Program-made: the position numbers and the translations under genes
Origin: Rhodoligotrophos sp. CJ14
GTDB taxonomy: Bacteria; Pseudomonadota; Alphaproteobacteria; Rhizobiales; Im1
Assembly (NCBI RefSeq): GCF_038811545.1
Contig: NZ_CP133319.1
Coordinates: 2,385,516 to 2,449,515, forward strand
Reading direction: 5' to 3'
Length of the DNA: 64,000 nucleotides
Shown here: positions 1 to 64,000 of the stretch, one piece after another
Numbering within the stretch: position 1 is the stretch's first letter
Layout: every line of letters begins with the position of its first letter
Notes under the pieces: generated by a model
What the model was told of the DNA's origin: nothing
The model's database searches: none
The model's input: only the letters and a program-made list of their open reading frames with translations

Positions 1-1
1 C

Positions 2-1024
2 ATCATGCTGCCCCACCGGGCGCTGGCCGCCATGACGCTCACCATTGCCGGTGAATGGGAATGGCCGAGCACACTGCGCTATCTTGCCATGACGCCGATC
101 AGCCATTCGGCCGGGATCAAGCTCTACCCTATCATGCTGCGCGGCGGCTATGCGCGCATGATCGACGGCTTTGACAAGCAGACCTTCTGTGAGGTGGTCG
201 AGGCCGAGCGCATCACCGCGACCTTTCTCGTTCCCACCATCATCACCACCCTCCTCCAGGACCGCGCTCTGCTCCAGCGCCATGATCTCTCATCCCTCGA
301 GCTGATCATCTATGGCGCTGCCCCCATGTCCCCCGACCGCCTGCGTGAGGCAACCGAGCTCTTCGGCCCGGTCTTCATGCAGCTCTATGGCCAGTCGGAA
401 GCGCCGGAATGCATCACCACCCTGCGCCGTGCCGATCACGACCTCTCGCGCCCGGAGCGGCTCGGCTCTTGCGGTAAGCCGACCGCGCTTTGCGAGGTGA
501 AGCTGCTCGACAGCGAGCTCAACGAGGTCGCCCTGGGCGAGCCCGGCGAAATCTGTGTGCGCGGGCCGCTCGTGATGAACGGCTATTGGGGGCTGCCGGA
601 GCTCACCGCCGAAACCTTTCGTGGCGGTTGGCTGCATACCGGCGATGTCGCTCGACGCGATGCGGAAGGCTATCTCTACATTGTTGACCGCACCAAGGAC
701 ATGATCATCTCCGGCGGCTTCAACATCTATCCCCGCGAGGTCGAGGACGTGCTGGCCTCCCATCCCGCTGTGGTCTCCGCTGGGGTGATCGGCGTGCCCG
801 ATCCGAAATGGGGCGAGGCAGTGAAGGCCTTCGTCACATTGCGCGACGGCCGCAGCGCCACCGAAGCCGAGCTGCAGGCCTTCGTCAAGGAGCGCCGGGG
901 TGCGCCATGGTCGCCCAAATCGGTGGAGTTCGTGACTGAGCTGCCATTGACCGGCTTAGGGAAGCTTGACCGTAAGGCTCTGCGCGCGCCCTATTGGGAA
1001 GGGCAGACCCGCGCAGTGTCCTGA
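2..1024 (+). CDS. Acyl-CoA synthetase / AMP-dependent ligase, C-terminal part (5' end outside the window)
   Basis: Activates a carboxylic acid to its CoA thioester through an acyl-adenylate. The frame is open to the window edge, so the ATG at position 5 is probably internal; about 340 residues are visible of a family usually 500-560 long. Counting from that ATG, the adenylate-binding motif YGQSE is near residue 128, GEICVRG near 181, HTGD at 211-214, the hinge DRTKDMIISGGFNIYP follows, and the catalytic lysine motif GKLDRKALR lies near 319. It is followed by an MDR reductase, a thioesterase and an IclR regulator on the same strand, which suggests acyl-CoA catabolism. Fatty or aromatic acid preference cannot be read from the fragment. 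Confidence 0.9.
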   Translation: MMLPHRALAAMTLTIAGEWEWPSTLRYLAMTPISHSAGIKLYPIMLRGGYARMIDGFDKQTFCEVVEAERITATFLVPTIITTLLQDRALLQRHDLSSLELIIYGAAPMSPDRLREATELFGPVFMQLYGQSEAPECITTLRRADHDLSRPERLGSCGKPTALCEVKLLDSELNEVALGEPGEICVRGPLVMNGYWGLPELTAETFRGGWLHTGDVARRDAEGYLYIVDRTKDMIISGGFNIYPREVEDVLASHPAVVSAGVIGVPDPKWGEAVKAFVTLRDGRSATEAELQAFVKERRGAPWSPKSVEFVTELPLTGLGKLDRKALRAPYWEGQTRAVS

Positions 1025-1060
1025 CCTAGCACTGGCCGGAGGCTGGAAGGAACACGGGCA

Positions 1061-2056
1061 ATGAAAGCCATGCACTGTGTCGCCTATGGCGATCCGCCGG
1101 AACTGGCGATCGCGGCGGTTGATGATCCTCAACCGGGCCCCGGCGAGGTGCTGGCTGAAGTGGAGAGCGTTGGCATCGGCTATTTCGATGCGGTGCTGCT
1201 GGGCGGCAGATATCAGGAAAAGCCAGCCCTCCCCTTCATTCCCGGCCGAGAATTTGCCGGGCGCATCATCGATGTGGGTGCCGATGTCGACCGGAACCTG
1301 ATCGGCAGGCGCATCGCCGGCCTCACCTTCAAAGGCTCGCTCGCGGAACGGGCGGTGGCCAAGGCACACGATTGCATGGTGATGCCGCCCAATCTGCCGG
1401 ACGACATGGACGGCGCATTCCTGTCCGCCTATGCCACCTCGCTCTATGCTTTGGAGAGCTGTGGCCATATGCGGCCCGGCGAACGGGTGCTGATCCTCGG
1501 TGCCGCCGGCACGGTTGGCACCGCCGCGATCGAGATCGCCAAGGCCTTTGACGGCTTTGTCATCGCCGCAGCTTCCTCCCCAGAGAAGCGCGCCTTCTGC
1601 CTGCAACAGGGTGCAGATCTCGCGATCGACTACACCGCCGAAAACTGGCGCCGCACAATGAGCGACGCGCTAGGCACCGGTGGCGTTGATCTCGTGGTGG
1701 ACAGCGTCGGTGGCGCCCTGTCGGAAACCGCCTTCCGCTGCCTCAACCCGGGCGGCCGGCACCTTGTCGTTGGCTTCTCCTCTGGTGAGATCGGCCGGCT
1801 GCCGCTCAACCTGCCGCTGCTCAAGCGGGCCAATGTGGTGGGCGTCGACTGGGGCGGCTTCATGCAGAAGGAACCCGAGCCAAGCCGAAAGCTTTTGGAG
1901 AGGCTTTCACAATTGCTTGCCGAGGGACGGATAAGACCAGAACCTGCGCGCATTCTCCCGGTGGATGCCTTGCCTGCCCTCCTGAAAGACCTTCTCGCGC
2001 GGCGCAATATCGGCAAGCCCGTCATCCGCGTGGCCGGAGATCCGAGCTTCCGATGA
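1061..2056 (+). CDS. MDR-family NADPH:quinone oxidoreductase / zinc-less alcohol dehydrogenase
   Basis: A 331-residue medium-chain dehydrogenase/reductase. The N-terminal GroES-like domain is followed by a Rossmann domain with LGAAGTVGTAAIEIAKA near residue 145, typical of NADPH-dependent quinone or enoyl reductases. The structural and catalytic zinc cysteine clusters of classical alcohol dehydrogenases are absent, so a zinc-independent quinone or enone reductase is most likely. It begins 36 bp after the acyl-CoA ligase, and its stop overlaps the thioesterase start (ATGA), so the three genes are probably co-transcribed. The substrate may be an enoyl intermediate of the same pathway; this is inferred from context only. 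Confidence 0.88.
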   Translation: MKAMHCVAYGDPPELAIAAVDDPQPGPGEVLAEVESVGIGYFDAVLLGGRYQEKPALPFIPGREFAGRIIDVGADVDRNLIGRRIAGLTFKGSLAERAVAKAHDCMVMPPNLPDDMDGAFLSAYATSLYALESCGHMRPGERVLILGAAGTVGTAAIEIAKAFDGFVIAAASSPEKRAFCLQQGADLAIDYTAENWRRTMSDALGTGGVDLVVDSVGGALSETAFRCLNPGGRHLVVGFSSGEIGRLPLNLPLLKRANVVGVDWGGFMQKEPEPSRKLLERLSQLLAEGRIRPEPARILPVDALPALLKDLLARRNIGKPVIRVAGDPSFR

Positions 2057-2499
2057 GTGCCGGACAAGGCAGAACCAGCGGCATGACGCTGGATCCCAGG
2101 CTGCATCATCTGCTCCATGAGGTAACGCTGGGCTCAGCCGTGGCCCGTTCCCTGGGCATCAGGCTCGACCGCATCTTGGACAATGGCGTCGTACTGGCCA
2201 TGCCGTTCAAGCCGGCGACGATCAGTTTTGCTGATGTGATCCATGGCGGCACGATCGCGACCCTCATCGATATCGCAGCCGCTTCGGCGTTCGTGGCCGG
2301 CGCCCATCCAACCCTCAAGGGCGGGGCGACCACCAATATGACCGTGCACTTCCTCGCGGCAGCGCGCAGCACCGACCTCTTTGCTGAAGCCTCCGTAGTA
2401 CGTCGTGGGCGCGTGCAAACCGTGACCGATGTGGCGGTCACCACGCCCGCCGGCCAGCTCATCGCCAAAGGGATCGTTACCAACCAAGGATTTTCATGA
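2053..2499 (+). CDS. PaaI-family hotdog-fold thioesterase
   Basis: A 148-residue single hotdog-domain protein of the PaaI/YbgC type that hydrolyses acyl- or aryl-CoA thioesters. The signature HGGTIATLIDIAAASAF (near residues 58-74) forms the hotdog helix, with the Asp of LID in the position usual for the catalytic acid. The start overlaps the preceding stop by 4 bp (ATGA), which indicates translational coupling. In this operon it may release free acid or recycle CoA from dead-end thioesters made by the ligase. The family assignment is firm; substrate chain length is unknown. Confidence 0.88.
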   Translation: MSAGQGRTSGMTLDPRLHHLLHEVTLGSAVARSLGIRLDRILDNGVVLAMPFKPATISFADVIHGGTIATLIDIAAASAFVAGAHPTLKGGATTNMTVHFLAAARSTDLFAEASVVRRGRVQTVTDVAVTTPAGQLIAKGIVTNQGFS

Positions 2500-2538
2500 A
2501 CGTCCACAACGCATGCAAGTGCCCTCCGGCATTTGTGC

Positions 2539-2580
2539 ATTCTCCGCCAGAATGTTCATTCTCATAAGAGAATGTCATTC
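2539..2580. promoter_or_regulatory. Overlapping GAATG/CATTC palindromes, putative IclR operator array
   Basis: Four interleaved inverted repeats precede the IclR gene: ATTCT-N5-AGAAT (2539-2553), GAATG-TT-CATTC (2550-2561), the perfect ATTCTC-ATAA-GAGAAT (2558-2573) and GAATG-T-CATTC (2570-2580). They lie 63-104 bp upstream of the chosen IclR start. A very similar 16-bp repeat recurs at 4754-4769. This fits autoregulation by IclR but has not been tested. Confidence 0.6.
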
Positions 2581-2642
2581 CGGACAAGCGGCCCCTTGTG
2601 CTATCCTGTGCTCTGTCGGGCTTAACGTCAGCCGGGATTGCG

Positions 2643-3473
2643 ATGAGCGAGGCCGCCACCGAACGCAGACGCGCCGAAGGCGCACCGCCTTCCCGGGCGG
2701 AACGGACCTCTGGCACGCCCGCCAGCGGCAAGGTGGTTCCGGCGGTTGCCAGCGCAATCAGGATCCTGCGCTATCTGAGCACGGCACCGGAGCCGGCGGG
2801 GGTCAGTCGGATCGCCAGGGACCTGAAGCTCAACCCCTCCACTTGCTTCAACATTCTCAGAACACTGGCAGCCGAAGATTTCGTCTCGTTCGATCCCGTC
2901 GGCAAGACCTATGTGATCAGTTGGGGCGTGATGGACCTCGCCCACGGTGCGACCGCGCTCCGAGGCGACATCAACACCATACGCCCGCTCATGGAGCGCA
3001 TTGCCCATGATCACGGGGTCACAGTGACCCTGTGGCAGCCAATATCCGCAAATCGCAAGGTGCTGATCCTGAGTGCCCATTCCCGCAGTGCCATGCGCAT
3101 CCAGATGGCGATGGGCCAGCGCCTGCCCCTGCTGATCGGTGCGACCGGTCGGGTGATCGCCGCCTTCTCCAAGCTCTCCCGTGCCGAATTGCGCAAACGG
3201 TTTGAGGAGATTCGCTGGGACCGCCCGCTTTCCTTCGAGCAATTCATGGCGCAGGCCCGCGAGGCAGCCAAAAGCGGCTGGGCGACCGACGAGGGCAATT
3301 TCGCAACCGGCACCGTGTCGATTGCCGTTCCCGTCCTGAATGATGATGGCATCGCGGTGATGACCGCGACCGCGACCATGTTCACCGGCCAGTACGACAG
3401 TGAGCGCGCCGCGGCGGTCGTGGCTGACCTGCAGGAGCTCGCGGCGCGTTTGAAATATTTCGCCACCCAGTGA
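2643..3473 (+). CDS. IclR-family transcriptional regulator
   Basis: About 276 residues. The N-terminal winged helix includes VASAIRILRYLSTAPEPAGV followed by RIARDLKLNPSTCFNILRTL, the usual IclR DNA-binding region, and the C-terminal effector domain includes a GATGRVIAAF segment. An in-frame extension to 2598 exists, but ATGAGCGAG at 2643 starts a normal-length IclR protein and leaves the palindrome array at 2539-2580 outside the gene. It lies between a ligase/thioesterase operon and a thiolase/acyl-CoA dehydrogenase pair, both plausible targets. IclR proteins of such clusters usually respond to an aromatic or acyl intermediate. Confidence 0.9.
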   Translation: MSEAATERRRAEGAPPSRAERTSGTPASGKVVPAVASAIRILRYLSTAPEPAGVSRIARDLKLNPSTCFNILRTLAAEDFVSFDPVGKTYVISWGVMDLAHGATALRGDINTIRPLMERIAHDHGVTVTLWQPISANRKVLILSAHSRSAMRIQMAMGQRLPLLIGATGRVIAAFSKLSRAELRKRFEEIRWDRPLSFEQFMAQAREAAKSGWATDEGNFATGTVSIAVPVLNDDGIAVMTATATMFTGQYDSERAAAVVADLQELAARLKYFATQ

Positions 3474-3498
3474 GATGGCGCGCTAAGCCGTAGCTTGC

Positions 3499-4671
3499 TC
3501 AGTTCACCCGCTCGATGATGGTGGCCGTGCCGAGGCCACCAGCGCAGCACATGGTCTGCAACCCATAGCGCCCACCGCGCCGTTCGAGTTCGTTGAGCAT
3601 TGTCGTCATCAAGCGCGCGCCGCTCGCGCCGAGCGGATGACCGAGCGCGATCGCGCCGCCATTCACATTGAGCCGGTCGTGGCTGACGCCGAATTCCTCC
3701 ATCCACATCAGCGGCACCGGCGCAAAAGCCTCATTGACCTCGAAAAGATCGATGTCGGAGAGGGTCAGCCCTGCTTTATCCAGCACTTTCCGGGTGGCCG
3801 CGAGCGGACCCGTCAGCATCAGCGTCGGATCCGACCCCACCGTCGTCATCGCGACCACGCGCGCACGAGCCTTCACCATGTGACGGTCGGCCGCCTCGCG
3901 CGACATGATCAGAAGAGCCGCGGCACCATCCGAGATTTGCGAGGCATTGCCGGCCGTCACCCGCCCGTCCGGCCGAAAGCTCGTCTTCAGCGTTGCGAGC
4001 TTCTCGAGCGTGGTGCCCCGACGAATGGTCTCGTCATCGGCCACATATCCGGCCGTTCCTTCGGCATCTTTCTCCTGCCAGGCGGGAACATCCACAGGAA
4101 CGATCTGGTCCTGGAACGCCCCGGCATCCGCCGCCTCGGCAGCACGCCGGTGGCTTTCCATGGCATAGGCGTCCAGATCTTCACGGCTGAATTTCCAGAT
4201 ATCTGCAAGGCGCTCGGCCGCCTCTCCCTGCGAGGTCATCTCGAACCGCTCGAGCACCTTCCAGCCGAATGCCTCGCCATGAATCTGGCGATTGCTGCCC
4301 ATGGGTACCCGGCTCATGGATTCGACCCCGCCCGCGATCACCACGTCATGAATCCCGGCCGCGATCTCGCTGGCGGCAACATGGACGGCCGCTTCGGACG
4401 AGCCGCACTTCCGATCCACCGTCATGCCAGGAATCGCCTCCGGCCAGCCGGCACTGAGCAGGGCCGTGCGCGCCACATTCGCGCTCTGCTCGCCGATCTG
4501 GGTGACGCAGCCGAACACCACATCCTCGACGACGTCGGGCTTGAGCCCGTTTCGCGCGAGCAACCCCTGCAGCACGGTCGCCCCGAGATGATCGCCGCGC
4601 ACGGTGCTCAATGCTCCCCTGAAACGCCCCATCGGGGTGCGCAATGCGTCGATGATGAGGATGTCCTTCAC
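3499..4671 (-). CDS. Acetyl-CoA C-acyltransferase (thiolase II)
   Basis: A 390-residue degradative thiolase that cleaves 3-ketoacyl-CoA with CoA. The nucleophilic cysteine is C89 in KCGSSEAAVH, the base histidine is near 345 in ALGHPLGASGARLM, and the second active-site cysteine is in the C-terminal CCAGGLGTATIIERV. The start is GTG at 4671, preceded by TTGGAGGG at proper spacing. It converges with the IclR gene (25 bp apart) and diverges from an acyl-CoA dehydrogenase, with IclR-like palindromes in between. It would complete beta-oxidation of the acyl-CoA made by the ligase. Confidence 0.95.
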   Translation of the reverse strand: MKDILIIDALRTPMGRFRGALSTVRGDHLGATVLQGLLARNGLKPDVVEDVVFGCVTQIGEQSANVARTALLSAGWPEAIPGMTVDRKCGSSEAAVHVAASEIAAGIHDVVIAGGVESMSRVPMGSNRQIHGEAFGWKVLERFEMTSQGEAAERLADIWKFSREDLDAYAMESHRRAAEAADAGAFQDQIVPVDVPAWQEKDAEGTAGYVADDETIRRGTTLEKLATLKTSFRPDGRVTAGNASQISDGAAALLIMSREAADRHMVKARARVVAMTTVGSDPTLMLTGPLAATRKVLDKAGLTLSDIDLFEVNEAFAPVPLMWMEEFGVSHDRLNVNGGAIALGHPLGASGARLMTTMLNELERRGGRYGLQTMCCAGGLGTATIIERVN

Positions 4672-4753
4672 CGCTGTCCCTCCAAGCTCGGCCGAGTGCC
4701 TGATCCCTGCTCGGCACTACCGCTTAATCCGTACCGACTGCCAATGCAGCCTA

Positions 4754-4787
4754 ATTCTTAGAGTAGAATATCATTTCCTTATGAGAT
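4754..4787. promoter_or_regulatory. Putative second IclR operator in the thiolase / acyl-CoA dehydrogenase divergent promoter
   Basis: ATTCTTAGAGTAGAAT (4754-4769) has the same 16-bp ATTCT-N6-AGAAT form as the perfect palindrome in front of the IclR gene. It is followed by a weaker ATTTC-CTTAT-GAGAT element (4773-4787). The sites lie between the thiolase (GTG at 4671) and the acyl-CoA dehydrogenase (GTG at 4860), so one bound regulator could control both. Confidence 0.55.
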
Positions 4788-4859
4788 AGCATCCCGAAAA
4801 GTCGGGGCCAGTCTGCGCAAAGAGCAGCGGCGACGGGAGATTTCGAGGAGAGCGATCAG

Positions 4860-6023
4860 GTGAGCGGCTGGACCTTGTGGAACCTGCCATTTTTCGACTC
4901 AGGGCATGCAGATCTCGCGCGCGAGGTTGCAGCTTGGCGCGTTCAGAACCACGAGGAACCAAGCGCCGAAGCCCTTGCCGACGTTTGTCGTGACATTGCC
5001 CTCTCACTTGGCAAGGCAGGCATTCTCGAGACGGTTGTACCGCAACGAGATGCGAATGGCGGCTGGCACCTTGACGTACGTGCATTATGTGTCGCCCGCG
5101 AGGCGATCGCCTATGAAAGCGCCATGGCGGATTCGGTGCTCGCCATGCAGGGCCTGGGCACCGCGGCCATCTGGCTGCATGGCACCCCGGCTCAGCAGGA
5201 GCGCTATCTCGATCGTGCCAGGCGCGGCGAGGCCATCGCCGCGCTCGCGGTGACTGAGCCGGATTCGGGCTCAGACGTCGCCAATATCACAACCCGTGCG
5301 GAACGCTCCGGCAGCGGCTACATCCTGAACGGCGCTAAGGCATTTATCTCGAACGGCAATTTTGCCGATCACTATATCGTGCTGGCCCGCACCGGCGAGG
5401 CACCCGGCGCTCGCGGCCTGTCCGCCTTCATCGTCGATACCGGAACCCCGGGCCTCGCAGCCGGTGCTCCCATGGAAATGATGGCCGCCCACCCGCTGTC
5501 CGGCCTCACCTTCGAGAACTGCCGAATCCCTATGGAGAACCTGATCGGCGAGCCCGGTCAGGGTTTCAAGGTGGCCATGGCGACCTTCGACATTTTCAGA
5601 ACCTCGGTCGGTGCTGCCGCCCTGGGCATGGCACGACGCGCCTTCGACGAGACCATGAGCCGCGTCACCCAAAGGCAGCTCTTCGGCAGCCCCATGGCCC
5701 AGCTGGCCGGCGTCCAAGCAAGGCTCGCCGATATGAAGGTTGATCTCGATACTGCAGCCCTGATGGTCTATCGCGCCGCCTGGGCAAAGGACATGATCGG
5801 CGGCCGCTGCACGCAGGAAGCCTCGATGGCGAAGCTCGTCGCCACCGAAGCGGCAAGCCGGGTGATCGACAGCGCCGTGCAAATCTTTGGCGGACTTGGG
5901 GTCACCCGCGGAAGCCTGGTCGAACAGCTTTATCGCGAGGTCCGCGCGACCCGCATCTATGAGGGCGCCAGCGAGGTGCAAAAGCTGGTGATCGCACGCA
6001 CGCTTCTCAGTGAGCAGAGATAA
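4860..6023 (+). CDS. Acyl-CoA dehydrogenase
   Basis: A 387-residue FAD flavoprotein that oxidises acyl-CoA to trans-2-enoyl-CoA and passes electrons to ETF. The FAD/substrate signature [16 protein letters not shown] is near residue 128. The C-terminal motif [12 protein letters not shown] places the catalytic base at about E368, as in short- and medium-chain enzymes. The start is GTG at 4860, with GAGGAG about 9 bp upstream. It is divergent from the thiolase across a putative IclR site. The chain-length class is not resolved. Confidence 0.93.
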
Positions 6024-6052
6024 GGCCTGCGGAACGCGCCTGTGCCCAGGCC
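6024..6052. terminator. Possible bidirectional terminator hairpin
   Basis: GGCCTG and CAGGCC (6024-6029 and 6047-6052) form a perfect 6-bp stem around a 17-nt loop immediately after the acyl-CoA dehydrogenase stop. It lies between two convergent genes. No U-run is present, so this is a weak call. Confidence 0.35.
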
Positions 6053-6064
6053 AAGCCTCCCCGC

Positions 6065-6373
6065 CTATTGGCTGCGGATCTCGGCCGCGCCATAGCTCCG
6101 GAACGTTTGTTCGACGATCCCGGCGAGATCATCCTGGGCGACATCGGCCGCGATCCGGATCGAGCCCCTGAGCGCCGTCGCGTTCTTCTTCTGGGGATCA
6201 GGCCCGCCTTTTTCGGCCTCGACGATGTCGAAAGCATCGCCGGCTGTATTGGCATCCTCTGCCGCCGTCACCGATACAGCCTTCGGGTCCACCCCGTGCT
6301 GTTGCACGAGGTGTTCGACAACCTGCTCGGCCTGTTCGCGTGTCGGGAAGGTTCCGACGACCACTCTGCCCAT
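6065..6373 (-). CDS. Small protein of unknown function, about 102 residues
   Basis: The reading frame could start at 6415, but ATG at 6373 has GGAG seven bases upstream and gives a compact protein beginning MGRVVVGTFPTREQAEQVV. The pattern (beta strand, helix with EQAEQVVEHL, strand AVSVTAAED, then an acidic linker and a second alpha/beta unit) recalls the small ferredoxin-like domain of YflT-type general stress proteins. The resemblance is too weak to name it. No signal peptide or membrane segment is visible. It stands alone between an acyl-CoA dehydrogenase and an RND pump. Confidence 0.6.
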   Translation of the reverse strand: MGRVVVGTFPTREQAEQVVEHLVQQHGVDPKAVSVTAAEDANTAGDAFDIVEAEKGGPDPQKKNATALRGSIRIAADVAQDDLAGIVEQTFRSYGAAEIRSQ

Positions 6374-6648
6374 GGCTTGGCTCCATTCCTGCACAGAATT
6401 GAGGGGTAATGGCACATCGCGCCGGAGGTTCCCTCAACCGCGCAAACCGGGTCGCAGCCGATCACAAGTTCAGTCCACTTTGCGTCCATCAGACCCTGGC
6501 CGAATCGCCTGTTAGTCTCTTACCCGTTTGGTCACCGCCGAGCCTTTCCGTAATCTCGGAACATTGCCCGGCGTGAACGATTGAAACTTGTGGACTGGCA
6601 GAGGCGCGCTCGGCCTGGTTTCATTTGCTGGTCTAGCGAGGCAATTTG

Positions 6649-7845
6649 ATGAATCGGGCCGCTCTGCTATTTATCGTTCTTGCCGCTGCAGCTCTTCCTG
6701 CCTGCTCCGAAGGAGATGATGCGTCCAGCAGCCAGCAGGCGCAGTCCCAAGCCGCTGCCAGGCCTGCCGAGGTCGGGGTGATTACGCTGCACCCGCAGCA
6801 GGTGCCGTTCACGGCAACAGTGCCGGGGCGCACCGTCGCTTCGGCGGTGAGCGAAATCAGGCCGCAAGTGAACGGGATCATCCAGAAGCGCCTCTTCGAT
6901 GAAGGCCGCCAGATCGAAGCCGGCAGCGTTCTTTACGAGATCGATGACCGACCCTATCGCGCGGCGGTCGACTCAGCCCAGGCCAATGTCGAGAAGACTG
7001 AGGCGGCATTGGCGCGGGCGCAGGCGGATTTCAAGCGCGCCGAGGAACTGAGGCAGCGCAACGTCACCTCCCAGCAGGCTCTGGACGAGGCCCGCGCGAC
7101 CCTGCTTCAGGCTGAGGCGGATCTCGCCGGGGCGAAGGCGGCGTTGCAAAGCGCCCAGATCGATCTTTCGAACACCAAGGTGACGGCGCCGATTTCCGGA
7201 CTGATTGGCAGATCGCAGGTGACGGAGGGCGCTCTCGTGACGGCGAACCAGTCTACGGCCCTGACCACCATCAGGCAAATCGACCCGATGTATGTGGACA
7301 TGACCGAATCGAGCGCGAGGCTTTTACAGGTGCGCCGGATGCTCGAACAGAGGCCCGATCCGAGCAAGCGCCCCACCGCCAAGATCCATCTGACACTCGA
7401 GGACGGCGAGGAATATGCCCAGGTCGGCACCGTCGAGGCGGCGGAGGGAAGCGTCAGCGAAACCACCGGGACCGTGACCATCCGTGCCGTCATCGATAAT
7501 CCCGCCCGTCTGCTTCTGCCCGGCATGTATGTGCGCGCGACCGTCGAGGTCAATGTGCAGAGAGAGGGTTTTCTCGTGCCGCAACGGGCGGTCAGTCGGA
7601 ATGCGAAGGGTGAGGCCATCGCCATATTCGTCACCCCCGACGGCAAGGCCGAGATGCGGGTGCTGGAGACCGAACAATCCTACACCAATGCCTGGCTGGT
7701 TCTGGACGGGATCAAGGATGGCGACCGCCTGATCGTCGATGGCCTGCAAAGGGTGCGCAGTGGCCAACCGGTCAAGCCGGTCGCCATGGAGGTGGATGAG
7801 CAAGGGCTGGTCAGGCCAGCCGCTGCAGCAGCCTCCTCGCAGTGA
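6649..7845 (+). CDS. RND efflux periplasmic adaptor (membrane fusion protein, AcrA/MexA type)
   Basis: A 398-residue adaptor linking an RND pump to an outer-membrane channel. The N-terminus is a lipoprotein signal with lipobox LPAC (Cys19). A beta-barrel/lipoyl half-motif follows (IRPQVNGIIQKRLFDEG), then an alpha-helical hairpin rich in AQA/EAR repeats (about residues 100-170), the second lipoyl half (TKVTAPISGLIGRSQV) and C-terminal beta domains. ATG 6649 is preferred over the adjacent TTG 6646 because GAGG lies seven bases upstream. It is 9 bp from the pump gene, so the two form an operon. Confidence 0.95.
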   Translation: MNRAALLFIVLAAAALPACSEGDDASSSQQAQSQAAARPAEVGVITLHPQQVPFTATVPGRTVASAVSEIRPQVNGIIQKRLFDEGRQIEAGSVLYEIDDRPYRAAVDSAQANVEKTEAALARAQADFKRAEELRQRNVTSQQALDEARATLLQAEADLAGAKAALQSAQIDLSNTKVTAPISGLIGRSQVTEGALVTANQSTALTTIRQIDPMYVDMTESSARLLQVRRMLEQRPDPSKRPTAKIHLTLEDGEEYAQVGTVEAAEGSVSETTGTVTIRAVIDNPARLLLPGMYVRATVEVNVQREGFLVPQRAVSRNAKGEAIAIFVTPDGKAEMRVLETEQSYTNAWLVLDGIKDGDRLIVDGLQRVRSGQPVKPVAMEVDEQGLVRPAAAAASSQ

Positions 7846-7854
7846 GGGTCCGGG

Positions 7855-10800
7855 ATGTCGCACTTCTTCATCCAACGTCCGGTCTTCGCATGGGTGATCG
7901 CCATCGCCATCATGCTGGCCGGCGCTCTGGCGATAACGACGCTGCCGATCTCGCAATATCCAGAAATCGCGCCACCCACGATCCGGGTCAGCGCGACCTA
8001 TCCCGGAGCAAGCGCTCAAGCCGTCGAGAACTCCGTCACCCGCGTCATCGAGCAGAACATGACGGGGCTCGACAATCTCGACTACATGTCAGCCTCAAGC
8101 GCCTCCAACGGCTCCTCATCGATCAGTCTGGTGTTCAACAATCAGGCCGATCCGGACATCGCCCAGGTTCAGGTGCAGAACAGGCTTCAGCTTGTTGAAT
8201 CCTTGCTGCCGCAAGCGGTTCGCGACCAAGGCGTAACGGTCACCAAATCCACCAGCAGCATCCTGATGGTGGTGACCCTCACCTCGACCGATGGTAGCAT
8301 GAGCTCGAATGATCTCGGCGATTTCATTTCGAGCAGTATCGAGGACGTGATCCGGCGCCTCGAGGGCGTCGGCGACTTGAACGTCTTTGGTTCGGGCTAT
8401 GCCATGCGCATCTGGCTCGATCCCGAAAAGCTCCAGCGTTTCCAGCTCACCCCGGCCGACGTGACATTGGCCGTCAGAGCGCAGAACACGCAGGTTTCCG
8501 CCGGACAGCTCGGGGCCTTGCCGGCGATCGGTGGCCAGCAGCTCAATGCGACGGTCACCGCCCAGAGCCAGCTGCAGACCCCCGACCAGTTCCGCAACAT
8601 CATCCTGAAAACTGACACGGCTGGTGCGGTCGTCCGCTTAGGGGATGTGGCCCGCGTCGAGGTCGGGGCGGAATCCTATCAGACCAGCTCTGAATATAAC
8701 GGAAGGCCGGCCGCGGGCTTCGGTGTGAACCTGGCGGCGGGGGCGAACGCAATCGACACCGCCGAGCGGGTTCGGGCGGCCATGGAGACCCTGAAAGGCT
8801 CCCTGCCCAGCAATGTGGAAGTGGTCTATGCCTATGACACGACGCCCTTCGTCGAGCTTTCGATCGAGGAGGTCGAGCGGACACTGTTCGAGGCCATCAT
8901 CCTGGTTTTCCTGGTGATGTTCCTGTTCCTGCAAAATCTGCGGGCCACATTCATCCCGATGATCACGGTTCCGGTCGTCCTGCTCGGAACCTTCGCCGTG
9001 CTCGCCTTGGCCGGCTACTCCATCAACACGCTGACCATGTTCGCCATGGTGCTGGCAATCGGCCTCCTGGTGGATGATGCCATCGTTGTCGTCGAGAATG
9101 TCGAGCGCGTGATGGCCGAGGAGGGATTGAGCCCGCGGGAAGCCACCGAGAAATCCATGCGCGAGATTACCGGGGCGCTGATCGGCATCGGCCTCGTGCT
9201 TTCCGCTGTCTTCGTACCCATGGCATTTTTCGGCGGCTCGGTCGGCATCATCTACCGTCAGTTCTCGATCACCATTGTCACCGCCATGATCTTGTCGGTG
9301 ATCGTGGCTCTCGTCCTCACCCCCGCGCTCTGCGCAACCATGCTGAAGCCCCACACCGGAACGCGGCGCCGCGGCCCGTTCGCCTGGTTCAACCGTGGCT
9401 TTGAACGCATGACGAATGGGTATCAGGCCTCCATAGGCGGCATCGTCAAGCGGCCGCTGCGGGTGCTGCTCATCTACGCCTTGCTGGCCGGCGGCGCCGT
9501 CTTTCTGTTTCGCGACCTGCCCAGCGCCTTCATCCCCCAGGAAGACCAAGGCGTGTTGATGACCCAGATCCAGCTCCCCGCGGGCGCGACGGCGCAGCGG
9601 ACCCAGGCCGTCATCGATCAGGTCCGCGACTATTTCCTGAACGAGGAAAAGGCCGCGGTGGAGAGTGTCTTCGCCGCCAAGGGCTTTGGTTTCAGTGGCA
9701 GCGGCCAGAATGCGGCACTTGCATTCGTCCGCCTGAAACCGTTTGAGCAACGAACCGCCCCCAGGCTCTATGCGGATGCGGTGGCCAGGCGCGCCATGCA
9801 GCGCTTCTCGGCCATTCGTGACGCCCAAGTCTTTGCGCTCGCGCCGCCCGCTATGCCCGGCCTTGGCACATCCAGTGGTTTCGACATGTATCTGCAGGAC
9901 CGCTCGGGCGCCGGGCGCGATGCCCTCAACGCCGCGCGCGACAGGTTGCTCCTGCAGGCCAATCAGGATCCGCGCCTTTCCGCCGTCCGGCAGAACGCAC
10001 AGGACGACCAGCCGCAATTCCGCATCAATGTAGACCAGGAACGAGCAGGCGCCTTGGGCCTCTCGCTCGCGGAAGTCAACGCCATCCTCACGACCGCCTG
10101 GGCGGGATCATATGTCAATGACTTCATCGATCGCAGTGAGATCAAGCCGGTCTACGTCCAGGCGGATGCTCCCTTCCGCATGCAACCCGAAGATATTGGT
10201 CTATGGTATGCGCGCAATTCCCTTGGCGAGATGGTCCCCTTCTCCGCCTTCACCGACACGGAGTGGACATACGGACCAGCAAAGCTCGACCGCTTCAACG
10301 GGGTTGCCGCCGTGAATATCCAGGGCTCGGCCGCCGCTGGCGTGAGTTCGGGAACGGCGATGGACCTCATGGAGCAATTGGTGAGCGGGCTCCAGAACGG
10401 CTTTGGCGTGGCCTGGTCGGGCCTCTCCTACCAAGAGCGGCTTTCCGGAAATCAGGCGCCCGCGCTTTATGCGATCTCCATCATCGTTGTATTCCTCTGT
10501 TTGGCGGCCCTTTACGAGAGCTGGTCGATTCCCTTCTCGGTCATCTTGGCCGTGCCTGTCGGCATCTTCGGTGCGCTGCTTGCCGCTTGGTGGTTCGGTC
10601 AGACCAACGACGTCTACTTCAAGGTGGGCTTGCTCACCACCATAGGCCTGGCGGCGAAGAACGCCATTCTGATCGTTGAATTCGCCAAGGACCTGCAGGC
10701 CGGTGGCAAAAGCCTGATCGAGGCGACCTTGGAAGCAGCCCGATTACGGCTGCGACCGATCATCATGACATCGCTCGCCTTCATTCTCGGCGTGACACCG

Positions 10801-10983
10801 CTCGCGATCGCCACGGGTGCTGCTTCCGGCGCCCAGAACTCGATCGGCATCGGTGTCATGGGCGGCATGATCAGCGCGACCGTGCTCGGCATCTTTTTCG
10901 TCCCGCTGTTCTATGTCCTGGTGATCGGCCTCTCCTCCCGCTTCCGGCGTTCACCGGCGCCGGCCGGTTCAGCGCCCGCGTGA
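7855..10983 (+). CDS. RND multidrug efflux permease (AcrB/MexB, HAE1 family)
   Basis: A 1042-residue inner-membrane proton/drug antiporter of standard AcrB length. The N-terminus has the family form [14 protein letters not shown]. The proton-relay aspartates D407-D408 are in [13 protein letters not shown], at the same numbers as in E. coli AcrB, and the TM10 lysine is in [16 protein letters not shown]. Two large periplasmic loops separate the twelve predicted membrane segments. The partner adaptor is directly upstream; no TolC/OprM-type gene follows, so the pump must use a channel encoded elsewhere. No TetR-type repressor is adjacent either. Confidence 0.97.
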
Positions 10984-10998
10984 GCCAGAGGTGCGGCC

Positions 10999-11691
10999 CT
11001 ACTGCACCCGGCGCGGTTCAGCCGCGAACGGGCTGAGGCCGAGCCATTGCTGGATCGCCCGCGCAATGCGCGGGTCACCATCGAGGGAGAGCCGCCCCGC
11101 CTCGACTTCCTGACGTACGACGGTGAGCCCCATCCAGATCGCGGTCATGCTGCGCAGTGACCCGGTAACGAGCAAATCCACTTCGAAACCGGGATCGAAA
11201 CCACACAGATCAACCTGCCCGGCATCGATCACCAGCCACCAATTCTGACGGGATGGTGGCAGCTCTGGGTACTGAAACTGTATCGTGCACCGTTTCGGCG
11301 GCAATGGCTGCGGATTGAGGTTGCGGCGCATGTCCCACATGAGGAGCGAGGGATCGAGATTCTTGAGCGACAGGCGGGATTCCACCCATCTCTGTCCCCA
11401 GAAGCCGATACCCAGAATGATGGGCCGCAGATCTTCCCCCGCCTCTGACAGGTGATATTCGTTGATTCCATTCGGATTGCGGACTGTCCGGATGACCCCG
11501 ACCCGCTCCAGCTCCTTCAGCCGCTTGGAGAGAAGCGCTGGCGACATCCGCGGCACACCCCGGCGCAGATCATTGAATCGTGTGGCCCCGCAGAGCAGCT
11601 CACGGATGATGAGCGTGGTCCACCGCGAGCACAGGATCTCCGAGGCCATTGCAACCGGGCAAAACTGGCCATAGCTTCCACGAACGTCCAC
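10999..11691 (-). CDS. HxlR-family transcriptional regulator with C-terminal SCP2-like domain
   Basis: About 230 residues. The N-terminus (YGQFCPVAMASEILCSRWT) and the winged helix (FNDLRRGVPRMSPALLSKRL) are classic HxlR; the C-terminal 100 residues look like the SCP2 lipid-binding-like domain found on a subset of these regulators. The open frame extends to 11946, but that would overlap the divergent flavoprotein gene. GTG at 11691 has a full GGAGGTGA five bases upstream and is the better start. The 151-bp divergent promoter that remains contains a perfect palindrome. The likely target is the flavoprotein gene, possibly also itself. Confidence 0.85.
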   Translation of the reverse strand: MDVRGSYGQFCPVAMASEILCSRWTTLIIRELLCGATRFNDLRRGVPRMSPALLSKRLKELERVGVIRTVRNPNGINEYHLSEAGEDLRPIILGIGFWGQRWVESRLSLKNLDPSLLMWDMRRNLNPQPLPPKRCTIQFQYPELPPSRQNWWLVIDAGQVDLCGFDPGFEVDLLVTGSLRSMTAIWMGLTVVRQEVEAGRLSLDGDPRIARAIQQWLGLSPFAAEPRRVQ

Positions 11692-11770
11692 GGCGGTCAC
11701 CTCCGGCGCCCCTCGGGGATCATAGCGCAAATGCGCGGTTTTCAAAGCGATACTGTGGCCGGACGCACTA

Positions 11771-11784
11771 CAGTTCGTGAACTG
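11771..11784. promoter_or_regulatory. Perfect 14-bp palindrome, putative HxlR operator
   Basis: CAGTTC-GT-GAACTG lies in the HxlR/flavoprotein divergent promoter, 59 bp upstream of the flavoprotein ATG and 80 bp from the HxlR GTG. Its size and position fit a dimeric winged-helix operator. Confidence 0.5.
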
Positions 11785-11842
11785 GACGACACCTAAAAGC
11801 GGCGCAATCCTCCGGTAAAGTTGGTCCACGGAGGAAACGGAC

Positions 11843-13006
11843 ATGACCAGCACAGTTGCACATTCGGACAGCATCTCGGTGATCGCAACCGCAGATCCAG
11901 CAGCAACGGCGCGCGAACTCTCACCTATCTTTGCCGAGAGAGCCAACCGCTTTGATGAGACGGATAGCTTCGTTGCGGAGAACTACGCCATTCTCAGAGA
12001 TGCTGGTCTCGTCGAAGCCGGCGTTCCGCGTGAGCTTGGCGGCGGTGGCGCGGACATAGCCGATCTCGCCGAAATGGTCAGAGTTCTCGGCCGCGCCTGC
12101 GGCTCGACTGCCCTCGCCTTCTCCATGCACACCCATCAGGTGGCGATCCCCGCCTGGCGCTGGCGCCATCAGAACGCCACCGCCGTTGAACCATTGCTCA
12201 AGCGTGTCGCGAGCGAGCGCCTGATCCTGCTCTCAAGCGGCGGCTCCGACTGGGTTGGCGGTTCCGGCACCGCCGTCAAGGTCGATGGCGGATATCGCAT
12301 CACGGCGCGCAAGGTCTTCACATCAGGAGCTGAGGCTGGCGATCTGCTGATGACCGGTGCGGTTGTCACCGAACAGGATGGGTCCCGCTCCGTCATCCAC
12401 TTCGCAGCCCCCATGAACAGGCCCGAGGTAAAGATCATCCAGACCTGGCGAACCCTGGGCATGCGCGGAACCGGCTCTCATGACGTGGTCATCGAGGACT
12501 TGTTCATCCCGGACAGCAGTGTCGCGTTTTCACGCAAGGCGGGAGAGTGGCACCCGGTCTTCCAGATCATCGCCACCCTGGCCTTTCCGCTTATCTATTC
12601 TGCCTATCTGGGCGTTGCGGAAAGCGCGCGCGATATCGCCCTTGATCTGGCAAGGCGCAAGCCGGTGAGCCCCTACGGGCTCGAGCTTGCCGGACGCATG
12701 GAGACCGCGCTCAGAACAGCGCAAATAGCTCATCGCTGGATGTTGGAGATCGCCGCACGAAATGCGCCGTCAGCCGATAGCGTCAATGAGGTGATGATCG
12801 GCCGCACAGTGCTGGCGGAGAACGCCATCCGTGCGGTTGAGCTCTCGCTCGAGCTCGCTGGCGGCGCTGGCTTTTATCGCTGCAATGGGCTGGAGCGTCG
12901 CTTCCGGGATATCCAGGGTGCCCGCTACCATCCTCTCCAGGCTGGACCGCAGGCCCATTATGCCGGGGCGATTGCGCTTGGTCAGCCCGTCGCGACGGTC
13001 TACTGA
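11843..13006 (+). CDS. Acyl-CoA dehydrogenase-fold flavoprotein (DszC/SfnB-like monooxygenase candidate)
   Basis: A 387-residue protein with the acyl-CoA dehydrogenase fold: N-terminal helical domain (ELGGGGADIADLAEMVRVLG), central beta domain (GGYRITARKVFTSGAEAGD) and C-terminal helical bundle. The C-terminal region FRDIQGARYHPLQAGPQ lacks the YEG motif that carries the catalytic glutamate of true dehydrogenases. It resembles the group that includes sulfur-acquisition oxidoreductase SfnB and the flavin monooxygenase DszC. It is therefore more likely a reduced-flavin monooxygenase or related oxidoreductase than a beta-oxidation enzyme. A strong GGAGG lies before ATG 11843. It is divergently controlled by an HxlR-type gene. 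Confidence 0.8.
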   Translation: MTSTVAHSDSISVIATADPAATARELSPIFAERANRFDETDSFVAENYAILRDAGLVEAGVPRELGGGGADIADLAEMVRVLGRACGSTALAFSMHTHQVAIPAWRWRHQNATAVEPLLKRVASERLILLSSGGSDWVGGSGTAVKVDGGYRITARKVFTSGAEAGDLLMTGAVVTEQDGSRSVIHFAAPMNRPEVKIIQTWRTLGMRGTGSHDVVIEDLFIPDSSVAFSRKAGEWHPVFQIIATLAFPLIYSAYLGVAESARDIALDLARRKPVSPYGLELAGRMETALRTAQIAHRWMLEIAARNAPSADSVNEVMIGRTVLAENAIRAVELSLELAGGAGFYRCNGLERRFRDIQGARYHPLQAGPQAHYAGAIALGQPVATVY

Positions 13007-13039
13007 AGCGCTGATCGGGCGATCGACGCCCCGCGTACC

Positions 13040-13075
13040 GCGGCTTCGCGATCAAAGAAGAGCGGAACGCTCTAG
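13040..13075. repeat. Right half of the dispersed intergenic palindromic element (copy D), also a terminator-like hairpin
   Basis: The segment closely matches the right end of the element at 37303-37406. It carries the perfect hairpin AGAGCG-GAA-CGCTCT (13059-13073), which overlaps the stop codon of the oxidase gene at the convergent junction. It may work as a bidirectional terminator. Confidence 0.6.
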
Positions 13076-14373
13076 AGGCCGAGCCGGTCGCGAATGCGGC
13101 CATAGGCGAGCCGCAAAGAGGTGGCAGGCTTCCATAGCCCGTGCAGCGGAATGGCCTTGATGTCGGTCACCGGCATCGGCAGCTCTTCGGGCCCGGCGCC
13201 GGCAATCCGCTGGGCGAGCAGCGCGCCCATGGCCGTGGCCATGGCGATCCCACGGCCATTATAACCGAGCGCGATATGCACATTCGGTGCCGGCTCGTGC
13301 ATATGGATGTGGTGATCGGGAGTGATCGCCACCTGCCCATTCCACACATGCGTCCAGCTCATGCCATTAAGCTCCGGCCAAAGGCGCTCCGCATACGCGA
13401 TGAGGTGCTGGGCATCCCCGAATCCGGTGACATCGCGCATTGGGCTGCGCCCGCCGATGATCAGGCGCCCCCCGCGGTCAAGCCGGTAGTAAATGGTTGT
13501 ATTGCCGGTCTCATAGAGAACCGACCCGCCAGGCAGGATTTTCGAGGCGATGCCTTGCGGCAGAGGCGCGGTGGCAACAATCGTCGTATAGACCGGCACG
13601 ATGCTCTGCGCGAGTTTGGGCCATAGCCCGTCCGTATAGCCATTGGTCGCCAACACCAGCCGCTCCGCAAGTACGGCGCCTGAGGGCGTCCGGACGGCCC
13701 AGCGCGGGCCAGCCCTTTCCACCGCCAATGCGGGTGAGGCTCCATGTATCCTGGCACCCGCTTTCATCGCAGTCTCGGCCAGCCCCCGGGCATAGCCCAG
13801 TGGATTGACCTTGCCGCCTTGCGCGAAGAAGAGTCCGCCAGGATAGCGATCAGTGCCCGATGCACTTGCGGCAGCGCCCCGATCGAGCCATTCGGCAGCA
13901 CCAACCAGTTTGCGCCATTCCTGGAAATAGGTCTGCGCCCGCGCGATACCGGCGCCGTTTATGGCCATACGCAACGTGCCGGTCTGCGATGCCTCGCAAT
14001 CGATCCCGTGCCGGGCCACCAGCTCGAACACCCTGTTGGGTGCATCCGCCGCATAGTGCAGCATGCGCCGGCCAAGATCCTCGCCGAAATCAGCAACGAC
14101 CGTGGCCGGCGTCGGATAAAGACCGGGATTGACCTGCCCGCCATTTCGCCCCGAAGCGCCCCAGCCAGGCTCATGCCGCTCCAGCACCACCGCGCGGATG
14201 CCCCTTTCCGCCAGATGCAGGGCAGTTGAAAGCCCGGTATAGCCGCCGCCCACTATGGCCACATCGGTGCTGCAGTCCCCATCGAGCGACGGTGTCTCCA
14301 CCGGTGGCCGGGCGGTATCCGCATAGAGGCTCCGCGGCAACGGCTTGCCGCGATCGGTGCTGGCTTGGGTCAT
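13072..14373 (-). CDS. FAD-dependent amine oxidoreductase (DAO family, PuuB/sarcosine oxidase-like)
   Basis: A 433-residue flavoenzyme. The N-terminal dinucleotide fold has VAIVGGGYTGLSTALHLAE near residue 33, followed by GASGRNGGQVNPG, typical of gamma-glutamylputrescine oxidase (PuuB) and its relatives. It would oxidise a secondary or primary amine to aldehyde, ammonia or amine and H2O2. It is the last gene of the minus-strand operon with polyamine-type importer genes and a creatinase-like protein, 10 bp after the latter, so its substrate is probably the amine produced there. The exact substrate is unknown. Confidence 0.88.
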   Translation of the reverse strand: MTQASTDRGKPLPRSLYADTARPPVETPSLDGDCSTDVAIVGGGYTGLSTALHLAERGIRAVVLERHEPGWGASGRNGGQVNPGLYPTPATVVADFGEDLGRRMLHYAADAPNRVFELVARHGIDCEASQTGTLRMAINGAGIARAQTYFQEWRKLVGAAEWLDRGAAASASGTDRYPGGLFFAQGGKVNPLGYARGLAETAMKAGARIHGASPALAVERAGPRWAVRTPSGAVLAERLVLATNGYTDGLWPKLAQSIVPVYTTIVATAPLPQGIASKILPGGSVLYETGNTTIYYRLDRGGRLIIGGRSPMRDVTGFGDAQHLIAYAERLWPELNGMSWTHVWNGQVAITPDHHIHMHEPAPNVHIALGYNGRGIAMATAMGALLAQRIAGAGPEELPMPVTDIKAIPLHGLWKPATSLRLAYGRIRDRLGL

Positions 14374-14383
14374 GGGAGGCTCG

Positions 14384-15637
14384 TCAGACCACGATCAGCT
14401 CGAGCGGCACGTTGGACAGAATGCGCGCGCCGTTCTTCTCATAGACCAGCGTATCGATCAGCCAGGTGTTAAACAGGCTCTCCAGGTTGGTTACCATGTT
14501 CTCCTCGAACACCCGGTCGAGATATTTTTCATCCTGATAATGGAAGTAGAAATCGCCGACCCAATCCGGCGGCAGGCTGAGACCCAGCTCATAGCCCAGC
14601 ACCCATCCGGCACCATCCAGAAGGCCCACTTCGGAGAGATAGCGGCGGATGAGGGCATTCACCTCGCGCACCGTCATGCCGGCTTTGACCTCATTGCGGA
14701 AGAGGTCGAACACGCCGGCCGCCTTTTTGTAATTGTCGAGCATCTCCTTGCTGGGCTCGCCCAACAAGAAGCCGCGCATCACGTTTGAATGATATCGATT
14801 GTAGACGCCGCACAGATCGGCTGTGAGGAACTCGCCCGCCTCAATGACCTTCCGCCCGGCCATGGAATGGCCCGATGAAACCGGGCGGCCATCCCGCACC
14901 GGCACTGCGTTGAAGATCGGGATCAGCGCCGGAAATTCGCTGCCCGCTTTCATCATGGCCGCGGTGGTCAGGCCGAACAGCTCGAGTTCGGTCATGCCCG
15001 GGCGGATCTCCTTCCGAATGGTCTCGATGCCAATCTCGGCAAAGCGGGTCGCCTTCTCCATCGTTGCGATCTCCGCGGGCGACTTCACCCGCCGCGCGCG
15101 ACGCAGAATGGTGCTGGCATCGACCACCCGCGCACCTTCCGCGAGGAACGCGCCTTCGAGCATGGTCGAGATCGCCCGGTTGGGCACATAGCTCCAATAC
15201 TCCATGCCGACGGTGCCATTGAGCCAGCCCTTGGCCTTCAGCTCGCTCATGATGAAGGGCAGATTGACTGAGGCCTCGCGCGACTTGAAGAAACGGTTGT
15301 CGGCCGAGATCGAGCACTTCGCCAGGACGGGCAGTTCCGTCGGGTTGTCGAAATGAAAGAACTCGTCGTGGTCCACATGAATCACGGTGCCATAGAGCTG
15401 CGGGTACCGCATCGGCGCATTGGCCTTGTACCAGCTGGCGTAATAGCCGTGCAGCCAGGTGATATGCTCCGGCGTCGTCACATAGAGCAGATCGATCTTG
15501 GCTTCCGCCATGAGCGCCCGCACCCGACGGATACGGTCGAGATATTCGGAACGGTCGAAAGCCAGTTCTGTCGCGGTGTCGGACAACGCCTCGAAGGCGC
15601 CCGGCGCAAGGCCGTTATAATCGCTGGTCTGTGCCAT
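14384..15637 (-). CDS. M24-family pita-bread protein, creatinase-like with degenerate metal site
   Basis: About 417 residues: an N-terminal creatinase domain (LLYVTTPEHITWLHGYY) and a C-terminal pita-bread domain. Of the five dimetal ligands of aminopeptidase P only two are visible: the first Asp (TADLCGVYNRYHSN, the second being Asn) and one Glu (NLESLF). The GHGIG histidine is replaced (GYELGLSLP), and the last Glu reads I (LIDTLVYEKNG). A histidine in SSGHSMAGRK fits the catalytic His of metal-free creatinase. It is therefore probably a metal-independent amidino- or C-N hydrolase rather than a peptidase. ATG 15637 is preferred to the TTG at 15649. It sits between the binding-protein gene and the amine oxidase gene. 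Confidence 0.82.
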   Translation of the reverse strand: MAQTSDYNGLAPGAFEALSDTATELAFDRSEYLDRIRRVRALMAEAKIDLLYVTTPEHITWLHGYYASWYKANAPMRYPQLYGTVIHVDHDEFFHFDNPTELPVLAKCSISADNRFFKSREASVNLPFIMSELKAKGWLNGTVGMEYWSYVPNRAISTMLEGAFLAEGARVVDASTILRRARRVKSPAEIATMEKATRFAEIGIETIRKEIRPGMTELELFGLTTAAMMKAGSEFPALIPIFNAVPVRDGRPVSSGHSMAGRKVIEAGEFLTADLCGVYNRYHSNVMRGFLLGEPSKEMLDNYKKAAGVFDLFRNEVKAGMTVREVNALIRRYLSEVGLLDGAGWVLGYELGLSLPPDWVGDFYFHYQDEKYLDRVFEENMVTNLESLFNTWLIDTLVYEKNGARILSNVPLELIVV

Positions 15638-15663
15638 GGGAAATCCCAATCATTGCAGGATTG

Positions 15664-15691
15664 GGGCTCCGCGCCCCCTCGCGCGGAGCCC
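15664..15691 (-). terminator. Strong hairpin after the binding-protein gene
   Basis: GGGCTCCGCGC-CCCCTC-GCGCGGAGCCC is a perfect 11-bp GC-rich stem between the binding-protein gene (stop at 15721) and the M24 gene. No U-tract follows, so it is more likely a stability or partial read-through element that keeps binding-protein mRNA in excess. Confidence 0.65.
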
Positions 15692-15720
15692 GGCTTCTCG
15701 GACGGCAGGTCAGGAACGAG

Positions 15721-16863
15721 TTACGCCTGCAGCCACTCCTCGAAGCGCTTCTGAGTTGCCTCGTAGTTCTTCGCCCACCAGCCCCAGTCGATGTGGAACT
15801 GCTTCTCCAGATTGGCCGGATAGGATGGCAGAATCTCAGCCAGCTCCTTGTCCAGCAGGTCATATGCCTTGAGGTTGGTCGGGCCGTAATACATGAGTCG
15901 CGCAAAGGCCGCTTGCGGTTCGGGGCGGCCAAGCCAGTTCATGATCTGCATGGCGCCGGTTGGGTTCGGTCCGCCTTTCATGGCAAGCCACGCCTCGACC
16001 TCGCCCTGATAGGCGGCCTGGTTCCACTCGAAGGCAAAGGGTGCGCCATTGTCGCGAATGGTCACGGTGCCGCGGCCGTTCCAGACATAGAGCAGGTCGA
16101 CCTCCTGGTCTTCCATCATCTGCTGCTGTTGGCCGCCGCTTTCCCACCAGCTCACGATATGCGGCTTGATCTTATCCAGGCTGCGGAAGGCCCGGTCCAC
16201 GTCGAGGGGATAGAGCTGATCCATCGGCACCCCATCGGCGAGCAGCGCGAACTCAATGGTGGGGTAAGCCGTATAACGACCGAAGGCGCGCGGTCCAGGG
16301 AACTTCTCGACATCCCAGAAATCCGCCCAAGTCTTGGGATGATCCCCATTCGGCCAGCGGTTCTTGTTATAAGCCATGACATAGGACAGCGTGCTGCCGC
16401 CAATGGCATAATCTCCATAGGCCAGCTGGTTGGGCGTGAGTGCCGACTTGTCGACCACCGTCCAGTCGAGCTTCTGACACACCCCCTTTTCCACGAACAT
16501 TGGCGTATCGAGCCCAGCGCCGAGAATGAAGTCGATCTCCATGGCGTTGGCCTCATGCATGGCCAGCACCTTTGGCGTGCTGTAGGGAATAACCTTTACC
16601 GCCGCCCCGGATTTCTCCGTATAGGGCGTGTAATAGGCTTCAGCGATCCGCTGATCCCATTCACCGCCCCAGCCCATGGTGGTCACCGCATCGGCCGCTT
16701 GCGCCTTGCTCACGAGCATGCCGTGGAAGCTGGCAAGCAGGGCCGATCCTGCTGCCGCCTTGCCCAGCGCGCCGAGGAACTGGCGGCGGCTGAGCCCTCG
16801 CGTTTCATCCAGCACTTGCCGCAGCAGCAATGCGGCCCTTTCCTGCTCACTCCGGTCAAACAT
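15721..16863 (-). CDS. PotD-like ABC substrate-binding protein with Tat signal
   Basis: A 380-residue periplasmic binding protein of the spermidine/putrescine (PotD) superfamily. The N-terminus has a long leader with SRRQFLGALG (RR at 26-27), a hydrophobic stretch and an AQA-AD cleavage site, a Tat-type signal. Shared family motifs include TWADFWDVEKFPGPRAF and DGVPMDQLYPLDVDRAF, also found in the binding proteins at 25284 and 42272. ATG 16863 is chosen because GGAGGGAG lies immediately upstream; a longer frame to 16884 lacks this. It is the last importer gene, 21 bp after a permease gene. The ligand is probably an amine or amino compound. Confidence 0.92.
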   Translation of the reverse strand: MFDRSEQERAALLLRQVLDETRGLSRRQFLGALGKAAAGSALLASFHGMLVSKAQAADAVTTMGWGGEWDQRIAEAYYTPYTEKSGAAVKVIPYSTPKVLAMHEANAMEIDFILGAGLDTPMFVEKGVCQKLDWTVVDKSALTPNQLAYGDYAIGGSTLSYVMAYNKNRWPNGDHPKTWADFWDVEKFPGPRAFGRYTAYPTIEFALLADGVPMDQLYPLDVDRAFRSLDKIKPHIVSWWESGGQQQQMMEDQEVDLLYVWNGRGTVTIRDNGAPFAFEWNQAAYQGEVEAWLAMKGGPNPTGAMQIMNWLGRPEPQAAFARLMYYGPTNLKAYDLLDKELAEILPSYPANLEKQFHIDWGWWAKNYEATQKRFEEWLQA

Positions 16864-16884
16864 CAGTCTCCCTCCTTTTATCAT

Positions 16885-17682
16885 TCATAATCCCTGCGCC
16901 TTGGCTGATCCCCGCCTGCGGGCAGCCAGCGCCGTCACCACGAAGGCGGCGAGCGCCAGCACGACCAGTGTCGTCGAGGCGGCCGCGATGGTCGGCTGCA
17001 GCGAAATGCGCACGCCCTCCCACAGCCGGACCGCGAGCGGCTTTTCAACCGTCCCCAGCAGGAACATCGCGACCAGCAACTCCTGGGCCGATTGCAGGAA
17101 GGCGAACACAGCACCCACAATGAGCGACGGCGCCAGCACCGGCAGGGTCACCGTCGTGACGGCTCGCAAGGGCGATGCGCCATGGATCCGCGCCGCAAGC
17201 TCCAGATCCGGATCATAGCTCTTGAGGCTCGCCAGCAGGTTCAGCACCACATAGGGAATGCCGGTCACCGTGTGTGCGAGCACGAGCCCGGTCACCGTAC
17301 TGACCAGTCCAAGCGGCACAAAAAACAGATAGAGCGAGATCGCCTTGATGATCGCGGGCAGGATCAGCGCCGCCATCAGCAGCGATTCGAACGCCGCCTT
17401 GAACCGGAAACTATGGCGGGCAAGCGCAAACGCGGCTGGTATGCCGACAAGCGTTGAAAGAAGCGCGGTCAAGCCGCCCACTTGGAACGTGATCCAGTAG
17501 GAGGGCAGCCAGTCATTGCCCAACAGCTCCCGGTACCACTGCAGCGAAAAGCCCGGCGGTGGAAAGGTGAGGAATTTGCTCGCACTGAACGAGATCATCA
17601 CCACCACGAGCACCGGAAACAGCAGATAGATGAGCACGAGGCCGCTGCTGATCCAGAGCGCGTTTTGCTCAGCCCGGCTCAC
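16885..17682 (-). CDS. ABC transporter permease, PotC/PotI type
   Basis: A 265-residue inner-membrane protein with about six predicted membrane helices and the EAA-type loop (ELAARIHGASPLRAVTTVTLP) that contacts the ATPase. The open frame runs back to 18447 only as an out-of-frame copy of the upstream permease. GTG 17682 overlaps the upstream stop (GTGA) and gives the standard length. It pairs with the permease at 17679-18539 to form the channel of the polyamine-type importer. Confidence 0.92.
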   Translation of the reverse strand: MSRAEQNALWISSGLVLIYLLFPVLVVVMISFSASKFLTFPPPGFSLQWYRELLGNDWLPSYWITFQVGGLTALLSTLVGIPAAFALARHSFRFKAAFESLLMAALILPAIIKAISLYLFFVPLGLVSTVTGLVLAHTVTGIPYVVLNLLASLKSYDPDLELAARIHGASPLRAVTTVTLPVLAPSLIVGAVFAFLQSAQELLVAMFLLGTVEKPLAVRLWEGVRISLQPTIAAASTTLVVLALAAFVVTALAARRRGSAKAQGL

Positions 17683-18539
17683 GAGTCGGCCCCCGCCAGC
17701 CGTTCGAAACCGAAGAAGCGATTGAACAGCGCCAGAAGACCAACCGTGATCACCAGCAGAAGAGCTGCCGCAGCCGAGGCGAGCGGCCAATCCAGAAGCT
17801 TGCTGGCAAGCGTATCGATCGACTGCGAGATCATTGTCTGCTGCGGCCCGCCAAGGAGTGCCGGGGTGATGTAGAAGCCGAGCGTATTGACGAAGGTGAG
17901 CAGCGAGCCGGCGATGATGCCGGGCATGCTGAGCGGCAGGAACACGGTGCGGAAGGCGGAGAAGGCGCCGGCGCCGTGCGCGGCCGCCGCATCGAGCAGC
18001 GCCGGATCGATGCGCACCATCCCCGCATAGAGGCTCAGCACCATCAGCGGCAACATCACCTGCACCATTCCCACCAGAACCGCGAAATCCGAGGAAAGAT
18101 GCGATGTGGGAACCTGGATGAGCCCGAGCGCCACGAGCACTTGATTGACGATGCCGTTTCGCCCGAGCAGCACCATCCAGGAATAGGTGCGCACGATATA
18201 ATCGAGCCAATATGGCGTGGTGACTGCAAGGAGCAGCAGCAGGCGAGCCAGCCCCGACGATCGCGCCAGCAGCATCGCCAAGGGATAGCCCAGGACAAGA
18301 CACGCCGCCGTGGTGATCACCGAAAACTTTAAGGTGGTCCAGATCACCTTGCTGTAAAGCGGCGTCGAGAGCAGCTCCTGGTAGTTGCCCAGCGAAATCG
18401 CCCCATCCACATAGGCGCTTCTCAGCAGCATCTGCACGGTTGGCCACAGAAAAAACGCGGCATAGATGATGATCGCCGGCGTGAGCAGCAGGAGCACCAA
18501 AGGCCCATTCCTGGTTTGCTGAGCACCTGCCCTCATCAT
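17679..18539 (-). CDS. ABC transporter permease, PotB/PotH type
   Basis: A 286-residue inner-membrane permease with about six predicted helices. The EAA loop appears as LLDAAAAHGAGAFSAFRTVFLP, and FYITPALLGGPQQTMI is typical of PotB-type subunits. The start ATGATG at 18539/18536 lies directly behind the ATPase stop, which rules out the longer frame reaching 18710 inside the ATPase gene. It forms the heterodimeric channel with the next gene, which overlaps it by 4 bp. Confidence 0.92.
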   Translation of the reverse strand: MMRAGAQQTRNGPLVLLLLTPAIIIYAAFFLWPTVQMLLRSAYVDGAISLGNYQELLSTPLYSKVIWTTLKFSVITTAACLVLGYPLAMLLARSSGLARLLLLLAVTTPYWLDYIVRTYSWMVLLGRNGIVNQVLVALGLIQVPTSHLSSDFAVLVGMVQVMLPLMVLSLYAGMVRIDPALLDAAAAHGAGAFSAFRTVFLPLSMPGIIAGSLLTFVNTLGFYITPALLGGPQQTMISQSIDTLASKLLDWPLASAAAALLLVITVGLLALFNRFFGFERLAGADS

Positions 18540-18540
18540 G

Positions 18541-19620
18541 CTAGCGGTTCTCCGCCGCAAGGGCTGTCGTGGCCGCGACCGGCCAATGGACGCGCACCGC
18601 GCTGCCCGGCGCCAATTCCGCAGCTTCACTCGCTGGAATGCGCGCGGAAATCGATTGGCCGACGGCCTCCACCACAACCCGGACCGCCTCGCCAAGGAAA
18701 ATCGTTTCAATTACCCGGCCCTGCAGGCAGTTGACGCTGTCTCCCTGCGGGTCTTGCAGCGAGATGCGTACCGCTTCGGGGCGGAATGCAAGCTCGACGG
18801 TTCCTGCTCTTTCGCCACTGGCCGCGCGCAAACCGTTGCCGTCCGGCAGCTCGTAGGTTCCGCCATTGGCATGCGCCCGGATCAGATTGGAGCCGCCGAG
18901 AAATCGCGCCACGAAGGCATTCGCTGGCCGGTTCCAGAGATCCTGAGGCCGGTCGGCCTGCTGGATCTGACCCTTGTCCATCACCGCCACCAGGTCCGAC
19001 ATGCCCATGGCTTCCCCCTGGTCATGGGTGACATTGATGAACGTGGTGCCCGCTTGCCGGTGAATGGCCTTGATCTCGACCTGCAGCTGCTCGCGCAGCT
19101 CCTTGTCCAAAGCGCTCAGGGGCTCATCGAGCAGCACCAGCGGTGGCTTAGCGACCAGGGCGCGTGCCATGGCGACGCGCTGGCGTTGCCCACCGGACAA
19201 AGCCGCCGGCATGCGCCCGGCGAACGCGCCAAGCTGCACCATCTCCAGGACGTCGCCGACGCGTTTGCGCAAATCCTCTTTCGTCCCGCGCATCCGCAAG
19301 GGATAGGCGACATTGTCGAAGACCGTCATGTGAGGAAACAGGGCATAGCTCTGGAACACCATGCCGATATTCCGCTTGTGCGGCGGCAGCGCCACCACCG
19401 ACTGGCCGTCGAATTGCACATCGCCTTTTTCGGGCGTGAGAAATCCGGCGATGATCCTGAGCAACGTGGTCTTGCCGCTGCCGGATGCGCCAAGCAGCGT
19501 CACAAAGCGGCCTGCCTCCACGGTAAGGCTGCATTTATCGAGCACGACAGCTCTGCCAAACGACTTTGATACGCCTGACAGATTCACGGCCAGACCTGCG
19601 CGAGAATGGCTGGTCTTCAT
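18541..19620 (-). CDS. ABC transporter ATP-binding protein, PotA type
   Basis: A 359-residue ATPase. Walker A is LLGASGSGKTTLL, the Q-loop is GMVFQSYALFPHM, the signature is LSGGQRQRVAMARAL, Walker B is LVLLDEPLSALD, and the switch His is in NVTHDQGEAM. The C-terminal TOBE domain is typical of PotA/CUT1 ATPases. It is the first gene of the minus-strand operon (ATPase, two permeases, binding protein, M24 protein, amine oxidase). ATG 19620 is preferred over the TTG at 19692. The promoter region is shared with the divergent GntR gene and holds an A/T-rich palindrome. Confidence 0.94.
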   Translation of the reverse strand: MKTSHSRAGLAVNLSGVSKSFGRAVVLDKCSLTVEAGRFVTLLGASGSGKTTLLRIIAGFLTPEKGDVQFDGQSVVALPPHKRNIGMVFQSYALFPHMTVFDNVAYPLRMRGTKEDLRKRVGDVLEMVQLGAFAGRMPAALSGGQRQRVAMARALVAKPPLVLLDEPLSALDKELREQLQVEIKAIHRQAGTTFINVTHDQGEAMGMSDLVAVMDKGQIQQADRPQDLWNRPANAFVARFLGGSNLIRAHANGGTYELPDGNGLRAASGERAGTVELAFRPEAVRISLQDPQGDSVNCLQGRVIETIFLGEAVRVVVEAVGQSISARIPASEAAELAPGSAVRVHWPVAATTALAAENR

Positions 19621-19774
19621 ATATTGCTGCTCGCGGTAACGGTTGGCATCCTCACCACCTGCGAAGCTGGCTTGTTCGAGACTGGGCTGCAAAACAATGC
19701 GCCCGATCCCCCAAGCACTCTTGACCTTATTCGCCTGGCTGGAATGATGCCGCCCGGCGGCCGTCTGTCAAGGC

Positions 19775-19792
19775 TATTCATTATAATAAATA
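19775..19792. promoter_or_regulatory. 18-bp A/T-rich palindrome, putative GntR operator
   Basis: TATTCATTATAATAAATA is symmetric at 16 of 18 positions (only positions 5 and 14 differ) and stands out in GC-rich surroundings. It lies 33 bp upstream of the GntR gene and about 155 bp upstream of the PotA-type ATPase gene, where a GntR dimer could repress both. Confidence 0.55.
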
Positions 19793-19825
19793 GGATGGCG
19801 ACCATGGTGCGTTTCGTGTAGGCAA

Positions 19826-20752
19826 ATGGGGAAGATTGAGGCACCTGCCCTCCGAAGGGCGCGCGATGAGATGAGCGAAATAAGGGCAGATAACACGCCG
19901 GCCATCGGGCGATACGCCCGACAACGGACCCGCGCCAAGCGATCGGACCTGATTGCCGAAGAGCTTTTGCGCTGGGTGCTCCTGACCGGCAAGTCACCGG
20001 GAGACCGCCTGCCGCAGGAAAAGGAGCTCATGGAGATGTTCGGCGGCAGCCGGGGCACAGTGCGCGAGGCGCTGAAATCGCTCGAGGTGCAGGGCTTGGT
20101 CGAGGTGGTCACCGGTCCCAATGGCGGCGCGCGCTTGACCCGCGTGCCTGAAGACCGGGCCATGCAGCTGCTGACCCCCTATTTCTACTTCAAGGATCTC
20201 GACGCCGAAGCGATCTATCAAACCCGGCTGGTGCTGGAGCCTGTGATGGTCCGCGCCGCCATCGACCATCTGACCGAAGCGGATTTCACCGCCATGCGCC
20301 AGACGATTGAGGTCTGCTGCGACGGGATGGAAGGACGCGCCAATCCGGCGGCGCACCGGGCGGCGGAGCTGCAGTTTCACCACATCATAGCCAACCGGGT
20401 TCCCAATGCCCTCCTGCGATTCTTCTGCATCTTCACCAATCACATCCTCTATTCCATGGTGACGCCGAAAGCGGTGGTCCAGGGCGAGCAGCATGCCTTC
20501 GCTCATCACGTGGTCCATGCGCATGTGGAAATCATCGAGGCCTTGGAGGCGCGCGATGCCAAGCGAGCCTCTATGCTCATGCTCGAGCACATTCGCACCG
20601 CCGCTGGCATGGTCGAGGATATGGAGATGGCGTTCCATCAAGCCTTCATTGATCAATCCATGGCCGCAAGCCTTGACATTATCGCCACCGTGACCGGGAT
20701 GAGCGCGTTCGATCCTCGGCCGAAGCCTGCCAGCCGTCAGACCAAAGATTGA
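19826..20752 (+). CDS. GntR-family regulator, FadR/FCD subfamily
   Basis: About 308 residues. The winged helix is DRLPQEKELMEMFGGSRGTVREALKSL in several conserved pieces, and the C-terminal helical FCD effector domain has metal-site histidines in LQFHHIIANR and VHAHVEIIE. ATG 19826 is used; ATG 19871 (MSEIRAD) is a possible shorter start. It is divergent from the polyamine-type importer operon and 55 bp upstream of an M20 peptidase gene on its own strand. It probably controls both, with a carboxylate or amino-acid-like effector. Confidence 0.88.
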   Translation: MGKIEAPALRRARDEMSEIRADNTPAIGRYARQRTRAKRSDLIAEELLRWVLLTGKSPGDRLPQEKELMEMFGGSRGTVREALKSLEVQGLVEVVTGPNGGARLTRVPEDRAMQLLTPYFYFKDLDAEAIYQTRLVLEPVMVRAAIDHLTEADFTAMRQTIEVCCDGMEGRANPAAHRAAELQFHHIIANRVPNALLRFFCIFTNHILYSMVTPKAVVQGEQHAFAHHVVHAHVEIIEALEARDAKRASMLMLEHIRTAAGMVEDMEMAFHQAFIDQSMAASLDIIATVTGMSAFDPRPKPASRQTKD

Positions 20753-20807
20753 CAGCAATCGCGCCGATCATCGGCGGCCATCGCTGTACAGCAAAGGAAG
20801 CCCTCAC

Positions 20808-21941
20808 ATGGACGTCTCCTCACTCGCCTGCGACCCCGTGGCCATGCTCGAGCGGCTAAGGCCGTGGATCGAGTGCGAGAGCCCCACCTTCGATGCCGTG
20901 CGCGTCAATGCGATGATGGATTTGGCTTCGGCCGACCTGCGCGAGCTCGGCTGCTCGATCGAACGCATATCCGGGTCCGGCGGCTTCGGCGATTGTGTCT
21001 TGGCCCACTTGCCACACAGTCGGAGAGGCCAGGAACCCGGTATCCTGATCATGGGTCATCTCGATACGGTCCATCCCGTGGGCACTCTCGAAAAGCTGCC
21101 ATTCCGCATCGAGGGCGAGCGCTGCTACGGGCCCGGCATTCTCGATATGAAGGGTGGCTGCCGGATCAGCCTCGAGGCCATTGCCGCCCTCCAGGCGCAG
21201 GCGATAGAAACACCATTGCCGGTCTCCGTCCTGTTCACCTCGGACGAAGAGGTCGGCAGCCCCAGCACCCGCAGTCTCATCGAAAAGACCGCCCGGCAGT
21301 TCCGATTCATTCTGGTGCCGGAGCCGGCCATGAAGGACGGCGGCGTCACCACCGGTCGCTATGCGATTGCCCGGTTCAACCTCAGAGCCTATGGCCGCCC
21401 GAGCCATGCCGGCGCGACACTGAAGGAGGGGCGTTCCGCCATCCGGCTGATGGCGGACCATGTTTCAGTGATCGAGAGCATGACCACGGATCAGTGCACC
21501 TTCAGTGTGGGTGTGATCCATGGCGGCCAATGGGTGAACTGCGTGCCCACGACCTGCGCCGCGGAAGTGCTCAGCATGGCCAAGCGGCAAGCCGATCTCG
21601 ACAGCGGCATCACGCGGATGCTGGCTCTGAACCACAGTGATGGCAATGCGCGCCTCGAGGTGGAACTCGGCGTGGTTCGCCCGGTATGGGAGCCGGACGC
21701 TGGCACGATGGCGCTCTACGACAAGGCACGGAGCATTGCCGAGAGCCTGGGCCTTGCTCTTTCGCAGGGCAGCGCCGGCGGCGGTTCGGATGGCAACTTC
21801 ACCGGAGCGCTGGGCATTGCGACCTTGGACGGCCTCGGCCTTCGCGGCGCCGGCTATCACACATTGGAAGAATATATCGAGATCCCAAGCCTCGCTCTGC
21901 GTACGCGGCTAATGGCGGGGCTGCTCGCGACCCTGTCCTGA
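20808..21941 (+). CDS. M20-family metallopeptidase (glutamate carboxypeptidase / CPG2-like)
   Basis: A 377-residue two-zinc hydrolase. The metal ligands can be followed through GHLDTVHPVG (His), ILDMKGG (bridging Asp), SDEEVGSPS (catalytic and ligand Glu), VPEPA (Glu) and the C-terminal GYHTLEEY (His). A dimerisation/lid domain containing GRPSHAGATLKEGRSAI is inserted, as in carboxypeptidase G2. It probably removes an amino acid from an N-acyl conjugate in the cytoplasm, since no signal peptide is seen. It follows the GntR gene and may belong to the amine/amidine scavenging module. Confidence 0.9.
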   Translation: MDVSSLACDPVAMLERLRPWIECESPTFDAVRVNAMMDLASADLRELGCSIERISGSGGFGDCVLAHLPHSRRGQEPGILIMGHLDTVHPVGTLEKLPFRIEGERCYGPGILDMKGGCRISLEAIAALQAQAIETPLPVSVLFTSDEEVGSPSTRSLIEKTARQFRFILVPEPAMKDGGVTTGRYAIARFNLRAYGRPSHAGATLKEGRSAIRLMADHVSVIESMTTDQCTFSVGVIHGGQWVNCVPTTCAAEVLSMAKRQADLDSGITRMLALNHSDGNARLEVELGVVRPVWEPDAGTMALYDKARSIAESLGLALSQGSAGGGSDGNFTGALGIATLDGLGLRGAGYHTLEEYIEIPSLALRTRLMAGLLATLS

Positions 21942-21957
21942 TCCGGCTTCCCGGCCG

Positions 21958-24360
21958 CTATCGGGTGATCTCTCGTGCGCTGGCGATCGCGGCCCAGATC
22001 CTCATCGGCGAGAGCGGCATCTCGATCGCGGACACACCGATGGGGCGCAGGGCATCCAGCGCCGCATTCACAATGGCCGGCGGCAGCCCGACCGTGCCGA
22101 CCTCGGCACAGCCCTTTGCCTTGAGGGGGTTGTGCTCACACGGGGTGGCATGAGTCATGACCGTGAAGCTGGGCAGGTCATCCGCGCGCGGCAGGGCGTA
22201 ATCCTGCAACGATGCCGTCAGCAATTGCCCGGCATCGTCGAAAACACATTGCTCCGTGACCGCCTGCCCGAAGCCCTGCGCAAGCCCGCCGTGGATCTGG
22301 CCTTCAACCACCATGGGATTGATGATGTGGCCGATATCATCGACGGCGACGATCTGGATGATCGTCAGCTTGCCCGTCTCGGGATCGATCTCCACCTCAC
22401 AGACATGGCAGCCCCCGGGAAATGTCCAGTTCTCGGGGTCATAGGCACCGGTTTCATCCAGCCCCGGCTCCAATTCTTGCGGATAATCGCGCAGATGATA
22501 TGCGGCGGCCGCGACCTCCTTGAATGTCACTGAGCGGTTTGTTCCGACGATCCTGAAGGCACCATCTGCAAAGCGCACATCCTCCACCGAAGCTTCCATC
22601 ATATGGGCTGCGATCTTGCGCGCCTTCAGCTCGATTTTGTCCAGGGCCTTCAGGATGGCCGAGCCGCCGATGACCAGCGAGCGGGAGGCCGCGGTTCCGC
22701 GGCCGAACGGAATACGATCCGTATCCCCCTGAACCACACGGACCGCTTCGAAAGGAACGCCCAACCGCTCGGAGACAATCTGAGCGAAGGTCGTCTCATG
22801 GGCCTGGCCATGACTATGCACCCCGCTGAACACGGTGACCGATCCACCCGGATTGACCCGCACCTGTGCCACTTCCGACCGGCCGCCCCGCGCCCCCAGC
22901 TGCCCTGCCACAGCGGAGGGAATCCCGCCGGCGATCTCCACATAGGTGGAAAGACCGATGCCGCGCAGCATGCCCCGGCTGGCGGCCTCCGCGCGCCTTT
23001 GCGCAAACCCGTTCCAGTCGCAGGCTTTCAATGCGAGATCGAGCGTCGCCTCGTGATCTCCGGAATCGTAGGTCAGCCCCAGGGGCGTGGCATAGGGAAA
23101 GCTCTCGCGGCCTATGAGATTGCGCCGCCTCAGTTCCACCCGATCGATGCCCAGTTCATGCGCCGCCTGATCGACCAGCCGCTCGAGCACATAGGTCGCC
23201 TCGGGCCGGCCCGCGCCGCGATAGGCGTCGATCCGGCAGGTATTCGTGAACACCAGCTGCACATTGCAATAGATCGCCGGCAGCCGGTAAACGCCGGACA
23301 GCAGCGGTGCGTAGTAAAAAGTCGGTATGGCGCTGCCACCCAGCGACAGGTGAGCGCCAACATTGGCCAAGGTCTTCACCCTCAGGCCGATGAACCGGCC
23401 TTCGCTGTCAATGGCGAGCTCGGCGATGGTCTGATGATCGCGCCCATGCACATCGGTGAGAAACGCTTCCGTTCTGTCGGATGTCCATCTGACGGGACCT
23501 CCCACCCGTGATGCGGCCCAGCACAGGCAGACCTCTTCGGGATAAACGGGAATCTTGCCGCCAAAGCCTCCGCCCACATCGGGCGAAATCACCCTGACAT
23601 CGGCCTCGCTCATCCCAAGGACATTGCTGATGATGCTGCGCACCGTATGCGGGTTCTGACTGGTCGTATGCAGGGTGAGAAACCCGCTGCCGCGATCGAA
23701 TTGCGCAATTGCTGCCCGCGGCTCCATCGGCACCGGCGCAAGGCGATTGTTGGAGAGCGCCATGCGGGTGACATGGTGCGCACGCTCCATGGCGCTTGCT
23801 ACGGCATCCGCATCGCCAATCTCCCAATCGCAGCAGAGATTATCCGCAAGATTGTCCCAGACCCGGGGGGCGTCCGGCTGCACTGCTTGAGCAGCATCGG
23901 CCACTGCATCCAGCACGTCATAGTCCACGTGGATGGCATCGAGCGCATCCTGCGCCGCCATGGCGGTCTCGGCAATGACCACCGCCAGCGGCTCTCCCAC
24001 ATGGCGAACCTTGTCGACCGCAAGGGCATAATGCGGCGGCTCGGCCATCGGGCGGCCCGATCTGTCCTTGAGCAGCCAACCGCAGGGCAACGACCCGATA
24101 CCGGCCGTTGTCATATCCTGCCCGGTGAACACGGCAATGACGCCCGGGAAAGCACGCGCTTCGCTCGTGTCTATGGCGCGTATTCGGGCATGGGCATAGG
24201 GCGAGCGCAGGAAGCGGGCATGCGCGGCACCGGGCACGACATGATCGTCAACATAATGGCCCGCACCGCTGACGAAGCGCACATCTTCCTTGCGATGAAC
24301 GGATCGGCCGACAAGCACGCCCGGCTCAGGTTGGTTGAGATCGGTCAAGATGATATCCAA
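21958..24360 (-). CDS. Molybdenum hydroxylase large subunit, CoxL-like (form II), without partner subunits
   Basis: An 800-residue xanthine dehydrogenase-family molybdopterin subunit. Visible motifs are GGGFGGK near residues 263-269, AYRGAGR at 379-385 (the form II CoxL active-site signature, not the AYxCSFR of true CO dehydrogenase), GVHSHGQAHETTFAQ, and near the C-terminus AEVGTVGLPPA, which keeps the catalytic glutamate position. No FAD (CoxM) or 2Fe-2S (CoxS) subunit gene is adjacent. It lies 14 bp behind a GntR gene. The TTG start at 24360 has a poor ribosome site, so the exact start is uncertain. The substrate may be an N-heterocycle or aldehyde; this is not readable from sequence. Confidence 0.9.
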   Translation of the reverse strand: MDIILTDLNQPEPGVLVGRSVHRKEDVRFVSGAGHYVDDHVVPGAAHARFLRSPYAHARIRAIDTSEARAFPGVIAVFTGQDMTTAGIGSLPCGWLLKDRSGRPMAEPPHYALAVDKVRHVGEPLAVVIAETAMAAQDALDAIHVDYDVLDAVADAAQAVQPDAPRVWDNLADNLCCDWEIGDADAVASAMERAHHVTRMALSNNRLAPVPMEPRAAIAQFDRGSGFLTLHTTSQNPHTVRSIISNVLGMSEADVRVISPDVGGGFGGKIPVYPEEVCLCWAASRVGGPVRWTSDRTEAFLTDVHGRDHQTIAELAIDSEGRFIGLRVKTLANVGAHLSLGGSAIPTFYYAPLLSGVYRLPAIYCNVQLVFTNTCRIDAYRGAGRPEATYVLERLVDQAAHELGIDRVELRRRNLIGRESFPYATPLGLTYDSGDHEATLDLALKACDWNGFAQRRAEAASRGMLRGIGLSTYVEIAGGIPSAVAGQLGARGGRSEVAQVRVNPGGSVTVFSGVHSHGQAHETTFAQIVSERLGVPFEAVRVVQGDTDRIPFGRGTAASRSLVIGGSAILKALDKIELKARKIAAHMMEASVEDVRFADGAFRIVGTNRSVTFKEVAAAAYHLRDYPQELEPGLDETGAYDPENWTFPGGCHVCEVEIDPETGKLTIIQIVAVDDIGHIINPMVVEGQIHGGLAQGFGQAVTEQCVFDDAGQLLTASLQDYALPRADDLPSFTVMTHATPCEHNPLKAKGCAEVGTVGLPPAIVNAALDALRPIGVSAIEMPLSPMRIWAAIASAREITR

Positions 24361-24374
24361 GGCTCGAAATCGGT

Positions 24375-25070
24375 TTAGGCATTCACGAGCTCGGCAGTGA
24401 TGACCGCCTTCGTGAACTCCTCCACATCGGTGAGGAAGCGCTTTGCGGCCTCGACCGCCCTTGCCTCGTCACCATCCGCAATCGCCTCGATTGCCGCAGA
24501 ATGGGACAGGGCGATCGAGACATTCGTGGTCTCGAGATGAGTGAAGAAGAACCGGCGCGAATGCGCGTAAATCGGCGCGAGCGCTGCAGCAAGATAGGGA
24601 TTGCGTGCGGCTTCGATCGCAAGGTCCTTGAAGCGGCGGTCGACATCCATCAGCCAGAGCTTGTCGCGCTGCTCGCCCGAAGCGCGCATATCCGCGGCCA
24701 AGCGCCGGAACTCGGCTCTTTGCTCCGGTGCCGCGCGACGGGCAGCCCTGCTTGCCAGAACGATTTCGAGCTCACGCCGCACTTCGAGCACCAGCAGCTG
24801 GCTGCGAAAGTCCATCCGACTGACGAACACTCCCGCCCTGGGCTGGATCTCCACCAGGTGATTGGCTTTCAGCTTTTGCAATGCCTCGCGGATGGGCGTG
24901 CGGCCAATGCCCAGAGCTTGCGCCAGCATTTGCTCGGAGAGACGCGTGTCCGGCGAAAGCTTGCCCAGGATGATCATCTCTTCCAGGCGCGCATAAGCCT
25001 CATTTGCCATGGTCGGTGCCTTGAGGCGCTTCCGCTCGCCCGAACCTTGTCTGGTTTTGCTTTTGGACAC
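24375..25070 (-). CDS. GntR-family regulator, FCD subfamily
   Basis: About 231 residues. The DNA-binding domain has LSEQMLAQALGIGRTPIREA, followed by an all-helical FCD effector domain. GTG 25070 has GGAG five bases upstream; ATG 25106 is also in frame but has no ribosome site and abuts a palindrome, so the GTG is preferred. It precedes the CoxL-like gene on the same strand and is divergent from a binding-protein/amidohydrolase/ABC operon. Two related sequence motifs in the divergent promoter suggest it controls both directions. Confidence 0.85.
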   Translation of the reverse strand: MSKSKTRQGSGERKRLKAPTMANEAYARLEEMIILGKLSPDTRLSEQMLAQALGIGRTPIREALQKLKANHLVEIQPRAGVFVSRMDFRSQLLVLEVRRELEIVLASRAARRAAPEQRAEFRRLAADMRASGEQRDKLWLMDVDRRFKDLAIEAARNPYLAAALAPIYAHSRRFFFTHLETTNVSIALSHSAAIEAIADGDEARAVEAAKRFLTDVEEFTKAVITAELVNA

Positions 25071-25108
25071 GACCGCTCCGTGCGCCGATGCCGATTGATC
25101 ACGCATCA

Positions 25109-25124
25109 AACTAACATGTCAGTT
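25109..25124. promoter_or_regulatory. Putative GntR operator 1
   Basis: AACTAACATGTCAGTT is symmetric at 14 of 16 positions. It lies 38 bp upstream of the chosen GntR start, a position suited to autorepression. The right arm ATGTCAGTTT recurs at 25214-25223. Confidence 0.55.
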
Positions 25125-25208
25125 TTCACGCTGCTAGATCCACAATCATCGTTATCGGCGAGAAGAACACAGATTGACAACAGTGACGAAATGCCCTCAC
25201 AATTCCAT

Positions 25209-25220
25209 CTGATATGTCAG
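25209..25220. promoter_or_regulatory. Putative GntR operator 2
   Basis: CTGATATGTCAG carries inverted CTGA/TCAG ends, and its right arm runs on as ATGTCAGTTT, the same ten bases as in the site at 25109-25124. It lies 63 bp upstream of the binding-protein gene start and may control that operon. Confidence 0.45.
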
Positions 25221-25283
25221 TTTGCGCTTCAGAACAGAAGCGGAGCGGTATCACCTCGTGAGGGAGGGGAGGGAGTTCTGCCG

Positions 25284-26399
25284 ATGACGGACAATAATGG
25301 GTATCTGCGCGACGCATTTTCGATTGCGGCTGAACGGGTCAAGAAAGGCACGTTGAACCGTCGCGAGCTTTTGCATCTGAGCGCGCTGCTCGGGGCCACA
25401 GCGCTCGTGGGAGGGACGGAGCACGCACGTGCCGCGGCAAAGGAAATCGTTTTCGCCATGTGGGGTGGCGATGCGGAGCAAGCCTATCAGGCCGCATGGG
25501 GTGAGCCATTTACTGCGAAGACGGGCATCCCCGTGGTCATGGACGGGACCGGGCCTACCGCAGGTCGCGTCCGTGCCATGGTGGAATCGGGCAACGTCAC
25601 CTGGGATATTGTCGATGGCGGGGTCGGCACCCAGGCCGCGCTCGGTGCAGCCAAGGCCGCTCAGGAAATCGACTACGAGATCGTCGATCGCAAGAAGACA
25701 TTGCCGGGCACTGATTACCGCTGGGGGGCGACAGTCTTCGTCTATGGCAACGTCTTGACCTATGACACCAAGGCCTTCGGTGGCAAACTTCCGAAGACCT
25801 GGGCCGACTTCTGGGACGTGGAGCAGTTCCCGGGTAAGCGGGTCATGTACAAATACATGGCGGGCACCCTGGAAGCGGCGCTGATGGCCGATGGTGTCCC
25901 GATTGACCAGCTCTATCCGCTCGACATCGACCGCGCGATGAAAAAGCTCGAGCAGCTCAAGCCGCATCTCATTCTTTGGGACACCGGCGCGAGCAGCCAG
26001 CAGGTCTTCCGCGACGGCGAGGTGGTTATGGGCCAGATCTGGCACACCCGCGCCAACCTGCTCAAACAGGAATCGGATGGGCGCTTCGACTTCACATTCA
26101 ACCAGGGTTTCCTCCAGCCGGGCGTCATGTCCGTTCCGGTGAACAATCCCGCCGGCACGAAGACCGCGATGGAGTTCCTGGCCTCCATGCAGGATCCGAA
26201 ATCTCAGGTGAAGCTTCTGGAGCTGCTTGGCAACGGCCCCGCCAATCCCGAGGCCGAGGGTACATACAGCCCCGAGCTCGCGGCCGTGAACCCCGGCGCT
26301 CCGGAAAACCGCAAGCTCATGGTGCTGCAGAATGCCGATTGGTACGGTGAGCATATCGTCCCCGTCACCAAGCGCTTTCTGGATCTGATGGCCTCCTGA
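25284..26399 (+). CDS. PotD-like ABC substrate-binding protein with Tat signal
   Basis: A 371-residue periplasmic binding protein. The leader has TLNRRELLHLSALLG (RR at 26-27) and a hydrophobic core with an ARAAA-type cleavage region, so export is probably by Tat. It shares TWADFWDVEQFPGKRVM and ADGVPIDQLYPLDIDRAM with the binding proteins at 15721 and 42272. ATG 25284 follows a purine-rich GGGAGGGGAGGGAG; the frame is open far upstream, but that part is out of context. It is the first gene of an operon with an amidohydrolase, two permeases and an ATPase. The ligand is unknown, possibly an amide or cyclic amide. Confidence 0.9.
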   Translation: MTDNNGYLRDAFSIAAERVKKGTLNRRELLHLSALLGATALVGGTEHARAAAKEIVFAMWGGDAEQAYQAAWGEPFTAKTGIPVVMDGTGPTAGRVRAMVESGNVTWDIVDGGVGTQAALGAAKAAQEIDYEIVDRKKTLPGTDYRWGATVFVYGNVLTYDTKAFGGKLPKTWADFWDVEQFPGKRVMYKYMAGTLEAALMADGVPIDQLYPLDIDRAMKKLEQLKPHLILWDTGASSQQVFRDGEVVMGQIWHTRANLLKQESDGRFDFTFNQGFLQPGVMSVPVNNPAGTKTAMEFLASMQDPKSQVKLLELLGNGPANPEAEGTYSPELAAVNPGAPENRKLMVLQNADWYGEHIVPVTKRFLDLMAS

Positions 26400-26411
26400 C
26401 CAGAGGCCATC
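26387..26411 (+). terminator. Hairpin spanning the binding-protein stop codon
   Basis: GATGGCCTC-CTGACCA-GAGGCCATC is a perfect 9-bp stem that contains the stop codon in its loop. It lies between the binding-protein gene and the amidohydrolase gene. It probably reduces downstream expression or protects the upstream message. Confidence 0.6.
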
Positions 26412-26450
26412 CCACTCGTCTTGCCCGGCATTCTCCTCAAAGCTGCAGCG

Positions 26451-28079
26451 ATGGCTATGCACCCAGCCGAACTGATCATCCGCAACGCAAAGATTGCGAC
26501 CATGTCCGATGCACAGCCTTTCGTGCAGGCCGTGGCAGTCCGGGATGGGCGCATTCTGGCCGTCGGGCGTGACGACGAAATCGGCCCCTGGCGCGGACCA
26601 CAAACGGAGATCATCGACGCTCAGGGCAAGACGGTGCTGCCGGGCTTTATCGAAAGCCATTGCCACGCCGACATTTACGGCGCGCGTATTCACCGCTGGG
26701 CAGATTTCAGCTGGCCCAATGTCAGGTCCAAGGAAGAAGTCCTGGCCCGGATCGTCGAGGCTACGGCGACGCTGCCGAAAGAGGCCTGGTTCGTCGGCTT
26801 TCGCTATGATGACATGAAGCTGGGAGGCTTCCCGACCATCGATGAGCTCGATCGCGCAGGCAATGGCCATCCGGTTTTCATTTATCGTACCGACCACCAC
26901 AACGGTGTGGTGAACACGGCAGCCTTCGAGCGCTCCGGCCTCGCCAAGCTCTCGGAAGATCCGCCGTTCGGCCGGATTGATCGCGATCCGGCCACAGGCA
27001 AGCCCACCGGCCTCGTGCGGGAGAATGCCGCCTACGTGGTCGTCGACGAGCTCAGCAAGGATTACACCGCCGAGGACTTTCGCAAGGGCCTCCGCCAGGT
27101 CTTCGCCGAATTCCTCAGCTATGGGATCACCTCGCTTCACAACTCCCTGACCCAGTCCAATGGCATCCGCGCTTACCAGGATATGCGTGCGGCCGGTGAG
27201 CTGCCGATCCGCATCGGCATTATGGTGAGCGGCAAGGAAGCGGGACTCGTTGAATCCTATATCCGCGCCGGCATCCGCTCAGGCTTCGGTGATGAGTGGA
27301 TCCGCATTCTTGGGGTTGAATGGTGCCCGGACTGCTCCACCACCGGACGGACGGCCGCCTATTACGAGCCCTATATCGGCCCGAAGGCGCTCGGCGAGCC
27401 CGAGCATAATACCGGCATGCTGCTCTATTCGAGCGAGGATTTCCGCCAGAAGGTGATGGAGGCGACAGCGGCGGGCCTTGCCGTTTTTGCCGATGGCGTT
27501 GGTGACCGCGGCATCGACTATGTCCTCGATGCCTTCGAGGCCGCGCTCGCTGTCCACCCCAATGCCGACAGCCGCATGCGCGTCGAGCACAGCTGCTGCG
27601 CCACGCCGGAAATCCGCGAGCGGATGAAAAAGCTGAATGTCATCCCGTCTTCCGCAGCCGGATTTCTCTACGATCTCGGCGATGGCTATATCAGGGTGCG
27701 CGGCGAAGCTGCCATGAAGAACATGTGGCCGCATCGCTCCTGGAAGGAAATGGGCGTGATCGCTCCAGCTCATTCCGACGCGCCCATCTGCCATCCAAAT
27801 CCGTTGCGCGGCGTCTATTCGCTGGTGACCCGCAAGACCGATACCGGCCAGCTGCTCGGCAAAGAAGAGGCGGTCGATCTCTGGGAAGCCCTGAAGTCCT
27901 ATACGATCTACGGCGCCTATGCCGGCCGCGAGGAGGCCATTAAGGGCTCGATCGAGCCCGGCAAACTCGCCGACTTCGTCATCCTCGAAGAGGATATCTT
28001 CACGGTCGACCCCGAGCGCATTCCCCACATCAAGGTGAACCGCACCATCGTCCACGGGCAGACGGCCTTTTCGGCATGA
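26451..28079 (+). CDS. Amidohydrolase, YtcJ-like (metallo-dependent hydrolase)
   Basis: About 542 residues of the amidohydrolase superfamily, YtcJ-like subgroup. The beta-sandwich start LIIRNAKIATM is followed by VLPGFIESHCHADIYG with the HxH metal motif near residue 70; later histidines appear in DHHNGVVNT and RVEHSCC, with a C-terminal Asp in PAHSDAPICHPNP. GKLADFVILEEDIF is the usual C-terminal sandwich motif. It would hydrolyse an amide or cyclic amide in the cytoplasm. ATG 26451 is used, with ATG 26457 as an alternative. It overlaps the first permease by 4 bp, so the imported substrate is probably its substrate. Confidence 0.88.
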   Translation: MAMHPAELIIRNAKIATMSDAQPFVQAVAVRDGRILAVGRDDEIGPWRGPQTEIIDAQGKTVLPGFIESHCHADIYGARIHRWADFSWPNVRSKEEVLARIVEATATLPKEAWFVGFRYDDMKLGGFPTIDELDRAGNGHPVFIYRTDHHNGVVNTAAFERSGLAKLSEDPPFGRIDRDPATGKPTGLVRENAAYVVVDELSKDYTAEDFRKGLRQVFAEFLSYGITSLHNSLTQSNGIRAYQDMRAAGELPIRIGIMVSGKEAGLVESYIRAGIRSGFGDEWIRILGVEWCPDCSTTGRTAAYYEPYIGPKALGEPEHNTGMLLYSSEDFRQKVMEATAAGLAVFADGVGDRGIDYVLDAFEAALAVHPNADSRMRVEHSCCATPEIRERMKKLNVIPSSAAGFLYDLGDGYIRVRGEAAMKNMWPHRSWKEMGVIAPAHSDAPICHPNPLRGVYSLVTRKTDTGQLLGKEEAVDLWEALKSYTIYGAYAGREEAIKGSIEPGKLADFVILEEDIFTVDPERIPHIKVNRTIVHGQTAFSA

Positions 28080-28927
28080 TCAGCGGGCTTGATCAGCGGG
28101 CGCGCATCGCGCTGCTCATGATTGCCCCCGCCGTCCTGCTGGTGCTGCTGCTCTACATCGTTCCGCTCCTGCGCATTCTGAGCCTCAGCTTCACCGAAGC
28201 CCCGGGCGGGTTTGCCAATTACGAGCAGCTCTTCACCTCTCCGGCCATTGGCCGTGTGATCGGCACGACCTTGCGCATTTGTGTGGTTACGACGCTCGTC
28301 ACCCTGATCCTGTCCTACCTCATGGCCTGCGCGCTGACCCTTGTCAGCGAGCGCATGCGCCCCGTCATGCTGGCCTGTATTCTCCTACCCCTTTGGCTTT
28401 CGGTGCTGATCCGCGCTTTCGCCTGGGTGACGGTCCTGCGCAGCAACGGGGTCCTGAACAGTGCCCTCCTCGCATCGGGTTTGATCGATTCGCCTATCCC
28501 TCTGGTGCGCAATGAATTGGGCGTCATCATCGGCATGATCCATTACATGCTGCCCTTCGGCATTCTCCCGCTCTATGCCAGCATGCGCACCATTGATATG
28601 CGCGTGCTGCACGCGGCCCGCAGCTTGGGCGCCGATGGCCTCACTGTCTTTCGCCGTGTCTTCTTCCCGCTGACCATTCCCGGCCTGTTGTCAGCCTTCA
28701 TCCTGATTTTCGTCTTTTCGCTCGGGTTCTATATAACGCCGGCCATTCTCGGCGGCGGCCGCGTGCTGATGATCGCGGAATATATCAGCGTGCAGGTACA
28801 CGAGACGCTGGAATGGGGCATCGCCACTATGCTTGCCACCGTCCTGCTTCTCTCTGTTTTCGCCGTCATTTTCACTGTCGGTCGCTTTGCCGACTGGGAA
28901 AGCATCGTGGGCAAGGGGGACGAGTGA
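28076..28927 (+). CDS. ABC transporter permease, PotB type
   Basis: A 283-residue inner-membrane permease with about six predicted helices. The EAA loop reads VLHAARSLGADGLTVFRRVFFP, and FYITPAILGGGRVLMIAEYI is typical of PotB-type subunits. It overlaps the amidohydrolase stop by 4 bp (ATGA) and the next permease by 1 bp (TGATG), which shows tight translational coupling within the importer operon. Confidence 0.92.
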   Translation: MISGLDQRARIALLMIAPAVLLVLLLYIVPLLRILSLSFTEAPGGFANYEQLFTSPAIGRVIGTTLRICVVTTLVTLILSYLMACALTLVSERMRPVMLACILLPLWLSVLIRAFAWVTVLRSNGVLNSALLASGLIDSPIPLVRNELGVIIGMIHYMLPFGILPLYASMRTIDMRVLHAARSLGADGLTVFRRVFFPLTIPGLLSAFILIFVFSLGFYITPAILGGGRVLMIAEYISVQVHETLEWGIATMLATVLLLSVFAVIFTVGRFADWESIVGKGDE

Positions 28928-29724
28928 TGGACGCCGCCGCCGGTCCCCCACGCGCAAGCAGACTCGTCATCATCACCTTTGGCTGGCTCGGGGTCGTCTT
29001 CTTGCTCGCGCCGCTTATCGTCGTATTTCCGGTATCGCTGACGCCCGAGCGCTACCTTTCGATGCCGGCTGACGGCATTTCGTTTCAGCACTATGCAAAG
29101 CTTCTGAGCGACCCGCGCTGGTCGCAAAGCATCCTCACGAGCCTCTGGATCGCCATCCTCACCACCATCGCGGCAACGGCCCTCGGCACACTCTGCGCCA
29201 TCGGCCTTTGGCGCCTGAATGCGCGGATAACACAGTATCTGCGCGTTCTGCTCTTCGCCCCCCTGATCATCCCACCGATCGTCCACGCCCTCGCCTTCTA
29301 CCGCACCTGGATCGACCTCAACTGGCTCGACACCATCACGGGCGTCGTCATTGCCCATACGATCCTCTGCATTCCGCTCGTGCTGATCACGGTCTCCACA
29401 TCCCTTAGCGGCTTTGATCGGCGGATAGAGCAGGCGGCGCGAAGCCTCGGGGCCTCGAACTGGACGGTTCTGCGCCGGGTTATCGCCCCAAACATCATGC
29501 CAGGCATCTTTGCGGGGGCCGCCTTCTCCTTCGTCACGTCCTGGGATGAGGTGATCAGCGTCATTTTCCTCACCAGCCGGGCAGTGGTGACGCTGCCAAT
29601 CGTGATCTGGAACAGCTTGTCGGAGCGGGTCGACCCGGCCGTGGCGGCTGTCTCGGCGGCAATGATATTGGTGACCATGGCTGTGGTCGCCCTTCGCCTG
29701 GCCGCCAGCAGCAGGAAGATCTGA
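28927..29724 (+). CDS. ABC transporter permease, PotC type
   Basis: A 265-residue inner-membrane permease with about six predicted helices and the EAA loop EQAARSLGASNWTVLRRVIAP. ATG 28927 overlaps the previous stop by one base; a longer in-frame extension to 28813 lies inside the first permease and is rejected. It forms the channel with the preceding gene and precedes the ATPase gene by 9 bp. Confidence 0.92.
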   Translation: MDAAAGPPRASRLVIITFGWLGVVFLLAPLIVVFPVSLTPERYLSMPADGISFQHYAKLLSDPRWSQSILTSLWIAILTTIAATALGTLCAIGLWRLNARITQYLRVLLFAPLIIPPIVHALAFYRTWIDLNWLDTITGVVIAHTILCIPLVLITVSTSLSGFDRRIEQAARSLGASNWTVLRRVIAPNIMPGIFAGAAFSFVTSWDEVISVIFLTSRAVVTLPIVIWNSLSERVDPAVAAVSAAMILVTMAVVALRLAASSRKI

Positions 29725-29733
29725 GGAAGCGTC

Positions 29734-30831
29734 GTGACGAAGGAAAACGCGGACTACCTGGTCATTGATCGCCTGCACAAACATTACGGGCAGGTTAGAG
29801 CGATCGATGACATGTCGCTGAGCATACCGCGCGGTGAATTCCTCACGCTGCTCGGCCCATCGGGATCGGGCAAGACGACCCTGCTCATGGCCATCGCCGG
29901 CTTTGTCAAGCCGACCTCGGGCACCATCCGACTGCAGAATGAAGACATCACGGGCTTGCCCCCGGAGAAGCGCGACCTCGGCGTGGTCTTCCAAGGTTAC
30001 GCCCTGTTTCCGCACATGACGGTGGCGGAGAATGTCGCCTTTCCCCTCGAGGTGCGCCGGATACCCAAGGCTGAGGCGAATCGGCTTGTCGAAGCCAGCC
30101 TCGAGACTGTCCAGCTCACCCAATTCGCCTCGCGCAAGCCTGCCCAGCTCTCTGGTGGTCAGCAGCAGCGTGTTGCTCTTGCAAGGGCTCTGGTCTTCTC
30201 CCCGCCGCTCATTCTGCTCGATGAACCCTTGAGCGCGCTCGACCGCCAATTGCGCAGCCAGCTGCAGGATGAGTTGAAGCAGCTTCATCGCCGCCTCGGT
30301 GTCAGCGTCGTCAACGTGACCCACGATCAGGATGAGGCGCTATCCATGTCCACCCTGATCGCGGTGATCAATCACGGAAAGATCATTCAGCTCGGCACGC
30401 CCACCGAGATTTATGAGCGGCCGCAGACGGAATTCGTCGCCACATTTCTCGGGCGCAGCAACATCATCGAGGCGGAGGTGTTGGCAAGGGATGCGACCGG
30501 TCGCACAACCTTGCGCGCTGGCGGCCACACCTTCTCCGGCCTCGCGCACGACAATTGCTCGGTCGGCAGCAGGGTTCCGGTCAGCTTGCGGCCGGAGAAA
30601 CTCAGGATTTCCGACCCCACGAAAGGCTCCGACGGTGTGCGCGGCACAATCCAGGATGTGACCTATCACGGCAGCATGATTCAGATGCTTGTGACCACTG
30701 ACCTGGGAACGCTTCGGGTCGAGGAGCAACCCTGGGCGATCGAGATTTCACCCGCCGCTGGCGCATCCGTCTCGGTCTCCTGGCCCGAAGGAACGGCCGT
30801 AACCGTCACACGGGACAGCCCCGCGACCTGA
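29734..30831 (+). CDS. ABC transporter ATP-binding protein, PotA type
   Basis: A 365-residue ATPase. Walker A is LLGPSGSGKTTLL, the Q-loop is VVFQGYALFPHM, the signature is LSGGQQQRVALARAL, Walker B is LILLDEPLSALD, and the switch is NVTHDQDEAL, followed by a TOBE domain. GTG 29734 is preceded by GAGGAAGC. It is the last gene of the binding protein - amidohydrolase - permease - permease - ATPase operon and converges with the ATPase of the next importer 17 bp away. Confidence 0.94.
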   Translation: MTKENADYLVIDRLHKHYGQVRAIDDMSLSIPRGEFLTLLGPSGSGKTTLLMAIAGFVKPTSGTIRLQNEDITGLPPEKRDLGVVFQGYALFPHMTVAENVAFPLEVRRIPKAEANRLVEASLETVQLTQFASRKPAQLSGGQQQRVALARALVFSPPLILLDEPLSALDRQLRSQLQDELKQLHRRLGVSVVNVTHDQDEALSMSTLIAVINHGKIIQLGTPTEIYERPQTEFVATFLGRSNIIEAEVLARDATGRTTLRAGGHTFSGLAHDNCSVGSRVPVSLRPEKLRISDPTKGSDGVRGTIQDVTYHGSMIQMLVTTDLGTLRVEEQPWAIEISPAAGASVSVSWPEGTAVTVTRDSPAT

Positions 30832-30847
30832 CGCCTGCTATCGGCAC

Positions 30848-32011
30848 CTATGACACGGCAGCCATTTGGGCAGGGTCGATGCCAAGCCACACATCGGCGC
30901 CCACATCGACCACCTCATTGGGCAAGGCGCTCAGCTTCAATTGCAGGCGGCCATCGTTGACGTCAGCCACGTAGTCCCACGTTTCCCCCAAATAGGTGCG
31001 CTGGGCGATCCGGGCGGGCACCAGGCATTCCCCATCCGTCCGGCCGGAAGACGGCATGCTTTGATAGAGCGCGATGCTTTGCGGCCGCAGCGAGAACAGC
31101 GTCGTCTTGGCGAGATTGCGACCTTGCTCGGGGAAACGCACTCGGGGCATGGAGAAGCCTTCGAACACCACCTGCTCGGCACTGCATTCGCCGCTGACCA
31201 GGTTGGTTCGCCCGATGAAGCCCGCGACGAAACGGGTCCGCGGCCGGTTATAGAGCTCGTAAGGCGGAGCGACCTGTTCTATCCGCCCCTTGTTCATGAC
31301 CGCGATCCGGTCGGACGCAACCATGGCCTCCCCCTGGTCATGGGTCACATAGACGGTGGTGAACCGGAATGTGTCGTGCAGGCGGCGGATCTCGAAACGC
31401 ATTTCCTCACGCAATGTGGCGTCGAGATTTGACAACGGCTCATCCAGCAACAAGACCCGCGGCTGGATGACCATGGCGCGCGCGAGCGCGACGCGCTGCT
31501 GCTGGCCACCGGAAAGCTCGCCGGGATAGCGGTCGGCAAGCTCGGCCATCTTCACCACCTCCAGCATCTCGCGCACCCTTGCATCCCGGGTGGCGCGGTC
31601 GAGATGGCGAAGCTTCAGGCCGAAGGCCACATTCTCCGCAACCGTCATGTTCGGCCAGATCGCATAGCTCTGGAAGATCATTGACATTTGCCGCCGTTCT
31701 GGTGGCACCACCGCATTCGGCCCCGAGATCACCTGACCGCCCATCTCGATATGACCGGCGGTCGGCGTGAGGAACCCCGCGATCATCCGCAGCATCGTTG
31801 TCTTCCCGCATCCCGAAGGCCCGAGCAGCGAGACGAGCTCACCGGGCGCAATGTCGAGGGATACGCCATCGACCGCCCGGACGGTGCCGAAAGCGCAGGA
31901 GAGATCACGCAATCTGAGCATGGCCTGCGGCGAGGCAATCGTCTCGGCGGTTGCGGGATGCTGTTGAACTGTCATATCAGGCGCCTGATCTCGTTGCTCG
32001 CGAGGGGTCAT
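30848..32011 (-). CDS. ABC transporter ATP-binding protein, FbpC/PotA type
   Basis: About 387 residues. Walker A is LLGPSGCGKTTML, the Q-loop is MIFQSYAIWPNM, the signature is LSGGQQQRVALARAM, Walker B is VLLLDEPLSNLD, and the switch is VTHDQGEAM, with a C-terminal TOBE region. ATG 32011 overlaps the permease stop (ATGA); the longer frame to 32356 lies inside the permease and is rejected, and ATG 31975 is a second candidate. It is the last gene of the binding protein - fused permease - ATPase operon. Confidence 0.92.
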   Translation of the reverse strand: MTPREQRDQAPDMTVQQHPATAETIASPQAMLRLRDLSCAFGTVRAVDGVSLDIAPGELVSLLGPSGCGKTTMLRMIAGFLTPTAGHIEMGGQVISGPNAVVPPERRQMSMIFQSYAIWPNMTVAENVAFGLKLRHLDRATRDARVREMLEVVKMAELADRYPGELSGGQQQRVALARAMVIQPRVLLLDEPLSNLDATLREEMRFEIRRLHDTFRFTTVYVTHDQGEAMVASDRIAVMNKGRIEQVAPPYELYNRPRTRFVAGFIGRTNLVSGECSAEQVVFEGFSMPRVRFPEQGRNLAKTTLFSLRPQSIALYQSMPSSGRTDGECLVPARIAQRTYLGETWDYVADVNDGRLQLKLSALPNEVVDVGADVWLGIDPAQMAAVS

Positions 32012-33771
32012 GACCGCTTCAGGAGGACGTCGCGGCCGAGAAGCTTGTAGCTGACCAGAACCACGCCGATGGTTGCCAGCAACAGAAACAGGCCGAGTGC
32101 CGCGAGCGCCTCGAAATTGCCGTCCTCGCTGAGGTCGAGCAGCATGACCGACAGGACCCGCGTATTCGGCGCGATGAGAAAGATTGCGGTGCTCAGCTCG
32201 CGCATGGCCGGGATGAACACCAGGATCCAGCAGCCTGCGAGATTCTTTTTCAGAAGCGGAACGATCACGCTCCACAAGGCCTGCAGGCGGCTGCCGCCGA
32301 GAATGCGAACCGCCTCCTCCATCTCCGGATTGATGCTGCGCAGCGAGGCGCCGCAATTGGAATAGGCGATCGGCAGGAAGCGGGCGGTAAAGGCCAGAAT
32401 GAGAATGAGCCCAGTGCCGTAGAGCGAAAGCGGCGGTGTGGTATAGGCGGTATAAAAGCCGATCGCCAAGACGATGCCCGGGATGACGAAAGGCGTCGTG
32501 CAGAGCAGGGTCAGCAGGCCCCGGAACGGGACCAGCCGACGATTGACCATATAGGCAATCCCCAGCCCCAGGATCACCGCCAATGTCGCGGCGCCGGCCG
32601 AGTAGAGGAAGGTATTCGCGATGCTCTCGCGCACATTCTGGTGCTCAAAGAAGACATAGCGGAAATTGCCGAGGGTAAAATTATCCCACGACAACCCGCG
32701 GCCCCACGCCCTGCTGAACGCGGCCTGTGCCAATGCGGCAAAGGGCAGGATCACCGCCAGCGCGCAGACCAGCATCGCGTAGCCCAGCAGAACCCAGCGG
32801 AAAGGGCCGGTGCAGATCAGACGCCGGCCGGAGGTCTTACCCGTGAGCGCCACATACCCTTTGCGGCCGAGAATGAACCGTTGCAAGCCGAACAGCAGGC
32901 AGGTGATGCCGATCAACGGAATGGAATAGGCGGCTGCCGCCTCGACACGCACCGGAAACTCGAAATATTGCCAAAGCTGCAGCGTCATCACATTGATGCG
33001 CGCCGGCAGAGCGATGATCGCCGGCGTGCCGAACAAGGCCACCGTGTCGAGGAAGGTAATGATCGCACCCGCCAAGATCGCGGGAACGACGAGCGGCAGG
33101 GTAACCTTGAATGTGGTTCGCCACATGCCGGCACCGAGGATGTTCGCCGCATCCTCCATCTCCGATGAGAGCAAATCCAGCGCATCCGAGGCGAAGACGA
33201 AAATATAGGGAAAGGCATAGAGGGCCGTCACGAAGATCAGCCCGCTGAGGCTGTAGATGTTCAGGATGCCCGTATTGCTGCCGGTGAGCCCCATCCAGAT
33301 GCTGTTGAGCCACCCGGCATTGGGGCCGGCCAGCAGAATCCAGCCGACCGCACCGAGATAGGATGGGGTGATGAACGCCCCCAGAATGAGCGCCCGCACC
33401 AGACCCTTGGCGGGCATGTCCGTGCGCGAGATCGCCCAGGCGATCGGTATGGCCAGTAGCGCGGCAACAAGCGTTACGCCGATGCCGTAGAGTATCGAAT
33501 TGATGAGTGCGCGCAGCGCCCGCACGCTGCCATAGGCTATCGCGTAATTCTCAAAAGTGAGCGCGCCCGTATCTGTCGACTGGAAGCTGGACACCAGCAG
33601 CCGAATGATCGGATTGGCGACGAGCACCAGCAGAATGCCGATGAGGAAGATGCCGACCAGGCCCGTGGGCGAGAAGAGGCGCTGCGCGTAGCCGCCGACC
33701 GTGGTGGAGGCGAGCGGAACCGGGGCATCGGCAGCACGCGCGCGTCTTGCCTGCGATCGTATTGACACCAT
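32008..33771 (-). CDS. ABC transporter permease with two fused membrane domains (FbpB type)
   Basis: A 587-residue permease with roughly twelve predicted helices arranged as two homologous halves, each with an EAA-type loop (EMEDAANILGAGMWRTTFKV and EMEEAVRILGGSRLQALWSV). This is the FbpB/AfuB layout, in which one chain replaces two permeases. ATG 33771 has GGGGAGG upstream at good spacing; the frame to 33819 would overlap the binding-protein gene. It sits between the binding protein and ATPase genes. Confidence 0.93.
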   Translation of the reverse strand: MVSIRSQARRARAADAPVPLASTTVGGYAQRLFSPTGLVGIFLIGILLVLVANPIIRLLVSSFQSTDTGALTFENYAIAYGSVRALRALINSILYGIGVTLVAALLAIPIAWAISRTDMPAKGLVRALILGAFITPSYLGAVGWILLAGPNAGWLNSIWMGLTGSNTGILNIYSLSGLIFVTALYAFPYIFVFASDALDLLSSEMEDAANILGAGMWRTTFKVTLPLVVPAILAGAIITFLDTVALFGTPAIIALPARINVMTLQLWQYFEFPVRVEAAAAYSIPLIGITCLLFGLQRFILGRKGYVALTGKTSGRRLICTGPFRWVLLGYAMLVCALAVILPFAALAQAAFSRAWGRGLSWDNFTLGNFRYVFFEHQNVRESIANTFLYSAGAATLAVILGLGIAYMVNRRLVPFRGLLTLLCTTPFVIPGIVLAIGFYTAYTTPPLSLYGTGLILILAFTARFLPIAYSNCGASLRSINPEMEEAVRILGGSRLQALWSVIVPLLKKNLAGCWILVFIPAMRELSTAIFLIAPNTRVLSVMLLDLSEDGNFEALAALGLFLLLATIGVVLVSYKLLGRDVLLKRS

Positions 33772-33794
33772 GCCCCGCCTCCCCGTGCGATCGC

Positions 33795-34829
33795 TCACAT
33801 GCCGAACGTATCGCGCCACTTTTCCTTGTTTTCGGGAAGGTTCTTCGCAATCTCCTCAGGCGATGGGGTCATCACCTTGACATCGGCGAGCGACTTGCCG
33901 CCAGCCGGCGGCGGCACATCGGCGCGAAGCGACTGCTGGAAACCGGCCGTTGCGATTTTTGCGACCTCGGGGCTCAGCAGAAAGTTCATGAAAAGCTTCG
34001 CCGCATTAGGGCTTTTCGACCCCTTGATGATGGCAGACGGCATCCGCACCACGACCGCTCCGTCTTCCGGATAGACCACCGCGACGGGGTTTCCCTTGGC
34101 AGCGCTCTGCAAAGCGGTACCCGGATCACCCATGGCCACCACGCGCTCGCCGGAATTGAGCAGGGTCACCGCATCATCGATTGACCGGCCGATCTGAGGA
34201 TTGAGCGGCTCGAGCTTCTCGAAGAATTCCCAGCCGTAGCGATCGGCCATGGCCACGGTCCACACGCCGACCATGCCGCTGTAATTGGGATCGCCGAACG
34301 TGACCTTGTCGGTCCATTTCGGATCCGCCAGATCGGTCCAGTTCTTCGGCGCCTCCGCCTCCTTAACCTTCGCATTGTTATAGAGGATGGCGATCAGGCC
34401 CACGAGGGTGGTATGATAGTACCCATCCGGATCGATGCCGCGAAATGCAGCAATGATCTGCGCCTCGTTCTCCGGAACATATTTCTCCAGGGCATTCATT
34501 TCCTTCAGCTGCCGGTAGTGGCTGACATCCGTGGAGCTGAAGACATCGGCCTGGCTCTGCCCCGCCTTCAGATCGAGCAGCAGCCGCTGGAATGAGACCT
34601 GTGCGGTCGCCTTGATGCCATTGACCTTGATGCCCGGATATTTCTCGGTGAATGCCGCCCCGATCTGAGCGGTCATGTTCTGATCGTAATGTGCGGTGTA
34701 CCAGGTGAGCTCACCCTCCTGTTTTGCCGCCTCATAGAGCTGCTTTTCTTGGTCGCTTTGTGCCGCGGCCATCGACGCCGTCGCGACGAGCACGCTCGTC
34801 ACGATACCCACCAGGAAACCGCATCTCAT
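33795..34829 (-). CDS. FbpA-like ABC substrate-binding protein
   Basis: About 344 residues with a Sec signal (MRCGFLVGIVTSVLVATASM then AAAQS). The mature part begins QEKQLYEAAKQEGELTWYTA, the typical opening of the FbpA/AfuA-like group (Fe3+, phosphonate, thiamine or organic-acid binding proteins). The paired tyrosines that bind iron in FbpA are not seen: the equivalent region reads FGDPNYSGMVGVW with a single Tyr. An organic ligand is therefore more likely than iron. ATG 34829 has GGGGAG seven bases upstream. Neighbouring CoA-transferase and crotonase genes suggest a carboxylic acid ligand. Confidence 0.88.
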   Translation of the reverse strand: MRCGFLVGIVTSVLVATASMAAAQSDQEKQLYEAAKQEGELTWYTAHYDQNMTAQIGAAFTEKYPGIKVNGIKATAQVSFQRLLLDLKAGQSQADVFSSTDVSHYRQLKEMNALEKYVPENEAQIIAAFRGIDPDGYYHTTLVGLIAILYNNAKVKEAEAPKNWTDLADPKWTDKVTFGDPNYSGMVGVWTVAMADRYGWEFFEKLEPLNPQIGRSIDDAVTLLNSGERVVAMGDPGTALQSAAKGNPVAVVYPEDGAVVVRMPSAIIKGSKSPNAAKLFMNFLLSPEVAKIATAGFQQSLRADVPPPAGGKSLADVKVMTPSPEEIAKNLPENKEKWRDTFGM

Positions 34830-35036
34830 CTTGTTGCTCCCCTGTTTCGAGGTCTTCTTGGAAGACCAAGCACCCACATTCAGCGGCGGCCTGCCCGACA
34901 AGGGGAAGAACACCGCAGGGTTTCTCGGGCCAGCCTGGCTAGGGCCAGCCACTCATTTGTCCGGCGCGGCGCTTGCACGGCATCTCCAAAGGAGGATGCG
35001 CAGTATTCTTGGGTTGGTCCGCATTGCTCGGTTATT

Positions 35037-35050
35037 ATTCTGTAATTATA
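35037..35050. promoter_or_regulatory. Shared 14-bp motif ATTCTGTAATTATA, site 1
   Basis: The A/T-rich 14-mer lies about 208 bp upstream of the binding-protein start and just downstream of the CoA-transferase gene end. An identical 14-mer lies at 37195-37208 in front of the crotonase and GntR genes. Both are candidate sites for that GntR regulator. Confidence 0.5.
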
Positions 35051-35091
35051 AAATCACAATCCTCAGCCCCTCACAAGACGCTTGCCCGCCT

Positions 35092-36333
35092 TTAGGCTGC
35101 ATCGCTCGGCAGCAAGTCGCTCGCCGCCGCTCCGCTGTCGAGCAATCGGGCAATCTCATCATCCCCATAGCCATATTCACGCAGCACCTCCCGCGTATGC
35201 TCGCCTAGGCATGGGGCTGCCCGCGCTACGGTGACGGGCGTATCGGAGAACTTCACGGGAAAGCCGATCGTCCGCACGGCACCGCGCCTGGAATGCTGAA
35301 CTATCGGGACCATGTCCCGCGCGATCACTTGCGGATCGCGATGCATTTCCGGCACGCGGAGAATCGGGCCTGCGGGCACCCCAGCCGCTTCGAAAGCCGC
35401 CAACCACTCTGCCGCCGTCTTCTGCTGGAACAACGGCTCGAGACACGCATCGAGCGCGTCCTTATTGGCCATGCGATCGGTGTTGGTGCGAAAGCGGGGA
35501 TCTTCAGCCAGTTCGGGAGCACCAAGAATGGCCACCATCCGCCGCCAGTTTGGCTCGCTCGCCGCCCCGATATTGATCCATTCGTCCGCGGTCCGATAGG
35601 CTTGGTAGGGCGCGCTCAAGGGGTGCGCCGAACCAAGCGCGCCAGGGCAGTCGCCCGTCGCGAAGGTGATGGCCGAATGCCAATAGGTGAAGGTCACCCC
35701 CGCCTCGAGGAGAGAGGCATCGACCAGCTGGCCCCTGCCGGTATTCTGCCGCGCATAAAGGGCTGCGACCACGCCCATCGTCGCCAGAATGCCTGCGCTG
35801 ATATCGGTGATCGGCGGCCCGACCTTCACCGGCGGCCGTCCTGGTCCTTCGCCGGTTATGCTCATGAGCCCGCTCATGCCCTGAGCGATCAGATCAAACC
35901 CGCCACGTTCGGCATAAGGACCGGTCCGGCCGAAACCGGAAATCGAGCAATAGATGAGCCGTGGAAACTCGCGGCTCAAATCGTCCCAGCCCAGGCCGAG
36001 CTTCGCCATCGTATCATGGCGGTAATTCTCGATCAGCACATCGGCTGTCGCGAGCAGACGGCGAAGCACCGCGCGGCCCTCTTCCGTCTTGAGGTTCAGC
36101 GCAATGCCTCGCTTGTTGCGATTCATCATCATGAAGGCGTGACTATCCGGATCGCCCGCCTCGTTGGGCATGGTGTCGCGACGGGTGTCGTCGCCGCCTT
36201 GCACCCGCTCGACCTTGATGACGTCAGCCCCCATATCCGCGAGCATGCGCCCGCAGGTTGGGCCGGCCATCACATGGGCGAGTTCGATCACCGTCACCCC
36301 ACGAAGGGGTCCACTCGCAGCGTCCTTGGTCAC
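35092..36333 (-). CDS. CaiB/BaiF CoA-transferase (family III)
   Basis: A 413-residue CoA-transferase that moves CoA between carboxylic acids. Visible motifs are GVTVIELAHVMAGPTCGRML at the N-terminus, ADVIKVE, NRNKRGIALNLK and VGPPITDISAG, in which the Asp is the catalytic residue that forms the acyl anhydride. The start is GTG at 36333 with GGAAGGTGA just upstream. It follows the crotonase gene by 36 bp on the same strand and precedes the FbpA-like importer operon. It probably activates the imported acid for the crotonase step. Confidence 0.93.
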   Translation of the reverse strand: MTKDAASGPLRGVTVIELAHVMAGPTCGRMLADMGADVIKVERVQGGDDTRRDTMPNEAGDPDSHAFMMMNRNKRGIALNLKTEEGRAVLRRLLATADVLIENYRHDTMAKLGLGWDDLSREFPRLIYCSISGFGRTGPYAERGGFDLIAQGMSGLMSITGEGPGRPPVKVGPPITDISAGILATMGVVAALYARQNTGRGQLVDASLLEAGVTFTYWHSAITFATGDCPGALGSAHPLSAPYQAYRTADEWINIGAASEPNWRRMVAILGAPELAEDPRFRTNTDRMANKDALDACLEPLFQQKTAAEWLAAFEAAGVPAGPILRVPEMHRDPQVIARDMVPIVQHSRRGAVRTIGFPVKFSDTPVTVARAAPCLGEHTREVLREYGYGDDEIARLLDSGAAASDLLPSDAA

Positions 36334-36369
36334 GTCTCACCTTCCGAATTCTGCCAGCGATGGGCTCGC

Positions 36370-37149
36370 TCACCGCCCCACGAACCGGGGCTTGCGCTTT
36401 TCGTTGAACGCCGTTGTGCCTTCGCGATAATCCTCGGTATCGAAGCAGCGATAGGGCTCGTCGCGCTCGGCTTGCGATAGAGGTCGCGGATCAGCCAGAC
36501 GCTTGATGAAGGCTTTATGCCAGCGGTTTGACAGCGGGGCTGCCTCGGTGATGCGCCGGACTGTCGTTTCGATCTCCTCATCGAGGGCCTCTGGCGCCAC
36601 GACCCGCGTGACGAGACCGAGATGGTAAGCCTCCTCAGCCCCGAATATCCTGCCCTCGAGCAGCATCTCGAGTGCGCGACGGCGGCCGATGAGATCGCAC
36701 AGCACGTTCAGCTCGTCATAATCGAGCGCGAGCCCAAGCCGGTTGGGCGGAATGCCGAAGCGGCTATCGGACGAGCAGATCCGGATATCGCACGAAGCTG
36801 CGAGCTCCAGCCCGCCGCCCACGCACACGCCGCGGATTTTGGCCACCGTGGGATGCCGGCAGTCTTTCAGGTTGACCAGCGCGCCGACCGTATCCTCGGC
36901 ATATTCTTTTCCCTGAACGGAGCCTTGGCGATCCGAGTCGAATTCACCGATATCGCTGCCGGCGCAGAAGGCCCGATCGCCTCCCCCCTGAACCACGATG
37001 CAGCGAATGCCGCCATCCGCTGAGAGATCTTCGAGCACCGCAGCGAAACGCTGATACATCGGCACCGTGAAGGCGTTCATCTTCTCAGGGCGGTTGATCG
37101 TCACGATCGCCCTGTTCTCGGATCGCTCCACGATGATGTGGTCTTCCAT
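36370..37149 (-). CDS. Enoyl-CoA hydratase/isomerase (crotonase family)
   Basis: A 259-residue crotonase. Oxyanion-hole elements are seen in RAFCAGSDIGEF and GVCVGGGLELAASCDIRI. The second catalytic glutamate of true hydratases (usually in FGxPE) is replaced: here FGIPPNRLGL. It may therefore be an isomerase, decarboxylase or dehydratase of a non-standard type. A strong AGGAGG precedes ATG 37149. It is the first gene of a minus-strand unit with the CaiB/BaiF transferase and is divergent from a GntR regulator. Confidence 0.88.
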   Translation of the reverse strand: MEDHIIVERSENRAIVTINRPEKMNAFTVPMYQRFAAVLEDLSADGGIRCIVVQGGGDRAFCAGSDIGEFDSDRQGSVQGKEYAEDTVGALVNLKDCRHPTVAKIRGVCVGGGLELAASCDIRICSSDSRFGIPPNRLGLALDYDELNVLCDLIGRRRALEMLLEGRIFGAEEAYHLGLVTRVVAPEALDEEIETTVRRITEAAPLSNRWHKAFIKRLADPRPLSQAERDEPYRCFDTEDYREGTTAFNEKRKPRFVGR

Positions 37150-37194
37150 TCCCCGCCTCCTGCTGGGCGCCCCTGCCGCTGCTCGCCTTTTGTA

Positions 37195-37208
37195 ATTCTG
37201 TAATTATA
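37195..37208. promoter_or_regulatory. Shared 14-bp motif ATTCTGTAATTATA, site 2
   Basis: Identical to 35037-35050. On the minus strand it reads as a tandem AATTACAG/AATTACAA direct repeat. It lies 45 bp upstream of the crotonase start and about 240 bp upstream of the GntR gene. Another A/T-rich inverted sequence, ATAATTATGCATTAT, follows near 37243. Confidence 0.5.
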
Positions 37209-37302
37209 TAACTTTGAGACCTGGCGGTGAGCAAGCGAAATATAATTATGCATTATGGGCGGACTTTTCGCCGGGATTGCGCTATCTACAGCCGATCGCC
37301 TG

Positions 37303-37406
37303 GGGCATTTTCGAGCGAAGTGAATAGCGGTTCGCGCGAAGAAGTTGCGGGCGATGCAAGGCGTTAGAGCGGCTTCGCATTCAAAGAAATCCGAAAACGC
37401 TCTAGA
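37303..37406. repeat. Dispersed intergenic palindromic element (copy A), RIME-like
   Basis: A roughly 100-bp element beginning GCATTTTCGAGCGAAGTGAA and ending AAAACGCTCTAGA. The left half contains GGTTCGCGCGAAGAA, and the right half pairs TTAGAGCGG with a terminal CGCTCTA. Copies recur at 56885-56964 and 59168-59265, with degraded copies at 49544-49637 and 13040-13075. It resembles intergenic mosaic elements of rhizobia. The 300-bp region 37150-37449 holds only this and the A/T-rich motifs. Confidence 0.8.
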
Positions 37407-37449
37407 CAGGATCGCTTCGAGACCAAACCTAGCCGGGCAACCAGCGTTA

Positions 37450-38208
37450 ATGCACGACCATTCGCCAGCCGAGCGCAAACCACGTCGCCGCAAACATCTC
37501 GCATCCGCTTCGGGAAGCAAGCCGGTCATTCAGCTGTCGCGCCGCTCGCTGCATGACGAGATCGCCGAGCTGCTCCGCGATAATATCGTCGAGGGCAAAA
37601 TGCTACCCGGCTCGTTCATTGACGAGGCCGAGCTGGTCCATACCCTCGGCGTCTCCCGCACGCCCATTCGTGAAGCCTTGAAGGTGCTCGCCTTCGAAGG
37701 CCTGGTGACCATTATTCCCAATCGAGGGAGCTATGTCGCCCAGCTCGAGCCGGAAGACGCGCGTGATCTGATCGAAGTGCTGGCGGAGCTCGAGGGTTTC
37801 GCTGCCTTTCTCGCCTGTGAACGAGCCGATGAAGAAGATCTACGTGTGCTGCACCGCCTGCACGAAGACATGGCCGCTGCCTACGAGAAGAAGAACAAGC
37901 TCAAATATTTCAAGCTGAACCAGAATATTCATTCCAAGATTGTTGAGGCCGCGAAGAACCCGCATCTGGCGGAAACGCATCGCGCCTATACCAGCCGCTT
38001 GCGCCGGGTGCGCTATCTGGCAACGCCCAACCCTGTGGAATGGCGCTCGTCGATGCAGGACCACGAGAAGATACTCGCAGCCCTGAGCAAGCGGGATGGC
38101 AATGCAGCACGAGCCTTGGTGACCGCCCATGTGGCCGACATCTGGCCGATGGTCGAAGCCGTGCTGCTCGCGGAAAGCCGGGGAGAACCGCAGGCAGTTC
38201 AGAGATGA
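37450..38208 (+). CDS. GntR-family regulator, FCD subfamily
   Basis: About 252 residues. A basic N-terminus (RKPRRRKH) precedes the winged helix FIDEAELVHTLGVSRTPIRE and a helical FCD effector domain with histidines in KLNQNIHSKIVE and VTAHVADIW. The frame is open to 37345, but that part lies inside the dispersed repeat; ATG 37450 gives a normal length. It is divergent from the crotonase/CoA-transferase genes and is their probable regulator through the ATTCTGTAATTATA motif. Confidence 0.87.
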   Translation: MHDHSPAERKPRRRKHLASASGSKPVIQLSRRSLHDEIAELLRDNIVEGKMLPGSFIDEAELVHTLGVSRTPIREALKVLAFEGLVTIIPNRGSYVAQLEPEDARDLIEVLAELEGFAAFLACERADEEDLRVLHRLHEDMAAAYEKKNKLKYFKLNQNIHSKIVEAAKNPHLAETHRAYTSRLRRVRYLATPNPVEWRSSMQDHEKILAALSKRDGNAARALVTAHVADIWPMVEAVLLAESRGEPQAVQR

Positions 38209-38209
38209 G

Positions 38210-38231
38210 CGCGCGGCGCCCTCACCGCGCG
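38210..38231. terminator. Bidirectional terminator-like hairpin
   Basis: CGCGCGG-CGCCCTCA-CCGCGCG, a perfect 7-bp GC stem, lies between the convergent GntR and NIPSNAP genes and overlaps the NIPSNAP stop codon. Confidence 0.5.
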
Positions 38232-38539
38232 AAGAACTCGGCCGGCTTGAGCGGAATGGAGGTGATCGCGGCCGTCAATGCTCCGTCCACTTCGGTCCTG
38301 GTCTTGAGAGCCTGCCAGTCCGGATCCTTCCGAAACGCCTCCCATCCCGCCTTCATGGCCGCCTGATCCGGCCATTCGACCAGATACCAAAGCTCGCCCG
38401 GCATGTCTGCATGCTCCCAGAAATCAATCACTTTGATGTCGAGCTTCTCGAACAGCTGCAAGGTGCCATTGGCAAAGCGGTGCCGAAGGGCCTCTTCTTT
38501 TCCAGCGACCGGCACGTAATGTCTCAGCTCGTAGATCAT
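38222..38539 (-). CDS. NIPSNAP-family protein
   Basis: A 105-residue single dimeric alpha/beta-barrel domain protein. MIYELRHYVPVAGKEEAL at the start and FWEHADMPGELWYLVEW in the middle are characteristic of NIPSNAP. The biochemical role of the family in bacteria is unclear, although members often sit with catabolic monooxygenase genes. ATG 38539 has GGAGAGGG upstream; the long open frame to 39139 is a shadow of the MocR gene. It follows the MocR-like gene by 23 bp on the same strand and may be co-transcribed with it. Confidence 0.85.
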   Translation of the reverse strand: MIYELRHYVPVAGKEEALRHRFANGTLQLFEKLDIKVIDFWEHADMPGELWYLVEWPDQAAMKAGWEAFRKDPDWQALKTRTEVDGALTAAITSIPLKPAEFFAR

Positions 38540-38562
38540 CGATCCCTCTCCTCTTATTGATC

Positions 38563-39954
38563 TCAAAGAACCAGGTAAGAGGCCGCCGGGCGCTTGCTGC
38601 GCAGCAGCTCGGCAACCACCTCCAGCCCCTGCTGGAGTTCGGCGCGCGAGGCTGTGGCCCCGCCAAGACTGAGGCGCACCGCTTGCGGCGCCGTGCCATG
38701 CCCCACCATGAAGGCTTCCGCCGGCGTCACTGCCACGCCGCGAGCATTTGCAGCAGCAACGAAGCCTTCTGCACGCCAGCTCTCGGGCAGAGCCACCCAC
38801 ATATGCAGCGCCGTGGGCAACGCCCGGACCAGCTGGCCACTGAGCAGATCGGCCGCCATCGCCTGGCGCTTGCGCAGCTCTTCGCGCTGCTCTTCCGCTA
38901 AACGCTGGGCGGTGCCATCCTCGATCAGCCGGCTCGCTATCTCGATCGAGAACAGTGAAGCCATCCATGTCGTCGAGGCAAGCCCCGGAATGAGATCCTT
39001 CGCCCGGCCTCTCGGTGCGGCGATGAAGCCGGTGCGCAGCCCCGCCGAGATGATCTTGGAAAGACTGGTGATATAGAAGCCCTGCTCGGGCGCGAAGGTG
39101 GCGATGGGGGGCAGCGGCTTGTCCATCAGCGCGCCGCAAACGTCATTCTCGATAATCGCCACCCCATAGTGCTCTGCAATGTCGGCCAGGGCTTTACGGC
39201 GATCCACCGGCATCACGGCCAGGGTAGGACTGTGATGCGTGGGGATGCAGAACAGCGCGCGCACCCCGCCGGCCTTGCAGGCCGCCTCGAATGAGTCCGG
39301 CATCACGCCGTCTTTGTCGATCTGCACCGGCTTGGGCGTCAGGTGACGGTTGGCGATGAGGAAGCGGATGCCCGGATCGGCGAGCTCTTCCAGCAGAATG
39401 GTATCACCAGGCTCGGTAATGGCATTGAGCACCGCTGCCGCCGCCTGCTGCGCGCCGTTCACGATGACGATGTCATCTGCATGGGCGGCCAGGCCGAGCG
39501 TGGAGAGCCACTTCACTGCCGCCATGCGATGTTCCGGCATGCCGAGCCACGGGCGGTGATACGGAACCAGGCTCTCGATCCGTCCGCTTCCGATCATGTC
39601 GCGCATGGCCCCTGTGATCGCCGCCTCCTGCGACGGCAGCACCACGAGACAATTGAAGCTGAGATCGATCCGGTCAGATTGTGCGCGATTTGGCTCGAGC
39701 CGGGGGAGATCCGACGGCCTGGAGCTGACGAAGGTGCCCCGGCCCACCGATCCCTCAATGAGATGGCGACGCTCCGCCAGAGCATAGGCTTTGCTGATGG
39801 TGCTGACCGAGAGTTTCAGCTGCCAGGCAAGCTCTCTATGGGTTGGCAGCCGCGCTCCGGGCGCAAGTCGCCCCTGGGCAATATCTTCCGCGAGGGCGTC
39901 GGCAATGGCGACATAGAGCTTGCCCTTGCGGTTCTTGTAGTTCGGGATCCACAT
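38563..39954 (-). CDS. MocR-like regulator (GntR domain fused to a PLP aminotransferase-fold domain)
   Basis: About 463 residues. The N-terminal winged helix contains RLPTHRELAWQLKLSVSTIS, and the fold-type I aminotransferase domain contains IVNGAQQAAAAVLNAI, ENDVCGAL and the PLP lysine in SLSKIISAGLRTGFI. MocR proteins sense PLP or amino compounds with this domain and usually regulate divergent genes. ATG 39954 opens MWIPNYKNRKGKLYVAIADAL, the standard start of the family, although no clear ribosome site is visible. It is divergent from the monooxygenase/dipeptidase operon. Confidence 0.93.
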   Translation of the reverse strand: MWIPNYKNRKGKLYVAIADALAEDIAQGRLAPGARLPTHRELAWQLKLSVSTISKAYALAERRHLIEGSVGRGTFVSSRPSDLPRLEPNRAQSDRIDLSFNCLVVLPSQEAAITGAMRDMIGSGRIESLVPYHRPWLGMPEHRMAAVKWLSTLGLAAHADDIVIVNGAQQAAAAVLNAITEPGDTILLEELADPGIRFLIANRHLTPKPVQIDKDGVMPDSFEAACKAGGVRALFCIPTHHSPTLAVMPVDRRKALADIAEHYGVAIIENDVCGALMDKPLPPIATFAPEQGFYITSLSKIISAGLRTGFIAAPRGRAKDLIPGLASTTWMASLFSIEIASRLIEDGTAQRLAEEQREELRKRQAMAADLLSGQLVRALPTALHMWVALPESWRAEGFVAAANARGVAVTPAEAFMVGHGTAPQAVRLSLGGATASRAELQQGLEVVAELLRSKRPAASYLVL

Positions 39955-39968
39955 TGAGCAGGAGATTT

Positions 39969-39981
39969 GTTGTATGACAAT
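39969..39981. promoter_or_regulatory. Putative MocR operator, site 1 (TTGT-ATG-ACAA)
   Basis: The inverted repeat TTGT-N3-ACAA lies 15 bp upstream of the MocR ATG, in the divergent promoter with the monooxygenase gene. The same architecture occurs at 42145-42157 in front of the importer operon. Confidence 0.55.
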
Positions 39982-40040
39982 GTTCAAATTGACACGCAAC
40001 TCTCCCTCAACATAATCCAAAACGCAATACAAATTCCTCG

Positions 40041-40055
40041 CGGAACGCGGTTCCG
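40041..40055 (+). promoter_or_regulatory. Palindrome CGGAAC-GCG-GTTCCG in the monooxygenase leader
   Basis: A perfect 6-bp inverted repeat 27 bp upstream of the monooxygenase ATG. It could be an operator or an mRNA hairpin near the ribosome site. Confidence 0.35.
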
Positions 40056-40082
40056 TGACGGCTGCCCGGCAAAGGAGCGGTC

Positions 40083-41120
40083 ATGCAGTTCGGCTTCTAT
40101 CTCCCCTGCTATTATCCAGATATGTCCTATCCGGCGGCGCAACTCTATCGGGACACCATAGAGGAAGCCAAGCTGGCGGAGGAACTGGGCTTCATCTCGC
40201 TCACAATTCCCGAGCACCACTTCATCAACTATCTCACCCATCCGAGCCCTTTGCTGACTGCAGTGCGCGTGGCCGCCGAGACCAAGTCGATCCCCCTGAT
40301 CAGCGCCGTGCTCGTGCTGCCGTTCTACGACATCCGCAGGCTTGCCGGCGAAATCGCCCAGGCCGATTGCCTGACCGAAGGGCGCATTCAGATCGGCGTG
40401 GGCCGCGGCGCCTTCCGCTACGAATTCGATCGTTTCAACGTGCCGGTCGAGGAAAGCCGCGACAGGTTCGACGATAGCCTTAACCTGCTGATGAAGCTGC
40501 TCTCCGAGGAAGAGGTCAGCTGGGACAGCAAGTATTACAAATTCGACGCGCTCACCATCACACCGCGACCATTCCAGAAGCCCTATCCCAAGATCTGGGT
40601 TGCGGCTCTCTCGGAAGGGGCAATCGCGGGCACTGTGCGCCGAGGCTTCAACGTGATGACGACGCCCCTGCGCGACCCGTTCGAGGCGGCGAGCAAGCAG
40701 GCCAAGGCCTTTCTTGACGCCTTGCCTCCAGGAAACCCGCTGAACCAGAAGCACTCGATGCTGCGCATGGGCTTCGTTGCCAAGAACGAGGCGGACGCCA
40801 CCGAGAAGCTGCATCTCGCTCTCGACAACCACCGGCGCTTCGTCAACGTGTTCGAAACAGCCGGCACTGTGAAGGGTGGTGCGATTGTCCCGCTGGACGT
40901 GCCGGAGACCCTCGAGGATATCCGGCGTAGCCTCATCATCGGCTCACCCCAGGAATGCGTGGATAAGATCGGCCACTATGCCGAGCTTGGGATCGACGAC
41001 ATTCAGGTCAACATGAATTTCGGCGCATCCCATAAGGATGTCATGGAGGCGCTCGAGCGCTTTGCCGTGCACATCATGCCCCACTTCAAGAATGATGCAC
41101 GCGCGGAGGTGGCCGTATGA
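40083..41120 (+). CDS. LLM-class flavin-dependent oxidoreductase (luciferase-like monooxygenase)
   Basis: A 345-residue bacterial luciferase-like TIM barrel that uses reduced FMN and O2. The family signatures MQFGFYLPCY, IPEHHFINYL and LTEGRIQIGVGRGAFRYEF are present. It is probably one half of a two-component monooxygenase; the only flavin reductase gene in the window lies 5 kb downstream at 46184. It overlaps the M19 dipeptidase gene by 4 bp. It is divergent from a MocR regulator and preceded by a TTGT-N3-ACAA palindrome. The substrate is unknown, possibly an amine, heterocycle or sulfonate. Confidence 0.9.
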   Translation: MQFGFYLPCYYPDMSYPAAQLYRDTIEEAKLAEELGFISLTIPEHHFINYLTHPSPLLTAVRVAAETKSIPLISAVLVLPFYDIRRLAGEIAQADCLTEGRIQIGVGRGAFRYEFDRFNVPVEESRDRFDDSLNLLMKLLSEEEVSWDSKYYKFDALTITPRPFQKPYPKIWVAALSEGAIAGTVRRGFNVMTTPLRDPFEAASKQAKAFLDALPPGNPLNQKHSMLRMGFVAKNEADATEKLHLALDNHRRFVNVFETAGTVKGGAIVPLDVPETLEDIRRSLIIGSPQECVDKIGHYAELGIDDIQVNMNFGASHKDVMEALERFAVHIMPHFKNDARAEVAV

Positions 41121-42142
41121 CGTCCGATAGCACCCGTGCCGCCGAGCTCCACCGGCGCGCCCTGATCATCGACGGTCTCGTCTTCCGCTGTGACACCGAT
41201 GCGGTGCTGCGGCAGGGCAATGTCGCCGCGGTCAATATCACGGTCGCCGATTTCAACGCGGATTTCGAAGTCGTCTGCGACGACATCGCGGCATGGCTCG
41301 CGCGCGCGACAGATCCCGCAGGCCCATGGCACATCGTTGAGACGGTTGCCGATATCCATGCGGCCCGCAAAGCCGATAAGATCGGCCTCATCATGGGCTG
41401 GCAGAACATGCGCGGCATTGGCGATCGGCTCGATCGCCTCCGCTTTTTCCACCGCCTGGGCATTCGCGTGATGCAGCTCACCTATAATGAGCGCAACTTC
41501 ATCGGCGATGGTTGCCTGGAACCGGCGGATGCGGGCTTGAGCCTCTTCGGTCGCCGGGTCGTCGCGGAGATGAACCGGTGCGGCATCGCCATTGACCTGA
41601 GCCATGTCGGCCATCGCTCGGCCATGGACGCCGCCACGCTCAGTGAACGGCCGGTCCTGCTGACCCATGCCAATGCCAAGGCAATCTCGGATGTGCCGCG
41701 CAACAAGCACGATGAGCTGATCAAGGCCGTGGCGGAAACCGGCGGGCTCGTCGGGGCGAGTGTCTATGGTCCGATGTGCTGGGATGGCAATCCGGAGCGC
41801 CGGCCGAACCTGGAGGATTTCTATCGCCATCTGGACCATATCGTGAGCCTCGTCGGCATCGAACATGTTGCCTTCGGCACCGACTTCCCGGCGGTTGCCG
41901 ATCTCGACTCGGTCGGATCGATCATCCAGATGACACTTGATCGCTATCCCACGGCCATCACCAAATATGCGGCCGCTTTCGGCAACGACGCGCGCACCCG
42001 CTATCCCGTGGATTGCGGCTCACCAGCGGAACTTGGCAAACTCACCGAACTCCTGGTGGCCAAGGGTTGGACCGATGCCGACATCCTGGCCTTCCTCGGC
42101 GGCAATTATTTGCGGGTATTGGATGCCATCTGGACGGTCTAG
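41117..42142 (+). CDS. M19 (renal dipeptidase-like) amidohydrolase with altered metal motifs
   Basis: A 341-residue protein of the membrane dipeptidase family, but cytoplasmic (no signal peptide). The two later metal histidines are present (DLSHVGHRS and LTHANAKA). The early HxD motif is absent (LIIDGLVFRCDTD), and the segment that normally carries the bridging Glu reads IMGWQNMRGIGD. This pattern fits a proteobacterial subgroup I associate with betaine/dimethylglycine gene clusters rather than true dipeptidases. It is translationally coupled to the monooxygenase and ends just before the palindrome at 42145. It may hydrolyse the product of the monooxygenase. Confidence 0.85.
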   Translation: MTSDSTRAAELHRRALIIDGLVFRCDTDAVLRQGNVAAVNITVADFNADFEVVCDDIAAWLARATDPAGPWHIVETVADIHAARKADKIGLIMGWQNMRGIGDRLDRLRFFHRLGIRVMQLTYNERNFIGDGCLEPADAGLSLFGRRVVAEMNRCGIAIDLSHVGHRSAMDAATLSERPVLLTHANAKAISDVPRNKHDELIKAVAETGGLVGASVYGPMCWDGNPERRPNLEDFYRHLDHIVSLVGIEHVAFGTDFPAVADLDSVGSIIQMTLDRYPTAITKYAAAFGNDARTRYPVDCGSPAELGKLTELLVAKGWTDADILAFLGGNYLRVLDAIWTV

Positions 42143-42144
42143 AT

Positions 42145-42157
42145 GTTGTCGCACAAC
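42145..42157. promoter_or_regulatory. Putative MocR operator, site 2 (GTTGT-CGC-ACAAC)
   Basis: A perfect 13-bp palindrome with the same TTGT-N3-ACAA core as at 39970-39980. It lies 114 bp upstream of the importer binding-protein gene, immediately after the dipeptidase stop. Confidence 0.55.
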
Positions 42158-42271
42158 AATATCCCTGTTGACCTGCTTATTTGACCGGCTAACGTGAATT
42201 GTAATGCGATCCGAGATGCCCCTGGGTGAGGCTGAAGAGGGTTCCGGATCCTGTATGGGGAGAACTTTGCT

Positions 42272-43321
42272 ATGCGTCGTCACGGACCTCTTTCTCGGAT
42301 GACCTGCCGGGCCGCCTTGCTCGTTGCGGGTTTTGCCATGTTCGCCAACACCGCTTTGGCGCAAGACACGATCACCATTGCGGGCTGGGGCGGCAACTAC
42401 CAGGAGGCCCTGTCCAAGGCCGTTTGGCAGCCCACTGCGGAAAAACTCGGCATCACCATTCTGGAGGACACGACCAACGGCCTTGCGGATGTCCGCGCGC
42501 AAGTGTCCGCCAACAGCGTGCTCTGGGATATCACCGAGCTGACGATCGACGGCTGCGCCCAGGGTGAGACGGAAGGCCTGTTCGAAGACCTGGACTATGG
42601 CATCATCGACAAATCAGGCTTCGATCCCGCGGTGGTGCAGCGCACCTATATCGGGCTCAACTATTATTCCAACGTCATCGGTTGGAATAAGGAGAAGTTC
42701 AAGGAAGGCCCGCAATCCTGGGCCGACTTCTGGAATGTCGAGAAATTCCCCGGCCGCCGCTCCCTGCGCAATGACCCCGCCGAGGTTCTGGAAGCAGCGC
42801 TGCTCGCCGATGGCGTTGAGCCCAGCAAGCTCTATCCGCTGGATCTCGACCGGGCCTTCAAGAGCCTTGAGAAGATCAAGCCGCATATCTCTGTCTGGTG
42901 GTCCTCCGGTGCGCAATCCGCCCAGCTTGTGGCCGATGGCGAGGTTGATCTGATCGGTGCCTGGAACGGCCGCATCAGCGCCGCGGTCCAATCCGGTGCG
43001 CCCTTCGAGTTCACCTTCAACCAGGGCCTGCTCATCGCCGATTGCCTCGTGATCCCGAAGGGGGCGAAGAACAAGGATCTCGCCATGAAGGCGCTGGCGA
43101 CGGCGGTCTCGGCGGAGATGCTCGCCAACTTGCCTCAGTATATCGACTACGGCCCGGCCAATCTGAAGGCGTATGACACCGGCAAGATCTCTCCCGAAAT
43201 GGCCAAGACCCTCAACACTTCGCCCGAGAATGCGCCCAAGCAGGCCGTTGTACGCGGCGACTGGTGGGGCAAGCACGGCGCTGAGGCACGTGAGCGCTGG
43301 GCCCAGTTCATCAATCAATAA
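42272..43321 (+). CDS. PotD-like ABC substrate-binding protein
   Basis: A 349-residue periplasmic binding protein with a Sec-type signal ending ANTALA-QDT. It shares SWADFWNVEKFPGRRSLR, LADGVEPSKLYPLDLDRAF and LEKIKPHISVWW with the proteins at 15721 and 25284, so the three form one paralogous set. The DTITIAGWGGNYQ opening is typical of PotD-like proteins. It is the first gene of an operon with ATPase, two permeases and a flavin reductase. The linked monooxygenase suggests a nitrogenous organic ligand. Confidence 0.92.
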   Translation: MRRHGPLSRMTCRAALLVAGFAMFANTALAQDTITIAGWGGNYQEALSKAVWQPTAEKLGITILEDTTNGLADVRAQVSANSVLWDITELTIDGCAQGETEGLFEDLDYGIIDKSGFDPAVVQRTYIGLNYYSNVIGWNKEKFKEGPQSWADFWNVEKFPGRRSLRNDPAEVLEAALLADGVEPSKLYPLDLDRAFKSLEKIKPHISVWWSSGAQSAQLVADGEVDLIGAWNGRISAAVQSGAPFEFTFNQGLLIADCLVIPKGAKNKDLAMKALATAVSAEMLANLPQYIDYGPANLKAYDTGKISPEMAKTLNTSPENAPKQAVVRGDWWGKHGAEARERWAQFINQ

Positions 43322-43330
43322 GTCTGCTGC

Positions 43331-43357
43331 GGGAGCCGGCACTGCGTGTCGTCTCCC
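43331..43357 (+). terminator. Imperfect hairpin after the binding-protein gene
   Basis: GGGAGCCGGCAC-TGC-GTGTCGTCTCCC pairs at 10 of 12 positions. It lies between the binding-protein stop and the ATPase start, in the same relative place as the hairpins at 15664 and 26387. Confidence 0.5.
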
Positions 43358-43392
43358 AAGCAACCAGTGTGGTTGAGCGCGACAGGGGTGAC

Positions 43393-44496
43393 ATGACAGT
43401 TCGTGACGGCTCGGCTTCGCGCATGGGGCTGGACATCAGCATCAGGTCCCTGGTCAAGCACTATGGTGATTACACGGCCCTCGACGGCGTAAGTCTCGAC
43501 ATCCGCGCGGGCGAGTTCCTGACCCTGCTTGGACCATCCGGCTCGGGCAAATCGACCCTGCTGATGGTGATCGCCGGCTTTATCCGGCCCACCTCGGGGC
43601 TTCTGCGCTTCGGCAGCCGCGACGTGACCAAGCTCGAACCCCACAAGCGGAACATCGGCGTCGTGTTCCAGAACTATGCGCTGTTCCCGCACATGACGGT
43701 GGGCGCCAATGTGGCTTATCCCCTGAAGCTGCGCGGCCTGCCCAAGAACCGGATCGCCGAGCGCGTGAGCTGGGCTCTGTCACTGGTGAAGCTTGACGGT
43801 TATGGCGACCGCAGCATCGACCAGCTCTCGGGCGGCCAGCGCCAGCGGGTTGCCCTGGCGCGTGCTGTGGTCTTCGAGCCCGACGTGCTGCTCATGGATG
43901 AGCCTCTGTCGGCGCTCGATAAGAAGCTGCGCGAGCACATGCAGATCGAGATCCGGCGCCTGCATGACAAATTGGGCGTGACCACGATCTATGTCACCCA
44001 TGACCAGCGCGAGGCGCTGACCATGTCTGACCGCATTGCGGTGATCAACCACGGGCGCTTCGAACAGATCGCCGACCCGCGCACCCTGTACGAGAACCCT
44101 GCCAGCAGCTTTGTTGCCGATTTCATCGGCGATGCCACGGTTCTCGCGCTGGATGGGAACGGCGCCGGCCACACCCTGAGTGGCCGCTCCGTGCGCAGCA
44201 ACGGCCATGCCTGCACGAACCAGCCGGGTTTCCTGGTCCTGCGCCCTGAGAAGCTTCGCATTCTCAATGGCATCGACGACGAGCAGTGGAACCGCTTCGC
44301 CGGCGTCGTGAACGAGATCGTCTATCAAGGTGACAGCGTCCTGCTCTCGATCGAGCTGGCCAATGGCGAAACGATTTTCCTGCGCCAACCGACGGATCAA
44401 ACGACCCTCGAAACGCTTCCGCGCAAGGGCCAGCCGATTGATATCGGCTTGCACGTCAATGACACTTTGATCGTGCCCGGGATGGCGGCGCCATGA
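43393..44496 (+). CDS. ABC transporter ATP-binding protein, PotA type
   Basis: About 367 residues. Walker A is LLGPSGSGKSTLL, the Q-loop is VVFQNYALFPHM, the signature is LSGGQRQRVALARAV, Walker B is VLLMDEPLSALD, and the switch is VTHDQREAL, with a C-terminal TOBE domain. ATG 43393 follows AGGGGTGAC and is preferred over GTG 43369. It overlaps the first permease by 4 bp (ATGA). Confidence 0.94.
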   Translation: MTVRDGSASRMGLDISIRSLVKHYGDYTALDGVSLDIRAGEFLTLLGPSGSGKSTLLMVIAGFIRPTSGLLRFGSRDVTKLEPHKRNIGVVFQNYALFPHMTVGANVAYPLKLRGLPKNRIAERVSWALSLVKLDGYGDRSIDQLSGGQRQRVALARAVVFEPDVLLMDEPLSALDKKLREHMQIEIRRLHDKLGVTTIYVTHDQREALTMSDRIAVINHGRFEQIADPRTLYENPASSFVADFIGDATVLALDGNGAGHTLSGRSVRSNGHACTNQPGFLVLRPEKLRILNGIDDEQWNRFAGVVNEIVYQGDSVLLSIELANGETIFLRQPTDQTTLETLPRKGQPIDIGLHVNDTLIVPGMAAP

Positions 44497-45365
44497 TGGT
44501 GCATTCGGCCGAGGAAATGGAGGCCAAGGATAGGGGCGAGAGGCTGCGGCTGCTCGGCTTGTCCACCCCATCGGTGCTGCTGGTCACCGTCATTCTGCTT
44601 ATCCCCGTCGGCTGGCTCTTCTGGTTGTCCTTCTCAGGCCCCAACGGCCTCTCGCTCGTCAATTATGTCAGGCTCTACGAGAACAGCGCCTATCTCACGA
44701 TCTTTCAGACGACCTTCGTTCTCAGCCTGATCGTGACCGTGGTCACTGCCGTCCTCGGCTATCCCTTCGCCTATCTCTTGTCGCAGCTCCCGCGCACCCT
44801 TGCCATTCTCGGCCTCTTCGTCGTCTTGCTGCCATTCTGGACCTCAACCCTCGTCCGCACGTATTCCTGGCTGGTGCTGCTGCAGCGGCGCGGAATGATC
44901 AACACGCTGCTCATGAAGCTCGGCATCATCCAGGAGCCGCTGGGACTGGTCTATAACAGCACCGGCGTGGTGATCGGCATGGTCCACATCATGCTGCCCT
45001 TCATGGTGCTGCCGCTCTATGCCGCCATGAAATCGGTAGATCCGACACTGGTGCGGGCGGCGGTCAGCCTCGGCGCGACCCGGCGTCATGCCTTCTTCAC
45101 CATTTTTGCGCCCCTTACCCTGCCCGGCCTCATCGCCGGCTCGCTTCTTGTCTTCATCTATTGCCTCGGCTTCTACATCACGCCACAGATCCTCGGCGGC
45201 GGGCGTGTCAATCTCGTCTCGATGAAGATCCTTGAGAATGCCACCGTCTATTCCGATTGGGGCGCGGCCTCGGCTTTGGGCGTGGTGCTGCTGGTTGCGA
45301 CCCTCCTCATTTTCAAACTGATTCAGAAGATCGTGCCCGTCGAGCGACTGCTGAGGAGTCCGTGA
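44493..45365 (+). CDS. ABC transporter permease, PotB type
   Basis: A 290-residue permease with about six predicted helices, the EAA loop VRAAVSLGATRRHAFFTIFA and FYITPQILGGGRVNLVS, matching PotB-type subunits. It is coupled to the ATPase by a 4-bp overlap and followed by the partner permease after 3 bp. Confidence 0.92.
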   Translation: MMVHSAEEMEAKDRGERLRLLGLSTPSVLLVTVILLIPVGWLFWLSFSGPNGLSLVNYVRLYENSAYLTIFQTTFVLSLIVTVVTAVLGYPFAYLLSQLPRTLAILGLFVVLLPFWTSTLVRTYSWLVLLQRRGMINTLLMKLGIIQEPLGLVYNSTGVVIGMVHIMLPFMVLPLYAAMKSVDPTLVRAAVSLGATRRHAFFTIFAPLTLPGLIAGSLLVFIYCLGFYITPQILGGGRVNLVSMKILENATVYSDWGAASALGVVLLVATLLIFKLIQKIVPVERLLRSP

Positions 45366-45368
45366 GCC

Positions 45369-46187
45369 ATGGACGATCAGACTGTCTCGCACCGCCAGCG
45401 CCTATGGCTCTATGCCTTTGGCATCGCCATCAGCATTTTCCTGTTGGCGCCGATTGCGATCGTGATCCCCATCTCATTCTCGCCGGGCGAGTTTCTGGAG
45501 TTTCCGCCCCCAGAGCTTTCCCTGCGCTGGTACCGCTCGTTCTTCTCCAGCGCCGAATGGATGAGCGCCACCTGGGTTTCGATCAAGGCGGCCGTGCTTA
45601 CGGTCCTGGTGGCAACCCCGCTCGGCGTGGCCGCCGCCTATGGTCTGCATGTCTCCCAGTCCCGGCTCGCGACGACCATCCGGCCGCTGCTGCTGGTGCC
45701 CCTGATCGTCCCGGTGATCATCGTCGCGATCGGCGTATTCTATCTCTATGCGCGGCTGTCGCTCATCAACACGCTCACCGGCCTTGTGCTGGCCCACAGC
45801 GTGCTCGCCCTGCCCTTCGTCTTCGTGGTGGTGAGCGCCGGACTGCAGCGCTACGACATGGCCCAGGAACTTGTGGCACGCTCGCTCGGTGCCTCCCGTC
45901 TGAAGGCCTTTCTTACGGTCACCCTGCCACAAATCCGGCAATCGGTGATTTCTGGTGCCCTGTTCGCCTTCGTCACATCCTTCGATGAAGTCGTGATCGC
46001 GCTGTTCGTCTCGCGCGGACCCTCATCGACTCTCACGCGCAAGATGTTCACCTCCTTGCGCGACCAGGTCAGCCCCACCATCGCCGCCATCTCGACCCTC
46101 CTCATCTTGGTGACCCTCCTTGTGGCCGGGCTGATCCTCATCGCCCAGTTCCGTCAGGGGTCCAAGCGCTTGGCGAGGGTAGAATGA
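45369..46187 (+). CDS. ABC transporter permease, PotC type
   Basis: A 272-residue permease with about six predicted helices and the EAA loop ELVARSLGASRLKAFLTVTL. It pairs with the preceding permease. Its stop overlaps the flavin reductase start (ATGA), an unusual coupling of a transporter to a redox enzyme. Confidence 0.92.
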   Translation: MDDQTVSHRQRLWLYAFGIAISIFLLAPIAIVIPISFSPGEFLEFPPPELSLRWYRSFFSSAEWMSATWVSIKAAVLTVLVATPLGVAAAYGLHVSQSRLATTIRPLLLVPLIVPVIIVAIGVFYLYARLSLINTLTGLVLAHSVLALPFVFVVVSAGLQRYDMAQELVARSLGASRLKAFLTVTLPQIRQSVISGALFAFVTSFDEVVIALFVSRGPSSTLTRKMFTSLRDQVSPTIAAISTLLILVTLLVAGLILIAQFRQGSKRLARVE

Positions 46188-46699
46188 GCAGCGCGGACCA
46201 GGGCTACCACTGCGACCCCGAACACTTTCGCTCGGCGATGCGCTATTTCCCTGCGAGCGTCTGTGTGATTACGACAGGCACCGCGCCCAACCGCAGCGGC
46301 CTCACCGCAACCGCGGTCTGCTCCCTGTCGATGGCACCGCCACGGATTCTCGTCTGCCTCAATGCCGAAACCACGACCTGCAAGGCCATTCAGGCCAATA
46401 CGCGTTTCGCCGTGAATGTCTTGAGCCAGAACCACATAGAACTCGCCCGCTGCTTTGGCGGTATCGGTCAGGCGCCCGCCGGCGAGCAAAGGTTCAGTCA
46501 AGGATGCTGGCGCGATGGCGCATTCGGCGTCCCGGTGCTAGACGACGCGCTTCACGTGCTGGAATGTGGGCTTATTCGCTGTCATGAAGCAGGCACCCAC
46601 AACATTCTCGTCGGCCAGGTGCTGCACGTCCCCAAGCAAGGACAGCACGAGGCCCTGCTTTACCGGAATGGCACGTTCGGTTCCTGGGCGCCCCTTTAG
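46184..46699 (+). CDS. Flavin reductase family protein (FMN-binding split barrel)
   Basis: A 171-residue NAD(P)H:flavin oxidoreductase of the HpaC/DszD-like split-barrel family. HFRSAMRYFPASVCVITTG at the start and RSGLTATAVCSLSMAPPRIL with FAVNVLSQNHIELARCFGG are diagnostic. Such proteins supply reduced FMN to a separate monooxygenase. It is translationally coupled to the permease gene; its most plausible partner is the luciferase-like enzyme at 40083, which may share the same regulator. The other two luciferase-like enzymes in the window have no nearer reductase. Confidence 0.92.
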   Translation: MSSADQGYHCDPEHFRSAMRYFPASVCVITTGTAPNRSGLTATAVCSLSMAPPRILVCLNAETTTCKAIQANTRFAVNVLSQNHIELARCFGGIGQAPAGEQRFSQGCWRDGAFGVPVLDDALHVLECGLIRCHEAGTHNILVGQVLHVPKQGQHEALLYRNGTFGSWAPL

Positions 46700-46755
46700 A
46701 AGTGGACACTGGTACACGCCAAGAAGACGCGCCAGGCAAAAGAGGTGAGAGCCGG

Positions 46756-48558
46756 TTACGACCCGCCCGCCATGCCATCCAGGCGCATGGCCAATCCCAG
46801 GGCGAACCGGGTTTCCGCACATCTGAGGTCGATACCGAACACCGATTGCACCCGCGCGATCCGATAGCGAAGCGTCGAGACGTGAATGCCGAGCGCTTCG
46901 GCGGCCTTCTGATGACGACAATTCAGTTCAATGAAGATGTTGGACGTCCTCAAGAGCTCGGTGCCATGTTTCAGGTCATAAGCCTTGATGGCGCCGACGG
47001 TCTGCGCCACGAAGCCTGGCACCGCATGATCATCCAGGGCCGAAATCAACAGGGCGTATGGGCCGAAATCCGCCTCCTGAATGAGCCCCGTTCGTTTGAA
47101 CATGCGGGCCAGCGCCAGGGTCCGCAGGCACGAGCTGAAGCCTTTGGACAGCTCCTCGATCCCTGAAATCTTCGGCCCCTCGATGATGATGGCGGGATGA
47201 CCCGTCTGCCACCGCACGATCTTTTCAACGGCCGAGGCGAGAACCTGCTTCAGTCGCGGCGTATATTTCTGGCTCGCAATGCTGACGATGATCTGCTGCC
47301 TGATGGGCCCGATCATGAAGTCGGGATGAATGCGTTTCAGATCTCGCTCGAGACTTCGGATTGCGCCGATCTCCAACCCGACCTTTTCATCCTGAGCAGA
47401 GACGAGCAACAGCTGCGATTCCTGTGTGAGGCCCCAGCCGAGGCGGCCCGCCCGCGCCTGGAAGGCCGGCTCACGGGTTCCTCTGCCATCCACGGCCCGC
47501 TCCAGGAGATCCCCCACCTCCGCAAACAGCTGCCGTGAGGCGACATAACTCCTGATGAGCACCGTGCTTAAGGCGAACTTGGCGTTCTGCGCGATGAGAA
47601 TGTCGAAATCGCTGACCCCCCGCCCCACTGGAAAGATGACCAAGCCACCGACCGTCTCGCCATCGATCCGGATCGCCTCCATGCGAGCAGTCACACACTC
47701 GGCGCCCAGCTGCAGTGGGAACGGCGTATTGAACCCGGAAGGACCGGCAGAGAGCACCTGATGGCGCAAGGTCGCGTAGGCTTCCGCTTGCAGAAGCTCT
47801 GCCCATTGCTTGTCTGTGACTTTGAGGCTGTCGGGAGCTCGACCCGCGTAAACCCGATCGGTCGTGAAATCGAGCACGGCGATCGGGTGTAGCAAGGCCG
47901 CCTCGATCAGTGGAGCGATCGCATCCATGCGGCCATCTTCAAGCACACGCTGGAACAGCCCCGCGCTGAGATCGAGCACGCCTCTGAGGCGCGCGCTATA
48001 GGCACGCTCCACATTGACCAGCTTGGCCTTGTTGACTGCGATCGCCGCCAAATGAGAGATGGTCGAGAGGAAATCGAGCTCCTCTTTGGTGACCTCGATC
48101 TTCTTCTTGGAATGAACCGCAAGGACGAGATCGCGTCCTTCCGCATCCGACACGTTCAAAGACAGAACCACGACCGTGTGATAGTCGCGTGCAATTGCAT
48201 CCCGACGATAGCTCAGATAGTCCGTCGTTTCCTGAGCATCATGGATGATGATCGGCTGCCTTCGCTCGACCGCAAGCCTCGATGGGCTCGTATCCAGCGA
48301 CCACCGCTTTGGAAGCGTCTCATAGACCGCACTGGGCGGCGCATAGCGCGTGACCAGTTCGGAATAACCGGTGGATCTGTTCAGCGCCATGATGCCACTT
48401 GTCCACCAGATCGAGTGATGACAGGTGGCGAAGACAATCTGGTCCAATATGGCGGGCAGATCGCTCGTCGCGTTGACCGCGCCGGCGATCTCCCGAATTT
48501 GCTCCAGACGACCGGCGACCGGCATGGAAACCTGCCGGTCAGCCGCGATAGGGGTCAT
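46756..48558 (-). CDS. PucR/CdaR-type transcriptional regulator with GAF domain
   Basis: A 600-residue regulator. The N-terminal half resembles a GAF sensory domain (ILDQIVFATCHHSIWW to EELDFLSTISHLAAIAVNKA). The middle fits a GGDEF-like CdaR domain, and the C-terminal helix-turn-helix of the PucR family is seen in AEALGIHVSTLRYRIARVQ. ATG 48558 has AGAGG upstream. It converges with the flavin reductase gene and lies 15 bp after the esterase gene on the same strand. Targets are not evident; PucR-type proteins often control amine, purine or sugar-acid catabolism. Confidence 0.88.
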   Translation of the reverse strand: MTPIAADRQVSMPVAGRLEQIREIAGAVNATSDLPAILDQIVFATCHHSIWWTSGIMALNRSTGYSELVTRYAPPSAVYETLPKRWSLDTSPSRLAVERRQPIIIHDAQETTDYLSYRRDAIARDYHTVVVLSLNVSDAEGRDLVLAVHSKKKIEVTKEELDFLSTISHLAAIAVNKAKLVNVERAYSARLRGVLDLSAGLFQRVLEDGRMDAIAPLIEAALLHPIAVLDFTTDRVYAGRAPDSLKVTDKQWAELLQAEAYATLRHQVLSAGPSGFNTPFPLQLGAECVTARMEAIRIDGETVGGLVIFPVGRGVSDFDILIAQNAKFALSTVLIRSYVASRQLFAEVGDLLERAVDGRGTREPAFQARAGRLGWGLTQESQLLLVSAQDEKVGLEIGAIRSLERDLKRIHPDFMIGPIRQQIIVSIASQKYTPRLKQVLASAVEKIVRWQTGHPAIIIEGPKISGIEELSKGFSSCLRTLALARMFKRTGLIQEADFGPYALLISALDDHAVPGFVAQTVGAIKAYDLKHGTELLRTSNIFIELNCRHQKAAEALGIHVSTLRYRIARVQSVFGIDLRCAETRFALGLAMRLDGMAGGS

Positions 48559-48573
48559 TATGTCCTCTGAGTT

Positions 48574-49524
48574 CTACACTCCAGCAAATATTTCTCGCAG
48601 AAATTTGCAGGGCGCGTCAAATTCCGCCTCGGCGGTTGGCCCGCTGAACCGGGCGCGCACGAAGCCATGGATCATGTCCTTCGCCCGCCGAAGCACCACG
48701 CGGTTGCCGGCGGCCTTCAGGCGCTCGGCATATTGCACGCTGTCATCTGCGAGGCAGTCGATCTGCGCCTCATGCACATGGGCAGGCGGCAGGTTCGACA
48801 GATCCGTGGCCTTGAGCGGCGCGGCGTAAGGATTGTTGGTCGGGCGCCGGTCGCCGAGATAAAGGCTCCACGCACGATCGATAGACGCTGTCGTCACGGG
48901 CGCCTCCGCGTAGGTGCGGTAGGACTCCGAGGTCAGTTCGTCGGTCAAGCATGGATAGACAAGGACCTGTGCGGCGATGGCGGGGCCGCCGCGGTCGCGC
49001 GCCATGAGGCAGCAGGCCGCCGCCATATTACCCCCGGCGCTGTCTCCCCAGACCGCCAGCTTGGCGGGATCGATGCCGAACTCGGCAGCATGGGCGGAGA
49101 TATAGGAGACCACCGCATAGCAATCCTCAACGCCCGCCGGGAAAGGGTGCTCCGGCGCGAGGCGATATTCCACACCGAACGAAACACAGCCGACATAATC
49201 GGCGATACCCCACGCGATCGGATCGCCACTGTCGAGATTGCCTTTGATGAATGCGCCTCCATGCAGATAGACGACGCAAGGTGCCGCATCCGATGCCGCC
49301 GCCGACCGGTAGAGCCGCACCCTTATTTTGCGCGGTCCATCGGCCACATCGCAATCGAGCTCCAGATCGCGCACCTCCATCCCGGGCGGATAGCTGCGCT
49401 GAAGCGCATTGGCATAGGACGTCCAGCCCGCCCGAAGGGTCTGCGGATCGGCCTCTTTGGGCACTGCCGCCTTCGCGGCAAGCAATTCGCGCATGTCGGG
49501 GTGCACAGGCCATGGCAAATTCAA
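48574..49524 (-). CDS. Alpha/beta hydrolase, HSL/GDXG-type esterase
   Basis: About 316 residues. The oxyanion motif HGGAFIKGN, the nucleophile elbow GDSAGGNMAAA, an acid in EAQIDCLADDS and the final His in DMIHGFVRARF define a hormone-sensitive-lipase-like carboxylesterase. The frame is open to 49572, but TTG 49524 has AGGAG seven bases upstream and avoids starting inside the degraded repeat at 49544-49637. It lies between ProX and PucR genes on the same strand. The substrate is a short-chain ester of unknown nature. Confidence 0.88.
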   Translation of the reverse strand: MNLPWPVHPDMRELLAAKAAVPKEADPQTLRAGWTSYANALQRSYPPGMEVRDLELDCDVADGPRKIRVRLYRSAAASDAAPCVVYLHGGAFIKGNLDSGDPIAWGIADYVGCVSFGVEYRLAPEHPFPAGVEDCYAVVSYISAHAAEFGIDPAKLAVWGDSAGGNMAAACCLMARDRGGPAIAAQVLVYPCLTDELTSESYRTYAEAPVTTASIDRAWSLYLGDRRPTNNPYAAPLKATDLSNLPPAHVHEAQIDCLADDSVQYAERLKAAGNRVVLRRAKDMIHGFVRARFSGPTAEAEFDAPCKFLREIFAGV

Positions 49525-49543
49525 ATCGGGTCTCCTGGAGCTT

Positions 49544-49637
49544 GAGCATGTCTGAGTAAAGTGGCCCGGCATTCGCGGAAAGACTGCGGACCTCCAACAA
49601 CTTAGAACGGTTTCGCGTCTCCGGGAACTGCGAAAGC
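49544..49637. repeat. Degraded copy E of the dispersed intergenic element
   Basis: Begins GAGCATGTCTGAGTAAAGTG and continues through CAACTTAGAACGGTTTCGCG to GCGAAAGC, with the same order of blocks as copies A-C but many substitutions. It lies between the ProX and esterase genes and overlaps the upstream part of the esterase reading frame. Confidence 0.6.
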
Positions 49638-49701
49638 CTTCGAGCTGTCGGGCAGTTCAAGCGCCTCCGGCCACGCGGCTGGAAGCGCTCGAGCCTATAC
49701 A

Positions 49702-50742
49702 TCATTTCGTGGCGTTGCTGACCCACTCGTCAAACTGCTGCTGATTGGCGGCGATCCAGGAGGCCGCCACCTGCTTGATATGCTGATCGGCGGTGCTCTC
49801 CTTGATCTCACCCTCCCATTCCGTCCATGTGGTCAGGGGAAAGCGGAGCTGCTCGAGAAACTTGGTCACGGCCGGATTTTCAGCGAGGAACTCACGATTG
49901 CCGATCGAGACATAGTTCCAGGCGCCGATCGTCATCCGGCAGGGATTCTGCCCCCCGGCACAGCCGACCACGTCCTTTACCAGCGCCGAGCCGGGGCTTG
50001 CGACCCCAGTCGGCAGCGCTTCATAGGGGGTCGGCAGCCAGACCACGTCCCGCCCCGGCTGCAAGGTGTTCACGACCCATGACGGGCTCCAGGTATAGAA
50101 GAGCACTGGCTCGCCCCGTGCGGCTCGCGCGAAGGTCTCGGCCATGATCACCTCATACTTGGCGCGCACCGAGCGCACCGTATCGCTGAGGCCATACTCT
50201 TTGACCTGATATTCGACCACGTCGCCGCAGCTCCAGCCGGGATCGCAATTGTTGAGATCCGCCTTTCCGTCACCATTGGTGTCGAACAAGGCCGCAAGCT
50301 TGGGGTCTTTGAGCTGTTCGAAATTGGTGATGTTGTGCGCTTCGGCTGTCTTCTTGTCGATCAGGTAGCCGTTGATGCCGCCGCCGATGATCGAACCCTG
50401 GTTAATGAGCGCGAGCTTGTCTTTGACCTGCTCGTAAGGCACCTGGTTCTGTGGCCAGTTGATGCTGGTGATGAGATCCATGCCACCCTCTGACGCCGCC
50501 GCATAGAATGCCGGGGCGACGAGTGTGGTCATCTTTACTTCGTAGCCGAGCTTCTCGAGGGCCGCGATGACGATCTCATCCTGGATATAGCTCGCGCCCA
50601 GGGAGTTGGATCGCGCGTACCTGATCGTCTTGCCCTCGCCGGGCTTGGCCGCATCAGCCTGTGCAGCCTCATGCGCGCCGAGCAGCGCGACGGCCGCAGC
50701 AACCGCGATCAGCCTTGTCCATGATTTACGTAAAGCACTCAT
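49702..50742 (-). CDS. proX: Glycine betaine/proline-betaine binding protein, ProX-like
   Basis: A 346-residue periplasmic binding protein with a Sec signal. It shows the ProX hallmarks: GYLIDKKTAEAHNITN, LFDTNGDGKADLNNCDPGW with the C166/C172 pair, and FYTWSPSWVVNTLQPGRDVV. Tryptophans W96, W170 and W218 match the three that cage trimethylammonium in E. coli ProX, so a quaternary ammonium ligand is likely. No ProV or ProW gene is adjacent, so it must use a permease encoded elsewhere. The start has GGAGAGGG. Confidence 0.9.
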   Translation of the reverse strand: MSALRKSWTRLIAVAAAVALLGAHEAAQADAAKPGEGKTIRYARSNSLGASYIQDEIVIAALEKLGYEVKMTTLVAPAFYAAASEGGMDLITSINWPQNQVPYEQVKDKLALINQGSIIGGGINGYLIDKKTAEAHNITNFEQLKDPKLAALFDTNGDGKADLNNCDPGWSCGDVVEYQVKEYGLSDTVRSVRAKYEVIMAETFARAARGEPVLFYTWSPSWVVNTLQPGRDVVWLPTPYEALPTGVASPGSALVKDVVGCAGGQNPCRMTIGAWNYVSIGNREFLAENPAVTKFLEQLRFPLTTWTEWEGEIKESTADQHIKQVAASWIAANQQQFDEWVSNATK

Positions 50743-50771
50743 ATCCCTCTCCCTTACTTCGTTTTCTCGGC

Positions 50772-50808
50772 GCCGCTTATGCGGCTTGTTCAGCCGGTTC
50801 TTCCGGCT
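50772..50808 (-). terminator. Two small GC hairpins after the monooxygenase gene
   Basis: AGCCGG-TTCTT-CCGGCT (50792-50808) and GCCGC-TTAT-GCGGC (50772-50785) lie between the monooxygenase stop and the ProX start on the minus strand. They could separate the two transcripts. Confidence 0.4.
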
Positions 50809-50885
50809 CAGTCTGCGCGTGCCCTGGCGATAAACGCCAATTGGCCGCAGGATCCCGCCTCACCCACATGCCAGCGGCTGTTGCA

Positions 50886-51965
50886 TCACGCCGGTACCGC
50901 TGGCGGCGTTTCGGTTGTTTTCGACCGACGCGCGAATTCCGGCATGACCTCACGGACGAACAATTCGATCGTCTTCTTCTGCATCTCGAAGGGTGTGTTG
51001 AAGCATATGGCCAGAACCATCTCGTCGACCCCCGCCGCCTCATAGGCCGCGAGCTTCTCGATCACCTGGTCAGGCGTGCCGAACAGCATCGCCTCTCGGA
51101 CCACCTGCGGGTCGTAATTGGCACGATTGACGACCGTGTCATACGACACCTTCTCGGGAAATCCGTAATCGACCGTTCCGATATTGTGGAACAGGTTCTC
51201 GAAGCTTCTGCCGTAATCGATCGAGAGCTTGACCGGGATCTCCCAATCCTCGTCTCGCTCGTAAACACAAGCCCGCCGCAGCATCAGGAATTTCGGCCGC
51301 GGCACGCCGGGATTATCGGCCATGGCCTTGCGGAACTTGTTCGCGAGATTGATGACTTCGGACATGGGCGAGGAGAGTGGCGTCGCCATGATGTTGGCGC
51401 CCACCTTGAAGGCCCAGTCGTAGGTGTCGGGATCGCGCGCCGCGATCCAGATCGGCGGGTGAGGCTGCTGCACAGGCCTGGGCACGGAGGTAGAGCTCGG
51501 AAAGCTCCAGATCTTGCCCTTATGCTCGTAATTGCCTTTCCACAATTCCTTCACCGCCGGCACCAGCTCGCGCATATAGGCGCCGCCCTGCTGCTGAGGC
51601 AGGCCGCCGGCCAAGCGGTCGAACTCATACTGGAATGCCCCGCGGGCAATCCCCAGTTCGAGGCGTCCATTGGTCAGGTGATCGCAAAGAGCAGCTTCAC
51701 CAGCAAGCCTTAGCGGATTCCAGTAGGGCGCGACGATGGTCGCGGTGCCCAGCCGAACGCGCTCCGTGTTATCGCCCCACCAGGTGAGTAGCGTGAACGG
51801 GTTGGGGGCGATCATGAATTCGATCGTATGATGCTCCGGAGCCCACAGCGTATGAAACCCGCCCTCGTCGGCCATTCTCACCAGGGTGAGGAGGTTTCTT
51901 TTGACCTCCGCCATGTCCTTGTCGGGACTGAAGCGCTCCATATGGAGGGATAGAGAGAATTTCAT
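50886..51965 (-). CDS. LLM-class flavin-dependent oxidoreductase (second)
   Basis: About 359 residues of the luciferase-like monooxygenase family: MKFSLSLHMERFSPDKD, LWAPEHHTIEFMI and LTNGRLELGIARGAFQYEFD. The longer frame to 52118 is not used, as ATG 51965 begins the conserved domain and has a purine-rich GGAAGAGAGCGGGA upstream. It precedes the ProX gene by 143 bp on the same strand. It presumably needs reduced flavin from a separate reductase. Confidence 0.9.
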   Translation of the reverse strand: MKFSLSLHMERFSPDKDMAEVKRNLLTLVRMADEGGFHTLWAPEHHTIEFMIAPNPFTLLTWWGDNTERVRLGTATIVAPYWNPLRLAGEAALCDHLTNGRLELGIARGAFQYEFDRLAGGLPQQQGGAYMRELVPAVKELWKGNYEHKGKIWSFPSSTSVPRPVQQPHPPIWIAARDPDTYDWAFKVGANIMATPLSSPMSEVINLANKFRKAMADNPGVPRPKFLMLRRACVYERDEDWEIPVKLSIDYGRSFENLFHNIGTVDYGFPEKVSYDTVVNRANYDPQVVREAMLFGTPDQVIEKLAAYEAAGVDEMVLAICFNTPFEMQKKTIELFVREVMPEFARRSKTTETPPAVPA

Positions 51966-52245
51966 TCCCGCTCTCTTCCTGCATGATTGGGTGTTAGGCG
52001 GAACATCCACATTCTGCGAACCGACTGCGCGCCAACCGCCCGGATACTGCGCATTGACTGCCAAACTCTGGCGATCGTATACGCGTCCTGTCCCCTCGCC
52101 ATTCAACTCAATACACAAAGGCGGGAGCCCCTATTCCTACAAATCCTATGAGATCCGCCGCCTTCAAGCGCGCTTGCTCGCGCTGCGCCTTACCAGCCTT
52201 GGTGCAGCACTGGTCCATCGCGGGGAATTGAGCGACACTGGCGCG

Positions 52246-52716
52246 ATGCTGAAGGTCGGAATCCTATCGGACACCCACGGCCTCCTCCGGCCGCAGGTGA
52301 ACGACGCTCTCGCCGGCGTGGATCATATCATCCATGCCGGTGATATCGGTCGACCGGAAATCATTGAGGCGCTTCGCCGGATCGCGCCCGTCACGGCAAT
52401 CAGAGGCAATATCGATACCGCCATCTGGGCGCAAATCTATCCGGACAGCCAAATGGTGAACCTGGGTGGGCGCTGTTTCTACGTCCTGCACGACCTCAAG
52501 ACGCTGAGGGACGATCCGCGATCATCCGGCATTGATGTCATCGTCTCTGGCCATTCCCATCGGCCGCGGATCGAAACCATCGACGGCGTGCTCTATCTCA
52601 ATCCCGGAAGCTGTGGGCCGCGACGGTTCAGCTTGCCCGTGACCATCGCGACCTTGGCGCTGGATGAGAACCGGATCGAGCCGCGCCTTCACCATCTCGA
52701 TGCCACCGCACGCTGA
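52246..52716 (+). CDS. YfcE/MJ0936-type metallophosphoesterase
   Basis: A 156-residue dimetal phosphodiesterase. The full motif set is present in order: GILSDTHG, HAGDIGR, RGNIDT and SGHSHRPR. It is a minimal catalytic domain without extra modules. ATG 52246 begins MLKVGILSDT; the longer frame from 51886 is upstream shadow. The 280-bp region between it and the divergent monooxygenase gene holds no further gene. The function is probably general phosphodiester hydrolysis, with no evident link to the neighbours. Confidence 0.9.
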   Translation: MLKVGILSDTHGLLRPQVNDALAGVDHIIHAGDIGRPEIIEALRRIAPVTAIRGNIDTAIWAQIYPDSQMVNLGGRCFYVLHDLKTLRDDPRSSGIDVIVSGHSHRPRIETIDGVLYLNPGSCGPRRFSLPVTIATLALDENRIEPRLHHLDATAR

Positions 52717-52741
52717 GAAGAACGCTGCTCAGTTGGCGTGC
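52708..52741. terminator. Bidirectional terminator-like hairpin
   Basis: GCACG and CTGAG pair with CTCAG and CGTGC across a 10-nt loop, giving a two-part stem between the convergent phosphodiesterase and binding-protein genes. The stem includes the end of both reading frames. Confidence 0.5.
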
Positions 52742-53940
52742 TTCAGCAAGGGGCAGGCGCTCTCGGCTTCTGAGACGAACGCGTCCTTGCCTGCCAGCGT
52801 TCTCACCGGCTTGTAGTAGTCCCATGGGCCTTTTGAGTCCTCGGGAGATTTCACCTGGAAAAGAGTGAGGCCGTAGATGGCGCGACCATCGGCGCGGATA
52901 TGTGCGTCTTGCCCGAAATAGTCCATGGGCATCGCCTTCATCTGGGCCACGACTTTGGCCGCGTCCGTCGTCTTTGCGGCATCGATGGCCTTGAGGTAGT
53001 GGATGATGGTCGCGTAGGTCGCCGCGTGCTCGCGGGTCGGCTTGCGCCCAAAGCGCTTTTCGAACTGCGCCGACCATTGGCGTGTCGCCTCGTTCATATC
53101 CCAATAGAAGCTTTCGGTCAGCAGCAGGCCTTGCGCGGTGGGCAGGCCGAGCGAATGGATATGGGAGATGAACATGATCTGCCCCACGAGCTGCTGCCCG
53201 CCCTGGGGCAATCCGAACTCGACCGCCTGTTTGATGGCGTTGGTGGTGTCGTCCCCCGCATTGGCAAGACCGATGGCCTCCGCACCTGAGGTCTGCGCGG
53301 CCAGTAGATAGGAGGAAAAGTCGCTTGATCCCTGGGGATGGCGCACACCGCCGACGATCTTCCCTCCATTGGCCTCGATGATCCGCGAGCTTGCGGCTTC
53401 CATCACATGGCCGAACGTATAGTCCGCCGTGATGAAGAACCAGTTTTTCGCGCCGCTATCCAGCACAGCCTTGGTGGTGCCGGCCGAGAGGGCCCGCGTA
53501 TCGTCGGCCGTGTGAATGCTGAATGGCGAGCAATTCTTGCCCGTAAGATCCTCCGAAGCGGCGCCTGAAATGAGGAACACCCGCTGCTTGTCGCGCGTGA
53601 TGTTCTGGACGGCGAGCGCCACCGATGAGGTGTTGACATCGGCAATGGCGAGCACGCCCTGCTCGTCGATCCAGCGGCCCACGATTTGCGCGCCCACATC
53701 GGGCTTGTTCTGATGGTCGGCAGCGAGAATTTCAACAGGTCTGCCCAGCGCCGTTCCGCCATAATCCTCGACCGCCATTTTGGCTGCCACGACGGTGCCG
53801 GGCCCCGATGTATCGGCATAGGGTCCGGACATATCATTCATCACGCCGATTCTGATCGGCGCCTTTGCAGCATCATCAGCGATCGCCACACCATGTATGG
53901 AGATGATGGCGAGAATGCTCGCCCAAATCCGCAGTCGCAA
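52729..53940 (-). CDS. LivK-like ABC substrate-binding protein (branched-chain amino acid family), orphan
   Basis: A 403-residue type I periplasmic binding protein with a Sec signal. IRIGVMNDMSGPYADTSGPG, ADHQNKPDVGAQIV, FFITADYTFGHVMEAAS and the C-terminal GRAIYGLTLFQVKSPEDSKG place it in the amide/urea/branched-chain group. The start is TTG 53940 with GGGAGGAAACC upstream. There are no permease or ATPase genes nearby. It is a clear paralog of the protein at 57823. It is divergent from the MarR gene across a palindromic site. Confidence 0.9.
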   Translation of the reverse strand: MRLRIWASILAIISIHGVAIADDAAKAPIRIGVMNDMSGPYADTSGPGTVVAAKMAVEDYGGTALGRPVEILAADHQNKPDVGAQIVGRWIDEQGVLAIADVNTSSVALAVQNITRDKQRVFLISGAASEDLTGKNCSPFSIHTADDTRALSAGTTKAVLDSGAKNWFFITADYTFGHVMEAASSRIIEANGGKIVGGVRHPQGSSDFSSYLLAAQTSGAEAIGLANAGDDTTNAIKQAVEFGLPQGGQQLVGQIMFISHIHSLGLPTAQGLLLTESFYWDMNEATRQWSAQFEKRFGRKPTREHAATYATIIHYLKAIDAAKTTDAAKVVAQMKAMPMDYFGQDAHIRADGRAIYGLTLFQVKSPEDSKGPWDYYKPVRTLAGKDAFVSEAESACPLLKHAN

Positions 53941-54088
53941 GGTTTCCTCCCATACCGTTCCGCCGGGTTATGCGGTTCGTGTTCTATCGTTCGCGGCTTG
54001 GGCCGCGTTTGGCAGGCTTGACGAGCGGCTATCGCGCCAGCATTTAGCTGACCTCAATAGCAACAGCGTTCTGACTGTCGCACATGAT

Positions 54089-54104
54089 AGTACCACATGG
54101 AACT
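54089..54104. promoter_or_regulatory. Putative MarR operator, site 1
   Basis: AGTACCACATGGAACT is symmetric as AGTnCCAnnTGGnACT. It lies in the divergent promoter between the LivK-like gene and the MarR gene, 64 bp upstream of the MarR ATG. A close relative lies at 54849-54864. Confidence 0.6.
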
Positions 54105-54168
54105 TATCACGACTGCAGTCTTCGCGGAAGTCTGAGCGCGGATTCACAAACAGGGGCGATTCAACGAC

Positions 54169-54639
54169 ATGCCGAGCTTGCGCCATATCGAGGTCCTTGA
54201 ACGAAGCCGGGTGAAGCACGGCTATCGCATAGCCGTATTGACGAACTGGTATAAAGGCCGGCCGTACAAGTACTTCGAAAAGCAATACCTCCTGAACGAG
54301 TCCGAAGGCGCAGCGCTGTTTTGTCTTGGCCAGACAAGTGGACTGACCGCCACCGATATTTGCGAGATAACCGGTCGCCCAAAGAACAGTATAAGCCGTG
54401 CACTCACAGTGCTGCTCTCGCGCAAGCTCATCGTGAGAACAGCCGATGTTCGCGATAAGCGCCGGAAAATCCTGGATCTTACACCGGAGGGATTTCGCAT
54501 TTTCAAGGATGTTGAGGAGGAATTTGTCGCCAGCGAGCGGAAAATGCTGAGCGCGCTCGATCCTGCGGAGATGGAGACACTGGATCGGCTTTTGTCCAAG
54601 ATGATCCACGAGACGGTGAAATGGGCGCGTATCTATTGA
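54169..54639 (+). CDS. MarR-family transcriptional regulator
   Basis: A 156-residue winged-helix regulator. The recognition region is LTATDICEITGRPKNSISRA, followed by the wing IVRTADVRDKRRKILDLTPEG, and helices at both ends form the dimer interface. It is divergent from a LivK-like binding protein and upstream of a monooxygenase/SDR/SDR/binding-protein operon. Matching 16-bp palindromes in front of both units suggest it is the shared regulator. Confidence 0.9.
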   Translation: MPSLRHIEVLERSRVKHGYRIAVLTNWYKGRPYKYFEKQYLLNESEGAALFCLGQTSGLTATDICEITGRPKNSISRALTVLLSRKLIVRTADVRDKRRKILDLTPEGFRIFKDVEEEFVASERKMLSALDPAEMETLDRLLSKMIHETVKWARIY

Positions 54640-54954
54640 CTTGTGCTTGGCGGTCTCTCAACACGAAATGACGTCGGCTGAATTGCCGAACTCCGCTCAG
54701 TCGACCTGACTTTGCTCGAGCCATATTCTTCCCCGACGTTACGTATCAGCGGGGTCCTGCGGCCTATACATCGGCAACTCTAACCGCGAAACCATAGGTT
54801 CCACGGCTTCGATGGAAGCCCCTTGATGCCGTATACGGACCGCGTTATGGTTCCATATAGAACTATTAAGCAGACCAGCTGGCCTCGCCATCGACCCAGC
54901 AACAAGGCCCGTGCCGTCGCGCAGACCCGTTCGAGGGTGCAGTCGGGAGGAATC
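54640..54954. other. 315-bp non-coding region between MarR gene and monooxygenase operon
   Basis: No gene is supported here. It holds the MarR-like palindrome at 54849-54864 and a related split pair of half-sites, GGTTCCA at 54797-54803 and TGGAAGCC at 54813-54820. A reading frame into the monooxygenase is open from 54823, but the real start is at 54955. Confidence 0.6.
54849..54864. promoter_or_regulatory. Putative MarR operator, site 2
   Basis: GGTTCCATATAGAACT matches the site at 54089-54104 at most symmetric positions; the shared consensus is close to AGTTCCATATGGAACT. It lies 90 bp upstream of the monooxygenase start. Confidence 0.55.
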
Positions 54955-56073
54955 ATGGATTTCGGTATTTTCAATTTGATGGGCTACCGCAGCCAAGGCA
55001 CGTCCACGCGCGAGATACTTGAAGACGCCGTCGCTTTGACCAGGCTTGCCGATCAAGGCGGGCTCGGCATTTCTTGGTTCGCTGAGCATCATTTCTCGAA
55101 CTACGGCATTTGCCCCTCGCCGCTGATGATGGCGGCTTATTGCATTCCCCAGACTCGACGCATCAAGCTCGCCACCGGCATTCTCGTCATTCCGCTTTAT
55201 TCGCCGGTGCGGGTTGCCGCCGAGATCGCGATGCTCGATGCCCTATCGGAAGGTCGCCTCATTGTCGGCGTCGGAACCGGTTATCAACCCTATGAATTCG
55301 AGCGGTTCGGTGCAGATCTCGGCGCGTCCAAACAGATCTTCGCCGACTATATGGAGATCATCGAACGCGGTTTGACGGAAGAGTTCGTCGAGCATGACGG
55401 CGCGGCCTATGCCCTGCCGAAGACCCATATTGCATCGCGCCCCCATCGCGGGCTGCCTCAGATCTGGGTCGCAGGACATGCGCCCGAGGTCCACCATTAT
55501 GCGGCCCAGCGCGGCTTTCCCATGATCGTCAATGGCCGCTTCTACTCGATCGATGAAGTCGCCGCGCAGCGGCCCATTCTCGAGCAGGTCATGGTCGATG
55601 CGGGAAAGCGGCCCGAGGATCTCCGCTGGGGGCTGCTCCGCTATTGCTGCGTGACAGATGATCCGCGCGAAGCGGAAAATTATGCCGAGAACGCACGCTG
55701 GCAATTGCGTGTCGCAACCTCTTTGCGCCGCCGCGAGGAGGTTCAGGCCGGTACGATGATGCTGGGCGACAAGCCGTTCCCCAACGAGCAGACCATGGAG
55801 CAAATCCTCGCCAGCCAGATGATTGGCGATGTTGAAACGTGCATCGCCCGCGGTGTCGAGGAAATCCGGCGCACTGGCGTCGATCACATCGCCCTTTACT
55901 TTCAGGTCGGCGATTACCCGCACCGAAAGGCCATGCGCTCACTGGAGCGTTTCATTACGGATGTCGTGCCCGGCATCGAGAAGGAACTTGGTCCACTCGG
56001 CGCACTGACGAAATCGCGTGTCGAGCCCGCGCGCCGTGAAGAACACCGCATGGCGAGTGGCATTGGTGCCTGA
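54955..56073 (+). CDS. LLM-class flavin-dependent oxidoreductase (third)
   Basis: About 372 residues of the luciferase-like family: MDFGIFNLMGYRSQGTS, SWFAEHHFSNYGICPSPL and LSEGRLIVGVGTGYQPYEFE. ATG 54955 is preceded by GGGAGG. It is the first gene of an operon with two SDRs and a LivK-like binding protein. A monooxygenase followed by two alcohol dehydrogenase-type enzymes suggests stepwise oxidation of an imported compound. No flavin reductase gene is in the operon. Confidence 0.9.
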   Translation: MDFGIFNLMGYRSQGTSTREILEDAVALTRLADQGGLGISWFAEHHFSNYGICPSPLMMAAYCIPQTRRIKLATGILVIPLYSPVRVAAEIAMLDALSEGRLIVGVGTGYQPYEFERFGADLGASKQIFADYMEIIERGLTEEFVEHDGAAYALPKTHIASRPHRGLPQIWVAGHAPEVHHYAAQRGFPMIVNGRFYSIDEVAAQRPILEQVMVDAGKRPEDLRWGLLRYCCVTDDPREAENYAENARWQLRVATSLRRREEVQAGTMMLGDKPFPNEQTMEQILASQMIGDVETCIARGVEEIRRTGVDHIALYFQVGDYPHRKAMRSLERFITDVVPGIEKELGPLGALTKSRVEPARREEHRMASGIGA

Positions 56074-56111
56074 ACGGATGAAACGACAACAATGTTGATT
56101 GGGGGGATAAG

Positions 56112-56885
56112 ATGCGAGGCTTGTCGGGAGCTGCCTTTGTCGTAACTGGAGCTGGATCAGGGATCGGCCGGGCCTGCGCTTTGCGTCTGGCCGAAGAAGG
56201 ATCCTCTGTCCTTGCCGTCGACCGCAATGCCGGAGCCGTCGCGGAAACTGCGCGCCTTGCCTCATCGGAAGGCCGCATCCTGGCTTTCGAACAGGACGCG
56301 ACCGCTCCCGATGCCCCGAAGCGCGTCATGGCTGAGGCTAGAGAGCGCTTCGGCCGCATAGATGGCCTGGTCAACAATGTCGGGCTTGGCAATCCTAAAT
56401 CCGTGGCGGTGACGAGCGATGATGAGCTCGACCACTACATGAACATGAATTTTCGCGTGACCTTTCGCTTCTCGCGTGAATTCGTCAGCCAGAACGCGGC
56501 GACCGGCGGCGCCATCGTCAATGTCTCGTCCGTCTTTGGGCTGATGGGCTTTCTGGGGGCTGCCACCTATTCCGCAGCGAAGGCGGCGCTCATCGGTCTA
56601 ACGAGGCAGATGGCGACGGAATTCGGCGAGAACGGCATCCGGATCAATGCGGTTGCGCCCGGCTTGATCATGACGCCGGCTCATACCGAGGAGCGCCAAA
56701 CGCAGAACAAGTGGTTCTACGACACATTCCTCTCGAGCACGCCGCTGGGACGCGCGGGTGATGCCGACGAGGTTGCGGCGGCCGTAGCTTTTCTGTGCTC
56801 GCAGGATGCCAAATACATCACCGGGCAGGTGCTCGCGGTGGATGGCGGATGGTCCATTTCGAAACGCGTCTCGACGATCCGCTAG
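56112..56885 (+). CDS. Short-chain dehydrogenase/reductase (SDR), first of two
   Basis: A 257-residue classical SDR. The cofactor motif is VVTGAGSGIGRACALRL near residue 10, NNVG is at about 88, the catalytic Ser is in VNVSSVFG, and YSAAK carries the Tyr and Lys. DRNAG after beta-2 (acidic Asp) suggests NAD(H). It lies 38 bp after the monooxygenase gene; its stop codon is the start of a dispersed repeat (copy B). Confidence 0.93.
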   Translation: MRGLSGAAFVVTGAGSGIGRACALRLAEEGSSVLAVDRNAGAVAETARLASSEGRILAFEQDATAPDAPKRVMAEARERFGRIDGLVNNVGLGNPKSVAVTSDDELDHYMNMNFRVTFRFSREFVSQNAATGGAIVNVSSVFGLMGFLGAATYSAAKAALIGLTRQMATEFGENGIRINAVAPGLIMTPAHTEERQTQNKWFYDTFLSSTPLGRAGDADEVAAAVAFLCSQDAKYITGQVLAVDGGWSISKRVSTIR

Positions 56886-56964
56886 AGCATTTTCGAGCGA
56901 AGTAGAAACCGGTTCGCGTGAAGAAAATGCGACCAAGCAAGAAGTTAGAGCGGAAAAGCTCTAG
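56885..56964. repeat. Dispersed intergenic palindromic element (copy B)
   Basis: An 80-bp copy beginning GAGCATTTTCGAGCGAAGTA directly at the SDR stop codon and ending in the hairpin TAGAGC-GGAAAA-GCTCTA. It is shorter than copies A and C because the right half is reduced to this hairpin. It sits inside the SDR-SDR operon and may act on the mRNA. Confidence 0.75.
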
Positions 56965-56984
56965 CCCCAAGAGGGAGGAAGCAA

Positions 56985-57764
56985 ATGCGGCTGCAGGGCA
57001 AATCGGCCATTGTGACCGGCGCGGCCAGCGGCTTCGGCCGGGCGATCGCCACCGCCTTCATTCGCGAGGGCGCGTTTGTCGTCATCGCCGATCGCAACGA
57101 AGAGGGGGCGCACCTGATCGCATCCGAATTGGGAGAACGGGCGATAGCCTGCACAGGCGATGTGGCATCGCTGCAAGATGTGGCAGCGATGGTCGAATGC
57201 GCACGCAGGCATTTTGGTGGCCTCGATATTGTCGTCAACAACGCGGGCATTCTCAACACGAAGGCATCATTGACGGATGTCGATGAGGAGACTTTCGATC
57301 GTCTGTTCGCCACCAATGTCAAATCGCACTACTGCATGGCCAATGTCAAATCGCACTACTGCATGGCGCGCGCGGCCGTCCCGCTGTTCCGCGAGCAGGG
57401 GCGCGGTGGTTGCATCATCAATCTCGGCAGCACCGGCGCGATCAGGCCGCGGCCCGGCGTCACCTGGTATAACGGCACCAAGGGCGCGGTCCATGCGATC
57501 ACCAAATCGATGGCAATCGAGCTTGCCCCTGACCGCATCCGCGTGAACGGCATCGCACCAGTGACCGCGCCGACGGGTATGCTAGACTCACTCCTCGGCG
57601 GCACACGCACTGCTGAAGGTCGCGATTCCATCATTGCCACAATCCCTCTGGGCCGCCTGTGCGAGCCGGAAGATGTGGCCAATACCTGCCTTTATCTCGC
57701 CGATGACAGATCGTCATTTATCACCGGCGCCATCATCCCCGTCGATGGAGGGAGGACGATTTAG
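56985..57764 (+). CDS. Short-chain dehydrogenase/reductase (SDR), second, with an internal duplication
   Basis: A 259-residue classical SDR: IVTGAASGFGRAIATAF, NNAG at 85-88, catalytic Ser149 in INLGSTGA, Tyr162 and Lys166 in WYNGTK. Residues 111-119 (NVKSHYCMA) are repeated exactly as 120-128, through a perfect 27-bp tandem duplication, in helix E where the conserved Asn of the catalytic tetrad lies. Without it the length would be 250, usual for the family. Either Asn111 or Asn120 could act; activity may be changed or lost. It lies 58 bp upstream of the LivK-like gene. Confidence 0.9.
   Translation: MRLQGKSAIVTGAASGFGRAIATAFIREGAFVVIADRNEEGAHLIASELGERAIACTGDVASLQDVAAMVECARRHFGGLDIVVNNAGILNTKASLTDVDEETFDRLFATNVKSHYCMANVKSHYCMARAAVPLFREQGRGGCIINLGSTGAIRPRPGVTWYNGTKGAVHAITKSMAIELAPDRIRVNGIAPVTAPTGMLDSLLGGTRTAEGRDSIIATIPLGRLCEPEDVANTCLYLADDRSSFITGAIIPVDGGRTI
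57313..57366 (+). repeat. Exact 27-bp tandem duplication within the second SDR gene
   Basis: The unit at 57313-57339 is repeated without change at 57340-57366; it starts CCAATGTCAAATCGCACTAC. It is in frame and adds nine residues. Perfect identity suggests a recent event. Confidence 0.95.
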
Positions 57765-57822
57765 CAGGCAATCACGCCTGGCAATGAGACCGGGCGCAAA
57801 AACACGAGAACTGGAGGGAACG

Positions 57823-59049
57823 ATGCGGTTGGCTATGTTGGGGATGGCGCTTGCCGTCACCCTGTTCGCAAGTCCTGGGCAGGCGCAAATCAGCGTAAAG
57901 ATCGGCGTTATGAACGATCGTGGCGGCACCTTCGCCGACATGGCCGGCGAGGGATCGGTCCGCGCCGCCGAGATGGCGGTCGAAGATTTCACTGCCGACC
58001 ACAAGGATCTCAAGGTCGAGATTATCTCGGGAGATCACCAGAACAAGCCAGACATCGGCGCCGCCATGGCCCGGCAGTGGTATGATCAAAACGGCGTCGA
58101 TGTGATCGTGGATGTGCCGACATCTTCGGTGGCATTGGCGGTTCATCAGGTTACACGCGAAAAGAACAAGGTTCTGCTGGCCACGGGACCCGCCGTGCAG
58201 GATCTTACCGGCGCGCAATGCTCGCCCAATACCGTCCACTGGGTCTATGACACGTGGTCCCTCGCCAATGGGACAGCCCGTGAGGTCGTCCGCCGCGGTG
58301 GCAAGGAATGGTTCTTCCTCACGGCCGACTATACCTTCGGACACATGCTGGAAGCCGAGGCGACGAAAGTGATCGAGGCCGGCGGTGGCAGGGTGCTCGG
58401 CGCGGCGCGGCATCCTTTCGTCACGTCGGATTTTTCCTCTTTCCTCCTGCAGGCGCAGAGTTCCGGCGCCAAGATCGTAGGCCTCGCCAATTCAGGGGCC
58501 GATGCCGTGAACAGCATCAAGCAGGCAGCCGAGTTCGGCATCGTGCCAGGCGGCCAGACGCTTGCGGCCATGCTGCTCATGGTCACGGATATCAAGGCTC
58601 TGGGCCTTGAGACGGCACAGGGCCTCGTGCTGACGGGCGCCTTCTACTGGAACCTGAACGACGACACGCGGGAATGGTCCCGCCGCTTTGCCGCACGGAA
58701 CAATGGCAAGATGCCCACCCAGATCCAGGCGGGTGTCTATTCGAGCATCATTCATTATCTCAAGGCCGTTGAAGCGCTGAAAAGCAAGGATAGCGGGGCG
58801 GCCGTGGTGGCCAAGATGAAGGAAATCCCAACCGATGATCCCCTGTTCGGGCACGGCACCATCCGGCCGGACGGGCGCAAACTGCATCCGCTCTATCTGT
58901 TTGAGGTCAAGAAGCCGTCAGACTCCAAGGAAGAGTGGGACGTCTATAACGTTCTCTCGACCATCCCCGCAGAAGAAGCCTTCCGCCCGATGAGTGAAGG
59001 CGGCTGCCCACTGGTGGAAAAGACTGTCGCCCAAGGCGCGAAGCAGTGA
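57823..59049 (+). CDS. LivK-like ABC substrate-binding protein, paralog of the one at 52729
   Basis: About 408 residues with a Sec signal ending SPGQAQ. ISVKIGVMNDRGGTFADMAG, GDHQNKPDIGAAM, FFLTADYTFGHMLEAEA and HPLYLFEVKKPSDSKEEWDV align along their length with the protein at 52729. No permease or ATPase gene follows. ATG 57823 has TGGAGGGAA upstream; the longer frame is the SDR shadow. It is the last gene of the monooxygenase/SDR operon and probably captures its substrate. Confidence 0.9.
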   Translation: MRLAMLGMALAVTLFASPGQAQISVKIGVMNDRGGTFADMAGEGSVRAAEMAVEDFTADHKDLKVEIISGDHQNKPDIGAAMARQWYDQNGVDVIVDVPTSSVALAVHQVTREKNKVLLATGPAVQDLTGAQCSPNTVHWVYDTWSLANGTAREVVRRGGKEWFFLTADYTFGHMLEAEATKVIEAGGGRVLGAARHPFVTSDFSSFLLQAQSSGAKIVGLANSGADAVNSIKQAAEFGIVPGGQTLAAMLLMVTDIKALGLETAQGLVLTGAFYWNLNDDTREWSRRFAARNNGKMPTQIQAGVYSSIIHYLKAVEALKSKDSGAAVVAKMKEIPTDDPLFGHGTIRPDGRKLHPLYLFEVKKPSDSKEEWDVYNVLSTIPAEEAFRPMSEGGCPLVEKTVAQGAKQ

Positions 59050-59167
59050 AATCGGTCCCGCGCGCTTGATCGATCTGGGTCCTGAGCCTGCAAGCCGCAT
59101 CGCCGGGACCAGATCGATGCAGACGTCCCCTCACTGTACCAGCCAGCGCGCTCCACAGCGCGATCTT

Positions 59168-59265
59168 GAGCATTTCGAGCGAAGTGAGTACCGGTTCGCG
59201 TGAAGAAAATGCGGTCACTCAATAAGTTGAGCGGTTTCGCGGTTCAAAGAAAAGCGAAAGCGCTC
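59168..59265. repeat. Dispersed intergenic palindromic element (copy C)
   Basis: A roughly 98-bp copy beginning GAGCATTTCGAGCGAAGTGA and ending AAAGCGAAAGCGCTC. It occupies a third of the 300-bp gap between the LivK-like gene and the acetyltransferase gene; no gene is supported in that gap. Confidence 0.8.
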
Positions 59266-59349
59266 GTGTCGGTACTCTCCCGTTGCGTCGGTTCCGGTCG
59301 CAGAACATATATGTTTCCCCCTTGAGGAAATGGCGCGGGGAGATGAGGG

Positions 59350-59796
59350 ATGATCCGGAAAGCAGTGAAGAACGATGAGGCCGCCATTCGGGCATGTGCC
59401 GAAAGCGCCTATTCGCAATATGTCACCGTGATCGGGCGTAAGCCTGCGCCCATGCTTGCTGATTATGGATCGCAAATTGCTGCTGGTCAGGCCTATGTGG
59501 CGGTCGGCGAGGGAAATGACCTGCAAGGCTTCATCGTGTTCTATCCCGAAGAAAACCACATGCTGCTTGAAAATGTCGCCGTGCAGCCTGCGGCGACGGG
59601 CCGAGGAATCGGGAAATCGCTGGTTCGGTTCTGCGAAGATGAAGCGCGGCGTCTGGGTCTTGGATCCGTGCGTCTCTACACGAACGAAAAAATGACAGAC
59701 AACCTCTCGATCTATCCTCGCCTTGGCTACATCGAGGTTGGTCGCCGCACGGAAGATGGCTTCAACCGGGTTTTCTTCGAGAAGCATTTGAGCTGA
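59350..59796 (+). CDS. GNAT-family N-acetyltransferase
   Basis: A 148-residue single GNAT domain. The acetyl-CoA pyrophosphate loop is in VQPAATGRGIGKSLV (near residue 76), preceded by the beta-4 strand MLLENVAV, and LYTNEKMTDNLSIYPRLGYIEVG is the typical C-terminal arm. The acceptor is unknown; a small-molecule amine or protein N-terminus is possible. It stands alone with its own GGGATG start, not in an obvious operon. Confidence 0.88.
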   Translation: MIRKAVKNDEAAIRACAESAYSQYVTVIGRKPAPMLADYGSQIAAGQAYVAVGEGNDLQGFIVFYPEENHMLLENVAVQPAATGRGIGKSLVRFCEDEARRLGLGSVRLYTNEKMTDNLSIYPRLGYIEVGRRTEDGFNRVFFEKHLS

Positions 59797-59952
59797 CCAG
59801 AGAAGGTTCCGTCCCGCCCCCACTCCTTACCCTCCCTGCACATCTCTGCGCCCCTGCTGCCCCTTCCCCTGAGACATTTGACATGGGCAGTGGACAGGGT
59901 TGTTATTCGACCATCAAGGATGCCGCCTTCTATTGTCAGAGGAAGGATCATC

Positions 59953-60426
59953 ATGATGAAGGTCATCCAGCATCTCTGGTTCGAGAAGGACATGGCTTCC
60001 GCCATTGCCTTCTACACTTCGCTGATACCCGGATCGTCCATTCACTGGATTTCGGGTCTGCCGGCCGAGACCCCGAGCGGGCCCGAAGGCAGCGTCAAGA
60101 TCGCGGCCTTTACGCTCGGTGATCAGCGCTATATGGCGATTGAGGCCGGCCCTCTCGATCCATTCAACCACAGCTTTTCGATCATCGTCGAATGCGAAAC
60201 CCAGAGCGAGATCGATCATCTCTGGGATGCGCTGAAAGCAGGCGGTTCCGAGGAGCAATGCGGATGGCTGAGAGATCGGTGGGGCCTGTGCTGGCAGATC
60301 ACACCCAAGCGGCTTGGCGAGCTGATGAGCGATCCCGACCCAGATAGGGTTAAGCGCGTTGCCGAAGCGATGCTCAAGATGGTGAAATTCGATATCGCTG
60401 GCCTGGAAGCGGCGGCGAACGGCTAA
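59953..60426 (+). CDS. VOC-family protein, PhnB-like
   Basis: A 157-residue vicinal-oxygen-chelate domain protein of the PhnB (3-demethylubiquinone methyltransferase-like) group. VIQHLWFEKDMASAIAFY at the start, GSVKIAAFTLGDQRYMAIEAG and DRWGLCWQITPKRLGELM are characteristic. ATG 59953 follows GAGGAAGGATC; the frame to 59878 is an extension without a ribosome site. The function in bacteria is mostly unassigned. It converges with the aminotransferase gene 174 bp away; that gap holds nothing I can identify. Confidence 0.88.
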   Translation: MMKVIQHLWFEKDMASAIAFYTSLIPGSSIHWISGLPAETPSGPEGSVKIAAFTLGDQRYMAIEAGPLDPFNHSFSIIVECETQSEIDHLWDALKAGGSEEQCGWLRDRWGLCWQITPKRLGELMSDPDPDRVKRVAEAMLKMVKFDIAGLEAAANG

Positions 60427-60600
60427 TCTTCAGCGGCGCCATAGTGCTCGAGGCGGACCACGGCCAGCCAGCCCGAGTTATGAAGAGCGCGGGAGGGCCG
60501 CTGCACTCTTATATAATCGTGCAAAAGCCCCCGTCAGGTTTGAACAGAGGCAGCTTGCCTCAACTCACGGCGCCCATCACACCCATCACATCTCTGAGCC

Positions 60601-61518
60601 TTATGGCCTCGGCTCGAGCTTGCGCACCTCTGTGCGGTGCCAGCCTTCCTCGTGCTTGCGCCAGTAAGCGGCCTTCAATGCCAGTGAGATCGGGCCCGGC
60701 CTGTCATTGCCGAGGATTGTGCGGCCGATCCGTGAGACGGGCATGACGCCGCCCGCTGTCGTGGCGGCGAAGATCTCGTCTGCAGTCTCCAGCAATGCGC
60801 GCGGGATGGGACAGATGCTGGCCTCGATGCCCATCTCTTGGCAGAGCTCGAGGACGGATTTGCGGGTGATGCCATGGAGGGAACCCCGGTCCGGCGTCAT
60901 GACCTTGCCGTCCTGGACCACGAAGATATTGAAGCCCGGTCCCTCGGTCACGAAACCCTCGGCATCGCACAGGACCGCTGTGTCGAACCCATTGTCGTGA
61001 GCTTCGAACAGGCCGGAGGTGAGATCGCTCCACTGGTAGTTCTTCACCGTCGGATCGACCGATGCATCGGGGACCCTGGGCGTCGAGGCGATCCAGAGAT
61101 GCGCGCCTCGCTCCTGCACATCTTTGGGAATCACATCGATCCAGGGGATGGCGTAGGCGACCAGATGATTGTCGCAATCCTGCGGTCGGCGCGAGCCCGC
61201 GATTCGTGGCCGGCCACGCAGCGCCACCATGGCCACATAGGCATCATCGAGGCCGGACAGGCCAACGCAGCGATGCAGGATCGCTTCAATCTCCTCACGG
61301 CCCTCCTTCGGCTTTAGCCGCCGCGCCGCCATGGACGTCATGAACCGGTCGAGATGATCGTCGAGCCGGAAGAAGCCCTTTCGAAACACGTGGACAACGT
61401 CATAGACGCAATCCGAACGGGTGAAGCCCCAATCGGTTACCGGGATTTTTGCTTCGTTGATCGGCACGAACTGGCCGCCGACATAGGCGGCCCCTGCCGC
61501 GAATTCCGCCAAGTCCAT
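60601..61518 (-). CDS. Class IV aminotransferase (D-amino acid / branched-chain type)
   Basis: A 305-residue fold-type IV PLP enzyme. The PLP lysine is in DPTVKNYQWSDL near residue 158, the phosphate-binding region is in VTEGPGFNIFVV, and ITRKSVLELCQEMGIE and TTAGGVMPV are conserved. It transfers the amino group of a D-amino acid, branched-chain amino acid or (R)-amine. GGGAGGG precedes ATG 61518. It is divergent from an amidase gene that may supply its substrate. Confidence 0.9.
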   Translation of the reverse strand: MDLAEFAAGAAYVGGQFVPINEAKIPVTDWGFTRSDCVYDVVHVFRKGFFRLDDHLDRFMTSMAARRLKPKEGREEIEAILHRCVGLSGLDDAYVAMVALRGRPRIAGSRRPQDCDNHLVAYAIPWIDVIPKDVQERGAHLWIASTPRVPDASVDPTVKNYQWSDLTSGLFEAHDNGFDTAVLCDAEGFVTEGPGFNIFVVQDGKVMTPDRGSLHGITRKSVLELCQEMGIEASICPIPRALLETADEIFAATTAGGVMPVSRIGRTILGNDRPGPISLALKAAYWRKHEEGWHRTEVRKLEPRP

Positions 61519-61692
61519 AATTTCCCTCCCTGAAGCCGCGACATACGACCTTACTCAATTCCATATTGCCCAGCGATCGGAGCCATCCTAGTCTTTGCGG
61601 TGCAACAATATCCTGCCGCGTTCAAGAATACTCAACCAAGTGGCAGGTTGACATCGGGGGTGAAGATCCGTGCTGGGGAGTTGCATCGACGG

Positions 61693-63222
61693 ATGAGTAT
61701 AGAAGCACCATCAGCCAAGGATTTCGAGGCGCTTTCGCAGCGGTTCGGACTGCGCCTTTCCGAGGCGGAACGGGCAGCCTTCGTCAGCTTTGCCGAGGGC
61801 GTCAAGCTGTCTTATGACCGGCTCGATGAGGTTCCGGATCCCCAGCCACCCCGGTTTGCCGGCGAGCGCTCTCCGGGCCATGCGCCCCGTGACGCTGACA
61901 ATCCCTACAATGCCTGGGCGTGGATAAGCGAGATCAAGGGCAGCGCGAATGGCCCGCTCGCCGGTGAGCGCATCGGCGTTAAAGACAATATCGCGGTGGC
62001 CGGCCTGCCCATGCGCAATGGCAGCCGCACGCTTGGCAATTTCGTGCCCACCATCGATGCCACCGTGATCACGCGTATCCTCGAAGCCGGCGGCATCATC
62101 GCTGGCAAGACCACCTGCGAGGATCTGTGCTTCTCCGGCGGCAGCCACACCAGCTGGCCAGCGCCCATCAAGAACCCGCGCAAGCCCAGCCATGCTGCCG
62201 GCGGCTCTTCCAGCGGCAGCGCCGCCGCGATTGCCGCAGGCGATATCCGGATGTGCCTCGGTGGTGACCAGGGTGGCTCGGTCCGCACCCCTGCGAGCTG
62301 GTGCGGCATCGTCGGCCTCAAGCCCACCCACGGGCTCGTGCCCTATACCGGCATCTTCCCGGTGGAGCCGACCCTCGACCATTGCGGGCCGATGGGGAGA
62401 ACCGTCGAGGATGTCGCCCCGCTGCTGGCCGTGATTGCGGGACCTGACGGCCTTGACCCGCGGCAGCACAATGCGGTCGTTCAGGATTACCTGAGCGCGC
62501 TGGATTCACCCCTGCAGGGGCTGAAAGTCGGCGTTGTGAGGGAAGGCTTCGGTCGACCGGAAAGCGACCCCGCCACGGATGAGACCGTGCGCGGTGCGCT
62601 GCAGGCACTGCAACGCCAGGGCGCCCAGCTCGAGGAGGTCTCTATTCCGTGGCACCTCGAAGGCTTTCATGTCTATACTGCGATCGTGCTCGAAGGCATT
62701 TCCGAGATGATGCTGAAGGGCAATGCGATGGGCTACGGCTGGCAGGGATATTATTCGGCCGAGATGCTGGAAGCCTTCGGGAGGAATTGGCGCGCGCGTC
62801 CCGATGAGCTGCCGGTTGCGGCCAAATTCGTGCTTCTGACCAGCGAATATATCCGCGACAAATATTATGGGCGGCACTATGCCAAGGCGCAGAACCTGCG
62901 GCGGAAGTTCCGCGCGGCCTATGACGAGGCCTTGAGCCGGTTTGACGTTCTCGCAATGCCGACCATCCCCTTCCGCGCACCACCGCTGCCGGAAGCCGAT
63001 TGCGGGCCGGAAGCTACCATCCTGCATTCCTTCAATATGGAAGGAAATACCGGTCCCTTCGATGTGACCGGACACCCAGCCATATCGGTGCCCTGTGGCA
63101 TGGTCGATGAATTGCCGGTGGGCCTCATGTTCATCGGCAAGGCCTTTGACGAGGTCAGTGTCCTGAGGGCTGCGCACCATCTGGAGCGCATCGCGCAGGC
63201 AGAAGGTCAATGGACCCCATAA
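61693..63222 (+). CDS. Amidase signature family hydrolase
   Basis: About 509 residues. The Ser-cisSer-Lys triad is visible: Lys in RIGVKDNIAVAG, the cis-Ser in AAGGSSSGSAAAIAAGD and the nucleophilic Ser in GGDQGGSVRTPAS. An N-terminal helical extension of about 90 residues resembles nitrile-hydratase-associated amidases. ATG 61693 is used; the frame to 61600 lacks support. It releases ammonia and a carboxylate from an amide. A PotD-like binding-protein gene begins 48 bp downstream, suggesting an import-hydrolysis unit. Confidence 0.92.
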   Translation: MSIEAPSAKDFEALSQRFGLRLSEAERAAFVSFAEGVKLSYDRLDEVPDPQPPRFAGERSPGHAPRDADNPYNAWAWISEIKGSANGPLAGERIGVKDNIAVAGLPMRNGSRTLGNFVPTIDATVITRILEAGGIIAGKTTCEDLCFSGGSHTSWPAPIKNPRKPSHAAGGSSSGSAAAIAAGDIRMCLGGDQGGSVRTPASWCGIVGLKPTHGLVPYTGIFPVEPTLDHCGPMGRTVEDVAPLLAVIAGPDGLDPRQHNAVVQDYLSALDSPLQGLKVGVVREGFGRPESDPATDETVRGALQALQRQGAQLEEVSIPWHLEGFHVYTAIVLEGISEMMLKGNAMGYGWQGYYSAEMLEAFGRNWRARPDELPVAAKFVLLTSEYIRDKYYGRHYAKAQNLRRKFRAAYDEALSRFDVLAMPTIPFRAPPLPEADCGPEATILHSFNMEGNTGPFDVTGHPAISVPCGMVDELPVGLMFIGKAFDEVSVLRAAHHLERIAQAEGQWTP

Positions 63223-63270
63223 CAACCCTGCATAGAGCTGCGCGCGAGATCGGAAAGGGAGAGGGAGACA

Positions 63271-64000
63271 ATGATGATCGATCGTTCGAGGCGCTGGTAT
63301 CGGCTGACCCGCCGCGGCCTGCTCAAAGGCACCGTTGCTGGCATGGGCCTCGCTTTGGCCGGGCCGATGGCCTCATCGCGACTGATGGCTGCCCAAGCCG
63401 AAGACCAGCTGAGCATGATGGGCTGGGCGGACTATATCAGCCCCGACAATATCTCCGCTTGGGAGAGCGCCAACAATAGCCGCCTCATCTATGATTCCTA
63501 TGCCAGCAATGACGAGATGTATTCGAAGCTTCAGCTGGCCCAGGGCAATAGCGGCTATGATGTGGGCATGAACACCGACTTCATGATCAAGCTCTTGATC
63601 GACAAGCAGTTGATCCAGAAACTGGACAAGTCGCAAATCCCGAATATCGGCAATATTCGGCCCGAAGTGGCCAATCCGAATTTTGATCCCGGCAACGAAT
63701 ATACCGTGCCCAAGAGCTGGGGCTCGCAAGGCTTCATCTATGACAAGTCTGTGATCACCCGGCCTATGAAAAGCTGGAATGACTTTCTGGAGGCGGTGGT
63801 GAATGAGGCCAGCGGCCAGGTCTCTCTGCTGGATGATCCCTTGGCGATCGCCCCGCTATTCTGGTCGAAGGGCCTGTCCTGGAACAGCACGGATGAAGCG
63901 GCGCTCAAGGATGCCGAGGAGCAGGTCGGTAAACTGGCCACGCACATCAAGGCGTTCAACTCCTATCCCGTCCAGGATGTGGCATCGGGGTCGGTGATCC
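63271..64000 (+). CDS. PotD-like ABC substrate-binding protein with Tat signal (3' end outside the window)
   Basis: About 243 residues are visible, cut by the window edge. The N-terminus carries LTRRGLLKGTVAG (RR at 14-15), a hydrophobic stretch and an alanine-rich cleavage area near MAAQAED, a Tat-type signal. The mature part opens DQLSMMGWADYISPDNISAW, typical of spermidine/putrescine-type binding proteins. GGGAGAGGGAGACA precedes ATG 63271. It follows the amidase gene by 48 bp, and permease and ATPase genes are expected beyond the window. Confidence 0.88.
   Translation, partial: MMIDRSRRWYRLTRRGLLKGTVAGMGLALAGPMASSRLMAAQAEDQLSMMGWADYISPDNISAWESANNSRLIYDSYASNDEMYSKLQLAQGNSGYDVGMNTDFMIKLLIDKQLIQKLDKSQIPNIGNIRPEVANPNFDPGNEYTVPKSWGSQGFIYDKSVITRPMKSWNDFLEAVVNEASGQVSLLDDPLAIAPLFWSKGLSWNSTDEAALKDAEEQVGKLATHIKAFNSYPVQDVASGSVI

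Follow-up and report, generated by a model that had tools for sequence, protein, structure and literature searches.

What does a bacterium take up and break down with a MocR-type regulator, a luciferase-like (LLM) flavin monooxygenase, an M19 dipeptidase-like protein, and an ABC importer encoded next to one another, and are these genes controlled together? We address this question for one module within the window, the whole stretch of DNA analyzed here (64,000 nucleotides), and report its gene content, operators, conservation, and family assignments.

Gene layout and conservation

In the 64-kb window, a NIPSNAP gene and the MocR gene run divergently from two units, LLM–M19 and solute-binding protein (SBP)–ATPase–permease–permease–flavin reductase:

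37345-38208: GntR/FCD regulator, near the module
38222..38545, minus strand: NIPSNAP-family small protein (PF07978, 5.6e-9), 17 bases past MocR on the same strand
38563..39954, minus strand: MocR-type regulator, EhuR/EnuR family (NF052286); the open reading frame reaches 40032
39967..39980, unstranded: predicted operator 1, TTGT-N6-ACAA; a TTGACA hexamer begins 8 bases on
40083..41120, plus strand: LLM flavin monooxygenase (PF00296, 1.7e-48)
41117..42142, plus strand: M19 dipeptidase-like protein, Gln96 (QN) subfamily (PF01244, 1.2e-74, 251.8 bits)
42146..42159, unstranded: predicted operator 2, TTGT-N6-ACAA; a TTGACC hexamer begins 8 bases on
42272..43321, plus strand: SBP with GABA- and opine-binding relatives (PDB 4i1d, MotA 5l9g, 4eq7)
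43369..44496, plus strand: PotA-like ABC ATPase (TIGR01187, 386.8 bits against a cut-off of 355.6)
44493..45365, plus strand: ABC permease 1 (top NCBIfam match PotB, under cut-off)
45369..46187, plus strand: ABC permease 2 (top NCBIfam match PotC, under cut-off)
46184..46699, plus strand: flavin reductase (PF01613, 1e-37; top NCBIfam match RutF, under cut-off)

Three junctions are 4-base overlaps (LLM/M19, ATPase/permease 1, and permease 2/reductase). A sequence-only reading had proposed these genes and the first and last of the overlaps, and the gene calls and Pfam/NCBIfam matches agree with it. For MocR, the likely start is the ATG at 39954, with homology beginning at residue 28 of the 38563-40032(−) open reading frame. 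A NIPSNAP gene also lies close to MocR in loci L011, L012, and L055. Two more LLM genes are present at 50886 and 54823, ~4 and ~8 kb from the flavin reductase.

The LLM–M19 pair was found again in other MAGs, mostly alphaproteobacterial. All nine genes occur in locus L055 of a distant MAG, in a different order and together with an aldehyde dehydrogenase; L054 has the order LLM–M19–SBP–ATPase–permease–permease–reductase. Genome G002 carries a second module, MocR–LLM–aldehyde dehydrogenase–SBP (the last recognized by eye)–ATPase–permease–permease, followed by M19 and an FAD amine-oxidase-like protein. Since the gene-order search recovered the set in L055, L054, and L216, its conservation extends beyond close relatives. 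The complete set is rare, and the majority of LLM–M19 loci lack MocR and the reductase; three of the 11 LLMs at 55% identity or above have no adjoining M19. The relatives' aldehyde dehydrogenases resemble SSADH and betaine-aldehyde types, at scores under the cut-offs. Neither the L055 aldehyde dehydrogenase nor the L012 amine oxidase has a match within positions 36001-50000 of the window.

A MocR regulator with two candidate operators

The window MocR matches the NCBIfam EhuR model (NF052286) at 486.7–486.8 bits, barely above the cut-off of 480. Module MocRs score 487–501 bits with this model; three further EhuRs reach 629–670, and two of these sit ~6 kb from a DoeA. In the tree, the LLM-linked MocRs form their own set beside the higher-scoring EhuRs.

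The TTGT-N3-ACAA palindromes noticed earlier ahead of both units are indeed there (39970 and 42146); they are the only two in the 64 kb, against an expectation of 0.25, and at least two such sites occurred in 1 of 100 shuffled windows. They are better read as TTGT-N6-ACAA, the conserved form of the palindrome, with window sites at 39967 and 42146. The N3 form was replaced as the true operator because it is absent in L012, L049, and L105 and occurs once in L011, whereas the N6 form occurs twice in each. TTGT-N6-ACAA is the same as the published EnuR/EutR consensus, ATTGTnnnnnnACAAT. Both window promoters carry TTGT-N6-ACAAT and lack the outermost A of ATTGT-N6-ACAAT (TTTGT and GTTGT).

The combined unit TTGTN6ACAAN8TTGAC has exactly two copies in each of the three congeneric genomes, both at these promoters and nowhere else, and its reversed control gave 0 matches. 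For the bare motif TTGTN6ACAATNT, genome G000 yielded 3 matches versus 4 for the reversed control, and six genomes pooled yielded 23 versus 9. TTGT-N6-ACAA also lies between MocR and LLM in L049 and L105, where the MocRs are 43–44% identical; the exact operator was not found at L055 or L054. The operator–promoter unit, at exactly two copies per genome in three genomes, supports the earlier proposal of one regulon: judged by these motifs, both units are apparently under one MocR regulator, with a candidate operator at each promoter. The GntR/FCD regulator (37345-38208) is not favored as the owner of the operators because it has no match at the congeners' module, which retains them. We propose that MocR acts on the two similar operator–promoter units and, by analogy with EnuR, may sense a primary-amine pathway intermediate through PLP. 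These observations suggest an EnuR-type regulator acting outside ectoine use.

Substrate, monooxygenase, and reductase

The importer had been expected to carry a nitrogenous compound, and the SBP supports this in kind, as its relatives bind GABA or opines. We infer that the substrate class is that of N-substituted amino acids, possibly gamma-amino acids.

Structure models of the LLM and M19 proteins served for fold search only. For the LLM (pLDDT 86.1), the nearest folds were RslO1 and bacterial luciferases, and the first named F420 enzyme ranked 27th. The protein passes no NCBIfam subfamily cut-off, and no RutA, NtaA, or EDTA/NTA (EmoA/NtaA) model is among the 25 families that match it at E ≤ 0.001. 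The nearest plasmid-borne LLM, at 40.9%, has a flavin reductase gene immediately before it. We infer that the LLM uses FMN rather than F420, and it would cleave a C–N bond.

The proposal that the importer operon encodes a dedicated reductase for the LLM held in part. Its gene does lie in the importer unit, and L054 and L055 also have one; however, the gene is missing from the module of both congeners and is found at 3 of 61 loci (window, L054, and L055), where the three genes are not orthologous (27–28% identity). In the reductase tree, the window gene falls on the other side from the L054 and L055 genes, that of L054 forming a long branch. It is a real possibility, though clearly short of even chances, that the gene is a bystander: the LLM would then rely on a general flavin reductase or on F420, and the 46184 gene would serve another oxygenase, e.g., the LLMs at 50886 and 54823. 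Consistent with this, the genome has nine matches to the flavin reductase, itself included, the two further LLMs nearby are possible partners, and a CofD is encoded in the genome, so F420 may be available, in addition to the gene's absence from the module of both congeners. Against it, the reductase of distant L054 overlaps the last permease by the same 4 bases as in the window, L055 also has a reductase, and the search for CofD gave no hit in the L049 and L054 genomes (MAGs of unstated completeness), both of which have the LLM–M19 pair.

RutA and trigonelline LLMs open N-heterocycles, and RutF is the top-scoring family for the window reductase (130.4 bits, under the cut-off of 254.75). If this pathway likewise opened an N-heterocycle, the M19 protein would hydrolyze the resulting amide, and a hydrolase-family gene does follow the LLM immediately. 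We consider this route unlikely, given the GABA and opines bound by the SBP relatives and the aldehyde dehydrogenase and amine-oxidase partners in some relatives, which suit amine dealkylation; a literature search on such pathways also listed nothing of this gene set, which is weak evidence.

The M19 protein

HxD and a bridging Glu are binuclear zinc ligands of M19 dipeptidases. The window protein had been described as lacking both, and the alignment bears this out. At the position of HxD, none of the 61 readable rows has His at column 21 or Asp at column 23. The bridging Glu of Sco3058 aligns with Gln96 of the window protein, and Gln occupies column 96 in 64 of 64 aligned rows. Because the motif loss is common to all aligned relatives, it is no peculiarity of this locus.

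Such uniform loss would suit a pseudoenzyme or scaffold in which catalysis has been lost, but we regard this as improbable: N124, E135, D160, H163, H184, R195, and D256 are retained in 64 of 64 rows, resembling selection on an active site, and the confident model has 2i5g as its nearest fold, with Sco3058 and renal dipeptidase also among the Foldseek matches.

The dipeptidase of the Sphaerotilus dgc-like (dimethylglycine) operon is also of the Gln type. Similar M19 genes neighbor sarcosine oxidase in Azospirillum and DgcAB-type genes in Sphaerotilus; in Agrobacterium, Terrarubrum, and rhodobacteria, their neighbors encode FAD oxidoreductases. Pseudomonas putida KT2440 also has a dipeptidase gene, PP_0308, listed next to dgcA. 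An M19 subfamily with an altered metal site, including the dgc-type operon dipeptidase, is thereby linked to flavin-dependent amine oxidation, and the role of that overlooked gene thus becomes directly testable. As a tentative and rather doubtful extension, QN-type M19 proteins may be a widespread, unrecognized family of hydrolases, not dipeptidases, that complete flavin-dependent C–N oxidations with a mononuclear site or no metal, acting on a shared by-product (an N-formyl, N-hydroxymethyl, or imino adduct).

Proposed pathway and known systems

With about even confidence, we read the module as a MocR-controlled importer and a two-component FMN monooxygenase that form one regulon, by which a small carboxylate-bearing nitrogen compound is imported and oxidatively degraded. 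The ABC importer would take the substrate up. The LLM would receive reduced FMN from the importer-operon reductase, or from another flavin reductase where that gene is missing, and would cleave a C–N bond as EmoA/EmoB do in EDTA, with an aldehyde and an amine as the products. Aldehyde dehydrogenase and FAD amine oxidase could continue the oxidation in relatives that have them, and the QN-type M19 protein may hydrolyze an amide-like or formyl-like intermediate. Because this compact regulon comes with a predicted regulator and operator, induction offers a way to look for its substrate.

A pathway for ectoine or one of its derivatives, hinted at by the EhuR-family regulator and operator and by an M24 gene with distant ectoine hydrolase likeness near the module in both congeners, is very unlikely, and we discarded it as the leading interpretation since the genome's own EhuR (669.5 bits) and DoeA (807.9 bits) sit elsewhere, ~6 kb apart; the M24 protein scores 161 versus 575, and the window module has no DoeA-like match. 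The proposed amine-oxidizing regulon nevertheless resembles the EnuR/EhuR/EutR ectoine regulators in its above-cut-off EhuR match and TTGT-N6-ACAA operator, and differs in the separate tree set of its MocR and in the LLM–M19 and importer neighbors.

A full-text search covering few subscription journals and preprints returned no publication in which we recognized this gene set; as a sign of novelty, this is weak. The RutA/RutF uracil and NtaA/NtaB systems pair an LLM with a flavin reductase; the window reductase matches RutF best, yet under cut-off, and neither RutA nor NtaA is among the LLM's matching families. For the M19 protein, the Sphaerotilus dgc-like operon enzyme (34% identity) has LGFQN at the bridging position and PDB 2i5g (29% identity by Foldseek) has GFQN. 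The partners of the dgc-type operon enzyme are DgcAB-type genes, whereas that of the window protein is the LLM.

EmoA and EmoB presumably belong to subfamilies other than those of the window LLM and reductase. In the Chelativorans EDTA operon (EmoA, EmoB, IdaA, EppABCD), an ABC importer and degradation enzymes are encoded together (PMC7312458). The excerpted sections of that report, which mention no M19 or MocR, describe EmoA as FMNH2-dependent with a flavin reductase partner and the oxidase IdaA as finishing the oxidation. This operon is a characterized precedent for the logic proposed for the module, an importer combined with an FMNH2 monooxygenase and reductase.

Layout and recurrence of the module

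The gene set proposed in the sequence-only reading agrees with the gene and family assignments in the window, where the module (38222-46699) is laid out as follows.

NIPSNAP gene: 3' of the MocR regulator gene, minus strand
Luciferase-like monooxygenase (LLM) and M19 genes: plus strand, overlapping by 4 bases
After a 129-base gap: SBP, PotA-like ATPase, two permease and PF01613 flavin reductase genes, the start of the last overlapping the final permease's stop by 4 bases

The module is real and its parts are found together repeatedly; its genes are probably co-regulated, and the proposed class of its function is likely. At E <= 1e-60, M19 relatives occurred in 4 of 297 genomes of the same order, three of them from the same genus, and in 13 of 385 genomes of the class. 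A scan of named genomes gave 58 loci, of which 19 contain this LLM type; none was seen in the other 39, although some contigs are cut, and most of the 39 carry an M19 of 44-53% identity. Gene-by-gene comparison covered 26 loci: the window, the module loci of the two congeners (L011 and L012), a second module in one congener (L216) and 22 of the 58. Both LLM and M19 are present in 23 and adjoin in the window and 20 others, standing apart in L055 and L216; the LLM is absent from L059, L062 and L095. A search from the LLM side returned 18 matches, 11 of them at least 55% identical (the window's included). An M19 lay within the fetched stretch for seven of these 11; for an eighth (L177), the contig ends at the place where L105 has its M19. 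None was found beside the LLM in L179, L190 and L191, nor beside any of the seven weaker matches. On an M19 tree (64 rows, FastTree, with long-branch warnings), LLM linkage required 3 changes versus 17.1 when shuffled.

Gene order varies among the relatives. L054 reads LLM-M19-SBP-ATPase-permease-permease-reductase, without MocR, while L055 holds a shuffled set within 11.7 kb (M19, MocR, reductase, NIPSNAP, ALDH, LLM, SBP, two permeases, ATPase). L216 runs MocR, LLM (54%), SSADH-like ALDH, an ORF judged by eye to be an SBP, ATPase and permeases, with an M19 (31%) and an FAD amine-oxidase-like protein further on. A second locus type comprises a PotF-like SBP, LLM, M19 and GST, with Pot-like transporter genes on the opposite strand and, in several loci, acyl-CoA ligase, PhyH and class III aminotransferase genes.

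Operators and the MocR regulator

Two TTGT-N3-ACAA palindromes are present in the window as had been claimed (0.25 expected; at least two in 1 of 100 shuffles), but the relatives' matching intergenic regions show N6 to be the conserved spacing. Across 25 loci, with expectations from 20 resamplings per locus (0.00-0.15 for the loci named next), TTGT-N6-ACAA occurs exactly twice each in the window, L011, L012, L049 and L105, always in the MocR-LLM or M19-SBP gap. L050 has a single site, which lies 1.4 kb from M19, inside the ORF that follows it; none of the remaining 19 loci, L054 and L055 included, has an exact site. L216 has a one-mismatch site between MocR and LLM. In all six operators of the three congeneric genomes, ACAAT is followed after 7 bases by TTGAC. 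This composite pattern occurs exactly twice per genome, at the module only (reversed control, 0 matches); because it was derived from these very sites, its information lies in the absence of further ones. The bare TTGTN6ACAATNT is not rare by itself, with 3 matches in the window's genome versus 4 for the reversed control, and 23 versus 9 over six genomes. One published passage, after Suvorova and Rodionov 2016 (PMC8739950), gives the EnuR/EutR operator as ATTGTnnnnnnACAAT; the N6 spacing had been counted in the loci before this comparison.

In the L216 genome, L142 and L143 carry other LLM and flavin reductase genes, and six TTGT-N6-ACAA sites lie within 32 kb around them. No match to the window MocR was found in that region, and these sites perhaps belong to another regulator.

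The window MocR scores only just above the EhuR cut-off (486.8 versus 480 bits). A second EhuR (669.5 bits) is encoded in the same genome, with a DoeA (807.9 bits) about 6 kb away, and the ORF layout there looks to us like an ehu-eut cluster. In a tree of 18 MocRs, six module MocRs and that of L216 (L152; 442.3 bits, under the cut-off) form one set with support 97, which joins three higher-scoring EhuRs at a lower 83. All seven are encoded near this LLM type, at a distance of 2.9 kb in L055.

The monooxygenase and its candidate reductase

The LLM model (pLDDT 86.1) is nearest in fold to RslO1 and bacterial luciferases, with the first named F420 enzyme at rank 27, and its sequence falls under the cut-off of every NCBIfam subfamily. 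The three congeneric genomes and that of L055 encode CofD; in the L049 and L054 genomes it was not found. The predicted cofactor is likely FMN.

Among 61 loci, a reductase profile built from 11 relatives, the window's and L055's among them, found the gene in three (the window, L055 and L054) and in no other; L216 has none. The L054 reductase, its start assigned at a GTG, begins at 14756 and so overlaps the permease stop (14759) by 4 bases, as in the window. The three are mutually 27-28% identical and not orthologous. In both congeners the module lacks the gene, and the best match located elsewhere is 41% identical in one and 36% in the other. We tentatively read this as repeated recruitment of the reductase, though three cases are few.

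Several further flavoenzyme and regulatory genes were observed.

Window 46756-48558, minus strand: PucR-type regulator (GAF and HTH_30), directly after the reductase on the opposite strand
Window 50886-52118, minus strand, and 54823-56073, plus strand: two further LLMs, beyond the module by about 4 and 8 kb; a ProX-type betaine binding protein (49702-50742) and a Peripla_BP_6 protein are encoded nearby, and the reductase of the module could act with these LLMs
L195 (same genome) 3328-11138: second cluster, SBP-ATPase-permease-permease-LLM (40%)-alpha/beta hydrolase-GST-SDR
L054 14756-15787: the flavin reductase, extended at its C terminus by a long stretch that is Nudix-like by eye
L215 (Roseovarius pelagicus plasmid), 21 kb: four LLM and three flavin reductase genes, two amidohydrolases

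Substrate, M19 protein and known systems

The nearest relatives of the SBP are 4i1d, the opine-related MotA and 4eq7; 4eq7 is identical in sequence to 4euo, the entry of GABA-binding Atu4243. The SBP conserves a WNGR stretch whose Arg presumably binds the ligand carboxylate. With a score of 645.9, the L216 ALDH falls under the SSADH subfamily cut-off of 646.35, and that of L055 best matches the betaine-aldehyde type, under the cut-off. A GABA-like N-substituted acid would fit these SBP relatives and ALDH types, and is our guess at the substrate. In one congener, an agmatinase-like gene lies just past NIPSNAP (L012 4048-4998, minus strand; 168.1 bits versus a cut-off of 174.3).

Q96, N124, E135, D160, H163, H184, R195 and D256 are invariant in all 64 rows of the M19 alignment (58 of this group, six paralogs), and no readable row has the His or Asp at the HxD columns; the rows were collected by similarity to the window protein, so the sample is biased towards its subfamily. 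Among 16 annotated plasmid relatives, hand-picked from 40 listed of 365 records, the residue equivalent to position 96 is Gln in all 16, and the Gln-Asn pair occurs in 14. One Rhizobium plasmid locus has an additional M19 with Glu. Within their incomplete gene tables, importer genes lie near M19 in 12 of the 16, and a flavin-dependent oxidoreductase is annotated at most three genes away in nine: A. tumefaciens, Palleronia, Terrarubrum, Salipiger, Thioclava, A. brasilense, two related Azospirillum sox operons and a Sphaerotilus dgc-like operon. According to published papers, the Pseudomonas and Vibrio dgc operon includes a dipeptidase gene, to which the passages concerned assign no function. 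The nearest M19 fold, 2i5g from P. aeruginosa, likewise has Gln at the bridging-Glu position in the aligned sequence. The module's mechanism is proposed by analogy with the EDTA operon (PMC7312458).
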